Positions 1-64,000 of a DNA stretch of 64,000 nucleotides are shown here, in pieces. The notes below the pieces were generated by a model, which ran no database searches, was not told where the DNA came from, and saw only the letters and a program-made list of their open reading frames with translations. The position numbers and the translations under genes are program-made. The stretch spans positions 52,491 through 116,490 of the forward strand of contig JAVXUO010000629.1 in the NCBI GenBank assembly GCA_033065855.1, read 5' to 3'. The stretch's first letter is position 1. Each line of letters begins with the position of its first letter. This DNA comes from Escallonia rubra (taxonomy: Eukaryota; Streptophyta; Magnoliopsida; Escalloniales; Escalloniaceae).

Positions 1-789
1 CAGTAAAAAAATGACCTAAACTGTGGGCAATCCTCCCCTTTATCCAAATCTGCGTCATCACGGACTCGGGCAATGTGGCAACAGCACAGCGGCAAGATAA
101 CGCCATGTCGTCGAAGCACAAGCCGCAACCGGCAGCGCGCCATCTTAACGAGGTGCCGCAGGTCAACATCCATGACAAAATTCAGTCACCGCCGCCGGTC
201 AAAGTTCACAACAACTCTAGCACTGCCATAACTCTTTGACGTCATGTCATGGGCTGCCGCAATCGATTTCTCTGCTCACCTTTGCATCACGGAGCCATCG
301 TAAAAAAATAGAGTTAGAGGAAGAATAATGAAGTAACAGCAGCGCTGCTGGCGCCATCTCCACCACCGCCGCGTATAGCCAGCAAATAGCCGCTCCACGG
401 GTCAAAACCTAAAAGGATTATCATCACTGCACATGGTCAAAACTCTAACTAAACAAACCACCACAGGTGGCGTACCATCGTAATCGGACACAAGAAATCG
501 GTGGCGAAGCCTAGCCGAGGGACTGCATCGCGAGTAGCATCATCACAGTCAGCTTATCACCCATTCATCTAGATCTACGCCAGCAGCGGTGCCGCCACTC
601 GACCGTTGTACCAACACTAATCAGCGCCCCCATTTGGTGATGTGTCGGCCGATGGGTCTTTCCCAGCCGGAACAACTCATCGCCGCTCCTTCTTTGCTTG
701 ACGTCGGCGATGGGGTCTGACTAGCAGCAGTGGCAGTTGTGCTTCTGTCGATGAAAGAAAGGGGGCAGATAAGAAAAAGAAAAGGTCAA
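1..789. other. No gene recognised
   Basis: Moderately GC-rich sequence with no sustained reading frame and no similarity I recognise on either strand. It may be the edge of a transposon that starts outside the window. Confidence 0.4.
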
Positions 790-2181
790 TTCTTTCTTTT
801 TGACATTAACGCCCATAATTATACGTATTTACATTTTAGACCCATAGGATCTTTTGTATTTTACATATGCCACATCCTCTAAAAGCATGTGAATTTCTAC
901 CTCATGGAAATACATATTGTATTTTAGACCCACATGGTCTCGCTTACTCGACTTAAGCCACATACATTTTAAAGCCTTAGGCTTGTAACCCGTGAAAAGG
1001 CCTATTTAGATTTAAGACCACATGGTCTTACTTATTTAACAAATGCGGCACAAACTCTTTAACAATGGCATATGTTTTATCGTTTATTTGTTGCTGAAAG
1101 CAAAGCAAATACGATTTGCGGCGCTAGCAAGCCTTCCAAAGGCTACTCTCTGTTCAATTCTATGTTAACTAGACCTATGTTCTTTTTTGGTCTAGCATTA
1201 TGCAATTGCGTCAATTGACGCAAGCATGTCACAGGTCGGGGCTTCCGACTGCTATGACTTCTTAAGCTCACACAACCTATCTTATAACCGAGAAAGCCCT
1301 AATGGGGCCACAGTGTATGAGCATCGCTTTTATTTATGTGTTATAAACATAGTTGCACTTGTAAGCTCATATGTTTTATTGTTTTAAAGGCTATTTTTTC
1401 GGTCATGTACTTTTTCTTGTTGCAAGGGCTTAAAATGTGTCCGCAAGCATCAACAGTGACATGAAAACCGCTTCATAAGCGAGGGCTCAATACATTGAAT
1501 CCTACGACTTCAAGTCATGTTTAGGGTTTCTGCTACAATATCTTGTCGACTCAGCATTTTTTGTTATCTTATGATATATCTGGTCATACAGTGACCGATT
1601 ATCAGTGGTCAAACATTCATACCACCGCATGCTACCAATGCATATAGAGAATCAGAGCATTTCACCAATAGCGTCTCTAATATGTGTAGTACAACTGCAA
1701 GCTCAAGCTCATGCAATCAGCAAATCAGATCTGGTTGCCTCTCAGTATATTGGTAAACTGCGGAAACTCCTTTAAAGATCACCCAGTGATTTCCTACTCA
1801 GACGAACTTCACTTCCTCCATCTTTACTAATCATCAGTGACATCTTGCTCAAACGAACTTCGCATCCTCTAATTTTATATGCTTGTCCGGCCGACCAGAT
1901 AGAGTACGGTCCTCTATATTTTTATTGCTCATACATGTCTTCTTGCGACCATGTCTTATATATAGATTGAAAAAGCCATCTTTATATATTCATGCCTTCT
2001 CAAGTTGGGGGGGGGGGGGGGGGCTTTATATTTTTGTGAGATCATCAATACTACAGGCTTAAATGCCTTGTGCCCTCTCAGGCACATGGGCTTCATAATA
2101 ACAGCTATTTTACGGGCTCAATACCCCGCGCCTTCTTATGTAGCATCATGAAGACAGAGTACGTGTTTTCTTTGACTGTAG
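790..2181 (+). other. Non-coding 3' region of a Tat-like LTR retrotransposon (probable)
   Basis: AT-rich and without open frames. Short phrases recur loosely, such as 'cacatggtct' and 'tttagaccca'. A run of about 17 G lies near 2007-2023. The stretch leads directly into the tandem array at 2182 and the polypurine tract and LTR at 3424-3850, so it is best read as the long untranslated 3' part of the same plus-strand element. No pol of this orientation is present in the window. Confidence 0.4.
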
Positions 2182-2745
2182 CCCTCAAGGGCCTTTATAA
2201 AAACTTTAAATTCCATATAGCCATCAAGGGTATTTGCATGAGCTTTGTGATCCATTAGCTCTCAAGGGCACGAGCGAGAACTCTAAGTTCCATCATACCC
2301 TCAAGGGTATTTATATGAGCTTTGCACTTCGTCTGCCCTCACGGGCGTGTATGAGAACTCTAAGTTCCATCAAACCCTCAAGGGTATTTACATGAGCTTT
2401 GTGCTCAATCAACCCTCAAGGACGCATACAAGAACTTCATGTTCCATCAAATCCCCGAGGGCATTTACATGAGCCTTGTGCTCTATTAGCCCTCAAAGGG
2501 CGCTTACTAGAATTCTAAGTTCTATCAAACCCTCAATGGTATTTTACATGAGCTTTGTACTCCATCAGCCCTCAAGTGCACATATGAGAACTTTAAGTTC
2601 TGTCAAACCCCCAAGGGTATTTGCATGAGCTTTCCACTCCATTAGCCCTCAAGGGCAGATACTAGAACTCTAAGTTCCATCAAACTCCCAAGGGTACTTA
2701 CATGAGCTTTGTGCTCCATCAGCCCCCAAGGGCAGTCCCTCAAGG
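2182..2745 (+). repeat. 77-bp tandem array built from 38-39-bp half-units
   Basis: Seven consecutive units of about 77 bp, plus a partial eighth. Each unit has two related halves that both open with CCCTCAAGGG and end near CCATCA. Half A continues 'cgcatatgagaactctaagt' and half B continues 'tatttacatgagctttgtgc'. A and B alternate regularly, so this is a dimeric higher-order repeat. The CCCT and AGGG ends of the opening decamer are inverted arms. It lies about 0.7 kb upstream of a polypurine tract, in the position of an LTR-retrotransposon 3' untranslated region. Short ORFs here are by-products of the repeat. Confidence 0.85.
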
Positions 2746-3438
2746 GATGAACACCCCCAAGAGTGACAGGATAGTGCTCAAGTTCTATCCGAACGGTTTA
2801 GCTACAGCTCTAACCCGTGAAACGGCAAAGCGCTTTGTGGTACTTCATCACCCCAACATTCTTTGTCGATTCAAAACCCAGCCAAATGTGAGAGCGAGGC
2901 TTCTTTGCTAGCTCTTAATTGATGACAAGAGTTAGCATCAAAGTAAAATGAAAGCATGACGTGGTCAACCGAAGCTAAAGAACACACACTTATAACAACA
3001 CACCTCCAACAGAGAAGTGAAAACTATGTTGACAAGTGAAACCTCTCAAGGGGACATTCAAACACTTAGGCAAGTATATACAAGTACATGCAACAACTTG
3101 CATGTATAGCTTTGTGTCCTCTCCCCAGATAGGGTACCATGGGGCACAGCCTCTAATGGATCTCAAGATCCCATGATTCATCTTTCCAAAGACAATTTTG
3201 AATGGCCTGGTTGGGTGAAATTCTAAGACCTAGCTCTCAAGAGCTAAAGTTCTAGCACCATACTTGGGCAAAGTTCCATGACTTAAGCTTCCAGGAGCTT
3301 AGGGTCAAGCATATGGAGTAGAGAAATATTATTTACCCCTAGAAGCGGATGAAAAATTTCTTACAAATCTGATGTGTGTCTCAAGACACCTGGTATAACT
3401 TCCTTAACCAAACATTTTGGCTAAGAAGGGGGGACTTA
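2746..3438 (+). other. Spacer and polypurine tract before an LTR
   Basis: Non-coding sequence ending in a purine-rich tract (aagaaggggggact, 3424-3436). Such a tract primes plus-strand DNA synthesis immediately upstream of a 3' LTR. Confidence 0.6.
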
Positions 3439-3850
3439 TGATATGACTCAAATGTAAACACCCAATCATTGAGGGACACCCCTTATTTCGCAGTCAAACT
3501 GGGTCAAATGATCTTATTAAGAATTATGATTTTGGAAAAATTCTCAAAAGATTGTGACATGATCCTCAAGGATCCTAATGGATCTGGCCCCAAGGCCCAA
3601 CCATTAGAATCTTAGACATACTAAGATTCTCCTACCTACAGCTATATAAGGGGAAATACCCCCAAGTACGCAAACAACTACACACACAGACACACAGTCT
3701 TTCATGCTTCTTTAGAGTCTCTATCCTGTAGTTGTGCTCTGACTTAAGTATCGGAGAGTTCTCCGCCGGGAACCCCACCCGGGGGTCACTTATTTTTTTC
3801 TTGCAGGTCATCGTTCCAGGCTAGGGTTCCAGATCAAGTTTTTAGTAACA
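3439..3850 (+). mobile_element. LTR of a Tat-like Ty3/gypsy element (probable 3' LTR)
   Basis: Starts TG (tgatatgactc) right after the polypurine tract and ends CA (tttagtaaca). It contains a TATA box in 'gctatataagggg' (about 3641-3653), which would drive element transcription, followed by a pyrimidine-rich 'tatttttttcttgcag' stretch near the 3' end. At about 412 bp it is short for Tat elements. No second copy is in the window, so the boundaries rest on TG/CA and the tract only. Confidence 0.6.
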
Positions 3851-4599
3851 ACAATGAGCAAATCTTCTAATCATCCAATTTTGTATATGTTGTAAAAAAA
3901 GTGAGCTTGTGTGCATTTGTATTTCACAAGGACTACAATCTAAGTCAGATATTAGATAAGATGATGCGCGAGGGTATGAAGTAAGGGAAGGAACCGACGT
4001 GACCAAAAGAAAGTCTGAGGACCTAATCTGCTTGAATGGTGAAGACACACAACAAGTACAAAGATGACAATCCAAAGTCCAATGCCAAGGTCCAACGCAA
4101 AGGACCAACGTGAGTTGAATAACTGTCCCTCTAAACTCTAAGATTTTAGAGTGAGAATATAAAAATGTGAAGTATTGTGCAAAGAGTTCTGAAGTCCTCT
4201 TTTTATACATGGCTGAAACTAGCTTAGCCTCTTGTGACACCTGGCACTCACCACAAGTGACACTTTTTCGAGGGTGCGTCATACGCCAGTGTTTGATAGT
4301 ACTATGTTTCTCACTCTCTCACCTTGCCTTCAAAGCTTTACTCCGTTAGCTTAGGAAGATTGACTCACTTTACACTGGTGTGCCCAAAGTAAGCCCTTAA
4401 TCGAGTCACATGTCCATTACCCTCACTAACTCCCACAAAAGCGTTAAGAGACATAAGTGAACCCGTCATACGCTTGTGAGAAAGGCCGGCATCAATTACC
4501 AAGCAAATAAATATTATGACCTTCGAAGAACTGCTACAGTCTCATAGTGACTCGTAGGTCATGATTTTTATAGATGGTTGCGTGAGGCAATACGCTGTC
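3851..4599. other. No gene recognised
   Basis: Intergenic-like sequence between the plus-strand LTR and the minus-strand pol remnant. The longest frame (146 codons, minus strand) has no recognisable domain. Part of this stretch may be the decayed 3' flank of the minus-strand pol. Confidence 0.4.
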
Positions 4600-6840
4600 T
4601 GGAAAGATCACTCACGGATGTCCCTAGCATAAAAAAATGTTGGCACGTACATGCTTGGCGGCTTGGTGGACAAGGTCGCCTTCAATAAATGATCGTGGTT
4701 TGACTGTCTTCCCGTAGGCTTTCTTGAGCTGTTCATGATACTTCTTCATGCAGCGCAAGGCGTTGGTTATTTTTTTATCAAGGCCCTCAGGGCTGCCTTT
4801 CTGGTTTCTTCCTCTCTGAGACCACTGCTTAGGAAAATTCGAGCCGAGGCGACCACGATCTTGGGTGGTACCACACATTCATCCCCGTAGACGAGGAAAA
4901 TGGGTGTGGCCTTTGTTGCTGTGTGCTTGGAAGTTCTGTAAGCCCAAAGTGCCAGACTTGGTTTCTCGGACCATAACCCACTTGCGTCGTGAACCATTCG
5001 TGACAGCACGCGTAGTAGAGTCTTGTTGGAGGCTTCAGCTTGACCATTGTCTTGTGGATAGTAAGGAGTTGATGCGGCATGGTTGATGTTGTACTCTTCC
5101 TAGCGTGTTGTTGTCGGATATGATACCCCGGGGGATAACGAAACGACAAATGAGGTGATCGTGTAAGAAGTTAGCAATGGTGCCTCCCGTGGCTCTCCGT
5201 AGAGGTATAGCTTCGACCTATTTTGTAAAACATTCTGTTGCGACCATGATCCATATGTGACCTCTAGATGGCGAGTGTATGTGGCCGATAAGGTTGTGAG
5301 CCCGAGAGTGAAATGGCCAAAGGGCTAGTATCATGCGGAGGTCAGACGCCGACATGTGCATCCTGTCTGCGTGCCTCTGGCAGGGTTGGCAGTGTCGGAC
5401 ATGGGAGATGGAGTCATTTCCATAGTCGGCCAATAGTACCACAACCTTAGTAATTCTGCATATAGCTTTTAAGATCCTTGATACTCCTCACAGTCACCAT
5501 TGTGCACTTTATTGATCACCTATACTGTTTGGGAACCTTACAAGCATCGCATTGAGATAAATATTGAATGAAAGGCTGGCGCCAGTCACCCTCGACATTG
5601 ATCACAAGAGCTTCCACACTATTTGGCGCATATAGGCATTCGGGACAATCCCATTGTATATCTGAAGTATCCTTGACCATGGATGGCCAAAAGAGGCCCA
5701 TGCACTGAAGGCGACGGTATAGAGGGGGACTGTCGAGGCCACAACACTTCTGATGGCGAAATTAAAGTTTGTGCTTTGCTTTTTTCGGCGCCAAACACCT
5801 GGTTAGCGTGCCTCCGGGGCATCGTCTGTACAAGACATCTCTCAACATCAAAAAGTCTGTGAGAGTAGAGGCATAAGCAAGGGATGATGCCTTTAGTTGG
5901 TCAACGATCGGCTATTTCCAATCGTCTGCGGTAGTGTCCTTCGGGACTAAGTTCAAAGTTGTGCATGGTTCGGTCCTCTTGATGATGGTTAGGATTCGCC
6001 GTTCACCATCATCATTTATCTTTGATACGATTGTGGCCAAGCTATCTGCATGTTTGTTATGGCACATGTTGTGATGTTCATATTGGACATGGCCAAGTCT
6101 TCCTTCCAAGTGTTGTACCAAGGCACGATAAGGTGCCAAAGCCGGCTCCTTAACTGTGTACTCCCTGTCAGCCTATTTCATGATCAAGTTTAAGTCTCCC
6201 TTTACACACAGTGACTTAGCCCCCATGCTTATGGCTATCATGAGGCCAATGATGAGTGCCTCGTACTCAGCTTCGTTGTTGGACACCGAGAATGCAAGCT
6301 TGAAGGATAAAGAGGTGGTATCTGAAGGACTATTCTGAACCCCCTTGCCGGAGAGGTGCTCTATTAGGACCTTTGCTGGTGGCTAAGCCGTCAAACTCAA
6401 GTGTTGATAGTTCATTGATGTCGGTGATTAGGGCTGTCTCCTCCCCAGGCAATTGATCTGAGGTCGGTTCGTATTATTGGCGTGGGTAGAAGGCCAAGAG
6501 ATCTGCAAGTGCTTGGCTTCGTAAAGCTATAGGGTTCTTGATAGATAAGCCGAACTCGGCCAAGAGCAACAACCAGCGGGTAAGTCGGCCAGACAGGGCA
6601 GAGTGGGTGAGCATGTACCGGAGTGGATCGGCCTTGGTGACAAGTGTGATTTGATGTGCCAAAAAGTAGTGTCTGAATTTTTGTGAGGCGTACACCAAGG
6701 CTAGACAGTGTTTCTCGATATCGAAGCAATTGGCTTCAGGTCCCCTGATTGTCCGATTGAGATAATAAACAGGACGTTGCACCTCATCTACCTCTTGGGC
6801 AAGTAAAGCCCATATGGACGCTGGAGGTCAAGTAGAGTAA
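4600..6840 (-). pseudogene. Decayed Tat-clade Ty3/gypsy pol (RT C-terminus, RNase H, second RNase H, integrase)
   Basis: Read on the minus strand from 6840 downward, the domains follow the Tat order. The RT-associated RNase H is at about 6782-6474 ('YYLNRTIRG', 'CLALVYASQKFRHYF', 'ALADLLAFYPR'). The extra Tat-type RNase H is at about 6470-5912 ('NNEAEYEALIIGL', then 'HNKHADSLA'). An integrase zinc-binding region follows at about 5700-5340 ('HCQPCQRHAD'), then the core ('HIWIMVATECFTKW') and its C-terminal part at about 5010-4624 ('ALWAYRTSKHTATKATPIFL', 'GDLV'). Stops and frame changes break it into pieces. Gag, protease and most of RT are missing upstream, where a different plus-strand element begins. 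The second RNase H is the feature that places it in Tat rather than a chromovirus. It is a dead copy. Confidence 0.88.
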
Positions 6841-6849
6841 GAGTGGGTT

Positions 6850-7885
6850 ACCTCGTTGTGGCACTACCATGGTCTACGGCGATATGAGGACCGACTTGAT
6901 CTATTCAGAGGCTTGCTGTTGTGGAGTAATCTCTGCTCCGTTAACAAGCTATGTGAAATATGTAAACTTGGCACGTGCTTTGGAGAAATCCAAGTCCAAT
7001 AGCAGAGAATGGTACGAACAGAGGCGGGGTAGACAGAAGAGTGCTAGCCAAGAGTTTTTTTAGGACAGATTTATGAAGGTTGACAAGCGTCGACAGTTTG
7101 CACCGTCAGCAAAGTAGGGATTTAGACCTAGGCAGGGTATCAGATTAAAAGGAGCGCAGGGTGTATGCGCTTGACCAGTTTAAAGTACTAGATTTGAACA
7201 ATTGCAGAATTCTAGAGTTCGACCTACAGAGAGCACTGGTCAGGGTGGCGGGTCATCATTTCTGGCCATCCCATGTGTCATGTGTGGGACAATTCATGGT
7301 GGTAAGTCATGCTATATATTTACTAGAGTGTAGGTGTGGTAGTGTGGAACATCAGGTTCGAGACTGTCCATTTGTTAGAAATAATCAGTCAACTTTTCGT
7401 CCTACAACTACAAGTAGAGGTCCTCGTCAGAAAAAACGATAGGGTCGGTAGGGGAGGATTCGGCAATCTTAAGTCCAGTAGGGGCAAAGGCCCGAGACAT
7501 CAGCTGGACTCTACTCAATGTCTGCTCGGGATGCTATTATATTTGATGACGTGGTGTCAGGTACACTATAGGTTAACCCACTAGTTGTTCGTATATTTTT
7601 TATTCCGGAGCATCACATCCTTTTGTATCCCTCATTTTTGCATAGCGATTGAGGGTGAAAACTCATCCTTTAAGAATTGATCTTGTGATAGACACTTCGT
7701 TGGGAGCATCTTTGATTATTTTTACAATTTTCTATAACTGTACTGTCCATGTTGCGGATAAAGATCTTCTTATGTTTCTCATCCCATTTGCTGTTCTGGA
7801 CTTTGATATCATACTAGGCGGGGATTGGTTATTCTCTAATCATGCATTCGTGGACTGTCATGGGAAATCTTAAAAGTGTTTCAAG
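6850..7885 (+). pseudogene. Chromovirus gag zinc knuckle and protease remnant
   Basis: Three short plus-strand frames follow the gag-protease order. A basic gag tail is at about 6869-7063 ('EWYEQRRGRQKSASQEFF'). A CCHC-type knuckle follows at about 7325-7380 ('CGSVEHQVRDCP', with the first Cys pair disturbed). An aspartic-protease region follows at about 7649-7873, where 'LVIDTSLGASLI' replaces the usual D-S-G-A catalytic loop and 'FDIILGGDWLFSNHAFVDCH' matches the conserved ILGMDWL block of Tekay/Del-type elements. Stops and frameshifts separate the parts. Reverse transcriptase and integrase do not follow, so the internal region was deleted. Confidence 0.8.
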
Positions 7886-9608
7886 CTTCGTAAGGTATGA
7901 AGAGTAGTTAAGTTAGTGATTTGATTTATGAGTGAGAATAATGTTTTGTGGAGTATGACTGGTGTTAAGACTGAAAGTTATGTTTGAGATTACGATAAGA
8001 AATTTGGAATTCTACTTGTCATCTGGTTCATTCCCTTGTATATTAAACTCAAGTGCGACTTAATTGAATGCCAACTTACTCTAAGACGTCAAAGAAGATT
8101 TCATTCATATTGAGTCGTCTTATCCTTTTTCCAGGATATTTATCTGCTTCTTTCAAATCTATTTGAACTTGGTGGGATAGTATCTGACCCACTGGCCATG
8201 GGATAGCTACCAATCCTATTAAGGATCAATAATCTCTTGTTGATCGTATTTACTTCAAACCATTGGGTTGACTTTGCTTCGTCATACCTACACCATTTTT
8301 TCTGTACTCGTTATTTTTTGGAACGTCATGAAAGTGTATCATAAATCTCGAGAGCCAATAGTTATGATTTTGTTAATAATTTTTGCATTTTGATTGCTTG
8401 ATTGTGATCATTGTTATCATTTGACCCCTAAATGCTTGACTGTTTGTTGTGATTAATGTTAGACGATTTGCTATGTAACCATTACTATTTCTTTGTGATT
8501 GGTGTTTGTTTAATATGGTCCAAAATGGTAACATGTTATAATTGTTGCTTGTAGTTAATCTGATTATCAAAATTTTACTGTGTTCTACTTCCAGATGATC
8601 TTGAAATCGACAATATGTCAAGTACGTGCATCTTTACCTGATTTAGGATTTGCATAGTTTCACCCACCATAATATGACATTATGTAGACTCCTAAGCCTC
8701 GAATAATCAGTGAGTGAGAGTAGACTCTGAGAACGTGGATTAGATTTGGACAATCCATTTGATGACTCGGTATAAGATTGATATTTTGGTTAAGCACACA
8801 ATAATAGCCGCATGTTACTTGCCTTTAGAACTGGAAGATTTCAAACGTTTAAATGAAACAGACGATCGAATAATAAAGCTATAATTTTTTGATAAACAAT
8901 GTGATTGTGAATCGGAAGTGGTGTGATAACTTAGAGCCTTAAACGCTAGTGAAAGTGCCATACATACGCATGCAGAATCATATTTGCTCTATGTAAGATA
9001 ACACGTCTCTCGGTGATGAATTCGATAACAGTTTGGAATCGTTGATGTGAGGTATCAGAGTGTGCCACAAAAGCCTAAGGTGTAAGTGCTTATAAAAAAT
9101 GGTTATCCTATCCATGTTAGTTTTGGAAGAGTGTAAATCATACGTGATCATCCTTAGTATTTTAGCACCTCTTGAGCTTGAAGTTAAGCTCGTTATTTTT
9201 AAGTATATTGTGCAAATAATGTAGTCTCTGTTATAGTATCAGTAGCATGCAGTGGAAGCCTATTGAGTTAGAGTTTGATTTAATTCATTTTATATGTGTT
9301 GATTTCGAAGCGGTGTAGGTTTAGTACACTGAGTTTTGTAATGGCCAAGTTATCATTTGTGAAATTCTAGAATAGTTAGAGCAAAGTAATTGCCTGACAG
9401 GGTTTCAATTTAGCATTACAATTTGAAATTAAATAGTTACATTCGGGTACTCGTGGGGACAAAAATTTGGGTGCGAACGTTAGAAGTAGCTCAGCTACTA
9501 TGTTGGTAATTCAGAGGTACAGAGCGAAAGCGTAGTGCCTAGATGATATAAGTAATAAGAAAGCCAAGATCAAATTTTGAGGAAGAAAGTTTTATAAGGT
9601 GGGGAGAA
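7886..9608 (+). other. Decayed chromovirus interior ending in a polypurine tract
   Basis: No domain is readable between 7886 and about 9540. The last 60 bases before 9609 ('caaattttgaggaagaaagt', then 'ttttataaggtggggagaa') match the usual end of Tekay-type polyproteins followed by a polypurine tract (9596-9608). The stretch therefore belongs to the same plus-strand element as the gag-protease remnant. Confidence 0.55.
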
Positions 9609-10414
9609 TGTAATACCCCACATTTTTCGAGGCGTTAGAAATAATTTCTTTTCTTTTTGAACGATAATAATTAACGGGTCTCCGAAAATAATAGTAGAGA
9701 AATAATATTCCACACTACTCTAGAATTATTGGGCTATGAAATATTAAAGGGAATTTGCGGTCAAATTATAATTTTTAAAAAGTTAAGGGGCCATTTTGTA
9801 AATATATAAAGTCTAGGGCCTACTTTGTAATTTTGGGAAAGTAGGTTAGACTTGGTTAGAGAGGTGTAAAAATTTTAGAAACCATGTTTTAAATTGTTCC
9901 ACCTCCTACTTAAATTATCATGACTAAGCTAATTAATAATTAAATAATGTTAATTGGGATAAGAGTAAATTTGGGTGAAGGAAAAACCAAGGGAAAAAAA
10001 AGAGAAAATAGAAAAAAGGAAGAAAAATAGAGAGCATAAAGAAGAAAACAGAGTAGGCTCGGGGAGGAAGAAAACAAGGAGAAAGAAGATAGAATCAAGG
10101 CCAATTTCAAGAGGTAAGCTCGGAAATCTCTAGTATGTGTGTTCTACTGTGCGTGTGAGGGTTAAGTGTGTGTGTTTTTAGCCACTGTGGAATGTGTGCA
10201 TGAGCCATAAACATGGCTATATGGGGGGGGGGGGGGTATTTTCTGAAAATTTGTTGCTTCGTTTGTGGGATTAATATTATGGTTTGTGCGATTTTGGTAG
10301 ATAGGTTATTGTTCAATGGAATTGTATGCTTGCAAGGGTAAGGGAGAGGGAACCATAACGGTGCAATGGATTTTTGGTGTGGTTGTAGTGTATGTGAGCT
10401 CGGGTGTGGTTTTC
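9609..10414 (+). mobile_element. 5' part of a Tekay/Del-type chromovirus 3' LTR
   Basis: Begins TGTAATACCCCAC immediately after the polypurine tract, the classic start of Tekay/Del-type LTRs. Purine-rich in its middle (about 9980-10090), with a run of about 13 G near 10224-10237. It is cut at 10414 by the copia element, and its continuation is not recognised on the far side. Confidence 0.75.
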
Positions 10415-10660
10415 TGTTAGGATCAAGCGCTTACTACTGCACCATAAGCAATTGCTGTTATTAAGGGCGCAACTTTATTTCCTTATAGTCCTGGCACAGC
10501 AGCCAGCGCACACGGTCGAGTACACAAGAGAGTAGATAGACGCGACCAACCTTCGATCTGCCAACAATCCCTTCCACAGATACACCCCGGGGGACTCGAA
10601 CCCGTGACCTACTCTGATACCAATTTTTTTTAGTGCAGACGTAAGCGCTTGATCCTAACA
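10415..10660 (+). repeat. Copia 5' LTR with long inverted ends
   Basis: Starts TGTTAGGATCAAGCGCTTAC and ends GTAAGCGCTTGATCCTAACA. The two 20-mers are exact reverse complements, and the inverted match continues imperfectly to about 27 bp (tactgcac / gtgcagac). The primer-binding site follows at once, which argues for an LTR rather than a MITE. On the minus strand the LTR holds 'TTGGTATCAGAGTAGG' and GGTTCGAGTCC (10592-10602), a perfect Pol III B-box-like motif, so a tRNA-like or SINE-like segment may be embedded in reverse. Confidence 0.75.
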
Positions 10661-10675
10661 ATTGGAATCAGAGCC
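10661..10675 (+). other. tRNA-Met primer-binding site
   Basis: 'attggaatcagagcc' starts directly after the LTR. It differs by one base from TTGGTATCAGAGCC, the common copia site complementary to the 3' end of initiator tRNA-Met. Confidence 0.8.
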
Positions 10676-10730
10676 ATGTGCTATATTACTTTCGTTTTGA
10701 CCTTACAGTGAAGAGCTAGAGATCTTAACA

Positions 10731-11705
10731 TGGAAGAAAGTTTGGCAGCTACTTGTGGAGGAACGAAAACTACAGCTACTGGAAAAATTGGATGAGTAAT
10801 TTCCTGAGGCAGGATACTCATGTATGGTACGTTGTAGAAAATGGCTCGATTATCCCCATGAAGGATGGCCTAGATGGAATCAAGGTTCCCAAGGGAATTC
10901 TTGAGATGGACAGCCATGAAGCACATCTCTTCTCCATGGACGACAGAGCAAATAATATTATCAGCTGTGCACTCGACATAAATGAGTATAATCGAGTCTC
11001 AGCTTGCGAAACAGCTAGAGAGATGTGGAGACTACTGGATGTTACTCATGAAAGTACTAACCAAGTAAAAGAAAGTAAGATTAATATGCTAGTCCAGCAG
11101 TATGAGGCCTTCAAGATGAAGGAAAATGAGTCTATAAATGAGATGTATTCCAGGTTTAATCTCATTATAAATGGACTCAAGCTCTTGGGAAAAACGTACC
11201 CAAAAATGGAGATTGTATGGAAAGTCCTTAGATCTCTTCCCAAGAGATGGGAAAACAAAATCACAGCCATTTAAGAAGCCAAAGACTTGAATGTGTTGAA
11301 GTTGGAAGAACTGGTGGGATCCCTAATGACTCATGAAATCACAATGAAGATTCATGACGAGGCAGAGACCACTTCGAAGAAGAAGAACCTAACTCTCAAA
11401 GCTGAGGCCTTTCATGAACCTACGGAGAGCAGCGATGACTCTGATCCATACATGGCGTTCGTCACCCGCAAGTTCAAGAAGTTCCTTACAAACCAACGAG
11501 ATGGAAAGGTCAGGAGAAATCAGACAACCCAATCACAACAAAGAAACAATGGTGATTGGAACGCAAGAGAAAATCCCAACAGTTGCTATGAATGCGACAG
11601 AACTGGACACATCAAGAAGTACTGGCCATAACTCAAGAACAATTCTGCAAGCAGCAGCAGCCGAGACACAAAAGAAAAGAAATTCAAACCAAGAAAAGCT
11701 CTGCT
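10731..11705 (+). pseudogene. Copia gag (UBN2-type) with CCHC knuckle
   Basis: The first frame (from about 10731, with an internal ATG at 10753) carries 'NYSYWKNWMSNFL' and 'SACETAREMWRLLDVTHEST', the gag signature of copia elements, and stops at 11272-11274. The frame resumes from 11287 and reaches a CCHC zinc knuckle at about 11584-11628 (CYECDRTGHIKKYWP, with the last Cys replaced by Trp). Gag packages element RNA in cytoplasmic particles. The stop and the lost Cys mark it as dead. Confidence 0.82.
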
Positions 11706-12720
11706 AACTTGGGATGATTCTGACGAAAGAGATGAACGAAGACGATGATATAGCTCAGCTATGTTTTATGGCCAAGGATGATCACTCAGATGAGGTAATC
11801 ATTTCTGATTTTTTTTTATAAGCTTGAGTTAGCCTTCCTTGAAATCAGTAAAAATAATGAGAAGTTGAAACTAAAAAATACAGCCCTGAAAAACAAAGCG
11901 CTTTCTTTGATAAACACTGTTGAAGAGTTGGTTAGTGAAAATGAGGAACTAGAAGAAAATATTGAGTTTTATATCACTGAAAATGCCTCTTTAAAAAATG
12001 ATCTGATGGCTTCTAAAAAGGAAAATTTTGTTTTGTCTTCGGAATCCAGTCTCTCAAAAGTATAGAAACCCCTGTAGAAAACGAGCTTTTGAAATCTCAA
12101 CTAAAAAATATTTTTACACAAAAAGGGAATTTAGAAAAAGAAATCGAAAATTTGAATCTTACACTTTCAAAAATTTACACAAGGAAGAGAGAACCTTGAC
12201 ATACATTCGGGAAGACAAAGATGTGGTTTTGAAAAAAGTGGGATTGGCTATGATCCTTCAAAGAAGCAAAAGGATTATAAAAATTTCATTGACAAAATCT
12301 AGTCTCTTGCTCACCTTTCACACTCTGTACAGTGTGTAATAAGAAAGGGCACTTAGTTAAAAACTGTCCTCTTAATGCAACTAGAAATCAAGAATCTTTT
12401 TTTGCAAATAAAAATAGAGTGAAGCAAGTTTGGGTGCCAAAATGTTGTTTACCTAATCTTTCAGGACCCAAGAAAGTGCGGGTACTTAAAGGAACAAAAT
12501 CAGAATATGTTTTAGGTATGCTTGAAAGCAAATGTGGATCCGAACAAGTGGATCCTATACAGTGGATGCTCAAGGGAGATGACATGTGATCGTTCATTAG
12601 ATGGTGGCCTTGTTACCTTTGGAGACAAATCAAATGGGAAGATCATCGGTAAATGTAAACTTGGTAATGGCTCAATCTCTATTAATAATGTGTTTTTAGT
12701 TGATGGTTGAAAGTTTAATT
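11706..12720 (+). pseudogene. Copia gag extension, second knuckle and protease
   Basis: A coiled-coil-like acidic and lysine-rich frame (11865-12065) is followed by a second knuckle ('CNKKGHLVKNCP', about 12333-12370). The protease region follows at about 12540-12710. There the expected catalytic D-S-G reads Y-S-G ('YSGCSREMTCDRS'), so the active-site Asp is lost. 'VTFGDKSNGKIIGK' and 'NNVFLVDG' are typical copia protease context. The frame shifts several times. Confidence 0.75.
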
Positions 12721-12812
12721 AAATTAGTATCAGTCAGCTAATCGATAGTGGACACAAAGTTTATTTTGAAGATGACCACTGCCTGATCTGTCATGCCTCA
12801 GATGGAGGTACT

Positions 12813-13850
12813 TTGGTTGGTAAGCAGGATGGTAACATTTACACTTTATCTTTCGATGCATTAGATTCTTCTCGAGGAGTTTGCCTTTCTGATAAACAAA
12901 ATGACATGGGGTTGTGGCAGCATAGCTTAGGTCATGTGCATATGGATCTAATGAAGAAACTTCTGTCGAAAGAACTTATTAGAGGCTTACCAAAGTTGAG
13001 ATTTGTCAAGGATAAAGTCTGTGATGCCTGTCGATACGGCAAACAATCAAAAACTTCTTTTCATGCCAAAAATGTTGTTTCCATCTTTCGTCCTCTTCAA
13101 CTTCTTCATTTAGATCTTTTTGGCCCACAAGAAATGCTAGCCTTGGTGAAAAATATTATGCCTTCATCATTGTTGACGGTTTTTCTAGATACACCTGGGT
13201 CCTTTTTCTAACGCACAAGGATGAAGCTTTTGAAAAATTCTTTAACCTTGTAAAGCTTCTGGAAAATGAGAAGGAGTTGTGACTTGTGAAAATTCGAAGT
13301 CATCATCGCGGCGAATTCGAAAAAGATTTTATACCTTTCTGTGATTTATATGGCATTGTTCATGAATTTTCGGCTCCTTGAACTCCCCAACAAAATGGGG
13401 TTGTAAAGAGAAAGAATAGAACCCTTCAAGAGATGTCGAGAACAATGCTTCATGAACATTCTTTGCCAAAATATTTTTGGGTTGAAGCCATCAGCACTTC
13501 ATGTTACGTATTGAATAAGGTTCTTATCAGACCAATCCTTGATAAAACTCCTTACGAACTTTTTGTCGAATCGAAAACCAAAAATTGATTATCTCAAGGT
13601 TTTCGGTTGTAAATGTTTTATTTTGAACAATCGTGAGAACTTGGGTAAGTTTGATGCAAAATCTGACGAGGGTATTTTTCTTGGTTATTCCTTAAATAGT
13701 AGACCATATAGAGTTTATAATTGTAGGACTCTTGCAGTTGAAGAATCCATGCATGTTATATTTGAAGAATCTAACGTTGAAAATCCAAGTAAGCATGCAA
13801 GTGATGACAGCGAGGAACTCTTTCTCGACTTAAACAACAAGTGAGGTATT
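12813..13850 (+). pseudogene. Copia integrase
   Basis: The zinc-binding HHCC motif is readable at about 12912-13050 ('WQHSLGHVHMDLMKKL', then 'CDACRYGKQSK'). The core starts with 'LLHLDLFGP' (first Asp present). The second region reads 'HHRGEFE' where a D-x-G-G-E-F context is expected, so the second catalytic Asp appears lost. 'TPQQNGVVKRKNRTLQEMSR' carries the catalytic-Glu block in altered form. The C-terminal part at 13539-13844 includes 'FGCKCFILNNRENLGKFDAK' and 'GIFLGYS'. Stops and a frame change separate core and C-terminus. Confidence 0.82.
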
Positions 13851-14039
13851 TCCTCAAATGAAGGAGAGTGCTCAACGTCATCTCAAAAAGAAAACACCGA
13901 GACTCAACAGCTTCCCAAGAGCTGTAGATATTCCTCTAGCCACCCGAGGGAGCAAGTAATTGGTAATGCTGAGCGTGGAGTAACAACACGATCTTCGGCA
14001 AATCTTTTATGTGCTAATTTTGCTTTTCTCTCTCAAATA

Positions 14040-14795
14040 GAGCCCAAAAATATTTTTGAGGCTCTAAAAGATAATGGGTGGATTCTTGCCATGCAAGAAG
14101 AATTGAATCAATTTGAAAGAAGCAATGTTTGGTCACTAGTCCCGCCTCCTGTTCAACAAAAGGTCATTGGCACCAAATGGGTTTTTCGAAACAAACTTGA
14201 TGAAGATGGCCATATTGTTCGAAACAAGGCTAGACTAGTAGCTCAAGGATACAATCAAGTTGAAGGGGTTGATTTCGGTGAAACTTTTGCCCCTGTTGCT
14301 CGACTTAAAGCTATCCGAATGCTCTTCGCATTTTCATGTCACATGAATTTCAAACTCTTTCAAATAGACGTGAAAAGTGCCTTCTGGAATGGGGTAATTC
14401 AAGAGGAAGTAAAATACCCCAATCATGTTTTTAAATTGAAAAAGGCATTGTATGGTCCTCGAGCTTGGTACGATCGTCTTAACAGCTTTCTTATTGATCA
14501 TGGATTCTCTCGTGGCAAAGTCGATACCACTCTTTTTACAAAATCTCGAAATTCACATATTCTTATAGTCCAAATTTACGTTGATGATATTATTTGTGTA
14601 GTCACTAACGATGATCTGTGCCAAGAGTTTGCTGAGAGTATGCGCAGGAAATTCGAGATGAGCATGATGGGAGAACTTACATTTTTCCTCGAACTCCAAA
14701 TCAAGCAATCAAAAGAAGGAATTTTTATTAATCAGTCCAAGTACACACGAGAGCTTTTGAAAAGGTTTGGCATGGATAATGCTAAACCTAGCGTA
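14040..14795 (+). pseudogene. Copia reverse transcriptase, truncated
   Basis: Best-preserved part of the element. It reads 'WSLVPPP', 'IGTKWVFRNKLDEDG', 'RLVAQGYNQVEGVDFGETFA', 'QIDVKSAFWNG' and an intact catalytic 'YVDDII' block. A short deletion lies between 'IQEEV' and 'HVFKLKKALYG'. The protein breaks off after 'KRFGMDNAKP', before RNase H. It would copy element RNA into cDNA, but it is dead through truncation and lack of partners. Confidence 0.88.
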
Positions 14796-17120
14796 AACTA
14801 TATACTAATAATTGGATTGTTCTGTTTAGGCTAAAGAAACAGACGTTCTGGTTAAATTAGCTTAGCTTCGGATCCAGGCAAGGGTTTCTATCTGAACCCT
14901 GGGTAAGAATTTTTATTCGAACCCTAATTTCGATAATTGATGTTCGTAAGTATTCTTTCGATTCGCTTATGGCTATTGTCAAATATTGAGATTTGCATTG
15001 GTATCAGCAAATTATTGTCAAGAAAACCCCAACATTGAATCTGAACTGGTTATTTGGAAATCTTGTCGATGCTCGCCTATTATTGCATGTTGAGCAAATT
15101 CAATAATTGGTTGCATTTATTCTCTGAATTATTGTACCTAAATTCGATAAATGTTCATATTTATTCTTGTTATTCAATTCCGATAATTTGAGTTCATGTT
15201 AATTCTCATTATTATTGTTGTTTTTGTGTTGATCTGAGAGTTTGTTCAACGGGGAGGCGTTATAAGGCTGGTTTGTTCTTGCGTGGATTGCATGCTAGTA
15301 CCTAAATGGACAAGTATCGTACATCATGCATGTGTACACCATATTGTGCCGTGTCTGAATGGCATTGGATATTGTGCTTTGCCAGAATTGCATCGCGTCT
15401 GCCCAGGATCAACATTGTGTGTTACAATGATTGCTTCAGAAATTATTGGAAAGGATTGAATGAAACAGTTTGTGCTTGTTTGAAATACCTCCCCAGATTA
15501 CCTTTGAACTCGTTTTAAAATCCCTTAAAAAACCATCATTGTATTTTGGACTGATGGCCTTGAAAATGATCTTTTAATGATTGTCTTGGAACATGTCATG
15601 ATTGTTAATGTTTATTTTGGTATCTATTTATGATTGATTTTGATCATTTTGAAAAGGGCTAATTACACCTATGTCCCTGAGGTTTGGGGGTAATTACACG
15701 CGAGGACACAGTTTCAAAATGTAACACTTATGTTCGTTGACAAACAGAATACAAAAATACTTAACGGTTTTGAAAAAAAGACCAAGTTGCCACTAAATAA
15801 AAGTTGAAATCCTGATTTGCCCCTGGGACCACCCGCCAACCCCCTCCCCTTTCCCCCCCCCCCCCCAACCCCATTCCCGCAGCACCTCTTCGCCTGTGCC
15901 TCCCTGTCGCCTGTGCCTCCCCCTTCCCCTTCCCCGTCGCCCCCACCCTAGCCCTTCCCTTTCCCCGCCGCAAGGGAAGGACTTTATGTTGCCGGATCTG
16001 CTGTCGCCAAGTAGTTGCCGCCGTTAAATGCTCCGGTCCCGCGCCTGACTCATCCCTCCCAACTCACCTCGAGACCAGGTTTAGCAAACACAAATCCTTC
16101 CCGTCAAGAAAACCCACACAAAAGAGTTGCCGAGCCTATCTCTCTATGGAATCTCCGACAAAGCAGCTTTGGGTTGTCGTTGCCGCTTGCGGTGCAACGG
16201 AAGGGGACTACTGGGGCGGTTGACCTCGAGATGGCGCCAGTGATAAATCCCGAGCGGTAGTGGCAGTAGCGCGATGGTTGCGGAGGCGTTGGTGATGGCG
16301 CTTGGTAAAAGAGCGCCGGAGTTGATCGCCAGTGATGGGGCTGCTGACCGGAGTTGTTGGCCGTCGACAGGTCTGTCGGCAACCACGATGTAGTGGTGTA
16401 GCGGCATGATGCTTGCAGCGGGGACCGGAGTTAGTCGCCGGCGACCGCTTGTGCGACCGGTAGTGGGGCTGCCAGCGAGTTAGGGGGGGAGGAAGACAAT
16501 GAAAATTAGGGTTTAAAGTATTAATTTAAAATTTTTAAAAATTATTCAGTATATACAGTACAAGGGTAGTTTTGTCATTTTAAAAATACGTATTGCTGAC
16601 ATCATTAAAAAAATACACTTTTTGGACGGAAACCTGACGGATGGACACGGGTGATACATTTGAAACACTTTTGGTCACGGAATGTTACATTTTGAAACTT
16701 AGTGTCCTTGACTGTAATTACCCCCTAACCTCAGGGACATAGGTGTAATTAGCCCTTTTGAAAATCATCAAACTATTTAGATCGTTTGAAATATTTTTGA
16801 AAATTGTCATCGGATGGATTCTTTTCAAGCGTTTTCTAATTCTTTCGGTTGTCCTTGTACGACGTTACTGAGCTCTCAAAAGCTCACTTTTTGTTTGACT
16901 CCTTTCTACAGTTGATCAGCATAAGAATGCTCGGGAATGGGTGTGTGAGATTCCGGTGAGCCCATCACTACTGTGTAGTTAGATCCCAGCGTGGGTCGGA
17001 ACCGTTTACTAGTTCTATATGAAGTTGAGTTGTAAAGAACCTAAGTTTTAATAGTTTATGTGGTAGGTTAATGTTATGAGAGTTTGGGGCGACGTAGCTT
17101 CGGATTTCCAGGATGTTACA
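14795..17120 (+). mobile_element. LTR fragment (plus orientation), left arm of a fold-back
   Basis: Without the MULE at 15656-16755 this is about 1.2 kb. It is homologous, in reverse, to about 17275-18545. Shared blocks include 'tttctatctgaaccctgggt', 'ttcgtaagtattctttcg', 'ttatttggaaatctt' and 'gctcgggaatggg'. It ends '..ggatgttaca', the expected terminus of an LTR family that starts TGTAA. The 5' part is missing where it meets the broken copia RT. No coding potential. Confidence 0.75.
15656..16755. mobile_element. Non-autonomous MULE, 1100 bp, 9-bp target duplication
   Basis: Terminal inverted repeats start GGGCTAATTACACC at both ends. They match over 43 bp with one mismatch and then imperfectly to about 80 bp ('gtttcaaaatgtaaca'). 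The 9-bp direct repeat TTTTGAAAA flanks it exactly (15647-15655 and 16756-16764), as expected for Mutator-like elements. The interior (15840-16480) is strongly GC-rich between AT-rich ends, with short frames on both strands and no recognised domain. This may be captured host sequence (Pack-MULE style). Confidence 0.9.
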
Positions 17121-17274
17121 ACATAAGACCCTATTCACTGATAGAAATAGTTTTAACTCAGTCACAACTTCCAAAATATACGAAAACTTCTAAATGGAAA
17201 CTAAATCAAATTCCTCAAAATATACACTCTAAAAAAAGAAAACTTCAACTTAAGCTAGTTTTATAACTTAAAAC
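17121..17274. other. Spacer at the centre of the fold-back
   Basis: AT-rich 154 bp between the plus-orientation LTR end and the start of clear homology in the minus-orientation copy. It may be a diverged 3' end of the right-hand LTR. Confidence 0.4.
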
Positions 17275-20200
17275 TTCCAAAACTCAAACTTAGGTTCTTT
17301 ACAAAGCAACTAACAGTACTGACTACACAAAATAGTGATGGGCACTCTGGAATCACACACGGACTCTAATCCCATTCCCGAGCATTCTACAGTTGATCAT
17401 TACCTGCAGAAGGGTATCAAACGAAGAGTGAGCTTTTGAGAGGTCAATAATGTCGTTCAAGGAACAACCGAAGAATTATAAAACGATTCAAAAGTCAACT
17501 CGATAACAATGTTTCAAGACATTTCAAATAATCATAAACAGTTTGAAGGTTTTCCGCAACGATCACAACAATCATAAATAGATACCTAAACGATCATTTG
17601 AAGATCATTTTCAAAGCCATTTTAAATACAATGATGATTTTCCAAAGAATTTCAAAACAAGCACATATACTTCAAGGACAATATAGGGAAAGGTTTCAGA
17701 TAATCACAAGTAGCATGATCACAATATGGGAGAGAGTTTCAACTCAATCCCCTTTAATCAAATATCAAGACATCCATTCCCAATCATTTTCAAAACAATC
17801 ATTGTAAGATACAATGTAAAAAAATTCAAAAGATATTGACCATGTGCAGAGGCAATGCTACTTAGGCAATGTACAGAAAGTGTACACATGCGTAATGATG
17901 TACGATAACTAAACCTTTTCATCAGGTAATAGCCCCTCATAATTACGCAGCTTAAGACCTTACTTATAACGCTCCCCCACATAACAGATTCACAAGTCAA
18001 CACAGACAACAACAATCATAGAATTCAAAAGAAATTCAATGCTTGACATGTAATAAAAATGAGCATCAACATGAATTCAAATAACCCAAATCAATTAGGG
18101 TTTCAATAACAATTAAACATGCTGATATCAATTCATCACTCAAAATTCAAGAATAGCCACAAACAAATAGTAAGAACAAATACAAATAGTTACCGAATAT
18201 AGGCAAAACAATTCAGAAGAAAGAATGCAAAAGTTACCGAATTTGCTCGGCATGCAATAAAAGGAGAGCATCGATAAGATTTCCAAATAACTAATTCAGG
18301 TTCAATGTTATGGTTTGCTTGGCAAAAACATGCTAATATCAATGCATTTCTCAGTGTTCGACAATAGCCATAAGTAAGTCGAAAGAATACTTACGAATAC
18401 AAATTATCGAAATTAGGGTCGGATAAAAATCCTTACCCAGGGTTCAGATAGAAACTCTTACCTGGATTCGAAACTAAATTAGCCAAACCAGAAAGTCTTT
18501 TGCTTTAACCTAAACGGAACAATGAAATGATTAGAATACAGTCTACACTTCGATATTATAAACTCAACACTGACTCACACGTACTCCCAAAATGAATTCA
18601 CTCACCGAATATGTAAAGCAATATAGTAAGATTACCATGGTTAAATTAAAAGACCGGAAGTCGTAAAGTCTAGGGTAAAAATAGCACTGGACGCCGTTAT
18701 TGTGCTTAAATGATTTTGATTTTTTGTGAAATATGGAACTAGATGAATAATAGAGAAACTCCATGAAAGAAAGATTAATGATTCATATAAATCACTTAGT
18801 GGGAAATGCCCAGAATAAATCCAACGAGTGACTAATAATCCTAGTTTGATTCTATGGCGTGCTATATAGGAAAAATAGAATACACATAATAGAGTTCAAG
18901 CTTTTGTCTCACCCCTAATCCCTATAAAGCTTATCTTGTGTTTTTTGTAAACTATGTATGGAAGACCAAGATCACTTATTTTTTTGATGTTATTTCACAC
19001 ATAATATTTGGAATGCTATAGTGAAAATGGTGTGACATTAATTGACAACCAAGAAAGTGGCGTAATTTCATCCATTGGGCTTCATTGCGGTAAGAAAACA
19101 ATTTAGATTGTTTGCAGAATTTCTCTCTACTACTGTTTACCACCTTGGAGAGAAAGGAATTATAGAATGTTAAAAAATGAATACGGGGATATATCTACAG
19201 TCAAAGGCAAAATTTATTATGTACTTATAGGTATCTTTTAACCTTATTCTTTCTCATGACTGAATTGACAAAACGAGAATGAGAACTACTTACTTGAATT
19301 CCCAAATAGAAAGAATTTTTCGCGTGCCTTTAATAAGTTTAATAAGAAAGTAAAGGTCACTCATTCTTAAAACCAGCGATCTTTATACCAAAGAGTCGAC
19401 AGAAAATGGGGAAAGCTCTCCATTCCTGGTTCTCCTATGGCTGGATCCTTTGGAACCACAAGAATCTGCAGGCATACAACAACGTATTTGACCTAAAATT
19501 TCTGGCCTGTTGATAATTCTTCAAGCTCTAGCAGAAGGTACAAAATTACTGTTCAAAGAGATGATCGAGTCACGACGGGCTAGACTGATGACGCTCTTTC
19601 AAGAACCGGCAAAACTCTTAAATGTTGATGATCAAAGGTTACTTCGGATGTGTATGAGAAGGAAGCTTCTCACAGACATTGACTCTTAGATAGATACCAA
19701 CATAGTATTTGAATCAACTGGTTGCACCCGTAAAGCGAGCAATAGCTTAAGAGAGTAGCGAAAGAAGACCACGTAAGATTTCCTGCCTAGTAAGTGGAGG
19801 ATCATTCTAGGCCGCGTGGAAGCAAGAATCTTATGTAGGAAGGGTCTAATCCCCTTGCACATATCCAAATCACTAATTAGTAGGCCAAGCTTAGGAGCCA
19901 TGAAAATTCTCTCTTTCGAACTAAAGTAGTTTTGGAAGTTAGAATAAGAGGTTTCGGGAGTTAATAGCTGCAGCCGAATACCATAAAATCAGATTTTTTT
20001 TGTACGTTTTAGTTATTCAATAACCCCAAACTTTAATTTGAATTTTTTAGTAACCCCGCTTCGATATTTGTCGCTAAAGGTTTTCAAAAATATCGTTTAC
20101 TCTAATCGTCACTAGATCTCAATCAAATATCACCTATAACTGCTATCGTTAAGTTATAACTTATGATTTTCAATAATTTGTCGATAAAGGCTACCGATTA

Positions 20201-20296
20201 AACTTCGCTCATGCAAATCAACGCTTAATGTCGCGTATGAAATCGTCGCTAAAATACATTAATCGATTAGGTAATTTCAGGCTTCGGGGTATTACA
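17275..20296 (-). mobile_element. Long LTR fragment (minus orientation), right arm of a fold-back
   Basis: On the minus strand it begins TGTAATACCCCGAAGCC at 20296, a Tekay/Del-like LTR start, and runs about 3 kb toward 17275. The part 18545-17275 is homologous to 14795-17120. The part 20296-18545 is unique to this copy and includes a 71-codon minus frame at 19686-19901 with no recognised domain. No polypurine tract or primer-binding site can be assigned, so it may be a solo LTR or a remnant. Confidence 0.7.
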
Positions 20297-20490
20297 GGGT
20301 GCCTAACACATTCCCGCTGCATAACTTAGTCCTCGGACCCATTTCTCTGTTTTCGATAGATTAGTTGTCCTTCAGACATTTTATAGTCATTTTTTGAATT
20401 TTTTTTTAATTAAATAAGATGGCGACTCCATAAGTTCCTTTCGGAGATTTTTTCGAGACGGTTTGCTACAGCGTGTATTTGGACATTGGG
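20297..20490 (+). repeat. End of an Ogre/Tat-like LTR, copy 1
   Basis: Opens 'gggtgcctaacacattcc' and ends '..cgagacggtttgctacag'. It is clearly homologous to 37678-37890, which carries the same opening, 'agtccttcggatattttaga', 'aataagatcgcgactcc' and 'gaggcggttcgctacag'. In copy 2 a primer-binding-site-like sequence follows. Here the following sequence is unrelated, so only the LTR end survives. Confidence 0.65.
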
Positions 20491-23400
20491 GAGTTTGTGT
20501 GCATGTGTGCGTACGCGATGGGATTAAGAGAGGGGAAATTCTTGAAATTATAGATTCGGTTAAGGAAGAATGAGATCGGGCTTTGAAGGAAACTCCGTAT
20601 TTTAGCAGTTCAAGTAACTACTCATGCCATGTCTTCGCCTATTAGCTACTATATTTTCAATTTAAAGCATACATGTATTGGTACCAACAATATGTTTCAA
20701 AGCATTTTAAGAAATGATATTGCGTTCATTTCAAACCGTTTGATAGGAAAAATAAAATTGCTATGGAATCCTTTTGTTACTCCGTTTTGACGAACGAGAT
20801 GAAATTTTATTAAACGGCTTTGTGCCCATATCTAACATGATAAATTAGATTTTAGGTCCATATCAATTGGAACGTTGACGTGCACTACTATTGCTTATGG
20901 TCGCCCCTGCTTCCACAATGATGAATTATCCGGATGTGAGATTTCGGGTCCAAGTCAGTGAGACTAGACGTTGACTGCAACACGCCCTGTAAATTGTAAC
21001 TGGACTGAAACAATCATTGAACAATTTTTTCATGTCAAATGGTTTTATGTGCCTCTTAACTACTCCTTATTGTTTTACTCGAGTATTATTGCCTTATGGA
21101 ATATATGCACCTCTCCCTCTTATAAGCTGATCACCGCTTTGGAGACGAAATCCATGGCATGTTTACGAATTCTAAAAACCTATTTTGGTTTTGAAATAGG
21201 TGCTTATTGAGGTCTAGCTCACTGTTTTTATTTTCCAAGTGACTTGGATACACAACTTAGTGATTATCAAAGAATCACATTCCCCCCTCCCTCCCTCCCT
21301 CCCGCCGCCCTCTCGCAAAGTACGACGCCCTTTCTTTTTGGTGCATCATAAAAAATCTGTTTTATCTATAAGTAACAGATAAGATATAGTTTGATGTAAC
21401 TCTTAAAGCATTTAAAATGACTAGATGCACATATCCTTGAAAATTTTGGTGCAAAGCATTTTTGTTACTGTTATTCGAGGTTGCTTTTGCCTGGGCTACT
21501 CCATGCATTCTCTACGGTGCCAAATTTTGTGGGTGTCACGGCAATGAGGTTGGCATTGTAATTAGTGCATCTCAAATGGTGCAGTGCAGGCAAAAAGTAA
21601 TGCGGAAACAGGGGAAGCAGTTTTTTGTTTCCCAAACGACGTCCGCTAAGCATTTCTTTTTTTGTGAACAAAACTACTGTCATAAGAAGCAACCAACACA
21701 AGACAGTGAAAAAAACAAAAAAAAGGATTACAACCACCGAGTCGAATAAGAAATTTTTTTACTTTAATTTTAGAAAGATGGTCAGTTCCCTTTATAGAGA
21801 CAATTAATAGTTGTTAAATTTTTTTGATGACTTTTCTATATAGTGAAGCCAAAAAAAATGTTGTTAAAATTGTCGTTGAAAGTTTTAGTAGGAAAATTAC
21901 AAAAAAAATAATTTATTCCTTGAGTGTGAAATATCATTAACAACAATTAATGATGAAAGTTGTACGTAACTGTGCAAAAATGTATTGCTTAATATCCATC
22001 ACGCAAGACAGTTAAAATAGAAGCCTTAATTTACCGGCCACAAAAATTGATTCTAGTGGGAGAAGGTGATAGGGGTGGCTACAAAACGTGTTAGGGATAC
22101 GTACGTTAAGCAGGCGTGTATGGCACTAGCATGATCACGCTTATTAGGCCACAGTCCATATATATGCGCTGCCCATTTGGGAAGGGAATGGTTCCCCATT
22201 AACCTCAGTCGATGCTGATTTTCACTCTCTCTCTCTCTCTCTCTCACACACATATAACTATATATTAATTAAGGACTAAGAATGGCGTGCGTGGTTTGCC
22301 AATTGGCCACCTCTTATCTCTTTGTTTCATCATCTTTCTTTTCTTTTCCAACCTACGCCCAGTGACATGCTCCCTCCGTTTCCACCATCGCTAACCCCTT
22401 TTCTTGTGGGGCTAAGCTTCTCTCTCAATTACATATCAGCCATTTTACACAGTTTGCACAGCCACAGTCACATTTATATTATAACTGGCCACTGACCAAT
22501 TTTCTCAACCAAAGTACAGATATACATGCATGCATGGATGGAGATAACTAGAGAGACAAATTAAGAATCATCAGCAAACTTGGCAATGGGAGGGGAAAGC
22601 ATTTGTTGTTTACGTACTAACACAAATTTCAATAAAGTGGTATCTGTTTGTACAGCAATAGGCATTATAATGTTCAAGGTGCCGTGACAAGAGAAGAGTA
22701 GCTAACCCGGCCTATCTTTAAGTATCCCTCGCACTCGTCGTTTCCTTTATATTTGGTTACAAGTGGTTCGCCACTAAGATGACCTCTCTTTTTGCCCTTT
22801 GACTCCTTTTGTACCTGAGACTTCAACTTTGGGTTACCATATATAATCTCATGTAACTTTGGGTTCGAGTTTGGCCAAGCCATCTTATGTTCCAAATAAA
22901 CATATGCACGTACGATGTTACTTCTTTGATAGAAATGTGACCAATAGACTTGCAAGCAGAATGGGATGTAAGATCATTTTTATCAACTTGTACTGCTGAG
23001 GCTCAGCCTCGCTATAGAGAGTTCGTACGTAAAATTCTCCAAGGAAAAGTCTGAGAACTTGGCAACACTACGATTCTTGCGTGCACACTACAACAGCTAA
23101 AATAATAGTTATACATACCCCACACACGCGCTCGCGCACATCTACGGTTGTGTGTATTTTTGAATCTATATGTGTATAATGTTGTCAAACATTTGTAAAT
23201 TGTTCGGTGTTGACGTAGATTTGTGTATCATATAAATAAGTGACATGTGTCACTGCACTTTAGTAAGTAACTATCATGTAAAAGAAATATTTGGATTAAA
23301 AAGAAATGAGAAAAGTCTAGATAACTACCTTATAAGTCAAATTTTGTTTGTTTTCAAATTCTCGATAACTTCTAAATCTTACAATTATTCTTATCTTTAC

Positions 23401-24040
23401 ATTTGCGTACGCATCGCGATCGTGTGCACCATGATACCTAAGGATATGTAGTGGGGATTGCCTAGTAATTAACTACTTTTGATGTTACACTCTAATTAAG
23501 GACATATGACATCCTTAAAATAAAACTTTTGAACGGGAAAACTAGTAAATAACTACATTTACAGTGGTCTTACTTAACTTTCCACTTTTTTTTAACTTGT
23601 GTAACTTCTGCTTTGATTACACGCATTGCATGTCTCGCAGGTGGTTAAAGTTTAACTTTTTCAGCAATGCACACACACCCTTCCACGAGGCTTTTTTTAG
23701 TTCACGAATCTTAAGTAACTCGTGAACATCATCCACTATTTTCTCTTCATTTGGTACGCTTGGATTAATTTCTGTCAATTTGCTTACCAGATTTTGGTTT
23801 AATTTGCTGTCTTTTCTGGGTAAGTTTTTAAAAATTAAGAGAGAGCCATTTTGGCAAATAGATGAGGTAACATGGGCAAAGAATAAGAGCTAACAAACTG
23901 AAGATGGCAAAGCCTCTAGTTGATCACGGTGGGAGTGGGAGATTTGTAATTAAGTAAGAAAGTGGGGCTTCGCCCTTTTTTCTCTGTTCCTCTCAGGCTG
24001 GACTTTGCATTCAATCAAGTCCATGTACATTCTCTCACCC
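20491..24040. other. Intergenic region upstream of the DUF599 gene
   Basis: About 3.5 kb with no convincing reading frame or transposon terminus. It contains simple-sequence runs: ccctccctccctccctccc near 21285-21303 and (CT)n at 22224-22246. The proximal part presumably holds the promoter of the gene at 24125. Confidence 0.5.
22224..22246. repeat. (CT)n microsatellite
   Basis: About eleven CT dinucleotides in a row followed by a short CA run. Such tracts are common upstream of plant genes. No function can be claimed. Confidence 0.9.
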
Positions 24041-24050
24041 TGTATATATA
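24041..24050 (+). promoter_or_regulatory. TATA box of the DUF599 gene (candidate)
   Basis: 'tgtatatata' lies 84 bp before the chosen ATG. A start about 30 bp downstream would give a leader of roughly 50-55 nt. It would also exclude the upstream in-frame ATG at 24005 from the transcript. Confidence 0.5.
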
Positions 24051-24124
24051 TTGGTGGAGGAGTGACACCACAAGGAGGAAAAGAAGAGAAACGCACTCAT
24101 ATCACGAATACAACACACACACAG

Positions 24125-26877
24125 ATGGAATGGCAGAAATATTATCTGGATGTTGTCTTGGTACCTTTGGGTTTTCTGATGATGATGAGTTATCATGTCT
24201 GGTTATGGCATAAGGTCCAAACACAACCGCTCATGACCATCATCGGAACGAATGCCACCTGCCGGCGCTCGTGGGTCTCAGCAATGATGAAGGTAATACT
24301 ACTACGTACTCCTCCCTCTTGTGCACTGCCAAATGCTCACTTCATTTACTTTCTTATTTGTTTCAACCAGTATAACTCATCTGCTTTACCCTAAAGATGA
24401 ATTTTTCATGCAAGAATCTTTCCCACAAAAGTGTATAACCCATATTGGTCTTCTAGGGGTGTGGGTAACCCACAACTTTCCGTCCTGAAGTAGGAGTGAG
24501 ACACGCCTGATGCATGCGTTCAGTTATACGTAAACGGCTATATTTCAATTTCAAAGCTTCAGTCCATTGTTATAAACGAGTGGATGTTCTGATCAAATAT
24601 GATGCAAGGCAAAACCATAACCATGACCATTTTACACCACCGAGCGTACACTTGATAATGCTTTGGCTGGTTACTTTATTTCCTATTCATATAAGAGAGA
24701 AATTCAGAATTAATTCCTTGGTCGGAGTAATCCAATTCTTCAGTCCATGGTTCTGCGCTTTTAGAACTGTTGGATATACTATATACTGATTTCATAGCCC
24801 TTTTTCCTACTGTGTCAGCCTTTCTAATCAACAGGCCTGGATAGTTAGGACTAGACTTGTCATGGGAATTCTACCGGCATCGATCACAGTTGATGATTGA
24901 CCCTAGGTAAGTAGGTTGGATTTTAGGTCATTAGATTGATAAAATCGTGGAGTGTGTTAAGTGATAATAACCGTACCAATGGCACGCTCCAAAAGAAAAT
25001 TCTTGTACCAAGAAAACTCGCAAAGAAAATTCTACCAAAGCTTTCAATATCTCAAACGTATTTGGGTTGGTAGAACTTTATGATAACATTGGCACAAACG
25101 ACAGGCACACCAAAAGGCAACGCAACAAAGCTAATATAAATTGATTGGCACTAATTTATGGGAGACAACCGCATTAATGTTTGCCTTGTCTGATAGGGCA
25201 CGTTTGTTGGAAACAACTTGTGTTGGTGGCTTCCCACGTAGCATTTTGCACCCGGGGTACGGATATGAACTGTCTTTTCTAACCTGTACACACAATTAGT
25301 CCCGGACATGTGTGATCCATTATGTCAAAACACACAGCACCACATTCAAATTATTGGGATAGATATGCGAATCTCGTATACGAATTTGATTAAAGCAACA
25401 TAAGAAGTATCATATAAAATTCTTTTTTTTTCCCCCATATCAAAGGGATGAAAATGTAAGAATTAGTTGCTTTGAAGTTGTTATTTACTTTATAAGTTTA
25501 AATCGCTTCAGTTTATATGTAAAATATTGTACTAAACATTTTATCTTCACTACAAGGCTCCAACAGCACATGAAACGACAATCCACCACCATAACATGCA
25601 GAAATACACGAAGTCGTATTGAACCATTAGTTATTAGTTAATAAAAGCAGACCAAATATTAAGTTACCATTTCCTCTAGAAATTTTTAAGTTGTTAAAAA
25701 TTAAGTTTAACGATGCATATTCTGCTTATAAATCGTGTGGATTTTGTGCACAAGGTTATCTAAATGTTTAAGAGCTAGCAGCTGATATGGTATGGCGTGA
25801 AGGGCGGTAAAGAGGAGACATATCGTAGAAAACGGTAGATTCTAAGAATGACATTGAACATTTGCTGCAGTTTCACTCTCTGTTATGGGTTTTCTAGGGT
25901 CTCCTTTTGGACAAAAAAAATGAACATAGATTACCTGGATTACTATTACTTTGTCATTTTCAAGTGAGTCATGAATGGTTAGATGTACAACATAAATGCC
26001 TCTGGCACATCAATTTCCTAGGGAACTTCTCGTGGTTTTGCATTTTATGCTCTCAAATGATCAGAAATTTTGGGACAGCATCGGTTGAACTTGGTTGCTA
26101 AAATCTCCCATACATATATATCACGCACAGGTACTACATATTTTCACGGAAAGACCTCCATTTGCCAGATGACAAATGCATCTTGTGGAGAAGTAGATAT
26201 TTTGCCATAACAATTCTTTAGCAGACTAAAGCGGTCTCTAATGCTAAAGTCTCCTTGTGCAAAGCAAAACATGTGATAGGCACAACGAGAGTCAATAAAG
26301 TGAATCATCTTATCATGCGTCTTTTGTGGCAATGCAGGACAATGACAAGAAAAACATTCTGGCAGTGCAAACCCTTCGAAACACAATAATGGGAGCAACC
26401 TTGATGGCCACTACATCCATCCTTCTCTGCTCCGGCTTAGCCGCTGTCATAAGCAGTACATACAGCGTCAAAAAGCTTCTCAATGACGCCGTGTACGGTG
26501 CTCATGGGGAATTCATGGTGGCACTGAAATACGTTACCCTTCTCCTGATCTTCCTGTTTTCATTCCTCTGTCACTCCCTCTCCATTCGGTTTATCAACCA
26601 AGTGAACTTCCTCATTAACTGCCCACAAGACGACCTATTGGGCATAGTAAACCCAGAGTATGTCTCGGAGCTACTAGAAAAAGGATTTGTTCTGAACACA
26701 GTTGGAAACAGACTGTTTTACGCAGCACTTCCTCTCATGCTCTGGATCTTTGGGCCGGTGCTAGTTTTCTTGTGTTCTCTCACAATGGTGCCGGTGCTTT
26801 ACAACCTTGATATTGTGTTCAAAATGCCAAATGGTAAGGTTGATGGCATGGGATCGGGCGAATTTGCTTCTGTGTAA
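24125..26877 (+). CDS. DUF599 family membrane protein (two exons)
   Basis: Exon 1 is 24125-24292 (56 codons, ending ATGAAG|GTAATA). The intron is 24293-26337 and ends TGCAG. Exon 2 is 26338-26877 with stop TAA. Joined in phase 0 they give a 235-residue protein typical of the plant DUF599 family (PF04654), whose function is not established. The N-terminus 'MEWQKYYLDVVLVPLGFL' is the family start. Four hydrophobic segments are visible at about residues 7-27, 73-95, 115-138 and 183-211, which predicts an integral membrane protein. Conserved blocks are 'IIGTNATCRRSWVSAMMK' across the splice site, 'NILAVQTLRNTIMGATLMA' and 'LLNTVGNRLFYAALPL' (here FVLNTVG). There are no stops or frameshifts, in contrast to all neighbouring frames, and no gene lies close by. 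The start was chosen by family length and by the TATA box at 24041. This is the clearest intact host gene in the window. Confidence 0.93.
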
Positions 26878-27240
26878 AAGATGTATGCATATTAATACCA
26901 GTTACTGTAGACCGAATCTGGCTTTTACTTTTTTTTCCTTGTTGGCTGGTTCTTTTGGAAGTGTTCGCACGAAGATTGTAAAACAACTATTAAGCGTGCG
27001 TGTACCGCAACAATTGCAACAGAAGTATAACATGCGTTGTTCTAAATTTGAGATGCAAGTATAAATAATCACCTTCTGAAGTAAGGAAAACCAATTTTAA
27101 GAGTGTTAAAATCCAAAATTCTGATTTCAAGGGGATAATAGCACAAAACCCTTTGATATTAGGCTAACATCAGCCAACCCCAGTGACTATCGAGATGCTA
27201 CATATTAGTCCAAAATCTTAGCTTCTCGTTTGAGTTATAT
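26878..27240. other. 3' flank of the DUF599 gene
   Basis: AT-rich 3' untranslated and intergenic sequence. No further gene is seen before the hAT-like MITE. Confidence 0.5.
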
Positions 27241-27747
27241 CAGGGGCAGAGCCAGAAAGTCTAATCGGAGGGTGTCAAAAAATTATAAGAAAAATTAATG
27301 GCTACCGTAAAAGAATTCGGGTCACTATTTGATGCGTTAAATGCAAAATAGATTACTTAATTTGATAACTAATCATACAAGTTCACTATTCATACTGATT
27401 TACTTAAATTGGTAACAACAAATTACTAATTTTCTATAGAAAAATTACCTCTTATTGTCGATCTATTCTGTATTACTATTAATTGTACGAGAAAAATAAT
27501 CACGAATAAGTTAAAATACGGCAAGAATTTAAAAGAATTAACTTTGATCTTTTCTTTATAACTGTAGATTTGAAATTTGAAAGAATGAAGATAAACAAGT
27601 GAACGAGAAAAACAAAAAATATGACAGCTGGTGAGACAAAAAGTCAAAGACACAATAAACTAAAACAATACATTAACACAAAATTTCAAATTTGGGGGGG
27701 TGGGGGTGCCATGGCCCCCCCTTGGTCATGCTTTGCATCCGCCCCTG
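27241..27747. mobile_element. hAT-like MITE, 507 bp, 8-bp target duplication
   Basis: Termini CAGGGGCAGAGCCA and (right end, reversed) CAGGGGCGGATGCA. It is flanked by an exact 8-bp direct repeat AGTTATAT (27233-27240 and 27748-27755), the duplication size of hAT elements. AT-rich interior with a G-run and 'ccatggcccccc' near the right end. No transposase. Confidence 0.9.
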
Positions 27748-27821
27748 AGTTATATCCTTTTGTTAGAAAAGTGTTAGGCTTCTATACGGTTTTGGTCACG
27801 TAAAAGTATTGTTTGATACTA

Positions 27822-28195
27822 CTTCCGTCTCTAAATATTTGCTCAATTTTAACTTGGCACACATATTCAAATATAATCATATGTTGTGTATTTCTCATTG
27901 TACCCTTAAAGAAACGGCGAAAGAGGGGAGAGGGAGGGGATGCAAAATGGGTCAGGAAAGGGAAAATAGGTTGGTAAAAGATTAAATATAGAGAGAAAAA
28001 AGAGAAACAAAGTCGGCCAGGAAAGAGAAAATGCGTTGGTGGAAGATTAAACGTAGAGAGAAATAGAATAAAGAAAATGTAGAAAGAGTAAATATGAAAA
28101 AACACCTACATAATCTTTCTTGATTTGGAAAGTGATCAAATACTTTGGGACAGTTCAAAAAGGAAACTTGATCAATTATTTAGGGACGGATGGAG
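27822..28195. mobile_element. Stowaway-like MITE, 374 bp
   Basis: The left end 'cttccgtctctaaatatttg' and the reversed right end 'ctccatccgtccctaaataa' match the Stowaway consensus (CTCCCTCCGTCCC). TA flanks both sides (27820-27821, 28196-28197), the Tc1/mariner target duplication. No coding capacity. Confidence 0.88.
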
Positions 28196-28310
28196 TAAAA
28201 TGTATAGAATATTAATACAGCACCTACGCGCTTTAGTGAGTTAACACACTATCTATTTTGTTGACTCATCGAGTTAACACAATACTATTAAGTTGACTCA
28301 CCTAGACTAA

Positions 28311-29075
28311 GGGGCTGTTTGATAAAAATGAAATTTAAGTGCTAAAAAAGTTAAGCACTAAATTCGTAAAACTGAAAACTATAAGCGACTGAATTTTTAC
28401 TGAAAAATAAGTTAACATGTTTGGTAAACCAAAAACAGATGTCTGAAAATTATTTTTTTACAAATTTATCCATTTTACCAAAATTATGTATTTGTTTATG
28501 TACTTTATAACTTTTTTTTAGGGCTAAAATCGTGTTGGTGGTGGTGGTGGCAGTGACGATGGAGTAGTGATGGTGGTGGCGGCAGCGGCGGGAAAAAGGT
28601 GTCAATGGTGGCGGTAATGGTGCGTGAAGACGTGGTGTTGGTAATTGTGATGATAGCAATAGACGGTGACCTGGTGGTCATGGCAGTGGTTGTAGTGTGG
28701 TGGATCTTTAGATGATTTTGGCAGAAATTGACGTGGTGACAACAGTGACGATATGGTGGAGGTGGCGGTTTCCTTGTGGTGGTGGAGGTGATAGTGGCTA
28801 GGTCGTTGTAATTGTGGTGGTGGTAGCAAAAGGAAATAATAAAAAAGTGGTGGTGGTTGTATTGTGGTGGAGGCGATGTTGCCAGTAAATTAATTAAGGA
28901 GGCATGGTGGTGGTAATTATTTTTTATGTAAAAATATGTTAAATAACTTTTAACCATTTCACTTAGAATTAAGTGATCAGCATTAAGTAAGTCCACTCTG
29001 ACTTACAATTTTAGTCTATTTATGGTAAGAATTAATTTTTTAAGTGATACAAGATTTAACGTTATCAAACGCACT
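28311..29075. mobile_element. PIF/Harbinger (Tourist)-like MITE with a GGT-rich core
   Basis: Ends are related as imperfect inverted repeats: 'ggggctgtttgataa' and, reversed, 'agtgcgtttgataa'. TAA is present on both flanks (28308-28310, 29076-29078), the Harbinger target duplication. The sub-terminal regions are AT-rich. The centre (28530-28910) is a degenerate GGT/GTGG repeat that gives meaningless His/Thr-rich frames on the minus strand. Superfamily assignment rests on TIR and TAA only. Confidence 0.65.
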
Positions 29076-29078
29076 TAA

Positions 29079-29810
29079 TTTATGAACCATATGACTGCTT
29101 CCATAGAAAGAGTGAGTTATGCAAGAGTATATGTGGAGATCAAAGCTGATGGAAGGATACCTAAGGTAATCCAATTAAAAGGACCTGGTGATCACTTGCT
29201 ACTACAAAGGGTTGAATACGAATGGCAAATAAAATGCTCTTACTATAATGTCTTTGGGCACCAAGAGGGTAAGTGTTTAAAAAAACATCAGACACTGTTA
29301 AGATGGAAGGCCAAGGAAAATATAAAATAAGGTAAAAGGATAGTAGACCGTACTTAACATCAAAACAATTTGAGTACAAAATATAATATACATGCGAATG
29401 ATGATAATCAGAAAGAAGGTAAAATAGGATGGATTACAATTAGTCCCAAGAGATCTCCAAAAAGTAATGATAGCAGATTGAGAAGCTCGTAACCACGAAT
29501 AACTTCAATGTATTGGAGAACATTGCTGACACTGAGGAACTTGTGGTTACAACCTCAAAGGGCAAGGAAACACTAGCTATTGGTCCACAAAGAAAAGCAT
29601 CAAGTAAAGGGGGGACAAGTAGTGGAAAAGGTACCCAACTAAAATGTTAGTAATTTCTAGTTGGAATATAAGGGGATTTAATGACCCCAGGAAACAACAT
29701 GAAGTTAAAAAGGTGCTCAAGAATTATATTGTGCGAATAATTGGTTTATTGGAAACTAATGAAAAAGAGCAGTTGTTATAAAGAACGATTCCTTGTTTTA
29801 ATACTTATCT
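29079..29810 (+). pseudogene. L1-type LINE fragment (ORF1 end and start of endonuclease)
   Basis: 29082-29330 encodes the C-terminal part of an L1 ORF1 protein: 'ERVSYARVYVEI' and a knuckle 'CSYYNVFGHQEGKC'. ORF2 starts at about 29646 with 'MLVISSWNIRGFNDPRKQHE', the N-terminal motif of apurinic-type LINE endonucleases, and 'GLLETNEKEQ'. A stop follows within 45 codons and the similarity ends near 29810. RT is absent. Its left edge meets the neighbouring MITE. Confidence 0.82.
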
Positions 29811-30576
29811 CAAAAAAAATTCTGAGCTGACCTGATCAGGCTGAGTTACCTCCAGCTAAAGTTTTGGCCAACAAAGCAAGACAAAGAGACGCATGTATGA
29901 GAAACCCATTCGTTCTTTAGATTTAGGACAGTAGAAGACACCCCATTTTTTAGTCATTTTAAGTAAATAATTATTGGGCTTTATTGTTAATTAAAGTTTA
30001 TTAGCGTGGTGTAGGCCTAATAGTATTTCAAACTTAATTAATTTAATATGGTCCATCAATTTGACCAATCCAGTAGTCCAGTCCATTAATTGTGGTGAGT
30101 CTGATCCATTTAAGTGGGTCCAGTCCATATATCAAGAGAGTGATTTACTTAGACAACCTTAGAATTCTTTGTGATTTATCCTTAATGCAAGTGATTAATC
30201 CATGATTTATACGAAACATAGAGATAATTCCTAAATCAGGTACGTCATCTAATTAAATCAGAGATAATTATTGAATTAGGTGCTAATAACATGTCAAAAG
30301 TGAAACTATATAATTAGTTATAGGATGAACCGGCCGATTTTTGACAAATCAGCCGGATAATTGACTTTTCTCAGTTACAGTATTTACCAAATATTCTGCT
30401 TTATCTCCAGAAAACGAATTAAGGTGGTCATCTTTATCATTTTTGGCGCCTCAGACCTCTATAAGTAGGGTCTTTTGGGCTACCTTGTTTACGGGACCAG
30501 CTTTTCTCCCTATAACTTTTATACCCTTTCTCTTAGGAGTGGTAGATCATGTCTTAAGAGAAATTAGCGCCTCATA
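29811..30576. other. Unassigned sequence before the chromovirus
   Basis: AT-rich. It includes 'cctctataagtagggtcttt' (about 30457-30476), resembling a promoter segment of an LTR, and an ORF at 30443 that runs into the next LTR. It may be part of another LTR, but no partner copy is present. Confidence 0.35.
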
Positions 30577-31147
30577 TGTCATTGATACTCCCAGAAGGCC
30601 TTTGAAGATTAGAATAAGAGGACCTCAGCAGCAGCAACAACAGCATTATAATTATTCCCCAAGTGTTGTAATTCAACTGATTGATACCAAGGCGCGTGGA
30701 ATACAAGCTCAGAATGGAAGCAATGACCCTGGCACATGAGGACAGTAAATGAAGGGAAAAACAGTTGCGGCCACCTGCATTGCACCTGAGCTCAAATTTC
30801 CAAGAAGATTTGTCTTAGAGTTAATTAGGCAATTATGGTCGTCATTAGCTTTAATGTCTCCAGAATTTATGTCTGAGGCAGTTAGATTAGTTAGTCATTG
30901 TTGTTAATTTCCAGCTTATTTCAATTTTGTAATTTTCCTAAATTCTTGTCATTTTGGCAAGTTGGTTGTAACTAACTCCTCTATATAGGAGAGAAGTTCA
31001 GAAAATAAAAGGTGTGAATGAATTTGGCCTAAAATTCTTGTTCCTTCTATCTTCTTCTCCAAGTTCTCCCAATTCTCTCTATATTCCTTCTCAATTCTAT
31101 TTTTGGAATTGTGACAAATTCTGGAAAAAACCAGCTGGTGCTTAACA
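30577..31147 (+). repeat. Chromovirus 5' LTR
   Basis: TG...CA boundaries shared with 35747-36307. A TATA-like 'ctctatatagga' lies near 30981-30992, followed by the presumed transcribed region. A few percent divergence from the 3' LTR and a (CAG/CAA)n length difference near 30630 show the insertion is not recent. Confidence 0.9.
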
Positions 31148-31230
31148 ATTAGTATCCAAAGCTATTGCGATCCATCTAACTCCACACCTTGCATTAATTT
31201 TCCAATTCCATAATATCACCACAGAAAATT

Positions 31231-32160
31231 ATGGAGTAGAACACTCGACAAGTCCAGAAGCAAAGCCAATTGGATGAGCATGTTAGTCTCATGGAAGCCC
31301 AATTTGCTAACCATTCTGGCTCCATTGATGACTAACTGCTTGGGTTGAAGGAGTCTGTCTCAGAATTACCTGAATTAAAGCTAGTAGTGGACCAGCTTAA
31401 AAGAGAATTACCAGAAGTAAGACATTCTCTTAACAAAGTACATCACATGCTACAATGGATGGCATCATCGACATGACAAAAGATCTGAGTCTTCAATACA
31501 TAAAAATTCATTTTAGACTACCAATGGTAATCTCTTTTCAAAAATGCCTAAATTAGAATTTCCTAAGTTCATGGGTGATGACTCCTACCGTTGGGTTAAG
31601 AAGACTGAGAAGTTCTTTGAATTTAATCATGTTAAAATGCACTTTGCGGGCCAAGCTGAGTACTGGTTTGGAACATATATTAGAACTAAGGGGAGGGTTT
31701 TGTGGCCAGAGTTTGTGAAGGATTTGCATAAAAGGTTTGCAAACTTGTTTAAAGTGAGTATGATTGGTGAGTTTCACAAACTAAGACAACGCATTTATGT
31801 GGATCATACTACAATGAATTTGAAACAATAAGATTAATGATGGTTAGTGAAGGGTATCAATTTAAGAAGATTATTTCACCCAAAGCTTTGTTAGTGGACT
31901 TAAGGAGGAAATCATGCTTGAGGTGGAGAAGTTTGAAACCACTGATATCTCTATTGCAATATACTTGGCCAGAAAACCGGAAGCCAGTTTCAACATTCAT
32001 CACATGCCCCTAGAGTCTCATCTAGACCAAATATACCCACCCCATTGAAAAACACACTTGTAACTAAACCACAGAATGTCAACACTCCTTGGAAGCCTAA
32101 GCCAATGGCAAGCCCTTCAGTGACAAGCCATAATCCAAACCAGATACCTGCAATTCTCAG
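31231..32160 (+). pseudogene. Chromovirus gag
   Basis: An ATG at 31231 is followed by a stop at codon 3, then a helical N-terminal stretch ('QLDEHVSLMEAQFANHSGS'). The core is at 31544-31831: 'LEFPKFMGDDSYRWVKKTEK', 'QAEYWFGTYIRTKGRVLWPE', 'FANLFKVSMIGEFHKLRQ'. This is the retrotransposon gag fold of chromoviruses. Several stops and a frame change follow. A zinc knuckle cannot be read clearly. Confidence 0.8.
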
Positions 32161-32399
32161 ATATTCCTAGCCATTATTAAAAAACCTCTCAGCCTAAAGA
32201 TAAACCAAAGGCTTCTTTGATGAAAGGAGAAGAAAAATTCATTGCTACTGATGTGATGATCCTTTTACACATGCACATAACAACAAGCACAAACAGGTCT
32301 CAATGCTGGTAGTGGATGAAGAGGACTCTGAAGAGACTCCACTTAAATATGATGAAGAAGCACCAACAAACAAGAGAAGGAGACAGAGGAGGAAAAAGA

Positions 32400-35300
32400 A
32401 AGGATTGAGATCACTGTAAATACCACAACAGGGAATGCTACTCAAAGCACTTTCAAACTATGGGAAAAATATAACAAGAAAACATTTTCTATCCTGATTG
32501 ATACAGGATCTACCCATAACTTTATTGATCCTACTACTGCCGAGAGATTGGAATGTGTTATCACCCCTCTAAGCCCATGATGGTGATTGTGGCTGATGGT
32601 AAAAGTTTTTCATGGACAATGCAGGACCATGAGTTCAATGCCCAATTGATGCTTTTAGCAATAAGGGGATGTGATTGTGTGTTGGGATTGGAATGGTTAA
32701 GGGGATTGAGACAGGTTCAATTTGACTTTGCAGCCATTTTAATGACTGTGATAAAGGGAGGGAAGGCTATTACCTTTCGTGGAAGCAATGAGCTAGTGGA
32801 AATCAAGATGCTCTCAGCTAAAGGTATGTACAAATACTTTACTCAAAACCCTGGAGCTTTATTTGGACAAGTCTACACCTTAACTACTATTCCATCAGAG
32901 AATAACCAAGAACCCCAGTTGAATGCTTTATAGCATGAATTTAGAGATATTTTTTGAAGAACTAAAGGGTTTGCCTCCCCCAAGACCCCAGGATCACCAT
33001 ATTCCTTTAATCCTAATGCACAACCTATAAGCATCAGACCCTTTAGGATCTCTTATGCAAAAAAGACTGAAGTAGAGATAATTGTACTTGAGATGCTGGA
33101 AAGTGGCATAATACAACCGAGCACTTCTCCTTTTGGTTCACATGTGCTTCTAGTGAAAAAGAAAGATCGTTCTTGGAGGTTCTATGTGCATTGTAGAGGA
33201 CTAAATAAACTCACCATCAAAAGTAAATTCCCCATTCTTGTGGTAGATGGTCTTCTTGATGAACTCAATGGAGCCAAGGTTTTCACAATGCTTGATTTAA
33301 GAAGTGGATACCACTAAGTGAGAGTCCACACTACTGATGTGCCTAAAACAGCCTTTACTACACATTTTGGACACTATGAATTTAAGGTGATGCCCTTTGG
33401 GCTCAATAATGCACCTACCATATTTCAGTCCATAATGAACACCGGTTTCCAGCCCTATCTCAGAAAATTTATGTTGGTAAATTTTTTTTATGATATTTTG
33501 ATATACAACAAATCATATGATGAGCACATGCACCACTTAGCTGTGGTTTTTCAAACCTTAAGGGAACACCAGTTGTATTTCAAGCAGTCCAAATGTACCT
33601 TTGTTGTAAAAAAAAATGGAATACCTGGGGCACTTAATATCAGGCATTGGTGTAGCTGCAGATCCTAAAAAAATTGAGAACATGATCAATTGTCCCTGCC
33701 CTAAGACCATAAAACAGCTGAGGAGATTTCCTGGGTTAACAAGTTATTATAGAAAATTCATTCCTCACTATGGCATATTTAGCAAGCCACTAACCAGGTT
33801 ACTGCAGAAGCACTGCAATTCCGGCTTTCCGTAAGCTTAAGGAGGCTATGGTAAGTCATACTGTACTGGCTTCACCTAATTTTACTTCACCCTTTGTGGT
33901 GGAAGTAGATGCCCTTGATTTGTGAGTATGAGTTGTGCTAATGTAATCTGGTAAGCCTTTGGCATTTTACAATAAAGCTTTTGGTCCCAGGGCCTTAGCT
34001 ATGTCTACCTATGAAAAGGAGTTGATAGCTCTGGTTCAAGCTATTATACACTGGCACTGCTACTTGAGTTTACAGCCATTTTTTGTGATGATTGACCCTT
34101 GCAATTTAAAATACTTACTGGGGCAAATAATGACCTCTATGCTCGAACATAAATGTTTATCCAAACTACTTGGATTTGATTTTACTATAAATTATAAGTT
34201 AGGCAAAGAGAATGGAGCTGCTGACTCTCTTTCTAGAATGAATGTAGGGAATCAGGAGGAAGGAAAATGGTTGACCATCTCATAGATTACTCCTGCTTGG
34301 ATCATAGAATGACACGATTCTTATGTAGGAGATCAGTACATGCAGCACCAACAATAGTGGCTAGTGTTGACCCCTATGCAACTTCTCAGTTCAATTTTAA
34401 CAATGGAACATTGAGGTGCAGAGGTAAATTGGGTGTTGGAAAGACAAGGGACCTAAGGACTCAAATCATGAAGACCCTACATGAATCAGGCCTTGGTGGT
34501 CACCCAGGTAACAATGCCACTTACAAAAAGATATCTTCATTATTTTTCTGGCATAGTTTGAGAGTTGATGTAAAGGCATGGTGAAGCAGTGTGATATTTT
34601 CTAGAGAAGTAAAAGTGAGCATTTACCTTACCCTGGCTTATTACAGCCATTACTTATACCAAATCAGTTCCGGAGTAGTATCTCATTGGACTTTATAGAG
34701 GGTCTTCCCAAATTTGACTAAAAGAACTCTATTTTGGTGGAGTTGACAGGTTGAGCAAATTCTCACATTTTTTAGCTCTCAGTCACCCATACACAGCCCA
34801 AGATGTTGCCCAAATCTACTTTGACAACATCTTTAATCTGCATGGTACAGTAAATAGTATCATTAGTGACAGGGGGCAGCATTTTTCTCAGTCAATTTTG
34901 GCAGAAACTCCTCTCATTGCTAGACATTATTCAACTAAAAAGCACTGCATATCACCCTCAGACTGATGGCCAAACTGAGAGGGTAAATCAGTGCCTTGAA
35001 ACTTACTTAAGGTGTTTTTCTAGAGGTAGGCCAAACACTTGGCACAAATGGCTTACCCTAGCTGAGTATTGGTATAATACTATCTATCACACTTCATTGA
35101 AGATAACTCCTTTTGAAGCCTTATACGGCTATGCACATAAAACTCTCAACGTTAACAACTTTGAGTCTACCAATGTTGCATCAGTAGATTCATATCTAGC
35201 TTAGAGGAAGAATGTTTTGAGTTTATTGAAGGACAACTTGATGATGGCCTAATATAGGATAAAATTATATGCTGATCAGAACAAAATTGAAAGGACTTTT

Positions 35301-35740
35301 GAGGTGGGGGCAATAGTCTACCTCAAATTGTAACCATACAGGCAACAGAGTTTGGCTCAGAGGAGTAACCTTAAGCTTTCACCAAAGTACTTTTGACCCT
35401 ATCAAGTAATAGCCAAGATAGGTAAGGTGGCTTACCAATTAGCTTCCACCAAATTCCCAAATTCATCCAGTCTCCCATGTATCCTTGTTGAAGACTGCTC
35501 TGTGAAAACATGTACAGGCTTCTACAGAATTACTACCTATACCACCAAAGGGCCAACTGTTGATAGAACCATTGAAAATTTTGGATAGGAGGATGGTTAA
35601 GAGAGGAACCGTGTATGCACTTCAAGCACTAGTATGCTGGTCAAATGTCCCAGAAGAAGAGGCAACTTGGGAGGATTGGGATGTTCTAAAGGCAAAATTT
35701 CAAAATTTTAATTCAAAAGAGGAACAAATTCTAAAGGGGG
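32400..35740 (+). pseudogene. Chromovirus pol: protease, RT, RNase H, integrase, chromodomain
   Basis: The protease motif is intact ('LIDTGSTHNFID', about 32495-32530). RT covers 33093-33700: 'GIIQPSTSPFGSHVLLVKKK', 'MLDLRSGYH' then a stop, 'VMPFGLNNAPTIFQ', and 'FFYDIL' where the catalytic F-x-DD is expected, so one catalytic Asp is lost. RNase H covers about 33850-34250. The integrase zinc finger starts at about 34480 ('GHPGNNATYKKI') and the core includes 'YHPQTDGQTERVN' (about 34946-34985). The C-terminal 'CWSNVPEEEATWEDWDVL' (about 35635-35690) is a chromodomain, which in this group directs integration to marked chromatin. Many stops make it non-functional. Confidence 0.9.
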
Positions 35741-35746
35741 TGGGGA

Positions 35747-36307
35747 TGTCATTGATACTCCCAGATGGCCTTTGAAGATCAAAATAAGAAGACCTCGGCA
35801 GCAACATCACTACAATTCTTCCCCAAGTGTTGTAGTTCAATTGATACCGAGGCACGTGGAACACAAGCTCAGAATGGAAGCAATGACCTTGGCACGTGAG
35901 GACAGTAAATGAAGGGAAAAACAGTTGTGGCCACCTGCATTGCCCTTGAGCTCAAATTTCCAAGACTATTTGTTGTAGAGTTAATTAGGCAATTATGGTC
36001 GTCATTAGCCTTAATGTCTCCAGAGTTTATGTCTGAGGCAATTAGATTAGTTAGCCATTATTGTTAATTTCCATCTAGTTCAATTTCTATAATTTTCCTA
36101 AATTCTTGTCATTTTGGCAAGTCGGTTTTAACTAACACCTCTATATAGGAGAGAAGTTCAGAAAATAAATGGTGTGAATGAATTTGGCCTGAAATTATTG
36201 TTCCTTCTATCTTCTTCTCCAGGTTCTCATTGTTCTCTCTTTGTTCCTTCTCAACACCATTTTTGGGATTGTGACAAATTCTGGAAAAAACTAGTTGGTG
36301 CTTAACA
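35747..36307 (+). repeat. Chromovirus 3' LTR
   Basis: Second copy of the 30577-31147 LTR. TATA-like 'ctctatatagga' near 36140-36151. Ends TTAACA at 36307. Confidence 0.9.
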
Positions 36308-36331
36308 GATAATCATTTCTATATACTCTTT

Positions 36332-36661
36332 GGCTGTGTTTGACGCGCAGGATAAGACCCTGGATAGGATAAAAATAATCCTATCCGGCGTTTGGACACG
36401 CATTTAGTCCCCGGATAAGGTGTCCTTTGGACTTGTTTTATCCCCCTTGAGTGGGATAAAATAATACCTGGGGGGGGGGGGTGGGTAGAAAATTAGTCCA
36501 GATCAGTTCGGACTAAAATGAGTGGGACCCACCTCACTTTTCTTCCTCTTTCCCTTCAACGCCATATATACGTATACATTGCGGGTGTATATATATATAT
36601 AAATATATATATCTACATTGTATATATGTATATATATATACACAATGTATATATGTATATA

Positions 36662-36710
<49 letters not shown>

Positions 36711-36722
36711 TAGATATATATA

Positions 36723-36760
<38 letters not shown>

Positions 36761-36804
36761 TATATATACACACACATATATATATATATATATGTATATA
36801 TACC

Positions 36805-36870
<66 letters not shown>

Positions 36871-37273
36871 GGTATATATATATATATAGGTATATATATA
36901 TAGGTATATATACATGTATATATACCTATATATATATAGGTGTATATATAGGTATATATACATGTATATATACCTATATATACATCTGTATATATAGGTG
37001 TATATACATGTATATACACCTATATATATAGGTGTATATATATATATGTGTGTATATATATATATATACACCTATATATATAGGTATATATATACACCTA
37101 TATATATATATATATATACTTTGTAAATTGCATATCTGACTTATAATCCGGACTTGGTCCAAACGCTGGATAGGATTTCTTGCTTATCCGGTCTTATCCG
37201 ACGATATAGCTTGTCCGGCCTTATCCTTATCATGTCCTTATCCTTATCCTTGTCCTTGTCACCAAACGCAGCC
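36332..37273. mobile_element. MITE with TIRs GGCTGTGTTTGACG / GGCTGCGTTTGGTG
   Basis: The ends are inverted, and the sub-terminal regions also match in reverse ('ggataggataaaaataatcc' left; 'ctggataggatttcttg' right). TTT is duplicated at both edges (36329-36331, 37274-37276), which would suit a 3-bp duplication of the PIF/Harbinger type, although TTT is not its usual target. More than half of the length is a (TA)n-derived array. No transposase. Confidence 0.7.
36580..37122. repeat. (TA)n array with embedded TATATAGGTGTATATA-type minisatellite and (TG)n
   Basis: About 540 bp of almost pure alternating pyrimidine-purine sequence. The left part is interrupted TATATA with 'acaatgta' insertions, a (TG)n tract lies near 36820-36845, and the right part is regular 'tataggtatatatacctata' palindromic units. 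The Ile/Tyr-only ORFs on both strands are artefacts. Confidence 0.95.
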
Positions 37274-37889
37274 TTTAAGTCACTTGCGACATAGATCCTT
37301 AAAAAAGGATTCCCGAGTCTTCTAGGCAAGTGCACTTGTGAGGTATTTTTATTGCATTCTACGCTAGTTTATAAAATAGTAGTCTAAAATAATCCCTTCT
37401 CCGCTATCTCATTTCCATCATATAAAAAATATCAACAAGAATATTTTCATTTTATTTTATATTTCAAGTCTAAGACCGAAGTGTAGGTTGCCTTCTGTAG
37501 GGTCTGAGTCGAACAACGATGGTTTTGATTATGGTTTGCCAAACCGGATACGTAGGCCGTTTGACCCCTAGTGTCGAATTCAAACCAATAATATAGAATT
37601 AGATTTGGTTTGTTGCATGTTTATATGTTAAAAGTCCAAAAATCAATAGAAATGAAGTAGAGACCGAAATGGTATGGTGGGTGCCTAACATTTCATATCA
37701 TATAACTTAGTCCCCGAATCGATCTCTCTGTTTCAGTATATTAGTAGTCCTTCGGATATTTTAGAGTCATTTTTTTATTTTTTGGATTATTTTCATTTCC
37801 CTTTGTTTAATAAAATAAGATCGCGACTCCTAAAACTTTTATACCCATTTTTCGGGGTCTAGAGATTTTTCTGAGGCGGTTCGCTACAG
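37274..37889 (+). mobile_element. 3' portion of an Ogre/Tat-like LTR, copy 2
   Basis: Contains 'ccggatacgtaggccg' (about 37543-37558), resembling a block common in the transcribed part of Tat/Ogre LTRs. The 37678-37889 section repeats 20297-20490. The likely end is '..gcggttcgctaca'. Confidence 0.6.
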
Positions 37890-37906
37890 TGGCGGCTCCT
37901 CTGGGA
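37890..37906 (+). other. Primer-binding-site-like sequence
   Basis: 'tggcggctcctctggga' follows the LTR end. It resembles the TGGCGACTCCGCTGGGGA type used by Tat/Ogre elements and seen also at 47225 in this window. The match is imperfect. Confidence 0.55.
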
Positions 37907-39721
37907 ATAATCAACTAAGATGACTAGACTTTAAAATGTTTTATTGCTTTTTGGCCTTCTGTATTTTCTTTGTGTTGTATGTGCTATAACCGTGATAATT
38001 GTGCTCTTATTTTGTGCCTCAAACACACGCATGGTTGTCCCTAAACCACTGACTCGAGGGGAGCTGTAAAAAGCCCCGGCTTCCTTGTAGAGTACTAAAG
38101 GGCCTCTTGGTTTCTTAGCATATCAAATGACTTGTGTACGCATATTGGTGATCACCTTTATTAACTACCTGAGTTACGAGTGAGAGGTACATAGTATAAG
38201 TCAACTGACGGAGTCACCTTACACCGGCATTGAGAGAGAAACTACACAGCCCGACCATTTCGATGATATACTCTTTTCTTAGAGAATGCCTATTTTGGCC
38301 TTAGGCATATGGGCAGGGAGCCCAGTCAATATTCTATAAGCTAGATGGTAATCTCGCAAAAAAGGGAAGACTTTGGCTAACCAGTCGTTTGTCGACCTAG
38401 TAATTAGACGATTAGTCAGTAAACGTTCTCCTTGAAATTTTGAAACTGGTTGGTTTATGCCTTAAACCCTAAGACGACTGACCAACATGTCGGTTAACCG
38501 ACTGGGTATACAGACGGTTAGTTAGGAATCTAACCTCCCCATAATTTTTTCAGTCGAAAGCCTTTCACCCACTGACCAACCGGCCTGTTAACCCACTAGG
38601 TTATCGGACGTTTAGCCAAAACTTTAACTTTCCAGAATTATCCATGATTCCAATCTTCCAAACCTCTTGACCTACCTGCAGGTTAAGCCATTGGGTAACA
38701 TGACGGCGAGTCAACACCCTTTCCGCTCTGAAATTTGTCAAAAATCCCAAATTAACTCATTGCCAAACTCTATAGTAATCATCTCCTTATCCCCGTGGGG
38801 TGTAAACCAGGCAGTCCTATATATGTGGTCAGTATGCTCAAATTTTCAAATTCTTTATACAGTTAAGTCTAAAAAATTGTGGTGTCGAGATTCTCCAAAA
38901 GATTTGCAAGAACCCCAATGGCCAACAAATACCCACAGTTGGCAGATTTGGTCTGCATAATTGGCAAACTATAGAACGATTTTCAGGCCGGTTTCGTAGT
39001 CTTGGCAGGTCAACATGCACGGATGTCGAGGATATTAAAAAACTTAGGGAGAGGGGGGAAAGAGAACAGGAAGATGAGTCTAAGGCTGAAAAGAAGGACA
39101 ATAAAAAGAAAGTCGAGTTTGAAGGGCAGTATGAGTCAGAAGATAATGAAGGAAAACCCACCCCATAATAGAAAGATAAGTTGGCCGCACTTGAGTCACG
39201 GATTACCCGCATGTGGTACCAGCAGCAACACAAACATATACATGCACATACACAGACACACATGCCTCATAGTTGCACACATAAACAATAGACACGCATT
39301 CATGCACCCATCACCAGGCTGAACATAAACAAACCGTGCCCACAAACACAACACATGGCTATCTACCTTCAAACACACACACCCATCTAAACAACCTGAG
39401 ACTTCCAAAATAACCTCTAAGAAACCCAGGCACGTGAACAAGTAAATGTTCTGAAAAAGGGGTAAGAATTACCTTTGCTCGCCAGCCTAATCTTTAATTT
39501 GACTTACCGAAACCCTAATGGCTTGCTTCTTTTCAGCCGTAGGCCCACTTGAGCCCTTTTACTAATTTAATAGCCTTTTTTTTTAATTTTTTAAGCCCCT
39601 CAAATCACCGTTGCAATTTCAAGCGTTAAAGGCTCCATATTGTCTTCCTTATCTCTCTAATTTTAGCTTACGCATTAGAATCCTCATGTCTTCTTTTCTG
39701 ACTACACACGAGTGAATCTAT
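37907..39721 (+). other. Decayed leader and gag-like fragment of the Ogre/Tat-like element
   Basis: Mostly non-coding. Between about 38967 and 39240 the plus strand reads a charged helical segment with stops ('KKLRERGEREQEDES', 'KKDNKKKVEFEGQYESEDN', then 'KLAALESRITRMWYQQQ'), compatible with a gag coiled coil but not diagnostic. Nothing recognisable lies between 39300 and 39721. Confidence 0.4.
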
Positions 39722-39887
39722 GAGCCGATCCCTATCTACTGGTAGAGAAATATCTATTTCTCCACCACATATCTGGCCGTCCACGTGTACTCGTGGATGG
39801 AACATATTTCACTTTTTTTTGGCTAAAAAAGTGCTAACCGCCCAAAATGCCCCTTCGCGAGACGGGAGATAGTGCAAAATGCCGTGG

Positions 39888-39977
39888 CCGCTACTCTTTA
39901 TAGCGGTTAACTGTCACAAAGAGTAGCGGTCAGGGAGAGGGTCCCACACCCTAACCGCTACACTTTGTAGCGGTTAG
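39888..39977. repeat. Left sub-terminal palindromes (CCGCTA...TAGCGG)
   Basis: Two hairpin-forming palindromes. 39888-39906 has arms CCGCTA/TAGCGG. 39951-39977 has perfect 11-bp arms CTAACCGCTAC/GTAGCGGTTAG around a 5-base loop. A half-site 'gagtagcggt' lies between them. The same motif recurs at 43761-43920, 53933-54126, 54386-54412 and 55213-55236. Confidence 0.85.
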
Positions 39978-40369
39978 ACGGGATAAGACTAATTCCCCAC
40001 CCACTTGCTCTCTCCTTTCACTCTCAATATCTCTTTCTCTCTTTTCCTTTCACGCTCTACATCATCTTCATCCTCCCAATTCACTACTCCATAATCTCCA
40101 CCATTTTTTCCATAACACAAACTCAAGTCCTACGCTAGAAGATCGGTAGAGAGTAGCTAGAAGATTGGTGGAAAAAATTTCTTGAATAGATTCATTTTGA
40201 AGCTTATTTCGAATTTTCTTCAATAAATCCATGTTGATTTCATGAATTGTAACTTCTTTAGGTTTCAATTTATGTTTATTTTAGGCTTTGAATTGTGTCC
40301 TTACTATAAACTGAAATTAGGGTTTTTTTTAGGGATTGAATTAGTGGCTTTTAGGTTTTGAAATTAGGG

Positions 40370-40540
40370 TTTTCTTGAGATTTGAAATTAGGGCTTTTTT
40401 AGGGTTTCAAAATTAGGGCTTTTTTAGGGCTTCAAAATTAGGGTTTTTTAGGGCTTCAAATTAGGGCATTTTTAGGGCTTCAAAATTGGGGCCTTTTTAT
40501 GGCTTCAAAATTAGGGTTTGAAATTAAGGATTTGAGATTA
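40370..40540 (+). repeat. Tandem repeat of about 25 bp (AGGGCTTCAAAATT)
   Basis: Six or so copies of 'ttagggcttttttagggctt'-type units upstream of the PMD gene. The TTAGGG appearance is coincidental and the unit is not telomeric. Confidence 0.75.
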
Positions 40541-40606
40541 TTCCAAGGAATAATCTATTTTTAGGTATTCAAATGTGAATGCTTTTATGGTTTAAAAATT
40601 GGGATG

Positions 40607-40763
40607 TAATTTTGGGTGTTTATTTTAAATTATGTGTTCTTGTTTTAGATTTGGGATGTAATTTTGGGTGTTGATTTTAGATTATGTGTTCATGTTTTAG
40701 ATTCGTGATGTAATTTTGAGTGTTGATTTTAAATTATGTGTTCTTGTTTTAAATTTGAGATGC
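40607..40763 (+). repeat. 52-bp tandem repeat, three copies
   Basis: Three consecutive copies opening 'ttgggatgtaattttgggtg' and ending 'tcttgttttagat', directly upstream of the PMD reading frame. Non-coding, and possibly in the promoter or leader. Confidence 0.8.
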
Positions 40764-40814
40764 AAATAGTATGCACGCTAAGTTGGTTTACAATTATATT
40801 TTTTTCTTAAAGGT

Positions 40815-43480
40815 ATGGAGTTTAACCCTGGACCTTATGATTCATCAATTCTATACGATGATGATGACCATGTCGCGAGGGACGTATTTGAAGGGGTGGA
40901 AAGGGGTGTTCTGAAAACAATTCAAAGCACAAGTCATCTCCAAGAGTGGATACTAAATGAGGAACAACAACATATATCAAATCGTCAGGGTTTTATTTGG
41001 TCATTGTGCTCCCTCATTGGTCTCGGCACGGCGAGTGCCTAATATCCGCTCTAGTTGAGAGATGGAAGAGCGAGACGAACACATTTTACTTTCGGTTTGG
41101 TGAAATGACTATTACATTAGAGGACATCGGCTTTATACTTGGACTCCCATGTTATGGCAGGCCCATTTCTTCGAGTAGGGCGTCTGCAACGGTAGCTCAG
41201 CTTGCTAGGCAATATTTTTCGAGAATACTGCCGGAAGCCATTACATAAAATGGCATCAAGCTTACGTGGTTGAGAGGGCAGTATCGCGTGCTACCTAATG
41301 AATACACTCCTCACGATTTGGAGATGTATACGAAGGCATTCTTGTTGTACATTATTAGAGCTGTATTAATTCCGACGCATTCGAAGAACACGGTGCATCC
41401 GAAGTATATGGTGTTCTTGGATGACCTTGAGGAGGTTCAGTCATATTCAACTGTACTTGCGCACCTATATCAAACACTGCATAAAGCCACGGGAAAAGGG
41501 TGTCAAGTCCATTGCCGCCTGCCTAACTTTATTATAGGTATGAGTACTTATGTTCTTGGTTAACGTGTTAATATGTTCTTAATTACTTACTAATTTCATA
41601 CAATGTTTGACTTCGTATATTTGGTCTTATGAAAGGCTACCCACGGGTCATCCACAGTCACGAGATGATTTTGAAGAGACGTGGCCTAGGTTATTGGCCT
41701 GGGAGCATGGCTTCCCACATACGCCCCGTCGAAAGAGAAGGGTAGACCTTCATCACCATCTAAAGTTCTATTGGGGAGGAGCTAGAAATATTAGAGGCAT
41801 CGCATGTGAAGTGGCAGCCCTATTCAGTGAAGTTGGCAACTTCATGTATCGTATGTGTTGGCAGGTTTGGTTCGGATGCTGCTAATTCATTTTGACACAT
41901 GTGAGTTCCAAATGCCTGATCGCGTAATGAGGCAAGCTGGATATCTACAAGGGATACCAAAACCCGCTATAGACATGTGGCCAAATAGGAAGGGCAGAGG
42001 GCTGAACTTCGACCAACCTAATGCCTTGGATATGTTGTGTGACGAGGTGCAACAGTGGAATACATGGCAAGATACGTACGATAGCCTTGTATCAATGCAG
42101 AACCCTAGCACTAGTATCAAGGAGTATCTAGAATGGTTTCCCAGGGTGATGCGCATGAGGGTAAATCGCCCTTCCCAGGCAAAGAGAACAACATACGAGC
42201 CATGTGCGATTATCGACGAGTTCTAGGCGTTGAACATTCTTCTGCTACAATTTTTATTTGTATTGTTGTCGACCATGATTGCAATGTGTCAGATTATTCA
42301 TATTTTCCATTCATGGTTTTTAGGTTGACATGGGCAGTGAGGTGTTCAAGCAGCTGGAGGAGTTTGATTAGTTTGTCGCGCATGCCCCTGACAATATCAA
42401 AAAGTTCATTAAGATGTACAAGACTGAAGTTCACAACTTCAGTAATGCGTACTGGGGTTACCAGGGGGAGCCGTCTGGTGGTTTGCCAGTTGACGCGCAC
42501 GGTTCTCGGCCCCAGAGTTAGGTGACCCAAGTAACTCCTCAGGAGCACCCACTAATTCGGTTCGAGAAAGGAAAACAGATGAAGGCATTGAGGCCGGTCA
42601 AGCGAGATTGGATTGACAAGCATTACTTTGTGCCTGAGCCGAAGGCTAACAAAGTTACCCATTTCGAACATGGCCGGTTTGTATTACATAGGTCACGAGG
42701 ATATCAGAATGTTGGTGCCGGATACAAATCTTGCAAGTTTTTTCATCGAGCCTACACAGATATGCTTCGAATTAGAGAGCATCAGTATAACCCCTGCATA
42801 GTTGTGAAGATCAACATGTATCCCTCTCATTTCATGTTTCTGGTGCTAGAAAACATGAATAGTTTGACATAATGGAGGAAGAAGAGAGGGAAGAACAAGG
42901 GTGCATGGATACCTTCACCAAACTTGCAGGGCATGCTGAGGTCGGACAATCAATGTCATCCGTCTGAGGCAAACATGATCATGATACCTCATATAAATGT
43001 GAGCCACTTCTTTTTATTGGTTCTGTATCCTATGACGAAATCGATCCAAATCTATGATAGCCTGAGGGAGGATGATCCTGGTCAGCAGCTGAAGAAGATG
43101 TACAAAAAGTACATCAATGCAGTGGTTAGTCTAGAATTTGGAATTAATTTTGCATTATGTCGTATTTGAATCGTTGTTGATGTTTGTTACTCTTTTTGTA
43201 GACTACTATCATTCCACTAGTGATATGCCATCATTTGGGAGAGGGCATCACGAACAATCCTACGATGGATCCTTGGACGGTCAAAATGATACAAGATCGG
43301 CCAAAGCAGTATAACAGTCATGATTGCGGTGTTTATGTGCTCAAGTACTTGGACTACTTATCTCGTTCAGAGGATCTCGAATATAGGACTTGGTCTTAGA
43401 GGGATGCCCCGACATTTAGATATAGTATAGCTTGGGAGCTCAAAAAGGGTGTAGCTAGACGCACTCTTTATTATTATTGA
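40815..43480 (+). pseudogene. Plant mobile domain (PMD) protein with Ulp1/C48-type cysteine protease domain, degenerate
   Basis: The N-terminal part is a PMD: 'ALVERWKSETNTFYFRFGEM', 'TLEDIGFILGLPCYGRPI', then 'WSYERLPTGHP', 'WPRLLAWEHGFP' and 'DTCEFQMPDRVMRQAGYLQG' up to about 42226. The 3' part (42325-43480) is a papain-fold Ulp1-like domain. Its catalytic residues are all present: His in 'NVSHFFLLVLYP', Asp in 'IQIYDSLREDD' and Gln/Cys in 'KQYNSHDCGVYVLKY'. A probable intron runs from about 43122 to 43200 (acceptor 'tttttgtag'). Stops and frame changes, for example near 41043, 41248, 42370 and 42872, indicate a pseudogene unless some lie in introns. PMD proteins and Ulp1 domains both occur in plant MULEs. 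Here the gene sits inside MULE ends and faces a transposase gene, so cargo of the element is the natural reading. One fused gene versus two adjacent genes is not settled. Confidence 0.82.
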
Positions 43481-43758
43481 TGTAATTGATGCTACGAAGT
43501 GTTTATGAAAGTCTTTTTTCACATTAAATTGTTTGATTATTGAATTATATTGAGAATTGTTGGATTGTTGAATTATCTATTGGCTTGTTTGATTATTAGA
43601 TTGCTGGAGGGAATTCACTTCTAGTTTGACATTGTTGTTAGAATTGTGAGATGTATTAACTTGAGATTTGTATTGGATTATTGGATGGAATGTGCAGATT
43701 TGTTTTGGCATAAAGTGAGAGAGAGGGGGAGAGGGAGTTTTGGGGTGGTTTTTCTATG

Positions 43759-43920
43759 TGACCGCTACTAAGAATGGCGGTTAAGAGCCATGGCCAGCAT
43801 CTCTAACCGCTATTGCCTCAAGCAGTTAGAGATGCTGAGAGACCTTTCTAACCGCCAGTCTTTGTAGCGGTTACAGACACTTCTCAGCATCTCTAACCGC
43901 TAGACACAGAAGTGGTTAGT
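43759..43920. repeat. Inter-genic palindrome cluster
   Basis: Four imperfect palindromes between the two convergent genes: about 43761-43782, 43802-43830 (arms TCTAACCGCT/AGCAGTTAGA), 43847-43876 and 43891-43920. A longer motif 'cagcatctctaaccgct' occurs twice directly and once inverted ('gttagagatgctg'), so larger fold-backs are possible. Confidence 0.8.
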
Positions 43921-43949
43921 TTCTTTTTTTTTCCTCTCTCTCTCTTCAG

Positions 43950-44355
43950 GCTTTTTACACTTAGGCACACTAATTAGCCCTTTCTGTGGATTTCAGTGGA
44001 ATTTGAAAAAAAAATCAGTGTCGCCCCTACTCGGGCACACTATAGCGCTTTATTCGTAGCTTTCGGTGAATTTTTTTTTTGTTTTTTCAAGCTTTTTACA
44101 CTTTGGGCACACTAATTAGCCCCTTTTGTGGATTTCAGTGGAATTTGAAATTTTTTTCGTTTTTTCAATGTCGCCCCTCCTCGGGCACACTTTAGGGCCA
44201 ATTTAGTAGCTTTCAGTGATTTTTTTTTTTAGGCTCTTTATACTTTGGGCACACTAATTAGCCCCTTTTGTGGATTTTAGTGGAATTTGATTTTTTTTTT
44301 CAGTGTCACCATCCTCAGGCACACTTTAAGGCCGATTTCGTAACTTTCGGTGAAT
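43950..44355. repeat. Tandem repeat of about 135 bp, three copies
   Basis: Each copy runs 'ctttttacacttnggcacac', 'taattagcccc', 'tggatttcagtggaatttga', a T-rich stretch, 'gtgtcgcccctcctcgggca' and 'gtagctttcggtgaattttt'. It lies at the 3' ends of both convergent genes, just before the FAR1 C-terminus. Confidence 0.85.
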
Positions 44356-45091
44356 GATTAGCCTTATCCCTAAACTGTGCAAGATTAGTTTTATCCCTTG
44401 GGGCTGCGTCAACTAGATACTTGTACCCATCCATTGTTGATGCAGCATCCAACAATAAACCATTCATGATGTTACATAGGTGATTATATCGCAGTGTCTC
44501 AGATTGCTCAAAATCAACTGTAACATGTGGCTTGTAGGGTATGTAACCATGTATTATATTGGCTTGCTTCGTCCACAGATCTAAGATATACTCTTTCAGA
44601 ATTTCACGGGCATTCTTCGCGCTAAGAAACTTTAGCGTGTGTCGACAAAGTATACATTTATGCTAAAACAGTTGACAGTTGCAATTAACAAACCCGGTAT
44701 CTAGACAAACCGATACAGTGAAATGTCTTATGTTCTTCAGAACCGAAGAAGAGCACGTGCGACTATGTCATGCTATATTGATTCGACTTTTGCAGTTCCT
44801 CTTGAAACTGTCTAAACATTTCGTTGGTATGGACTAGAAGCCGCATCAGCTTCCAAAGGTGAAAAAACTATTATGGCTCTTTCTCTATAAAAACTAGCAG
44901 CTTCAGCTTCTCTTTCACGGAAATTTGTTTTGTCAAGGACTTCCTGCATCTCAAGTACAAACTCATTTATAGTTAAGGAATTATCTACGTACCCATCAAA
45001 GAAGGCATTCGTACCTTCGCTTCTTAAGGTCGTAGTCATTCCGGCTGCAAAAACAATTTGGTGTAGGCCCCGACCCATTGTGTTTTAATCT
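44350..45091 (-). pseudogene. FAR1/MULE-type transposase, C-terminal half
   Basis: Minus-strand translation from 45091 gives 'KTQWVGAYTKLFFAAGMTTT', 'RSEGTNAFFDGYVDN', 'LTINEFVLEMQEVL' and 'EREAEAASFYRERA', the block after the catalytic core in FAR1-related and Jittery-type transposases. A SWIM zinc finger C-x-C...C-x-H is readable near 44640-44690 ('NCNCQLF', stop, 'HKCILCRHTLKFLS'), followed by 'LKEYILDLWTKQANII' down to about 44350. Several stops and frame changes are present. Its N-terminal part lies at 53457-53885, beyond the inserted retrotransposon. FAR1-type proteins bind DNA. In MULEs they catalyse transposition, and domesticated copies regulate light signalling. Confidence 0.88.
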
Positions 45092-47218
45092 TTGTTCCCA
45101 ACCTATTCTGCTCGCACCGAAAGGCCCAATGGGGTCCCATTTTGCATGACACATCTGCACAAGCAACAGTCATTTTCAACGCTCAATACCGGTCAAAGCA
45201 TGCACGCTCAAGTCACGTGCACTTCTCACTTTCGTTACGTTACTTCGTCACTCAGAAGTTCATTTTCGCGCAAAGCCTCATGACACTTCGACCGTCGCAC
45301 TTCGCATCTCGCCCATCGGTGCACCATGGCACTTGCCCAAGGAAGTTGGCTTTGGCCTTCCCCTTGGGGTCGGCCTCGGCCTTGGCCTTCCCCTTGGGGT
45401 CGACCTCGGCCTCGGCCTCCCCTTGGGGGTCGGCCTCAGCCTTCCCTTAGCGTTGGCCTTGGCCTCCCCCTAAGGGTTGGCCATGGACTTCCCCTATGGG
45501 TTGGCCTTTGGTCTCCATACTTAACGCATTCACTTCTCTTCAAGGGACCATACATAACTCCGTGACCCCGTCGCTCTGACACAACTGCGCGACCCCCGTC
45601 GCCAGCGTCCGGGCGCTGCACTTCAACACCCTGTTGCGCCGCTGATACAGCCGTGCCCCCAGGCTCTCTATCACACTACCGTGCCCCCGGCACCTTACTC
45701 ACTGCATCGCGCCCATGCGCCACAATCATGTTACATGCCCCCGGGCACCACACTCATTCACCACACCATGCACACCTTGCCTTGGTCGTGGAACATGCTT
45801 CAACCCACTCTCCGGAGTGTGCAACATCCTACGGGGATAGGCGACTCCTCCGGGACACTATCTCCGCCAGGGAGCTCTTCAACTCCCTTTTCGCCAGGTA
45901 GACGGCTCCTCCGGGATACTACCTTGGCCAGTCGGGTAGACGGCTCCTCCGGGATGCTACCTTGACATGTTCCGAGTGCTCTGGCACAAGGACTCACCCG
46001 CGGGGATAGGCGACTCCTCCGGGACACTATCTCTGCTAGGGAGCTCTTCAACTCCCCTTCCGCCAGGTAGACGGCTCCTCCGGGATGCTACCTTGACATG
46101 CTCCGAGTGCTCCGGCACAAGGATTCACCCGCGGGGATAGGCGACTCCTCCAGGACACTATCTCTGCCAGGGAGCTCTTCAACTCCTCTTCCGCCAGGTA
46201 CACGGCTCCTCCGAGATGCTACCTCGGTCAGTCGGGTAGACGGCTCCTCCGGGATGCTACCTTGACACGCTTCGAGTGCTTCGGCATTAGGACTCACCCG
46301 CAGGGATAGGCGACTCATTCGGGACACTATCTCTGCCAGGGAGCTCCAAGTGCTCCGGCACAAAGACTCCCCTTCTGCCAGGTAGACGGTTCCTCCGGGA
46401 TGATACCTTGGCCGGCTAGGTAGACGGCTCTTCCGGGATGATACCTCGGCCCGCGGAATAGGCGACTCCTCCGGGACACTATCTCCGCCAGGGTGCCTAC
46501 GTGACTGGCCTACGTGCTCCGGCACTGGGGGCTTGCGTTGGCACCCCTAGGGACTATGACCCCCGGGTCGCTCTGAGACGGAAGTAGGTCTTCAGAGGGC
46601 ATCGTACCTAGTTCACCTGGCAGTTGGGCGTCGGGTCTTCCCCACCACTGCCAGGCCTGTAGGACTCTGCAAGGGCTTGGATTGGAGGCTAGATCAAGGG
46701 GGTTCTCTGGCCACACCGACGATGTGGGAGCCAGAGTTTCCAGACAGATAGGGCGACGCTGTTCGGGGCAGGCCGATTGAATATGTGATCCGACATTCCG
46801 TGGAACACCGACACTCGTGGACCCCCCAGTGGCGTGTCACTCCCGGGGAGTGCCATGTGTCGGTTAATGACATCATCATCTCAATCTCTATAAATAGAGG
46901 TCTTGAGAATTCATTTGGGACGAAACATTAAGTTGGACATTTTCAGAACATATTTTCACTTTCTCACTCTAGAATCCTAGAGAGAGAAACATACAGGACC
47001 CTAACTCTGGACCTAAGCATCGGACTGTGACTGTCGTCGTGTATTCATCCTGCGATATTGCCCTCGCAGAACTGCCACCCTCAAGCTTTGTCTGGGAAGC
47101 CCTTGGTCTCTGCCCTTGTTCCACCCTTGTTGTGTCTCACATCAACATACTTGGCATCTGACTTGGACTGCATTCCTTGTGGCACCTGCACGTAGGTACG
47201 AACCCACTTTCCTTGGCA
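45092..47218 (+). repeat. TR-GAG 5' LTR with internal tandem arrays
   Basis: Starts (T)TGTTCCCAACCTATTCT and ends CCTTGGCA. It contains a roughly 30-bp array 'ggccttccccttggggtcgg' (about 45350-45480). It also has a longer cassette array (about 45835-46500) built around 'ggcgactcctccgggacact' and 'gacggctcctccgggatgct'. TATA box at 46888. This LTR has more cassette copies and fewer 30-bp copies than the 3' LTR. Confidence 0.9.
46888..46897 (+). promoter_or_regulatory. LTR TATA box
   Basis: 'ctataaatag' lies about 320 bp before the LTR end and is conserved in the 3' LTR (53123-53132). Likely the element promoter. Confidence 0.65.
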
Positions 47219-47224
47219 TTATTT

Positions 47225-47242
47225 TGGCGACTCCGCTAGGGA
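47225..47242 (+). other. Primer-binding site, Tat type
   Basis: 'tggcgactccgctaggga', 6 bases after the LTR end. This is the type used by Tat/Ogre elements, generally attributed to tRNA-Arg. Confidence 0.75.
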
Positions 47243-47243
47243 G

Positions 47244-49047
47244 GTGAGCATCATATTGCAGTCTGCCTATCTTCCACACTCAGTTTCCATGCATATACAA
47301 CAAAGAGTTACGAGGGCTACCAGCCTAGGCCTCATCCGCACCGTCCAAGAAGAGCATCATCTCGACAATCAAGAAGAGACCAGCCACAACCAACTCCAGC
47401 CTCTACCCGAGATGGATGCACCTGATGTGGCCGCAATCGTCAACGCCACAGTCCAACACTTTACTCCTACCATCGCCGAGCTCTAAGACTCTCAATCTTC
47501 TCTCATGGTTGTCATCTTATAAATGCAAAAATCAATCCAAGTCTTGACTTCACAATCACCGACTTCCCGAAGCCTTAGAGCTCTGCACCTTGTGCCCATT
47601 ACTCACCCCGTGTCATCCCAAGCTCCAGGTTTGGCCCCTCCTGCTCATATCCAACCTTCAGGGCCTGGCCTAGTTTTGGACACTACTCAGGTCCCAGTGT
47701 CGCGACCACCGCTGCCTTGGTCCTCCCGGCCCTCGACAGTAGGACTCGGGGCACCTCAGCCCCCGGCGCCACACCTTACCCTTGCTCGAAGCACTTCGGA
47801 GACTCACGAATCAATTGAGATGGAGCCTAACCTGAACATAACTAGTCGAAACCTAAACACAAGTCATTCCACTGGCTTACTCCAGTCGACATTTCCTGAC
47901 GACCAGCCTCCAGCAGCTGACACTACCCATGTGCAAACTATGCCCCAACAAGTTGCTCACCACCACCAACCCTCTCTACCATCGTCATCCCCTCAATGCC
48001 TCAGGTTGCACCGTCTGGGGGCTCTGGTGCTCGGATCATCACGACAGGGCACAAACCCTCACATGCGTCGTACGTCACCAAGCATGACCTTGATGCCCTC
48101 CTTCACCGTCTCAAGCAGTCATCCTTACCCCACTCCCCCTCTAAGCTATCAGGTCATGCTCCCTACTCTGGCAGCCTCGCTACCAAGCCCTACCCTGCCA
48201 AGTACAAACAATCATCCTTCACCTTGTTGAACGGCAAAGAGGGCAACGCCCGCGAGCACCTCACCCATTTTGCTAGCTCCATGGAGCACTACGGGGAGGA
48301 CGACACTTTGAAGCTTCGGGAATTTCACAAGTCCCTGACTGGTCTCACCTACTCTTGGTATCATCAGATTCCCGACAGTACTATCCACTCATGGTCCGTC
48401 ATGGTCCAACTCTTCCTTGACAAATTTCACTATGAGACGGAACGTGTGACCATCGTTGACATTGCCGGAATCCGCCAGAACCCCGGGGAAGACCTCAACA
48501 CCTATGTTACGCGATTTCATCACAAGTGCTTGGAGTGAACTGACTTCAGCAAAGATGAAACCCCTGTACCCATTTGCATCAAGAACATGAAAAACACCTC
48601 AGGGTCTACCTTGAAGACCTCTAGCTTCGGTCCTGGGGACATCTCAAAGAAGCTGCGCGACGCATCTATGACTCCGTCGGTCCGTCAAAGACCCCAAAGC
48701 CCTAACCTCATATTGCCTTGGCCGCAACGATGGAAGCAGCCAGTAACGACGACAACAACCGTAAGCATTAGTCCCAAGGAAGGGACGGGCGCCCTGACAA
48801 GAGAGGGCAACCAATGCCTGCCCCGGAATACGCGTGTGACTTGAAGACTGTTAGAACTCTCCTCGAGGCATGGATCGACGACAATGCCATAACCCTGCCC
48901 AATGTTGACATTGAACCTACCCCGGAAGACTTAGCTCGTCACAACTACTACCCCTATCATCGGAAGGTCGGTCACGGCCTCAAGTGGTGCAGGGGACTCA
49001 AGTTTGTCTTCGCCGACAAGATTGCGTCCGGAGAGCTCAAACTCTAA
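47244..49047 (+). pseudogene. Tat-type gag, frameshifted
   Basis: A Ser/Pro/Thr-rich N-terminal frame (47523-48230) overlaps the core gag frame (47996-48538). The core reads 'LLNGKEGNAREHLTHFASSM', 'LREFHKSLTGLTYSWYHQIP', 'MVQLFLDKFHYETERVT' and 'IRQNPGEDLNTYVTRFHHKC', the retrotransposon gag family of Tat elements. The C-terminal part (48814-49047) reads 'YYPYHRKVGHGLKWCRGLKF' and 'FADKIASGELKL', a degenerate knuckle region with the first Cys missing. Three frames and a stop at 48536-48538 interrupt it. Gag forms the particle and binds RNA. No pol follows, so the element ends its coding capacity here. Confidence 0.85.
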
Positions 49048-51490
49048 GTACGGGACATATGACCCACCCGACCAAGCCTTGGCATGCCTTAGTGCATTTT
49101 CCACACTTGTAATTTTTTCGTTCATTTTACAAGTTTTCATGTACGTCATACCCATGTATCAAGGCATGTTGCCTATCCTTCGTTATCAATGAAGTTACAT
49201 TTTTCAGACTTAGAAAATTTTCAAGCTACATTGCACTTGCACAAGTCTATTGACATCACCCTTCATGACATCACCCACTCCCTTGGGGGCTTCACCCATT
49301 CCCAACCCCTTCGGCCTCACATTGCAACGACTTGGTACGTGGTGCGTAGGGTGGCTCGAGCCGCGCTACTACGGTTGCATCATCATCCTTCATTTACTTT
49401 TCTTGACACTTAGAAAAAATTTCATTTTTTTTCGCAATCGGTCATCGATGATCACCCTCAGTTGTCTCCCTCGGCACCCTTGTTTGAGCTCAACACTTAG
49501 AAAAAAAACTTTCTTCGCTTTTCACAGCCGGGTCACCACCCTCAACGGCCTCCCCTTAGCATCCTTGCCCAAACTCAAAAAAATAAAATTCAACACTTAG
49601 AAAAAATTTCAAGTTTTTCATCTTCTCAACTACTCCCCACATTCATGCTCTCATCACTCCCCCTCACTCTTTCCTCTCTTCCCTCACCATTCTTCTTTCC
49701 ACTTCATACATAATTTTCTCTCTTATGGAAAAGGTTTTCATTCTTCTCTCATCCCACTCCTCTCATTCTCATCTTGTGCATTGTGAAAATTTTCATTGGG
49801 GGCTCCCTCTTTAGTGCTGAATTTTTTTTTATTATATATTATTATTATTATTTACTTATTTAATCCAAAATCCAAATCCATTTGGGCGGGCAGAACCGAC
49901 TGACCCGCGCGACCATTCTCTCTCTGTGCCAGCCCGACCCACTCGAACCCACATTCGACCCAAACCCGACCCGCGTCCCTCCCAGAAAACCCTAAACCTA
50001 ATTTTCTCTCATCTCTTTCTCTTTCCCTTATGCGCCGCCGCAGCCCCTATTGGCGCCGCCACATTTCGGCCTCGGCCTCCAGCCGCTCAGCTCCCCGGCC
50101 GACGTCGCCTTCTCGCCGACGACCCCTCGCCCTCGCCCACACCTCTCACTCTTCTATCTTCTCTCTCTTGCCCCTCGGCCACCCGCGGCACCTCGTCGCT
50201 GCCACCGCCCCCTTCTTCCCCATTCCTTCCACTCCATCTTCCCCCTCCCCTCCCTTTGGCCTCGGCCACCCCCCTCTCCCCCCTTGGCCTCTGCCTCCCC
50301 AACCCCTTCCCTAGGCCGACCCCCCCTTCCTCTCTCCCCTCCGTCTTCCCCTCCCTCTACCCCCTCGGCCTCGGCCCACTTCTCAGTCCCCCCTCTTTCA
50401 CTTCCCCCCTCTCCTTCTCCCCAAGCTCGGCCTCGGCCACCCCTCCCTCTCCCCCCTCGGCTTCGGCCTCCCCAACCCCTTCCCTAGGTCGACCCCTCCC
50501 CCCCTTCAACCTTCGGCCCTCATCCTCCTCCCCCTCCCTTCACCTTCGGCCACCATCAAGGCCACCCATTTCGCCCTTCCCCCAGCCATGGCCATCACCT
50601 TCAAGAACCTCTCCATCTCTTCTTTCCCTTCACCACCTTCGACCCGCACACATTCACCCCATGGCCGATAACCATCACCCACCATCCTCCTCCCACGCAT
50701 GCAAAAAAAAAAAAATCATCATGACGACCAACGCGCGCCTCGCGTCCAACCTTTCACTTCCGTCACAACACCCAAGTCCACCCCACCACCTTCGACCTTC
50801 CCACATTCACATCATGGCCGACATCCAAGGCCGGCAACTTCAAAAAAAAAATTTGCAACATTGACCGTCGTGGACTGCCCCCGCATCGCGATGTCCGATC
50901 GCGCACATCGCGCCCCAACACATTTCATACTTTTTTACACTTAGAAATTTTTTTACAAATTTGATCACGTCCCGTGTGACGACATCCTCCGACATCAACA
51001 TCCTTGGTAGGTGGTGCGCGAGGTAGCTCGAACCACCTACTCCTACTCATTGTTCGACGCTCGTCGCCCGGGCGCTGTCTTTGCGACCCCTGTCGCCAGC
51101 ACCCCGTGCGTCGTCTCCGCGACCCCCGTCACTAGCACCCATGCGATGTCTCCGCGACCCTCGTCGCTAGCGCCCGTGCGCCCTCTCCGCGACGCTTGTC
51201 GCCCATCGCCCGGGTGACGTCTCCGCGACACTCGTCGTCCGTCGCCCGGCTACCATTTACATTCTTGCACCCCTGTGTCCTATCATCGTGCTTTTGTCTC
51301 AACCCCCAACCATCCCAAGGTTTTCTTAGGTGGTGCATGAGGTGGCTCGAGCCACATACTCTTCATCATCATCATGCATTGACGACGTGAGCAACTCGTC
51401 AGCCAAACAACATCAAAATCTTGCTAAGAGTTTATGCGTGCGGTGCCCGCTCGGGTTGCCCCTCTGCGCACACCACACGCAGGGGGCTTA
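49048..51490 (+). other. Non-coding, GC-rich 3' interior of the TR-GAG element, ending in a polypurine tract
   Basis: No protease, RT or integrase motif in any frame. A phrase 'tggtgcgcgaggtagctcga' recurs in variants near 49335, 51013 and 51333. 49950-50650 is very C-rich and gives a spurious 312-codon Pro/Ser frame. The polypurine tract (agggggct, 51481-51488) precedes the 3' LTR. Confidence 0.7.
51066..51250 (+). repeat. GC-rich tandem repeat of about 36 bp, five copies
   Basis: Repeated phrase 'gtctccgcgacccccgtc' followed by 'actagcacccatgcga' variants inside the 3' non-coding part of the TR-GAG element. Confidence 0.7.
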
Positions 51491-53454
51491 TGTTCCCAAC
51501 CTATTCTAGTCACACCCAAAGGCCCACTGGGGTTCCATTTTGCATGACAAATCTGCACAAGCAACAGTCATTTTCAACGCTCACAACCGGTCAAAGCATG
51601 CACGCTCAAGTCACGTGCACTTCTCACTTTCGTTACGTTACTTCGTCACTCAGAAGCTCATTTTCGCGCAAAGCCTCATGACACTTCGACCGTCGCACTT
51701 AGCATGTCGCCCATCGGTGCACCATGGCACTTGCCCAAGGAAGTTGGCTTTGGCCTTCCCCTTGCAGTCTGCCTCGGCCTTGGCCTTCCCTATGGGGTCG
51801 GCCTCGGCCTTAGCCTTCCCTATGGGGTTGGCCTCGGCCTTGGCCTTCCCCTTGGGGTCAGCCTCGGCCTTGGCCTTCCCCTTGGGGTCGGCCTCGGCCT
51901 TGGTCTTCCTTATGGGGTCGGCCTCGGCCTCCCCTTGGGGGTCGGCCTCGGCCTTCCCTTGGCGTTGGCCTTGGCCTTCCCTTGTCGTTGGCCTTGGCCT
52001 CCCCCAAAAGGTTGGCCTTGGACTTCCCCTATGGGTTGGCCTTTGGTCTCCATACTTAACACATTCACTTCTCTTCAAGGGACCATACATAACTCCGCAA
52101 CCCCGTCGCCCGGACACAACTCCGCGACCCCCGTCGCCGACGTCCGGGCGCCGCACTTCAACACCCCGCCGCGCCACTGACACAGCCGTGCCCTCGGGCT
52201 CTCTATCACACTACCGTGCCCCCGGTACCTTACTCACTGCATCGCGCCCATCCGCACAATCATGTTACATGCCCCCGGGCACCACACTCATTCACCACAC
52301 CATGCACACCTTGCCTTGGTCGTGGAACATGCTTCAACCCACTCTCCGGAGTGTGCAACATCCTGCGGGGATAGGCGACTCCTCTGGGACACTATCTCCG
52401 TCAGGGAGCTCTTCAACTCCCCTTCCGCCAGGTAGACGGCTCCTCCAAGATGCTACCTCGGCCAGTCGGGTAGACGGCTCCTCCGGGATACTACCTTGAC
52501 ATGCTCTGAGTGCTCCGGCACAAGGATTCATCCGCAAGGATAGGCGACTCCTCCGGGACACTATCTCTGCTAGGGAGCTCCAAGTGCTCCGGCACAAAGA
52601 CTTCTCTTCTGCCAGGTAGACGGCTCCTCCGGGATGCTACCTTGGCCGGCCAGGTAGACGGCTCCTCCGGGATGCTACCTCGTCCCGCGGAATAGGCTAC
52701 TCATCTGGGACACTATCTCCGCCAGGGTGCCTGCGTAACTAGCCTACGTGCTCCGGCACTGGGGGCTTGTGTCGGTACCCCTAGGGACTATGACCCTCGG
52801 GTCACTCTGAGATGGGAGCAGGTCTTTGGAGGGCATCGTGCCTAGTTTACCTGGCAGTTGGGCGTCGGGTCTTCCCCACCGCTGCCAGTCCTGTGGGACT
52901 CTGCAAGGGCTTGGATTGGAGGCTATATCAAGGGGGTTCTCTGGCCACACCGACAATGTGGGAGCCAGTCTTTCCAGACAGACAGAGTGATGTTGTGCGG
53001 GGCAGGCCGGTTGAATATGTGATCCGACAGTCCATGGAACACCGGCACTCGTGGACCCCCCCAGTGATGTGTCACTCCTGGGGAGCGCCACGTGTCGTTT
53101 AATGACATCATCATCTCAATCTCTATAAATAGAGGTCTTGAGAATTCATTTGGGACGAAACATTAAGGTTGGACATTTTCAGAACATATTTTCACTTTCT
53201 CATTTTAGAATCCTAGAGAGAGAAACATACAGGACCCTAACTGTGGACCTAAGCATCAGACTGTGACTGTCGTTGTTTATTCATCCTGCGCCGTCGCCCT
53301 CGCAGCACTGCCACCCTCAGGCTTCGTCTGGGAAGCCCTTAGTCTTTGCCCTTGCTCCACCCTTATTATGTCTCACATCAACATACTTGACATCTGACTC
53401 GGACTGCATTCTTTGTGGCACCTTCACGTAGGTACGAACCCACTTTCCTTGGCA
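51491..53454 (+). repeat. TR-GAG 3' LTR
   Basis: Same start and end as 45093-47218. The 30-bp 'ggccttccccttggggtcgg' array is expanded here (51745-52030), while the 'ctcctccgggatgct' cassette array is contracted (52370-52700). A 319-codon frame across the array is a by-product of the repeat period. TATA box 'ctataaatag' at 53123-53132. Confidence 0.9.
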
Positions 53455-53456
53455 TC

Positions 53457-53885
53457 AATCTCGTACAATTCTTTCAACCTTTCATGATTGTGCAAAGAGT
53501 AGCACCCATTAACTTAGCCCTACTCTCTTCAAACACGTCGACCGTCAACGATTTCTTGACACATGTATTAAAGTCACTCTTGAATGTCGGATGATTTGCA
53601 TATACATTGTGAAACCGTTCGGGATATTTGTTGCTTATGTGCCATGAGCACAAACCATGGTGAGTATCTGGCAAGGACTTAGCGATTGCGTTTTACATTG
53701 TCAGATCTTGGTCGGTGATGATGGTTTTTTGGGGAATATGATACATTGCTTCAAGCCACGTTTCAAATAACCAAGTAAATGATTCCTCTGTCTCATCCCG
53801 AAGTAGGGCAAAGTCAAACAATAATTATTAGTAGTGATGGTTCACCCTGGTAAATGGAGCAAAAGGCATAAAGTACTTATTTGTG
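53457..53885 (-). pseudogene. FAR1/MULE-type transposase, N-terminal half of the remnant
   Basis: Minus-strand reading from 53885: 'YFMPFAPFTRVNHHY', two stops, 'FALLRDETEESFTWLFETWL', 'IITDQDLTM' (second catalytic Asp of the DDE core), a stop, 'NAIAKSLPDTHHGLCSWHI' and 'FKSDFNTCVKKS'. A frameshift then restores 'LKELYEI' at the insertion site. The FAR1 DNA-binding domain and the first catalytic Asp upstream of 53885 are absent. It continues at 45091 downward. Confidence 0.88.
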
Positions 53886-53932
53886 ATTAATGAGAGAAAG
53901 GAGAGAGAAAGAGAAAAAAAGTAAGAAGACTA

Positions 53933-54126
53933 GTCCACTACATAATGTAGCGAATGAAAGAAATGAGAGAGAAAGAGAAAAAAAAGTCAGAACATTAATG
54001 AGAGAAAGGAGAGAGAAAGAGAAGAATGGTCAGAAGACTTGTCCGCTACATAATGTAGCGGATGGGCTCCTTTTAAGTTGGAGGGTACTTTTGTCAAAAA
54101 ACCGTCCGCTACAAAATGTAGCGGAC
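53933..54126. repeat. Right sub-terminal palindromes (TCCGCTACA...TGTAGCGGA)
   Basis: Three palindromes: 53933-53952, 54042-54062 (arms TCCGCTACAT/ATGTAGCGGA) and 54104-54126 (arms GTCCGCTACA/TGTAGCGGAC). They are separated by duplicated (GA)-rich stretches ('gagagaaaggagagagaaag'). They mirror those at 39888-39977 near the other end of the MULE. The 162-codon ORF across them is not a gene. Confidence 0.85.
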
Positions 54127-54235
54127 AGACTTAAAAAACGTAAAAAAAGATCTAGACCGTTCATAGATCGCGTATGGATGACCAGATCGTGCTGGCAACT
54201 TAACTCAAGTTGCCTGTGCGGTCAACGGATCAGCT

Positions 54236-54238
<3 letters not shown>

Positions 54239-54320
<82 letters not shown>
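54239..54320. repeat. (TA)n(TG)n microsatellite
   Basis: About 22 TA dinucleotides followed by about 18 TG dinucleotides, located exactly between two MULE-type ends. Confidence 0.95.
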
Positions 54321-54324
<4 letters not shown>

Positions 54325-55351
54325 CCGTCCGTCCACGTGTTATTGTGGGCAACCCAGATTAATTTTCTTTTTAGCTAGAACTCGCCTAACCGCTACTCTT
54401 TGTAGCAGTTAGCTTTTTTTCCAGATCTACCCTCCCTCACTCTCATTCTATTCTATTTCACTTTCATTCTGCACTTTTCATTTTGTTGTTCTTCTCTCTC
54501 TCTCTCTCATTTTTGTCATTGCATCACCTTCCTGTTAACAACCTTTGATCAATATGTTGCAAGCTCTTCATTACCCACCATTTGGTATTTTCTTACAATG
54601 AATCCTACCGGCTCTTACTAATCATATACATCCAGAATTGCTAATCTAACCTAATGAAACAAAAAACCATTTGCACGCAAAAACCCCTAAACAACCAAAG
54701 AGACAATCACAAAGCATAGACACGAAAATGAACAGAACTTGAACTCGGCGTCGACCACAGAAAAAAAAAAAAGAAAAAAATCAAAGGCATGTAATACATC
54801 TAAAAAAAGATAATCTCAATCAACAATTTCAAAAACCAAAACAAAAAAAAAAAGTGGATAATCTGGACGAAAATATCTGGGGTTTGTGAAACCACAATCT
54901 CAATCCACAAAAAAGGGACATGGATAAGCTTTAAGGATCTGGGCAAAGGGCAGATGCGGTGGCAACAATGGCAGCATGGGCGATGGCCAGATGCAGCGGC
55001 GATTGTGGCGTCATGGGCGATGGCCAGATGTGACGGTGGTGGCATGGCGAAGTGCAAGTGCAGCGGTTGTGGCTGGGAGAAAGACGACGACGGAAAAAGC
55101 TTTGGAGAGAGAGAAAAAAATTTGGTAGACAGATACAGAAAGAGAGAAAGAGATGTTAGACAAATATAAGAGAGAAAGAGGGGGGAAGGGGGGACATTTT
55201 CGGTACAAACACTGACTGCTACTCTTTGTAGCGGTCAAGCGAATTAGAATTAAATAAAGAGTAATATGAGCCATCCACGATCACAGGTGGAAGGCCGGAG
55301 GACAGTTAGAAAATTAGTGATTTCTCCAGCTTTAGATAGGGATCGACACCC
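54325..55351. mobile_element. Short MULE derivative related to the large element
   Basis: Reversed from 55351 it reads GGGTGTCGATCCCTATCTAA and, further in, 'ggccttccacctgtgatcgt', close to the left end of the large element ('ggccgtccacgtgtactcgt'). Its left side (54325-54350, 'ccgtccacgtgttattgtgg') starts inside the same TIR, so the outermost 45 bp or so are missing. Palindromes at 54386-54412 and 55213-55236 flank a non-coding interior. It could also be the true right end of the large element with an internal duplication. Confidence 0.6.
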
Positions 55352-55731
55352 TATATTTATATTCTTAAAAGCAATTATGGATATTTACATATCTGAGTTT
55401 GTTTAGTTATGAGTACTCTAAAAGTTAGCAACTCATTTTCACTTAATTGTTTTTCAACTTTTTGCCACTTACTTAATTCTAAAACAATGTTGGCTACAAA
55501 ATAGATTATATAAATGCATGAGTTATGCGCTCCAAGAACAATTTGCTCAAAATGTTGACCATGGTCATGCTAATCTTCCTCTTTTGCCTAGCCTTCTTTG
55601 TCAACTATTATTTGAAAAGTAACATATGCATTCCTTGTGAAAAGGAGGTCAAATGCTCGGTGGACGAGCATTTAGGTGACTCCTTGTGAAAAGGAGAACA
55701 TCTACTTGAAGATGAGGGATGAAAGGGCATA
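55352..55731. other. Intergenic, nothing recognised
   Basis: AT-rich, with 'ccttgtgaaaaggag' repeated near 55635 and 55682. No gene. Confidence 0.4.
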
Positions 55732-55740
55732 TACATAGTA

Positions 55741-56937
55741 GGGTCAAATACACGTAGGTACCCTGAAACTATCACTTTATCTCAATTAAGGGTCCCAAAG
55801 TTTAATTTTTACACATAAGGGCATGTAACTCCAAATTTGCAACAAGGGCATCCGTCTAAATTCCTAACGGTTCAGCCCTTTCCGTCAGGGACATTTTTGG
55901 GATTCCATATTTGAGAAATCCCCTTAGGGCTGCAAAAAAAAAACTCAAAAGAAAACATAGTGCAGAACCCGCCCGACCCACGCGTGACCCGTTCGCGCGT
56001 GTCTTCCTTCAACAAAGCCAGGATCCAATCCTAGACCCGTAACCCATTGCCCGATCCATCCACCTGACCCGCACACTGCCTCTATCTCTCTCTCAACCCT
56101 AATCCCTCATCTCCTTCTTCGCGCCGCAACCCTTGGCGTCGCTGTCGCCCCTCCTATGGTCTCACTGTCGCGCCTCCCTATCTCCCGTACTCCCCATGCC
56201 CCGTCGCCCTTCTTCCTTTCTCCCCTCCTTCGTCCTCCCCCCTCCCCGCCGGCAGCCCCGAGCCGCACCCCTTAGCGCCGTCATCGCATCTACGGCCTCA
56301 CTAACGCACCTCCCCATTACCGGCATCCCCCACACCCCGTCGCCATTTTCCCTCTCTTCCATCCTTCATCATCCCCCTCCCCGCCGGCAGCCCCGCGCCG
56401 CACCCCTTAGCGTTTTCGTCGCCTCTACGGCCTCACTGACGTACATCCACATCGTCGGCATCCCCCACACCCCGTCGCTCTTCTCCCTCTCTTACATCCT
56501 TCGTCATCCCCTCTCCCCGCCGGCAGCCCCACGCCACACCCCTTAGCGTCTCCGTCGCCTCTACGGCCTCACTGACGCACCTCCCCATCGCCGGCATCCC
56601 CCACACCCCGTCGCTCTTCTCCCTCTCTTCCCTCCTTCATCATCCCCCGCCTTTCCCGCCGGCAGCCCCATGCCGCACCCCTGGTTAGCAATGGTAATCT
56701 GGATGTTTACCAAACAACTGCCAAAAATGTTCGTAACCCTAGTTAGGAATTACCAAATACCAAATATGGAATCCCAAAAATGCCCCTGACGGAAAGGGCT
56801 GAACCGTTAGGAATTTAGACGGATGCCCTTACTTGTTGCAAATTTGGAGTTACAGGCCCTTATGTGTAAAAATTAAACTTTGGGACCCTTAATTGAGACA
56901 AAGTGATAGTTTCAGGGTACCTACGTGTATTTGACCC
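55741..56937. mobile_element. Non-autonomous MULE, 1197 bp, long TIRs
   Basis: Inverted repeats of about 190 bp, starting GGGTCAAATACACGTAGGTA at both ends (reversed right end GGGTCAAATACACGTAGGTA). Flanking 9-mers TACATAGTA and TAGATAGTA differ at one base, fitting a Mutator 9-bp duplication. The interior is GC-rich and made largely of a tandem repeat. No transposase. Confidence 0.88.
56180..56690 (+). repeat. GC-rich tandem repeat of about 125-130 bp, four copies
   Basis: Each copy runs 'ggcatcccccacaccccgtc', 'ttctccctctcttccatcct', 'cgccggcagccccg', 'gcaccccttagcg' and 'gcctctacggcctcactgac'. It encodes a repetitive Pro/Ser/Arg frame with no recognised domain. Located in the core of the MULE. 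Confidence 0.85.
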
Positions 56938-56946
56938 TAGATAGTA

Positions 56947-57579
56947 TTTGCCCTCACTTCCTGAAGTGTGAATGTGGGGATATGTGTGTAATTACGGCGC
57001 ATGGAAGTCATCAGAAAGGAAATGAAGGGCCACTAGATCTCTACTGTTGAATGATGTGTCACAAGATCATTGGACCGCATAATCCTAAATATAAGGGCGT
57101 CTCTCTTCATTTTTGCCTCACTTCACTTCAGAGATAAAGCAAAGGAACTGACCTAACTTGGAGAGATCTTGAGAGTTGACTAGATTCATGAAGAAGTTGT
57201 CGGAGAATTTGGAGAGTAGTCGGAGTTCGTCTTTACTAGAACATCATTCTTCATCCTCTTTTTCAAGAGTTAACTACTCGGTTGACCACTGTTTACTATT
57301 AGGCAAATTCAACTTTGGTCAATGGATATCAATTTGTGTTAAAGTGACCACTAAATTTCGAAGTTTATTTCAATCAGGTCACTCATTTGACTTCTGTTAG
57401 ACCAAGTCATTAATTTAGGGTAAAACCATCCCTTTTCTTTTCCCCTTCTTCCTTTTTCTTCTCCTTAGATTGTCCTTGTTCCTTCTTCTTCTCCCTAGAT
57501 TGTCCTTGTTCCTTCTTCTTCTCCCAACTCCAACACCACCGTCACCGCTCTACCACCAACCACAAAGCACACCCACCCA
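56947..57579. other. Intergenic, nothing recognised
   Basis: No domain in the short frames. A duplicated phrase 'tagattgtccttgttccttc' lies near 57468 and 57498. Confidence 0.4.
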
Positions 57580-57940
57580 AACAGTCACACACACACACAC
57601 ACTGTCATACATGCAACACATACACAAGTCACACCCACACACACGCGCGCACAATGTTACAAACAAACACGTAGTACACGAGCGCGTGCACGCACGCACA
57701 CACACACACAAAATATCACACGCACATACATACAGTCACACCCACACACACGCGTGCACACATACACAGTCACTCCCACAGCCACACCTACAAAAATAAA
57801 CACAACCACACACAGTCACAACACACACACACATGCACACACACACACACGCGCGCACAATCATACCCACAGACACAACCACCCACACACACATGCATGC
57901 TCACACACACTCTGTCACATGCATACAAACACTATCGCAC
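57580..57940. repeat. (CA)n-rich region
   Basis: About 360 bp of interrupted CA and CACACG dinucleotide runs. ORFs rich in His and Thr across it are artefacts. Confidence 0.9.
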
Positions 57941-59646
57941 ACACAAAAACCAAAACAGAACGCCAAAAACTCCAAATTGAGTTTTCAAAAAGAAGTCAAG
58001 ATCGACAAGGAAAGAAAAAATCAAAATTCTACCAAATATCAATTTTTTCTTCAGTTTATAAAACTGAAGAAAAAACTAAAAACAAAAAAAATTTAAACGC
58101 TGCCATAGAAAAGGGGTGTTGGCCTCTTTTTCAAACTGTTTGAGGTAGTATACAAATATAAGACTTAGGGATCGTGCTATATAGTGGTATGTGGGTGCAT
58201 TATCTTAGGACACTGGGCTGAAGAAGAAGAGGAAGGAAAATGGGTAAGCAAAAAAATTTAAGGCAGATGAGACTAGGTTTGGGCTTAGGAAGGTAGGCGT
58301 GAGCAATCAAAAAGTCAACAACAGGTATACCCAACCCAACTATAAACTTAAACCATATAGTTTCGGCTCAATAATAAAGTTCAATTTTAATAAGGTATTC
58401 TCGAGGTCGATCCTTGACTTCTTTCCATACAATCTTAGTTCTCATACTTTTCCATCTTCTCCTTTGAGCATCAATAGAACATTAAACCAAACATGAAAGC
58501 CGAAGTATCTATGTTCTGCGTAGGTACAGATTATAACATTAAAATAAAATCACTTCGACCCAAAATTTAAGCACGTGATTTTTTAAAATAAATCACTAAC
58601 ATACTGGAGCGAGATGCCAAGAAGACCTTCATGTCAAGCTAGACCTGCACAATTAAATGTACTACTACTACAACTAGGGCAGCTCGACCATCATAAACTC
58701 AAGGATATTGCCTATGTGAAAAGTCTAATGTTCTAAGCTAGACGCACACAGTAGCACAGGAACCAAGGGCTTTAAGAACTATGGAGACATTGACTCAAGA
58801 GCACTGCGCCTATGGCTATGACTTTGCGTTGAGCTTTATGGGTTTAACCAACACAATTCAAAAAAAATTGAGTTTTTACTCAACCCAAACCTAGAATGGG
58901 CTGAGTTCATATGACAGTTAGTTGTTTGGGTTAGGCTTTTAAAATTCATTCGGTAAAAGTACCATTTTTTAACCACAAGCCAATGACGCCACCGGCAGCC
59001 AGCGCTGTTGCTGCCAACAACCACCACCCTACCGACTGCTGCCACCACGCTGTTGGCCGCCATCGCTGGCCACCATCATTCCACTTTTTAATTAAATAAA
59101 AAAAATTATCTTAATCAGTCCAAAGAAGCCAACTCAAACCAAACCAACTCAACCTAATTTATTCGCTCGTTGAGCTTTTAAAGCACATCGGTTTTTTCGG
59201 TCGGGTAAAAATCCAACCCAACCCATTCAAGTTGCATCCCTAACCATGCCTCTGTCAAAGGCCCGGCAAGAGATAATGCCCTTACTCAATCGTTATAAAC
59301 TAGTCTGATACAATCTTCTAACAAAACTTTCCTACAATTTTCCACACCCTTGTAATAGAAATCATGAAAGACCCATTGGCCTCAGGAACTGATGCAATAA
59401 TTGTTTATAGGATTAGAATATTACAATGTATTACCAAGTCAAATGGAAACATTTACTCTTTCCATCAAACAACTAAAAGTGCTCCACAAATTAAAAGGTA
59501 ATTTTTCCACTAAGACTCAGTAAAGAATACAATTAGGAAAGAAAAGCACGTTGCATGCTGCTTAGAAAAACCTACTCAGAAGGATAATAGCTGGAAGCAT
59601 CTCAGCTGCTTGTGTGCCTACGCTAGCAATTCACTGAACTTTTAGC
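57941..59646. other. Intergenic with a probable degenerate MITE
   Basis: Mostly unassigned. 58840-59240 contains CAA/CCACC-rich sequence and ends 'acccattcaagttgcatccc', which resembles the end of a common plant hAT-type MITE. The opposite end was not found. This is downstream flank of the minus-strand gene at 59647. Confidence 0.4.
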
Positions 59647-60776
59647 TCAAAGGGTTAGGTCCTCACCATCACTGTAATTAGGGAAGGTAACGCATTTAAA
59701 AACTTTGCACTTGGAACACAAGTTATAGCCGATCTGCAGAAGGAATGGAGCGAAAAAAATCAAAAAGATTTACTTGCGCTAATTAGCTGGGTCCTGTAAG
59801 AATTTTTTTTATGACAGAGAGAGCTAATCATATCTACACATATCAGATCTTTAATTTAAACCAAAATTTTTCTACCAACTGCATTCTCCAAGATACTTGT
59901 GTTTTTGTCAGTCATCTGAAGCAAGTAAAGAACAAATCCTTTTCTAAGATTTCCGTGACTTTACCAAGTTGGTCACTAGAGAAAGTTAGGAGTCTTACAT
60001 AGAACTATGTTACGCTGTCATGTTACTACGTTTTACCTACTACACCTAATCTGAACTACACAATATGTCTATAATCGCAAGACGCAAACTAAGGTAGTGT
60101 TTGAAAACCATTTGGATTTCTGTTTTTTCTCCAGTTTTGTAAACTAGTAAAAAAAAAGCGTTTGCCACATAATTTTCGTTTTTTTTCCCTTCAGTTTAGA
60201 AAATCAGTTTTTAAAATAGGACTGTTTTTGAAAACTTTCATTTATGAGTTTTGGGTTTTCAGTTTTGGTTTTTATTTTGAGACCACTACTACCACCCCCC
60301 CTCCCACCGCAGCCCGCCTGCCGTCGGCGGCCACCACTGTCGCCACCGGGCGGCCACCACTGCCGCAACCACCTTCAAAGAAAAAACTCAAAATAAAAAT
60401 TGGGTAATCAAACACCCAAAAGAAAAAACTCAAAATAAAAACTTGGTAATCAAACACCCAAAAGAAAAATAAAAACTCAAAAATAAAAACTAAACTGGTT
60501 TTGTTTTTTTTTTTTTTTAAGCAGAAAATCAAAACTGAAAGTGATTTCAAAAATACCCTAAAATCAGGAATTCGCTTTTGTCACCCGCTCTATAACTAAG
60601 TTACCACTAATAAGAGAACAAGAGGTGTATAAACGGATCCTTACAGCTCTGCAGGATGGACACCGGCGATAGATACGATTGTTTTCAGCTTTCACATTAG
60701 TTTTCTGCCCTTTGCAAAAATCACATAACAACCACCCTTTCCCACTGCATGGTACACACGCGATTCCTGCATCAAC
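59647..60776 (-). CDS. DnaJ-type cysteine-rich (BSD2-like) protein, last two exons
   Basis: The penultimate exon is 60645-60776, with acceptor 'ttctttctcag' on the minus strand and donor GCT|GTAAGG. The last exon is 59647-59733, with acceptor 'ccttctgcag' and stop TGA. They join in phase 0 ('CPSCRA' + 'IGYNLCSKC'). The 72 residues carry paired cysteines: CVPCSGKG, CDFCKGQ, CPSCRA, CSKC and a final KC. 'CKGQKTNVKAENNRIYRRC' and 'KVFKCVTFPNYSDGEDL' resemble small plant proteins with the zinc-binding DnaJ-type cysteine-rich fold (BSD2/PSA2-like). Several of these act as chaperones or assembly factors in chloroplasts, and that role is inferred here. No stops. The 911-bp intron carries a MITE. The 5' exons, with any transit peptide, lie upstream of 60776, past the solo LTR or beyond the window edge. 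I did not find them. Confidence 0.85.
60093..60558. mobile_element. PIF/Harbinger-like MITE in an intron of the BSD2-like gene
   Basis: 466 bp with TAA on both flanks (60090-60092, 60559-60561). Imperfect inverted ends 'ggtagtgtttgaaaacc' and, reversed, 'gggtatttttgaaatc'. The core (60285-60380) is CCACC/GCC-rich between AT-rich arms, like the MITE at 28311. No coding capacity. Confidence 0.65.
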
Positions 60777-61023
60777 CTGAGAAAGAAGGCCAAAATGCAG
60801 TAATGGATCAGAGTCAAGGTGGAAGTAGCAAAACACAAAGCATAAAGCAATAACAACAAACGCACATTCAAAATCACAGAGTATCCCATGTGGGCATTCA
60901 ATTTTACAAAGGTAAAAATATGATATTTAAATGATGTCAACTTGCACAAGCGTACAAAATAGAAATAGAAACCTCTATTCTCGATATCTATTACCGGCAA
61001 ATAGACAAAGGCAATTTGTTATA

Positions 61024-61174
61024 GGGTTAATTATACACGGCACTTCTGAGATTTATCCAAAGTTACACATTGCGCCTACTAACTTATTTTATCTGAGCTA
61101 CTCTTTTTAATTTTCCAGTTTGCGTAGTTAACAGAATCAATAAAAAGACGGTAATACCCAAAATATTCTCTAAG
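61024..61174. mobile_element. Truncated MULE end
   Basis: 'gggttaattatacacggcac' followed by 'ttctgagattt' resembles the TIR of the 15656 MULE ('gggctaattacacctatgtc', 'cctgaggttt'). 151 bp remain before a solo LTR begins. No opposite end was found beyond 63088. Confidence 0.5.
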
Positions 61175-63088
61175 TGTTGGTATCGGGCCCCGAGCTCCCC
61201 CAATTTGGGTACCCTCTCCTTGCCCCTTAGTCTCACCTCTCATGGGGGCTCCTTGCCTCCTCCCTTGGTATCTCCACTCCTTGGGAGTTCCATGCTCCAT
61301 GACCTAGGTCAACACAGCCGGGCGTGATGAAGACCGACCGTGCTCAAGCACCATCTCCGTATTACGTGCCCCTGGCACAGTGCTGTCATTATGAACGTGC
61401 AGTTTGACTATTCCTGACAGACGTTTTTGCGCTACGCCCCCTGACATTACAACATTTACAATGCCCGAACCCTGCGACTGCTCGACCGCGCCCGAGCGCC
61501 TATCACTGTTACCCTAAAGTGTCGTCTCTGAGCTACGTGCCATCGGTACCATGCCCTTCACCACGCCCAAGCGCCGCCTCACTCCATACAAGCCCCGACA
61601 CTCCGTCCCTCGACTACGACCATGTGATGTCGCGGTGTTATGTGCTCTAGCATAACACTTAGTGGACGAGCCCCACGTCGTCTTTATTGAGCGTGTCCCT
61701 AGCACCCCATACAACCGGACGTGCTATGCACCCCCCCCCCCACCACCACTTATACATTCGCACCCCAGGAAATCTGTCACACTATCATGGTCCTGGCATT
61801 GGTCCATCTCTTCACCACACCATCTGTACCTCGCATTGGCCGTGGAACATGCTTTGACCCACTCTCCAGAGCATGCAGCATTCATCGGCGTAGGTGACTT
61901 TTCAGGACAATACATCAGCCCCTCGAGTAGACGACTCCCCCGAGACACTATCTCCGCCAAGAAGCTTCGAGTACTTCAGTACGAGGACTCACTCTGGCAA
62001 AGTTGGCGATTCCTCTGGGACACTACCTTGGTGATTCGGAGTGCTCCAACACAAGGACTCCTTAGAGGATAAGGGACTAATCTGGAACATTATGTCTGCC
62101 AGGGTGTTCTGAGTGCTCCCACACAAGGACTCCCCTTCGCCAGGTAAGCAACTCCTCCGCGACACTACCTCGACCCTACCAGATAGGCAACTCCTCCTGG
62201 ACACTACCTCTGTATATCGGGTAGGTAACTCATTCAGGATTCTACCTCAGCCCGTCGAATAGATGACTCCACCAGGATTACAATTTTGGTGCGCTCCAAG
62301 TGCTTCGGCACAAGACAAATGCGAGATAGGCGATCCATCGAGACACTATCTATGCCAGGGTGTCTACAACTAGTCTGCATGCTTCGGCATTTGGTGCTCT
62401 TCATCGACAGCCCCGGGGACTATAACCTTGGGTCACTCCGAGATAGGAGTAGGATACCGAAAGGCATCGCACCTAATTTGCCTGGTAGCTAGGGGTCGGC
62501 CCTTCACCACCTCTATCAGGTTTTTCGGCGTCTCTCGACCCCCCTGTAGGACTCAAGAAGGGCTATGGACTGGTGGCTGTATCAATGAATTTTCTGGACA
62601 CAACACGACTATGTGAGCCAGTCTTCCCAGACATAAAGAACGAAGTTATGCGGGGCAGGCCGGGTGAATATGGGATCCAATAGTTTATGTAGCACTGGCA
62701 TTTGTGCCCCCACCCCCCAGTGAGGTGTCACTTCCACAGAGAGCCACATGTCGCTTAATACATCACCTTCCCAACCTCTATAGTGGCCCTGAAAGTTCAT
62801 TTTCAGAAGATTGGTATTCATTTGCATATTTCGCTTTCTCACTCTAGAATCCTAGAGCTAGAGAGAAGAGAGAAAGCTCCTAGACTTCAGACCCTGACTC
62901 TGGACCTAACCATTAAACTCGTGGCTTTGTCGCGTGTTCACCCAGAGCCTGCGCCTAGGAAGCCTTAACCTAGGCCCTTGCTCCGGACCTTCATCCTTGC
63001 ATTGTCCCACAAGATCATACTTAATTTCTGCCTCAAATTCCATTTCTTGTGGCACTTCCACATGTACAGCAAACCGATTTTGTTGGCA
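61175..63088 (+). mobile_element. Solo LTR related to the TR-GAG element
   Basis: Starts TGTTGGTATCGGGCCCC and ends 'ttttgttggca'. The same landmarks occur in the same order as in the 45092 and 51491 LTRs: 'ccgtggaacatgctt', 'gacccactctccagagcatg', 'gggacactac', 'gcggggcaggccg', 'agaatcctagag' and 'gacctaa'. It is strongly diverged from them. No internal region or second LTR is present, and no clear 5-bp duplication ('ctaag' left, 'tcaac' right). Confidence 0.75.
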
Positions 63089-64000
63089 TCAACATTCACC
63101 ATATGTTGATCAACCTGTAGACTTAAATAGTTCCACTTTGTACATATACATATACAGAGTGATTGGTTAACTTTAGAAACGATAGCAATAACACGATAGT
63201 TCTTACCTTTCCTTTAAGACATTGAACAAGAAGAAAGTAGAGTAAATAGTAAGTGTAATTACGTACGCATGTAGATATGAAGTCTTGATCATCTGGGAAA
63301 AAGGTGTATACTACACTTCGATACCATAAGTAGGGGCAAGTGTAGATAGGACATAAAATGTTGTACCGGGTATGAAGCCTAAGCGCACCAAACTTCTTTT
63401 CACTAGAGTGAAATTACTGAACTACCTGAAGCCTCAGATTTGGTCGGAGACCCAAGGCAACCGACCTAAATTATGATGCCCCTCCAGTACTTGGATGCTC
63501 AAGTCGATTGAAACTTCAATCTCTTCGTTCATAGGTGCTGAAAGAAGCTAAGCGTTGGCCGCCATGACGCCTAAGGACGGTCAGAAGTAACCAGCAACCA
63601 TCCGAAGATTTTATCACTATACATGCAACCAGCACTAAATCGATGGTACCAACAAGCCAAGACCCCACCTACCATTGGTATATCTGCCAATGGACTCTAA
63701 CTACGGACTATATCAGTGAAATCATAGTCTAGATTTGCAAATAAACTCAATTTCTGGGGCACCCACTCGGCAAAATCCAGGTCTAATTAAATGCAGTGAA
63801 GAAGAAAAGGCTGCAATCAATTTGATGATTTGACTTGATAAGAAGCATATACAAGCTGTGAAAGTCAGGTCCCTGCTCCTTGCATCTCGGCTGATACCAG
63901 AATTCAGCTAAGCTGGAATGGAAGACAGTATTCTCGGCTCTAATAACCATATATACTTGAACAATCTTAGAAGACTAGCAGTAGTGCTTCGTACCTGTTC
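63089..64000. other. Unassigned, possibly 5' intron of the BSD2-like gene
   Basis: No recognisable frame. On the minus strand the window edge reads '..gaacag' followed by 'gtacgaag', which could be an exon end and splice donor, but nothing supports it further. Confidence 0.3.

Follow-up and report, generated by a model that had tools for sequence, protein, structure and literature searches.

Remains of Mutator-like elements in Escallonia rubra with a PMD-Ulp1 gene, an FRS-type transposase gene and a palindrome repeated in non-coding DNA

The DNA analysed here is a 64,000-nucleotide stretch of Escallonia rubra (GCA_033065855.1, contig JAVXUO010000629.1, 52,491-116,490), referred to as the window hereafter; positions are counted within it. 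The locus comprises the remains of one or more plant Mutator-like elements (MULEs), with a PMD-Ulp1 gene and a nearby transposase gene, in an element region that extends from 39722 to 54236 or 55349. No Rfam match was found at the gathering threshold within the 64-kb window. The features are as follows.

39722..39819, plus strand: left MULE end (GAGCCGATCCCTATCTA...), inverted match to 55345-55252
39888..39973, unstranded: three palindromic sites (39888, 39911, 39955) in the left non-coding region
40815..42223, plus strand: PMD-coding part of the PMD-Ulp1 gene (PF10536)
42324..43480, plus strand: linker and Ulp1 (Peptidase_C48) exons (PF02902; SENP2, 6.6e-6)
43757..43941, unstranded: 45-bp tandem array of four units, with a motif copy each
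43945..44353, unstranded: three tandem copies of a unit of about 141 bp, between both genes
44360..45090, minus strand: C-terminal part of the FRS-type transposase, frames broken (translation AAGMTTTLRSEGTNAFFDGYV; CRHTLKFLSAKN)
45093..53455, plus strand: LTR retrotransposon inside the transposase gene (LTRs 45093-47219 and 51491-53455; gag 47921-48538)
53456..53870, minus strand: MULE transposase catalytic part of FRS type, upstream N-terminus missing (PF10551, 1.4e-21; FRS matches; tree)
53935..54124, unstranded: second-subtype palindromic sites 53935, 54043 and 54106
54137..54236, minus strand: second MULE end (GAGCTGATCCG...), the right end in a preliminary description of the locus (terminal decamer)
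54238..54321, unstranded: (AT)24 (TG)18 microsatellite
54320..54410, plus strand: partial left-type end with palindromic site 54390 (local alignment)
55216..55349, minus strand: third end (GTGTCGATCCCTATCTA...), which includes palindromic site 55216 and gives 39722 its best inverted match

The PMD-Ulp1 gene spans 40815-43480 on the plus strand and is interrupted by stops and frameshifts. Its PMD part has a stop at 41246, frameshifts near 41000 and 41840, and a probable intron at about 41555-41636; its linker and Ulp1 part has in-frame stops at 42369, 42519, 42870 and 43397 and a probable intron at about 43125-43201. PF10536 was matched in four separate ORFs (E-values of 5.2e-20, 1.1e-7, 0.093 and 3.8e-7; Pfam), and the read-through translation matched it at 5.9e-46, as a member of the plant mobile domain (PMD) family. 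PF02902 was matched at 3.3e-9 by the last exon and at 1e-13 when read through. The plus-strand PMD and Ulp1 coding region of the preliminary description was thus confirmed. Since the exons are successive, share one orientation and give strong read-through matches, PMD and Ulp1 were joined in one gene model, which presumably corresponds to a single transcript. None of the 13 PMD homologues scanned contained PF02902, and the closest PMDs were found without Ulp1. The linker-Ulp1 half had no match at 0.01 in the protein database (848 candidates, in a search that requires shared 5-residue words), the linker aligned with an Escallonia PMD protein no better than chance, and one PMD piece had no match among viral contigs. 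The PMD profile found nothing meaningful in the PDB (2 rows, best E 0.22), and AlphaFold modelled the PMD relative P0002 with a mean pLDDT of 49, insufficient for a fold search, so that this model offers no support for DNA binding.

In the tree, the PMD of the locus clusters with three PMD proteins of Escallonia, next to MAIL2-like ones. The earlier suggestion of an element type ancestral to domesticated PMD and FAR1 genes is not supported. In PMC5418596, capture of host PMDs by MULEs is proposed, with Gypsy retrotransposons favoured as the source of host PMDs. PMD-Ulp1 as an ancestor of host genes was rejected, and nothing at the locus dates PMD-Ulp1.

The Gln and Cys of the Ulp1 domain align with those of SENP2 (PQQLNGSDCG / PKQYNSHDCG). 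The His and Asp were placed, in stretches within the matched domain, by motif patterns that we take to apply to it. Thus, the claim that all four residues are kept holds by alignment for Gln and Cys and by this assignment for His and Asp. The selection on SUMO-protease-like activity that had been read from their retention was rejected: the probability of keeping the four residues neutrally is 0.59, 0.49 and 0.37 for 5, 7 and 10 stop-creating changes, respectively. Seven stops were counted for this estimate, two of them at exon edges, so that 5 is the better figure. With a neutral probability of 0.4-0.6, the retained residues are no evidence of selection.

On the minus strand, the PF10551 match (1.4e-21) verifies that MULE remains are present, and the FRS-type transposase gene is convergent with the PMD-Ulp1 gene, as had been described. 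Its nearest named relatives are FAR1-RELATED SEQUENCE proteins, which account for 3 of the 21 database matches (Rubus, 48% identity; Citrus, 44%; Juglans, 50%). In the tree, which has long branches, this transposase stands apart from the PMD-bearing transposase of Setaria. The FAR1-type remnant noticed earlier is present, but it consists of two pieces, not one, and its front half is missing: Pfam scans of four stop-to-stop pieces upstream of 53870 and of the ORF 53887-54378 gave no match, and hence no FAR1 DNA-binding part. The piece at 44360-45090, which alone has no Pfam match, was assigned by eye and by its position beside the piece at 53456-53870. The gene is split in two by the LTR retrotransposon at 45093-53455, which makes up about 8.4 kb of the 14.5-kb stretch 39722-54236; its LTRs are 91.9% identical to each other, and neither reverse transcriptase nor integrase was found in the 8 ORFs scanned.

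The TIR-like ends at 39722 and 54236, which were taken to enclose one element, do share the decamer GAGCYGATCC, found without mismatch at these two positions only within the 64-kb window. However, the left end pairs far better elsewhere. It matches the inverted 55345-55252 at 73% over 94 bp (E 2.5e-8), and in local alignments of 115-bp ends it scored 44 with the inverted 55349 end (0 of 500 shuffles; null 9.3 +/- 1.6), against 13.5 with 54236 (reached by 3 of 500 shuffles). Since the left end pairs best with 55349, shares the decamer and little more with 54236, and has no duplication there, the boundary at 54236, and thus the extent 39722..54236, is doubtful. No target-site duplication of 8-11 bp was found for 39722/54236 or 39722/55349 (best 6/9, inside the null); it may have decayed. 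A 9/10 duplication for 54246/55349 was discounted as AT-repeat. The partial end at 54320-54410 scored 23 with the left end and 20.5 with the 55349 end (0 of 500 shuffles each), and no end-like sequence was found between both genes. On our main reading, the locus would be a decayed MULE nest, with a main element that starts at 39722 and most likely ended at 55349.

A 19-bp palindrome, CCGCTAC-N5-GTAGCGG, occurs at 11 sites with at most 3 mismatches in the non-coding parts, partly in the 45-bp tandem array. At this threshold there are 20 strand-matches against 0.45 expected (maximum in 100 shuffles, 3), and all of them lie inside 39888-55234. The word CCGCTAC has 12 of its 13 window copies within the element region. 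When 7-mers were counted in the 3.3 kb of non-coding element DNA, the three commonest words that are not of low complexity were the palindrome arms (10, 10 and 12 copies); the same three have 0, 0 and 1 copies in the 47 kb outside the element. At up to 4 mismatches, 7 sites occur outside, no fewer than by chance (null mean 6.1 per window), so that loose copies mean nothing. From the start of one arm to that of the other is 12 bp, close to one helical turn.

Two subtypes are seen among the palindromes. In nine of 12, at least one arm contains ACCGC or GCGGT, or the other contains the one-base variant GCAGT/ACTGC; this group takes in the palindromes at the left end, in the mid array, at 54390 and at 55216. 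ACCGC and GCGGT are both absent from the three near 54236, two of which (53935 and 54043) lie in a 71-bp direct repeat. Seven palindromes lie 112-301 bp inside an end: three belong to the left end, three to 54236 and one to 55349. The outermost ones are 166 bp inside 39722, 112 bp inside 54236 and 115 bp inside 55349. The array copies (43762, 43807, 43852 and 43897, with 2, 4, 2 and 3 mismatches) lie 280 bp past the Ulp1 stop and 4 kb from the left end, with no recognised end adjoining. Aligned with the left 280 bp, the region 43701-44000 scores 22.5 in each of the two orientations (0 of 500 shuffles), a likeness that might stem from the shared palindromes by themselves.

These data bear on how the two genes came together. 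That a PMD-Ulp1 element at 39722-55349 received a related transposase element with its right end at 54236, by insertion or through a deletion that joined them, so that the genes were never in one element, is somewhat less likely than not. Both the TIR pairing and the motif subtypes separate 39722, the mid array, 54390 and 55216 from the 54236 side, and 43701-44000 resembles the left 280 bp as terminal-region remains would, although palindromes alone may explain this. However, the left end of the second element was not found at 43481-44359, no duplication is present, a deletion is needed, and the 54320 end is left unexplained. It is possible that both genes belong to a single element. In a definite form of this, one MULE at 39722-54236, with both genes convergent and non-TIR or very short end similarity like that of VANDALs, later received the LTR retrotransposon, and a separate small element lies at about 54320-55349. 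We consider this form tentative and clearly short of even odds. The exact GAGCYGATCC at just its two ends, the outermost palindrome 112 bp inside 54236 (as 115 bp at 55349), and the failure to detect an end between the genes agree with it; a small neighbouring element could have 54320 and 55349 as its TIRs, and antisense PMDs are common in plant MULEs (PMC6446971). It is opposed by the far better fit of the left end to 55349 (44 vs 13.5), by the different motif subtypes at its two ends and by the lack of a target-site duplication.

The genes, their orientation and breaks, the ends, and the enrichment of the motif and its restriction to the non-coding parts of the element are directly supported. 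On this basis, our main reading, with a probability of about 0.4, is a decayed MULE nest with a main element at 39722-55349, whose PMD-Ulp1 protein acted through the palindrome as an anti-silencing factor of the VANC kind. The FRS-type transposase would be the main element's own, or would come from a related element ending at 54236, and was later split by the LTR retrotransposon. The PMD-Ulp1 protein would be an accessory factor, whose N-terminal PMD, or a partner, may recognise CCGCTAC-N5-GTAGCGG, with a spacing that would suit a dimer. Once the protein sits at the subterminal and tandem sites, its Ulp1 domain might remove SUMO or a similar modifier from silencing factors nearby, so that the non-coding DNA of the element itself would stay unmethylated and the transposase would be expressed. 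The 45-bp array and the motif-bearing 71-bp direct repeat favour this reading, as such repeats occur in VANC target regions (PMC5735166). So do links to VANC genes: VANCs carry DUF1985 and DUF287 (PMC5735166), some bear Ulp1 (review PMC13317346), and PMD and/or DUF is listed for half the members of the VANDAL group (PMC6446971). The PMD read-through matched DUF1985 weakly, at 1.7e-4 (22 bits, below the Pfam cut-off of 35.1), the PMD match being far stronger, and 8 of 13 PMD homologues matched DUF1985 at E up to 1 (best 0.0019; below the Pfam cut-off). A counter-silencing role of TE-borne PMDs has been suggested earlier (PMC8616336, PMC5418596). Against the reading stand the sub-threshold level of the DUF1985 matches, the lack of a target-site duplication, the occurrence of the closest PMDs without Ulp1, and the fact that all readings rest on one locus, with no second copy seen.

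The motif may instead be the transposase's rather than that of PMD-Ulp1, since its core is common to the ends of the two subtypes. Transposases of plant DNA transposons commonly bind subterminal repeats, and the seven palindromes 112-301 bp inside three ends would suit such sites, with PMD-Ulp1 as a passenger or in another role; however, the 45-bp array lies 4 kb from the left end and beside no recognised end, and we hold this explanation to be somewhat improbable. Pack-MULE transduplication of a host PMD gene and an Ulp1 gene, functionless in the element, is quite unlikely: MULEs do capture host PMDs and Ulp1 domains (PMC5418596, PMC13317346), but here two domains unrelated to each other form a single gene model with probable introns, and PMD and Ulp1 turn up repeatedly in the MULEs of several plants (PMC6446971, PMC2528002).

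Arabidopsis PMD proteins silence transposons. The portions of literature examined name no DNA target that has been proven for a PMD protein; the promoter 'DOWN' motif is linked to MAIN/MAIL1, with binding not demonstrated (PMC7156037). The locus provides a concrete candidate: one palindrome recurs across the non-coding DNA of a MULE that carries a PMD-Ulp1 gene. Should gene and motif stay together in relatives, binding assays would give a direct test of PMD targeting. A wider reading, for which the odds are low, is that this is a second VANC-like anti-silencing system outside the Brassicaceae VANDALs, in which a PMD-Ulp1 protein would recognise a tandem palindromic motif of its own MULE, and that the PMD, DUF1985 and Ulp1 accessory genes of plant MULEs form one family of sequence-specific anti-silencers, the source or product of host PMD silencing proteins such as MAIN and MAIL1.

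PMD genes and Ulp1 genes opposite MULE transposases are each already known. KAONASHI-MULEs and the Ulp1-MULEs of melon, rice and grape also have Ulp1, which in KI-MULEs is reverse to the transposase gene (PMC2528002). The locus likewise has Ulp1 opposite a transposase, as in KAONASHI (KIU), possibly not in one element; KI-MULEs differ in having a mudrA gene instead of an FRS-type one, and a PMD fusion is unmentioned in the available part of that source. The MUDR, MUDRAVI2 and MULE-Solanaceae_1 groups share a PMD antisense to the transposase, but in the portions available Ulp1 is unlisted for them, and they are outside the Jittery/FAR1 group (PMC6446971). The Jittery group, with FAR1 at the transposase N-terminus, has the FRS-like transposase core in common with the locus; it differs in its one ORF, with PMD unlisted in the same portions (PMC6446971), whereas the locus is without the FAR1 part. 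Jittery is also described as without mudrB homologous sequence (PMC9569675). PMD-C fused to MULE transposases in grasses and Amborella (PMC5418596; for example, P0014 of Setaria) is MULE-borne as at the locus, but there PMD and transposase form one protein, and the Setaria transposase is far from ours. Genic PMDs can carry a protease domain fusion (PMC7156037), and six plant-mobile-domain gene copies and one Ulp1 gene are listed for the Amaranthus EPSPS cassette, with no link drawn between them (PMC5240378). No PMD-Ulp1 MULE was found among the literature matches listed, subscription papers and Repbase aside. A close parallel to the main reading is VANDAL with VANC or KIU (Ulp1-bearing VANC) in Arabidopsis, likewise a MULE with an accessory gene, Ulp1 in some, degenerate TIRs, and a short motif repeated in non-coding DNA, partly in tandem (PMC5735166, PMC10398659, PMC13317346). 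The locus, known here from sequence alone, differs in matching mainly PMD rather than DUF1985 or DUF287, in its FRS-type transposase, and in its motif: those of VANCs are YAGTATTAY or AGTTGTCC, and that of the locus is the 19-bp palindrome.

The interest of this locus lies in a motif that the preliminary description did not contain, namely the 19-bp palindrome CCGCTAC-N5-GTAGCGG. When the whole window (64,000 bases without N; GC content, 42%), whose genes mark it as plant DNA, was searched with CCGCTACNNNNTGTAGCGG, allowing up to 3 mismatches, 20 strand-matches were found at 11 sites, all within 39888-55234, as compared with a mean of 0.45 and a maximum of 3 in shuffled sequences; because the regions were picked after the motif had been noticed, the P-values for the motif are descriptive. 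The arm CCGCTAC occurs 13 times in the window, and 12 of these copies are inside the element region (expected, 2.58). The features of this region are as follows.

40815 (ATG) to 43480 (stop), plus strand: PMD-Ulp1 gene, encoding a plant mobile domain (PMD) and then an Ulp1-type protease domain
44360-45090, minus strand: following part of the same transposase as at 53456-53870, delimited by eye from the translation
45093-53455: LTR retrotransposon between the two transposase pieces, with 2-kb LTRs and gag
53456-53870, minus strand: part of a MULE transposase (PF10551, 1.4e-21)

When mismatches were scored over only the 14 arm bases, a limit of 3 gave 11 sites inside and one elsewhere, and a limit of 4 gave 12 inside and seven elsewhere (one of the latter inside the retrotransposon), the null mean being 6.1 per whole window. 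None of the 12 inside sites falls within the PMD-Ulp1 or transposase coding sequence. Low-complexity words aside, the palindrome arms rank first when the 7-mers of non-coding element DNA (3.3 kb) are compared with those of 47 kb outside. Four sites lie in consecutive 45-bp units (43762, 43807, 43852 and 43897, with 2, 4, 2 and 3 mismatches, respectively), and of the three sites close to 54236, two fall within a 71-bp direct repeat (90%). Two subtypes, differing by one base pair adjoining the core, are recognized: in nine sites (the left end, the 45-bp array, 54390 and 55216), one or both arms contain ACCGC or GCGGT, while the three near 54236 have neither, two of them reading TCCGC/GCGGA. A repeat of roughly 141 bp, in three copies at 43945-44353 and without the palindrome, adjoins the transposase C-terminus.

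The two genes proposed in the preliminary description were both confirmed. Separate ORFs of the plus-strand gene matched PF10536 with E-values of 5.2e-20, 1.1e-7, 0.093 and 3.8e-7, and its last exon matched PF02902 (3.3e-9); in a 775-residue read-through with X placed at stops, the values were 5.9e-46 for PMD and 1e-13 for Ulp1. This gene is dead, because it is broken by five in-frame stops (41246, 42369, 42519, 42870 and 43397) and by frameshifts seen by eye near 41000 and 41840. The Ulp1 Gln and Cys are aligned with human SENP2; the His and Asp we take, by motif pattern, to lie within SHFFLLVL and IYDSL. The selection on SUMO-protease-like activity formerly suggested from these kept residues is unsupported. 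The nearest PMDs belong to three Escallonia rubra proteins (37-42% identity over 38-61% of the query), with which the window PMD groups at 100/99 support, on a long branch, in a tree of 15 rows. An Ulp1 family match was found in none of the 13 PMD homologues scanned, these three included.

As for the minus-strand FAR1-type remnant, three of 21 database matches are named FAR1-RELATED SEQUENCE (FRS) at source (Rubus 48%, Citrus 44% and Juglans 50% identity); the top two (62% and 61%) come from metagenome contigs, and in a tree of 17 rows the window transposase joins these two with 99/99 support. The transposase of a PMD-bearing Setaria MULE is placed far from it, on a very long branch. The 44360-45090 piece gave no Pfam match on its own. 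The front half is absent: the sequence is non-coding from 53871 on, where four stop-to-stop pieces and one ORF had no Pfam match.

Over 1856 columns, which take in a few flanking bases, the two LTRs of the retrotransposon are 91.9% identical (K2P 0.087); under two rates, this would correspond to 3.3-6.2 million years. The pentamer AATCT stands on both sides, 1 base from the left LTR and 1-2 from the right. Its gag matched PF03732 (3.3e-8), no reverse transcriptase or integrase was matched in the eight ORFs scanned, and it is apparently non-autonomous. Its internal region has long C/T-rich stretches, and a fragment at 61811-62943 is 68-70% identical to its LTR. Elsewhere in the window are copia-type pieces at 10729-14834 (gag PF14223, 1.8e-25; reverse transcriptase PF07727, 2.2e-55) and an ORF at 26299-26877 with DUF599 (PF04654, 1.1e-58) that probably belongs to a host gene.

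Both genes had been assigned to one element ending at 39722 and 54236. The decamer GAGCYGATCC is common to these two ends and has no other mismatch-free copy in the window; beyond it, their similarity is weak (score 13.5, equalled by 3 of 500 shuffles). The 39722 end pairs better with an inverted end at 55349 (73% over 94 bp; score 44, null 9.3 ± 1.6), making the boundaries doubtful. A partial end at 54320 matches the 39722 and 55349 ends (23 and 20.5; 0/500 shuffles each); just before it, exactly between two MULE ends, an (AT)24(TG)18 microsatellite (54238-54321) occupies the expected place of the first ~50 bp of one end. No credible target-site duplication was found for any end pair. Between the two genes no end-like sequence was detected, but the array-bearing segment 43701-44000 is similar to the left 280 bp, whichever orientation is compared (22.5; 0/500 each). 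The locus thus comprises related MULEs with a partial end besides three full ones, to which the genes may be assigned in more than one way, and a single element holding both genes is somewhat doubtful.

Partial relatives are known. A table in PMC6446971 gives antisense PMD genes for the majority of MULEs in the MUDR group and for others, assigns PMD and/or DUF to half of the VANDAL group, and shows no PMD for the Jittery group. Other papers report an Ulp1 gene opposite the transposase in KI-MULEs (PMC2528002), PMD-MULE transposase fusions (PMC5418596), fusions, not further specified, between genic PMDs and a protease domain (PMC7156037), and the suggestion that TE-borne PMDs are counter-silencers (PMC8616336, PMC5418596). 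Among the literature matches listed, as excerpted, neither a joint PMD-Ulp1 gene beside an FRS-type transposase nor the palindrome is described, the search terms for the latter being other than its letters.

The window PMD matched DUF1985 under the cut-off (1.7e-4; profile positions 9-128 of 141), as did eight of the 13 homologues at E up to 1, and five of the 13 weakly matched DUF7745. These profile matches suggest, rather than prove, a relationship between PMD and DUF1985, and hint that PMD, DUF1985 and DUF7745 form a single superfamily of plant domains associated with transposons. The main rival explanation for the palindrome is that it would be a site for the transposase. Beyond the sequence facts, we favor PMD-Ulp1 as a sequence-specific anti-silencer that would act at the palindrome, with the Ulp1 domain taking off SUMO or a similar modifier, because the motif arrangement is like that of VANC, the anti-silencing protein of VANDAL MULEs, because some VANC proteins carry Ulp1 (KIU genes; review excerpt, PMC13317346), and because PMD weakly matches DUF1985, which, with DUF287, is a domain of VANC proteins (excerpt of PMC5735166). 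In VANDAL21 and VANDAL6, according to the portions of PMC5735166 and PMC10398659 available, VANC binds short, often tandem motifs in the non-coding DNA of its own element and strips silencing marks from it; the present locus resembles them in its repeated, partly tandem motif in non-coding element DNA.
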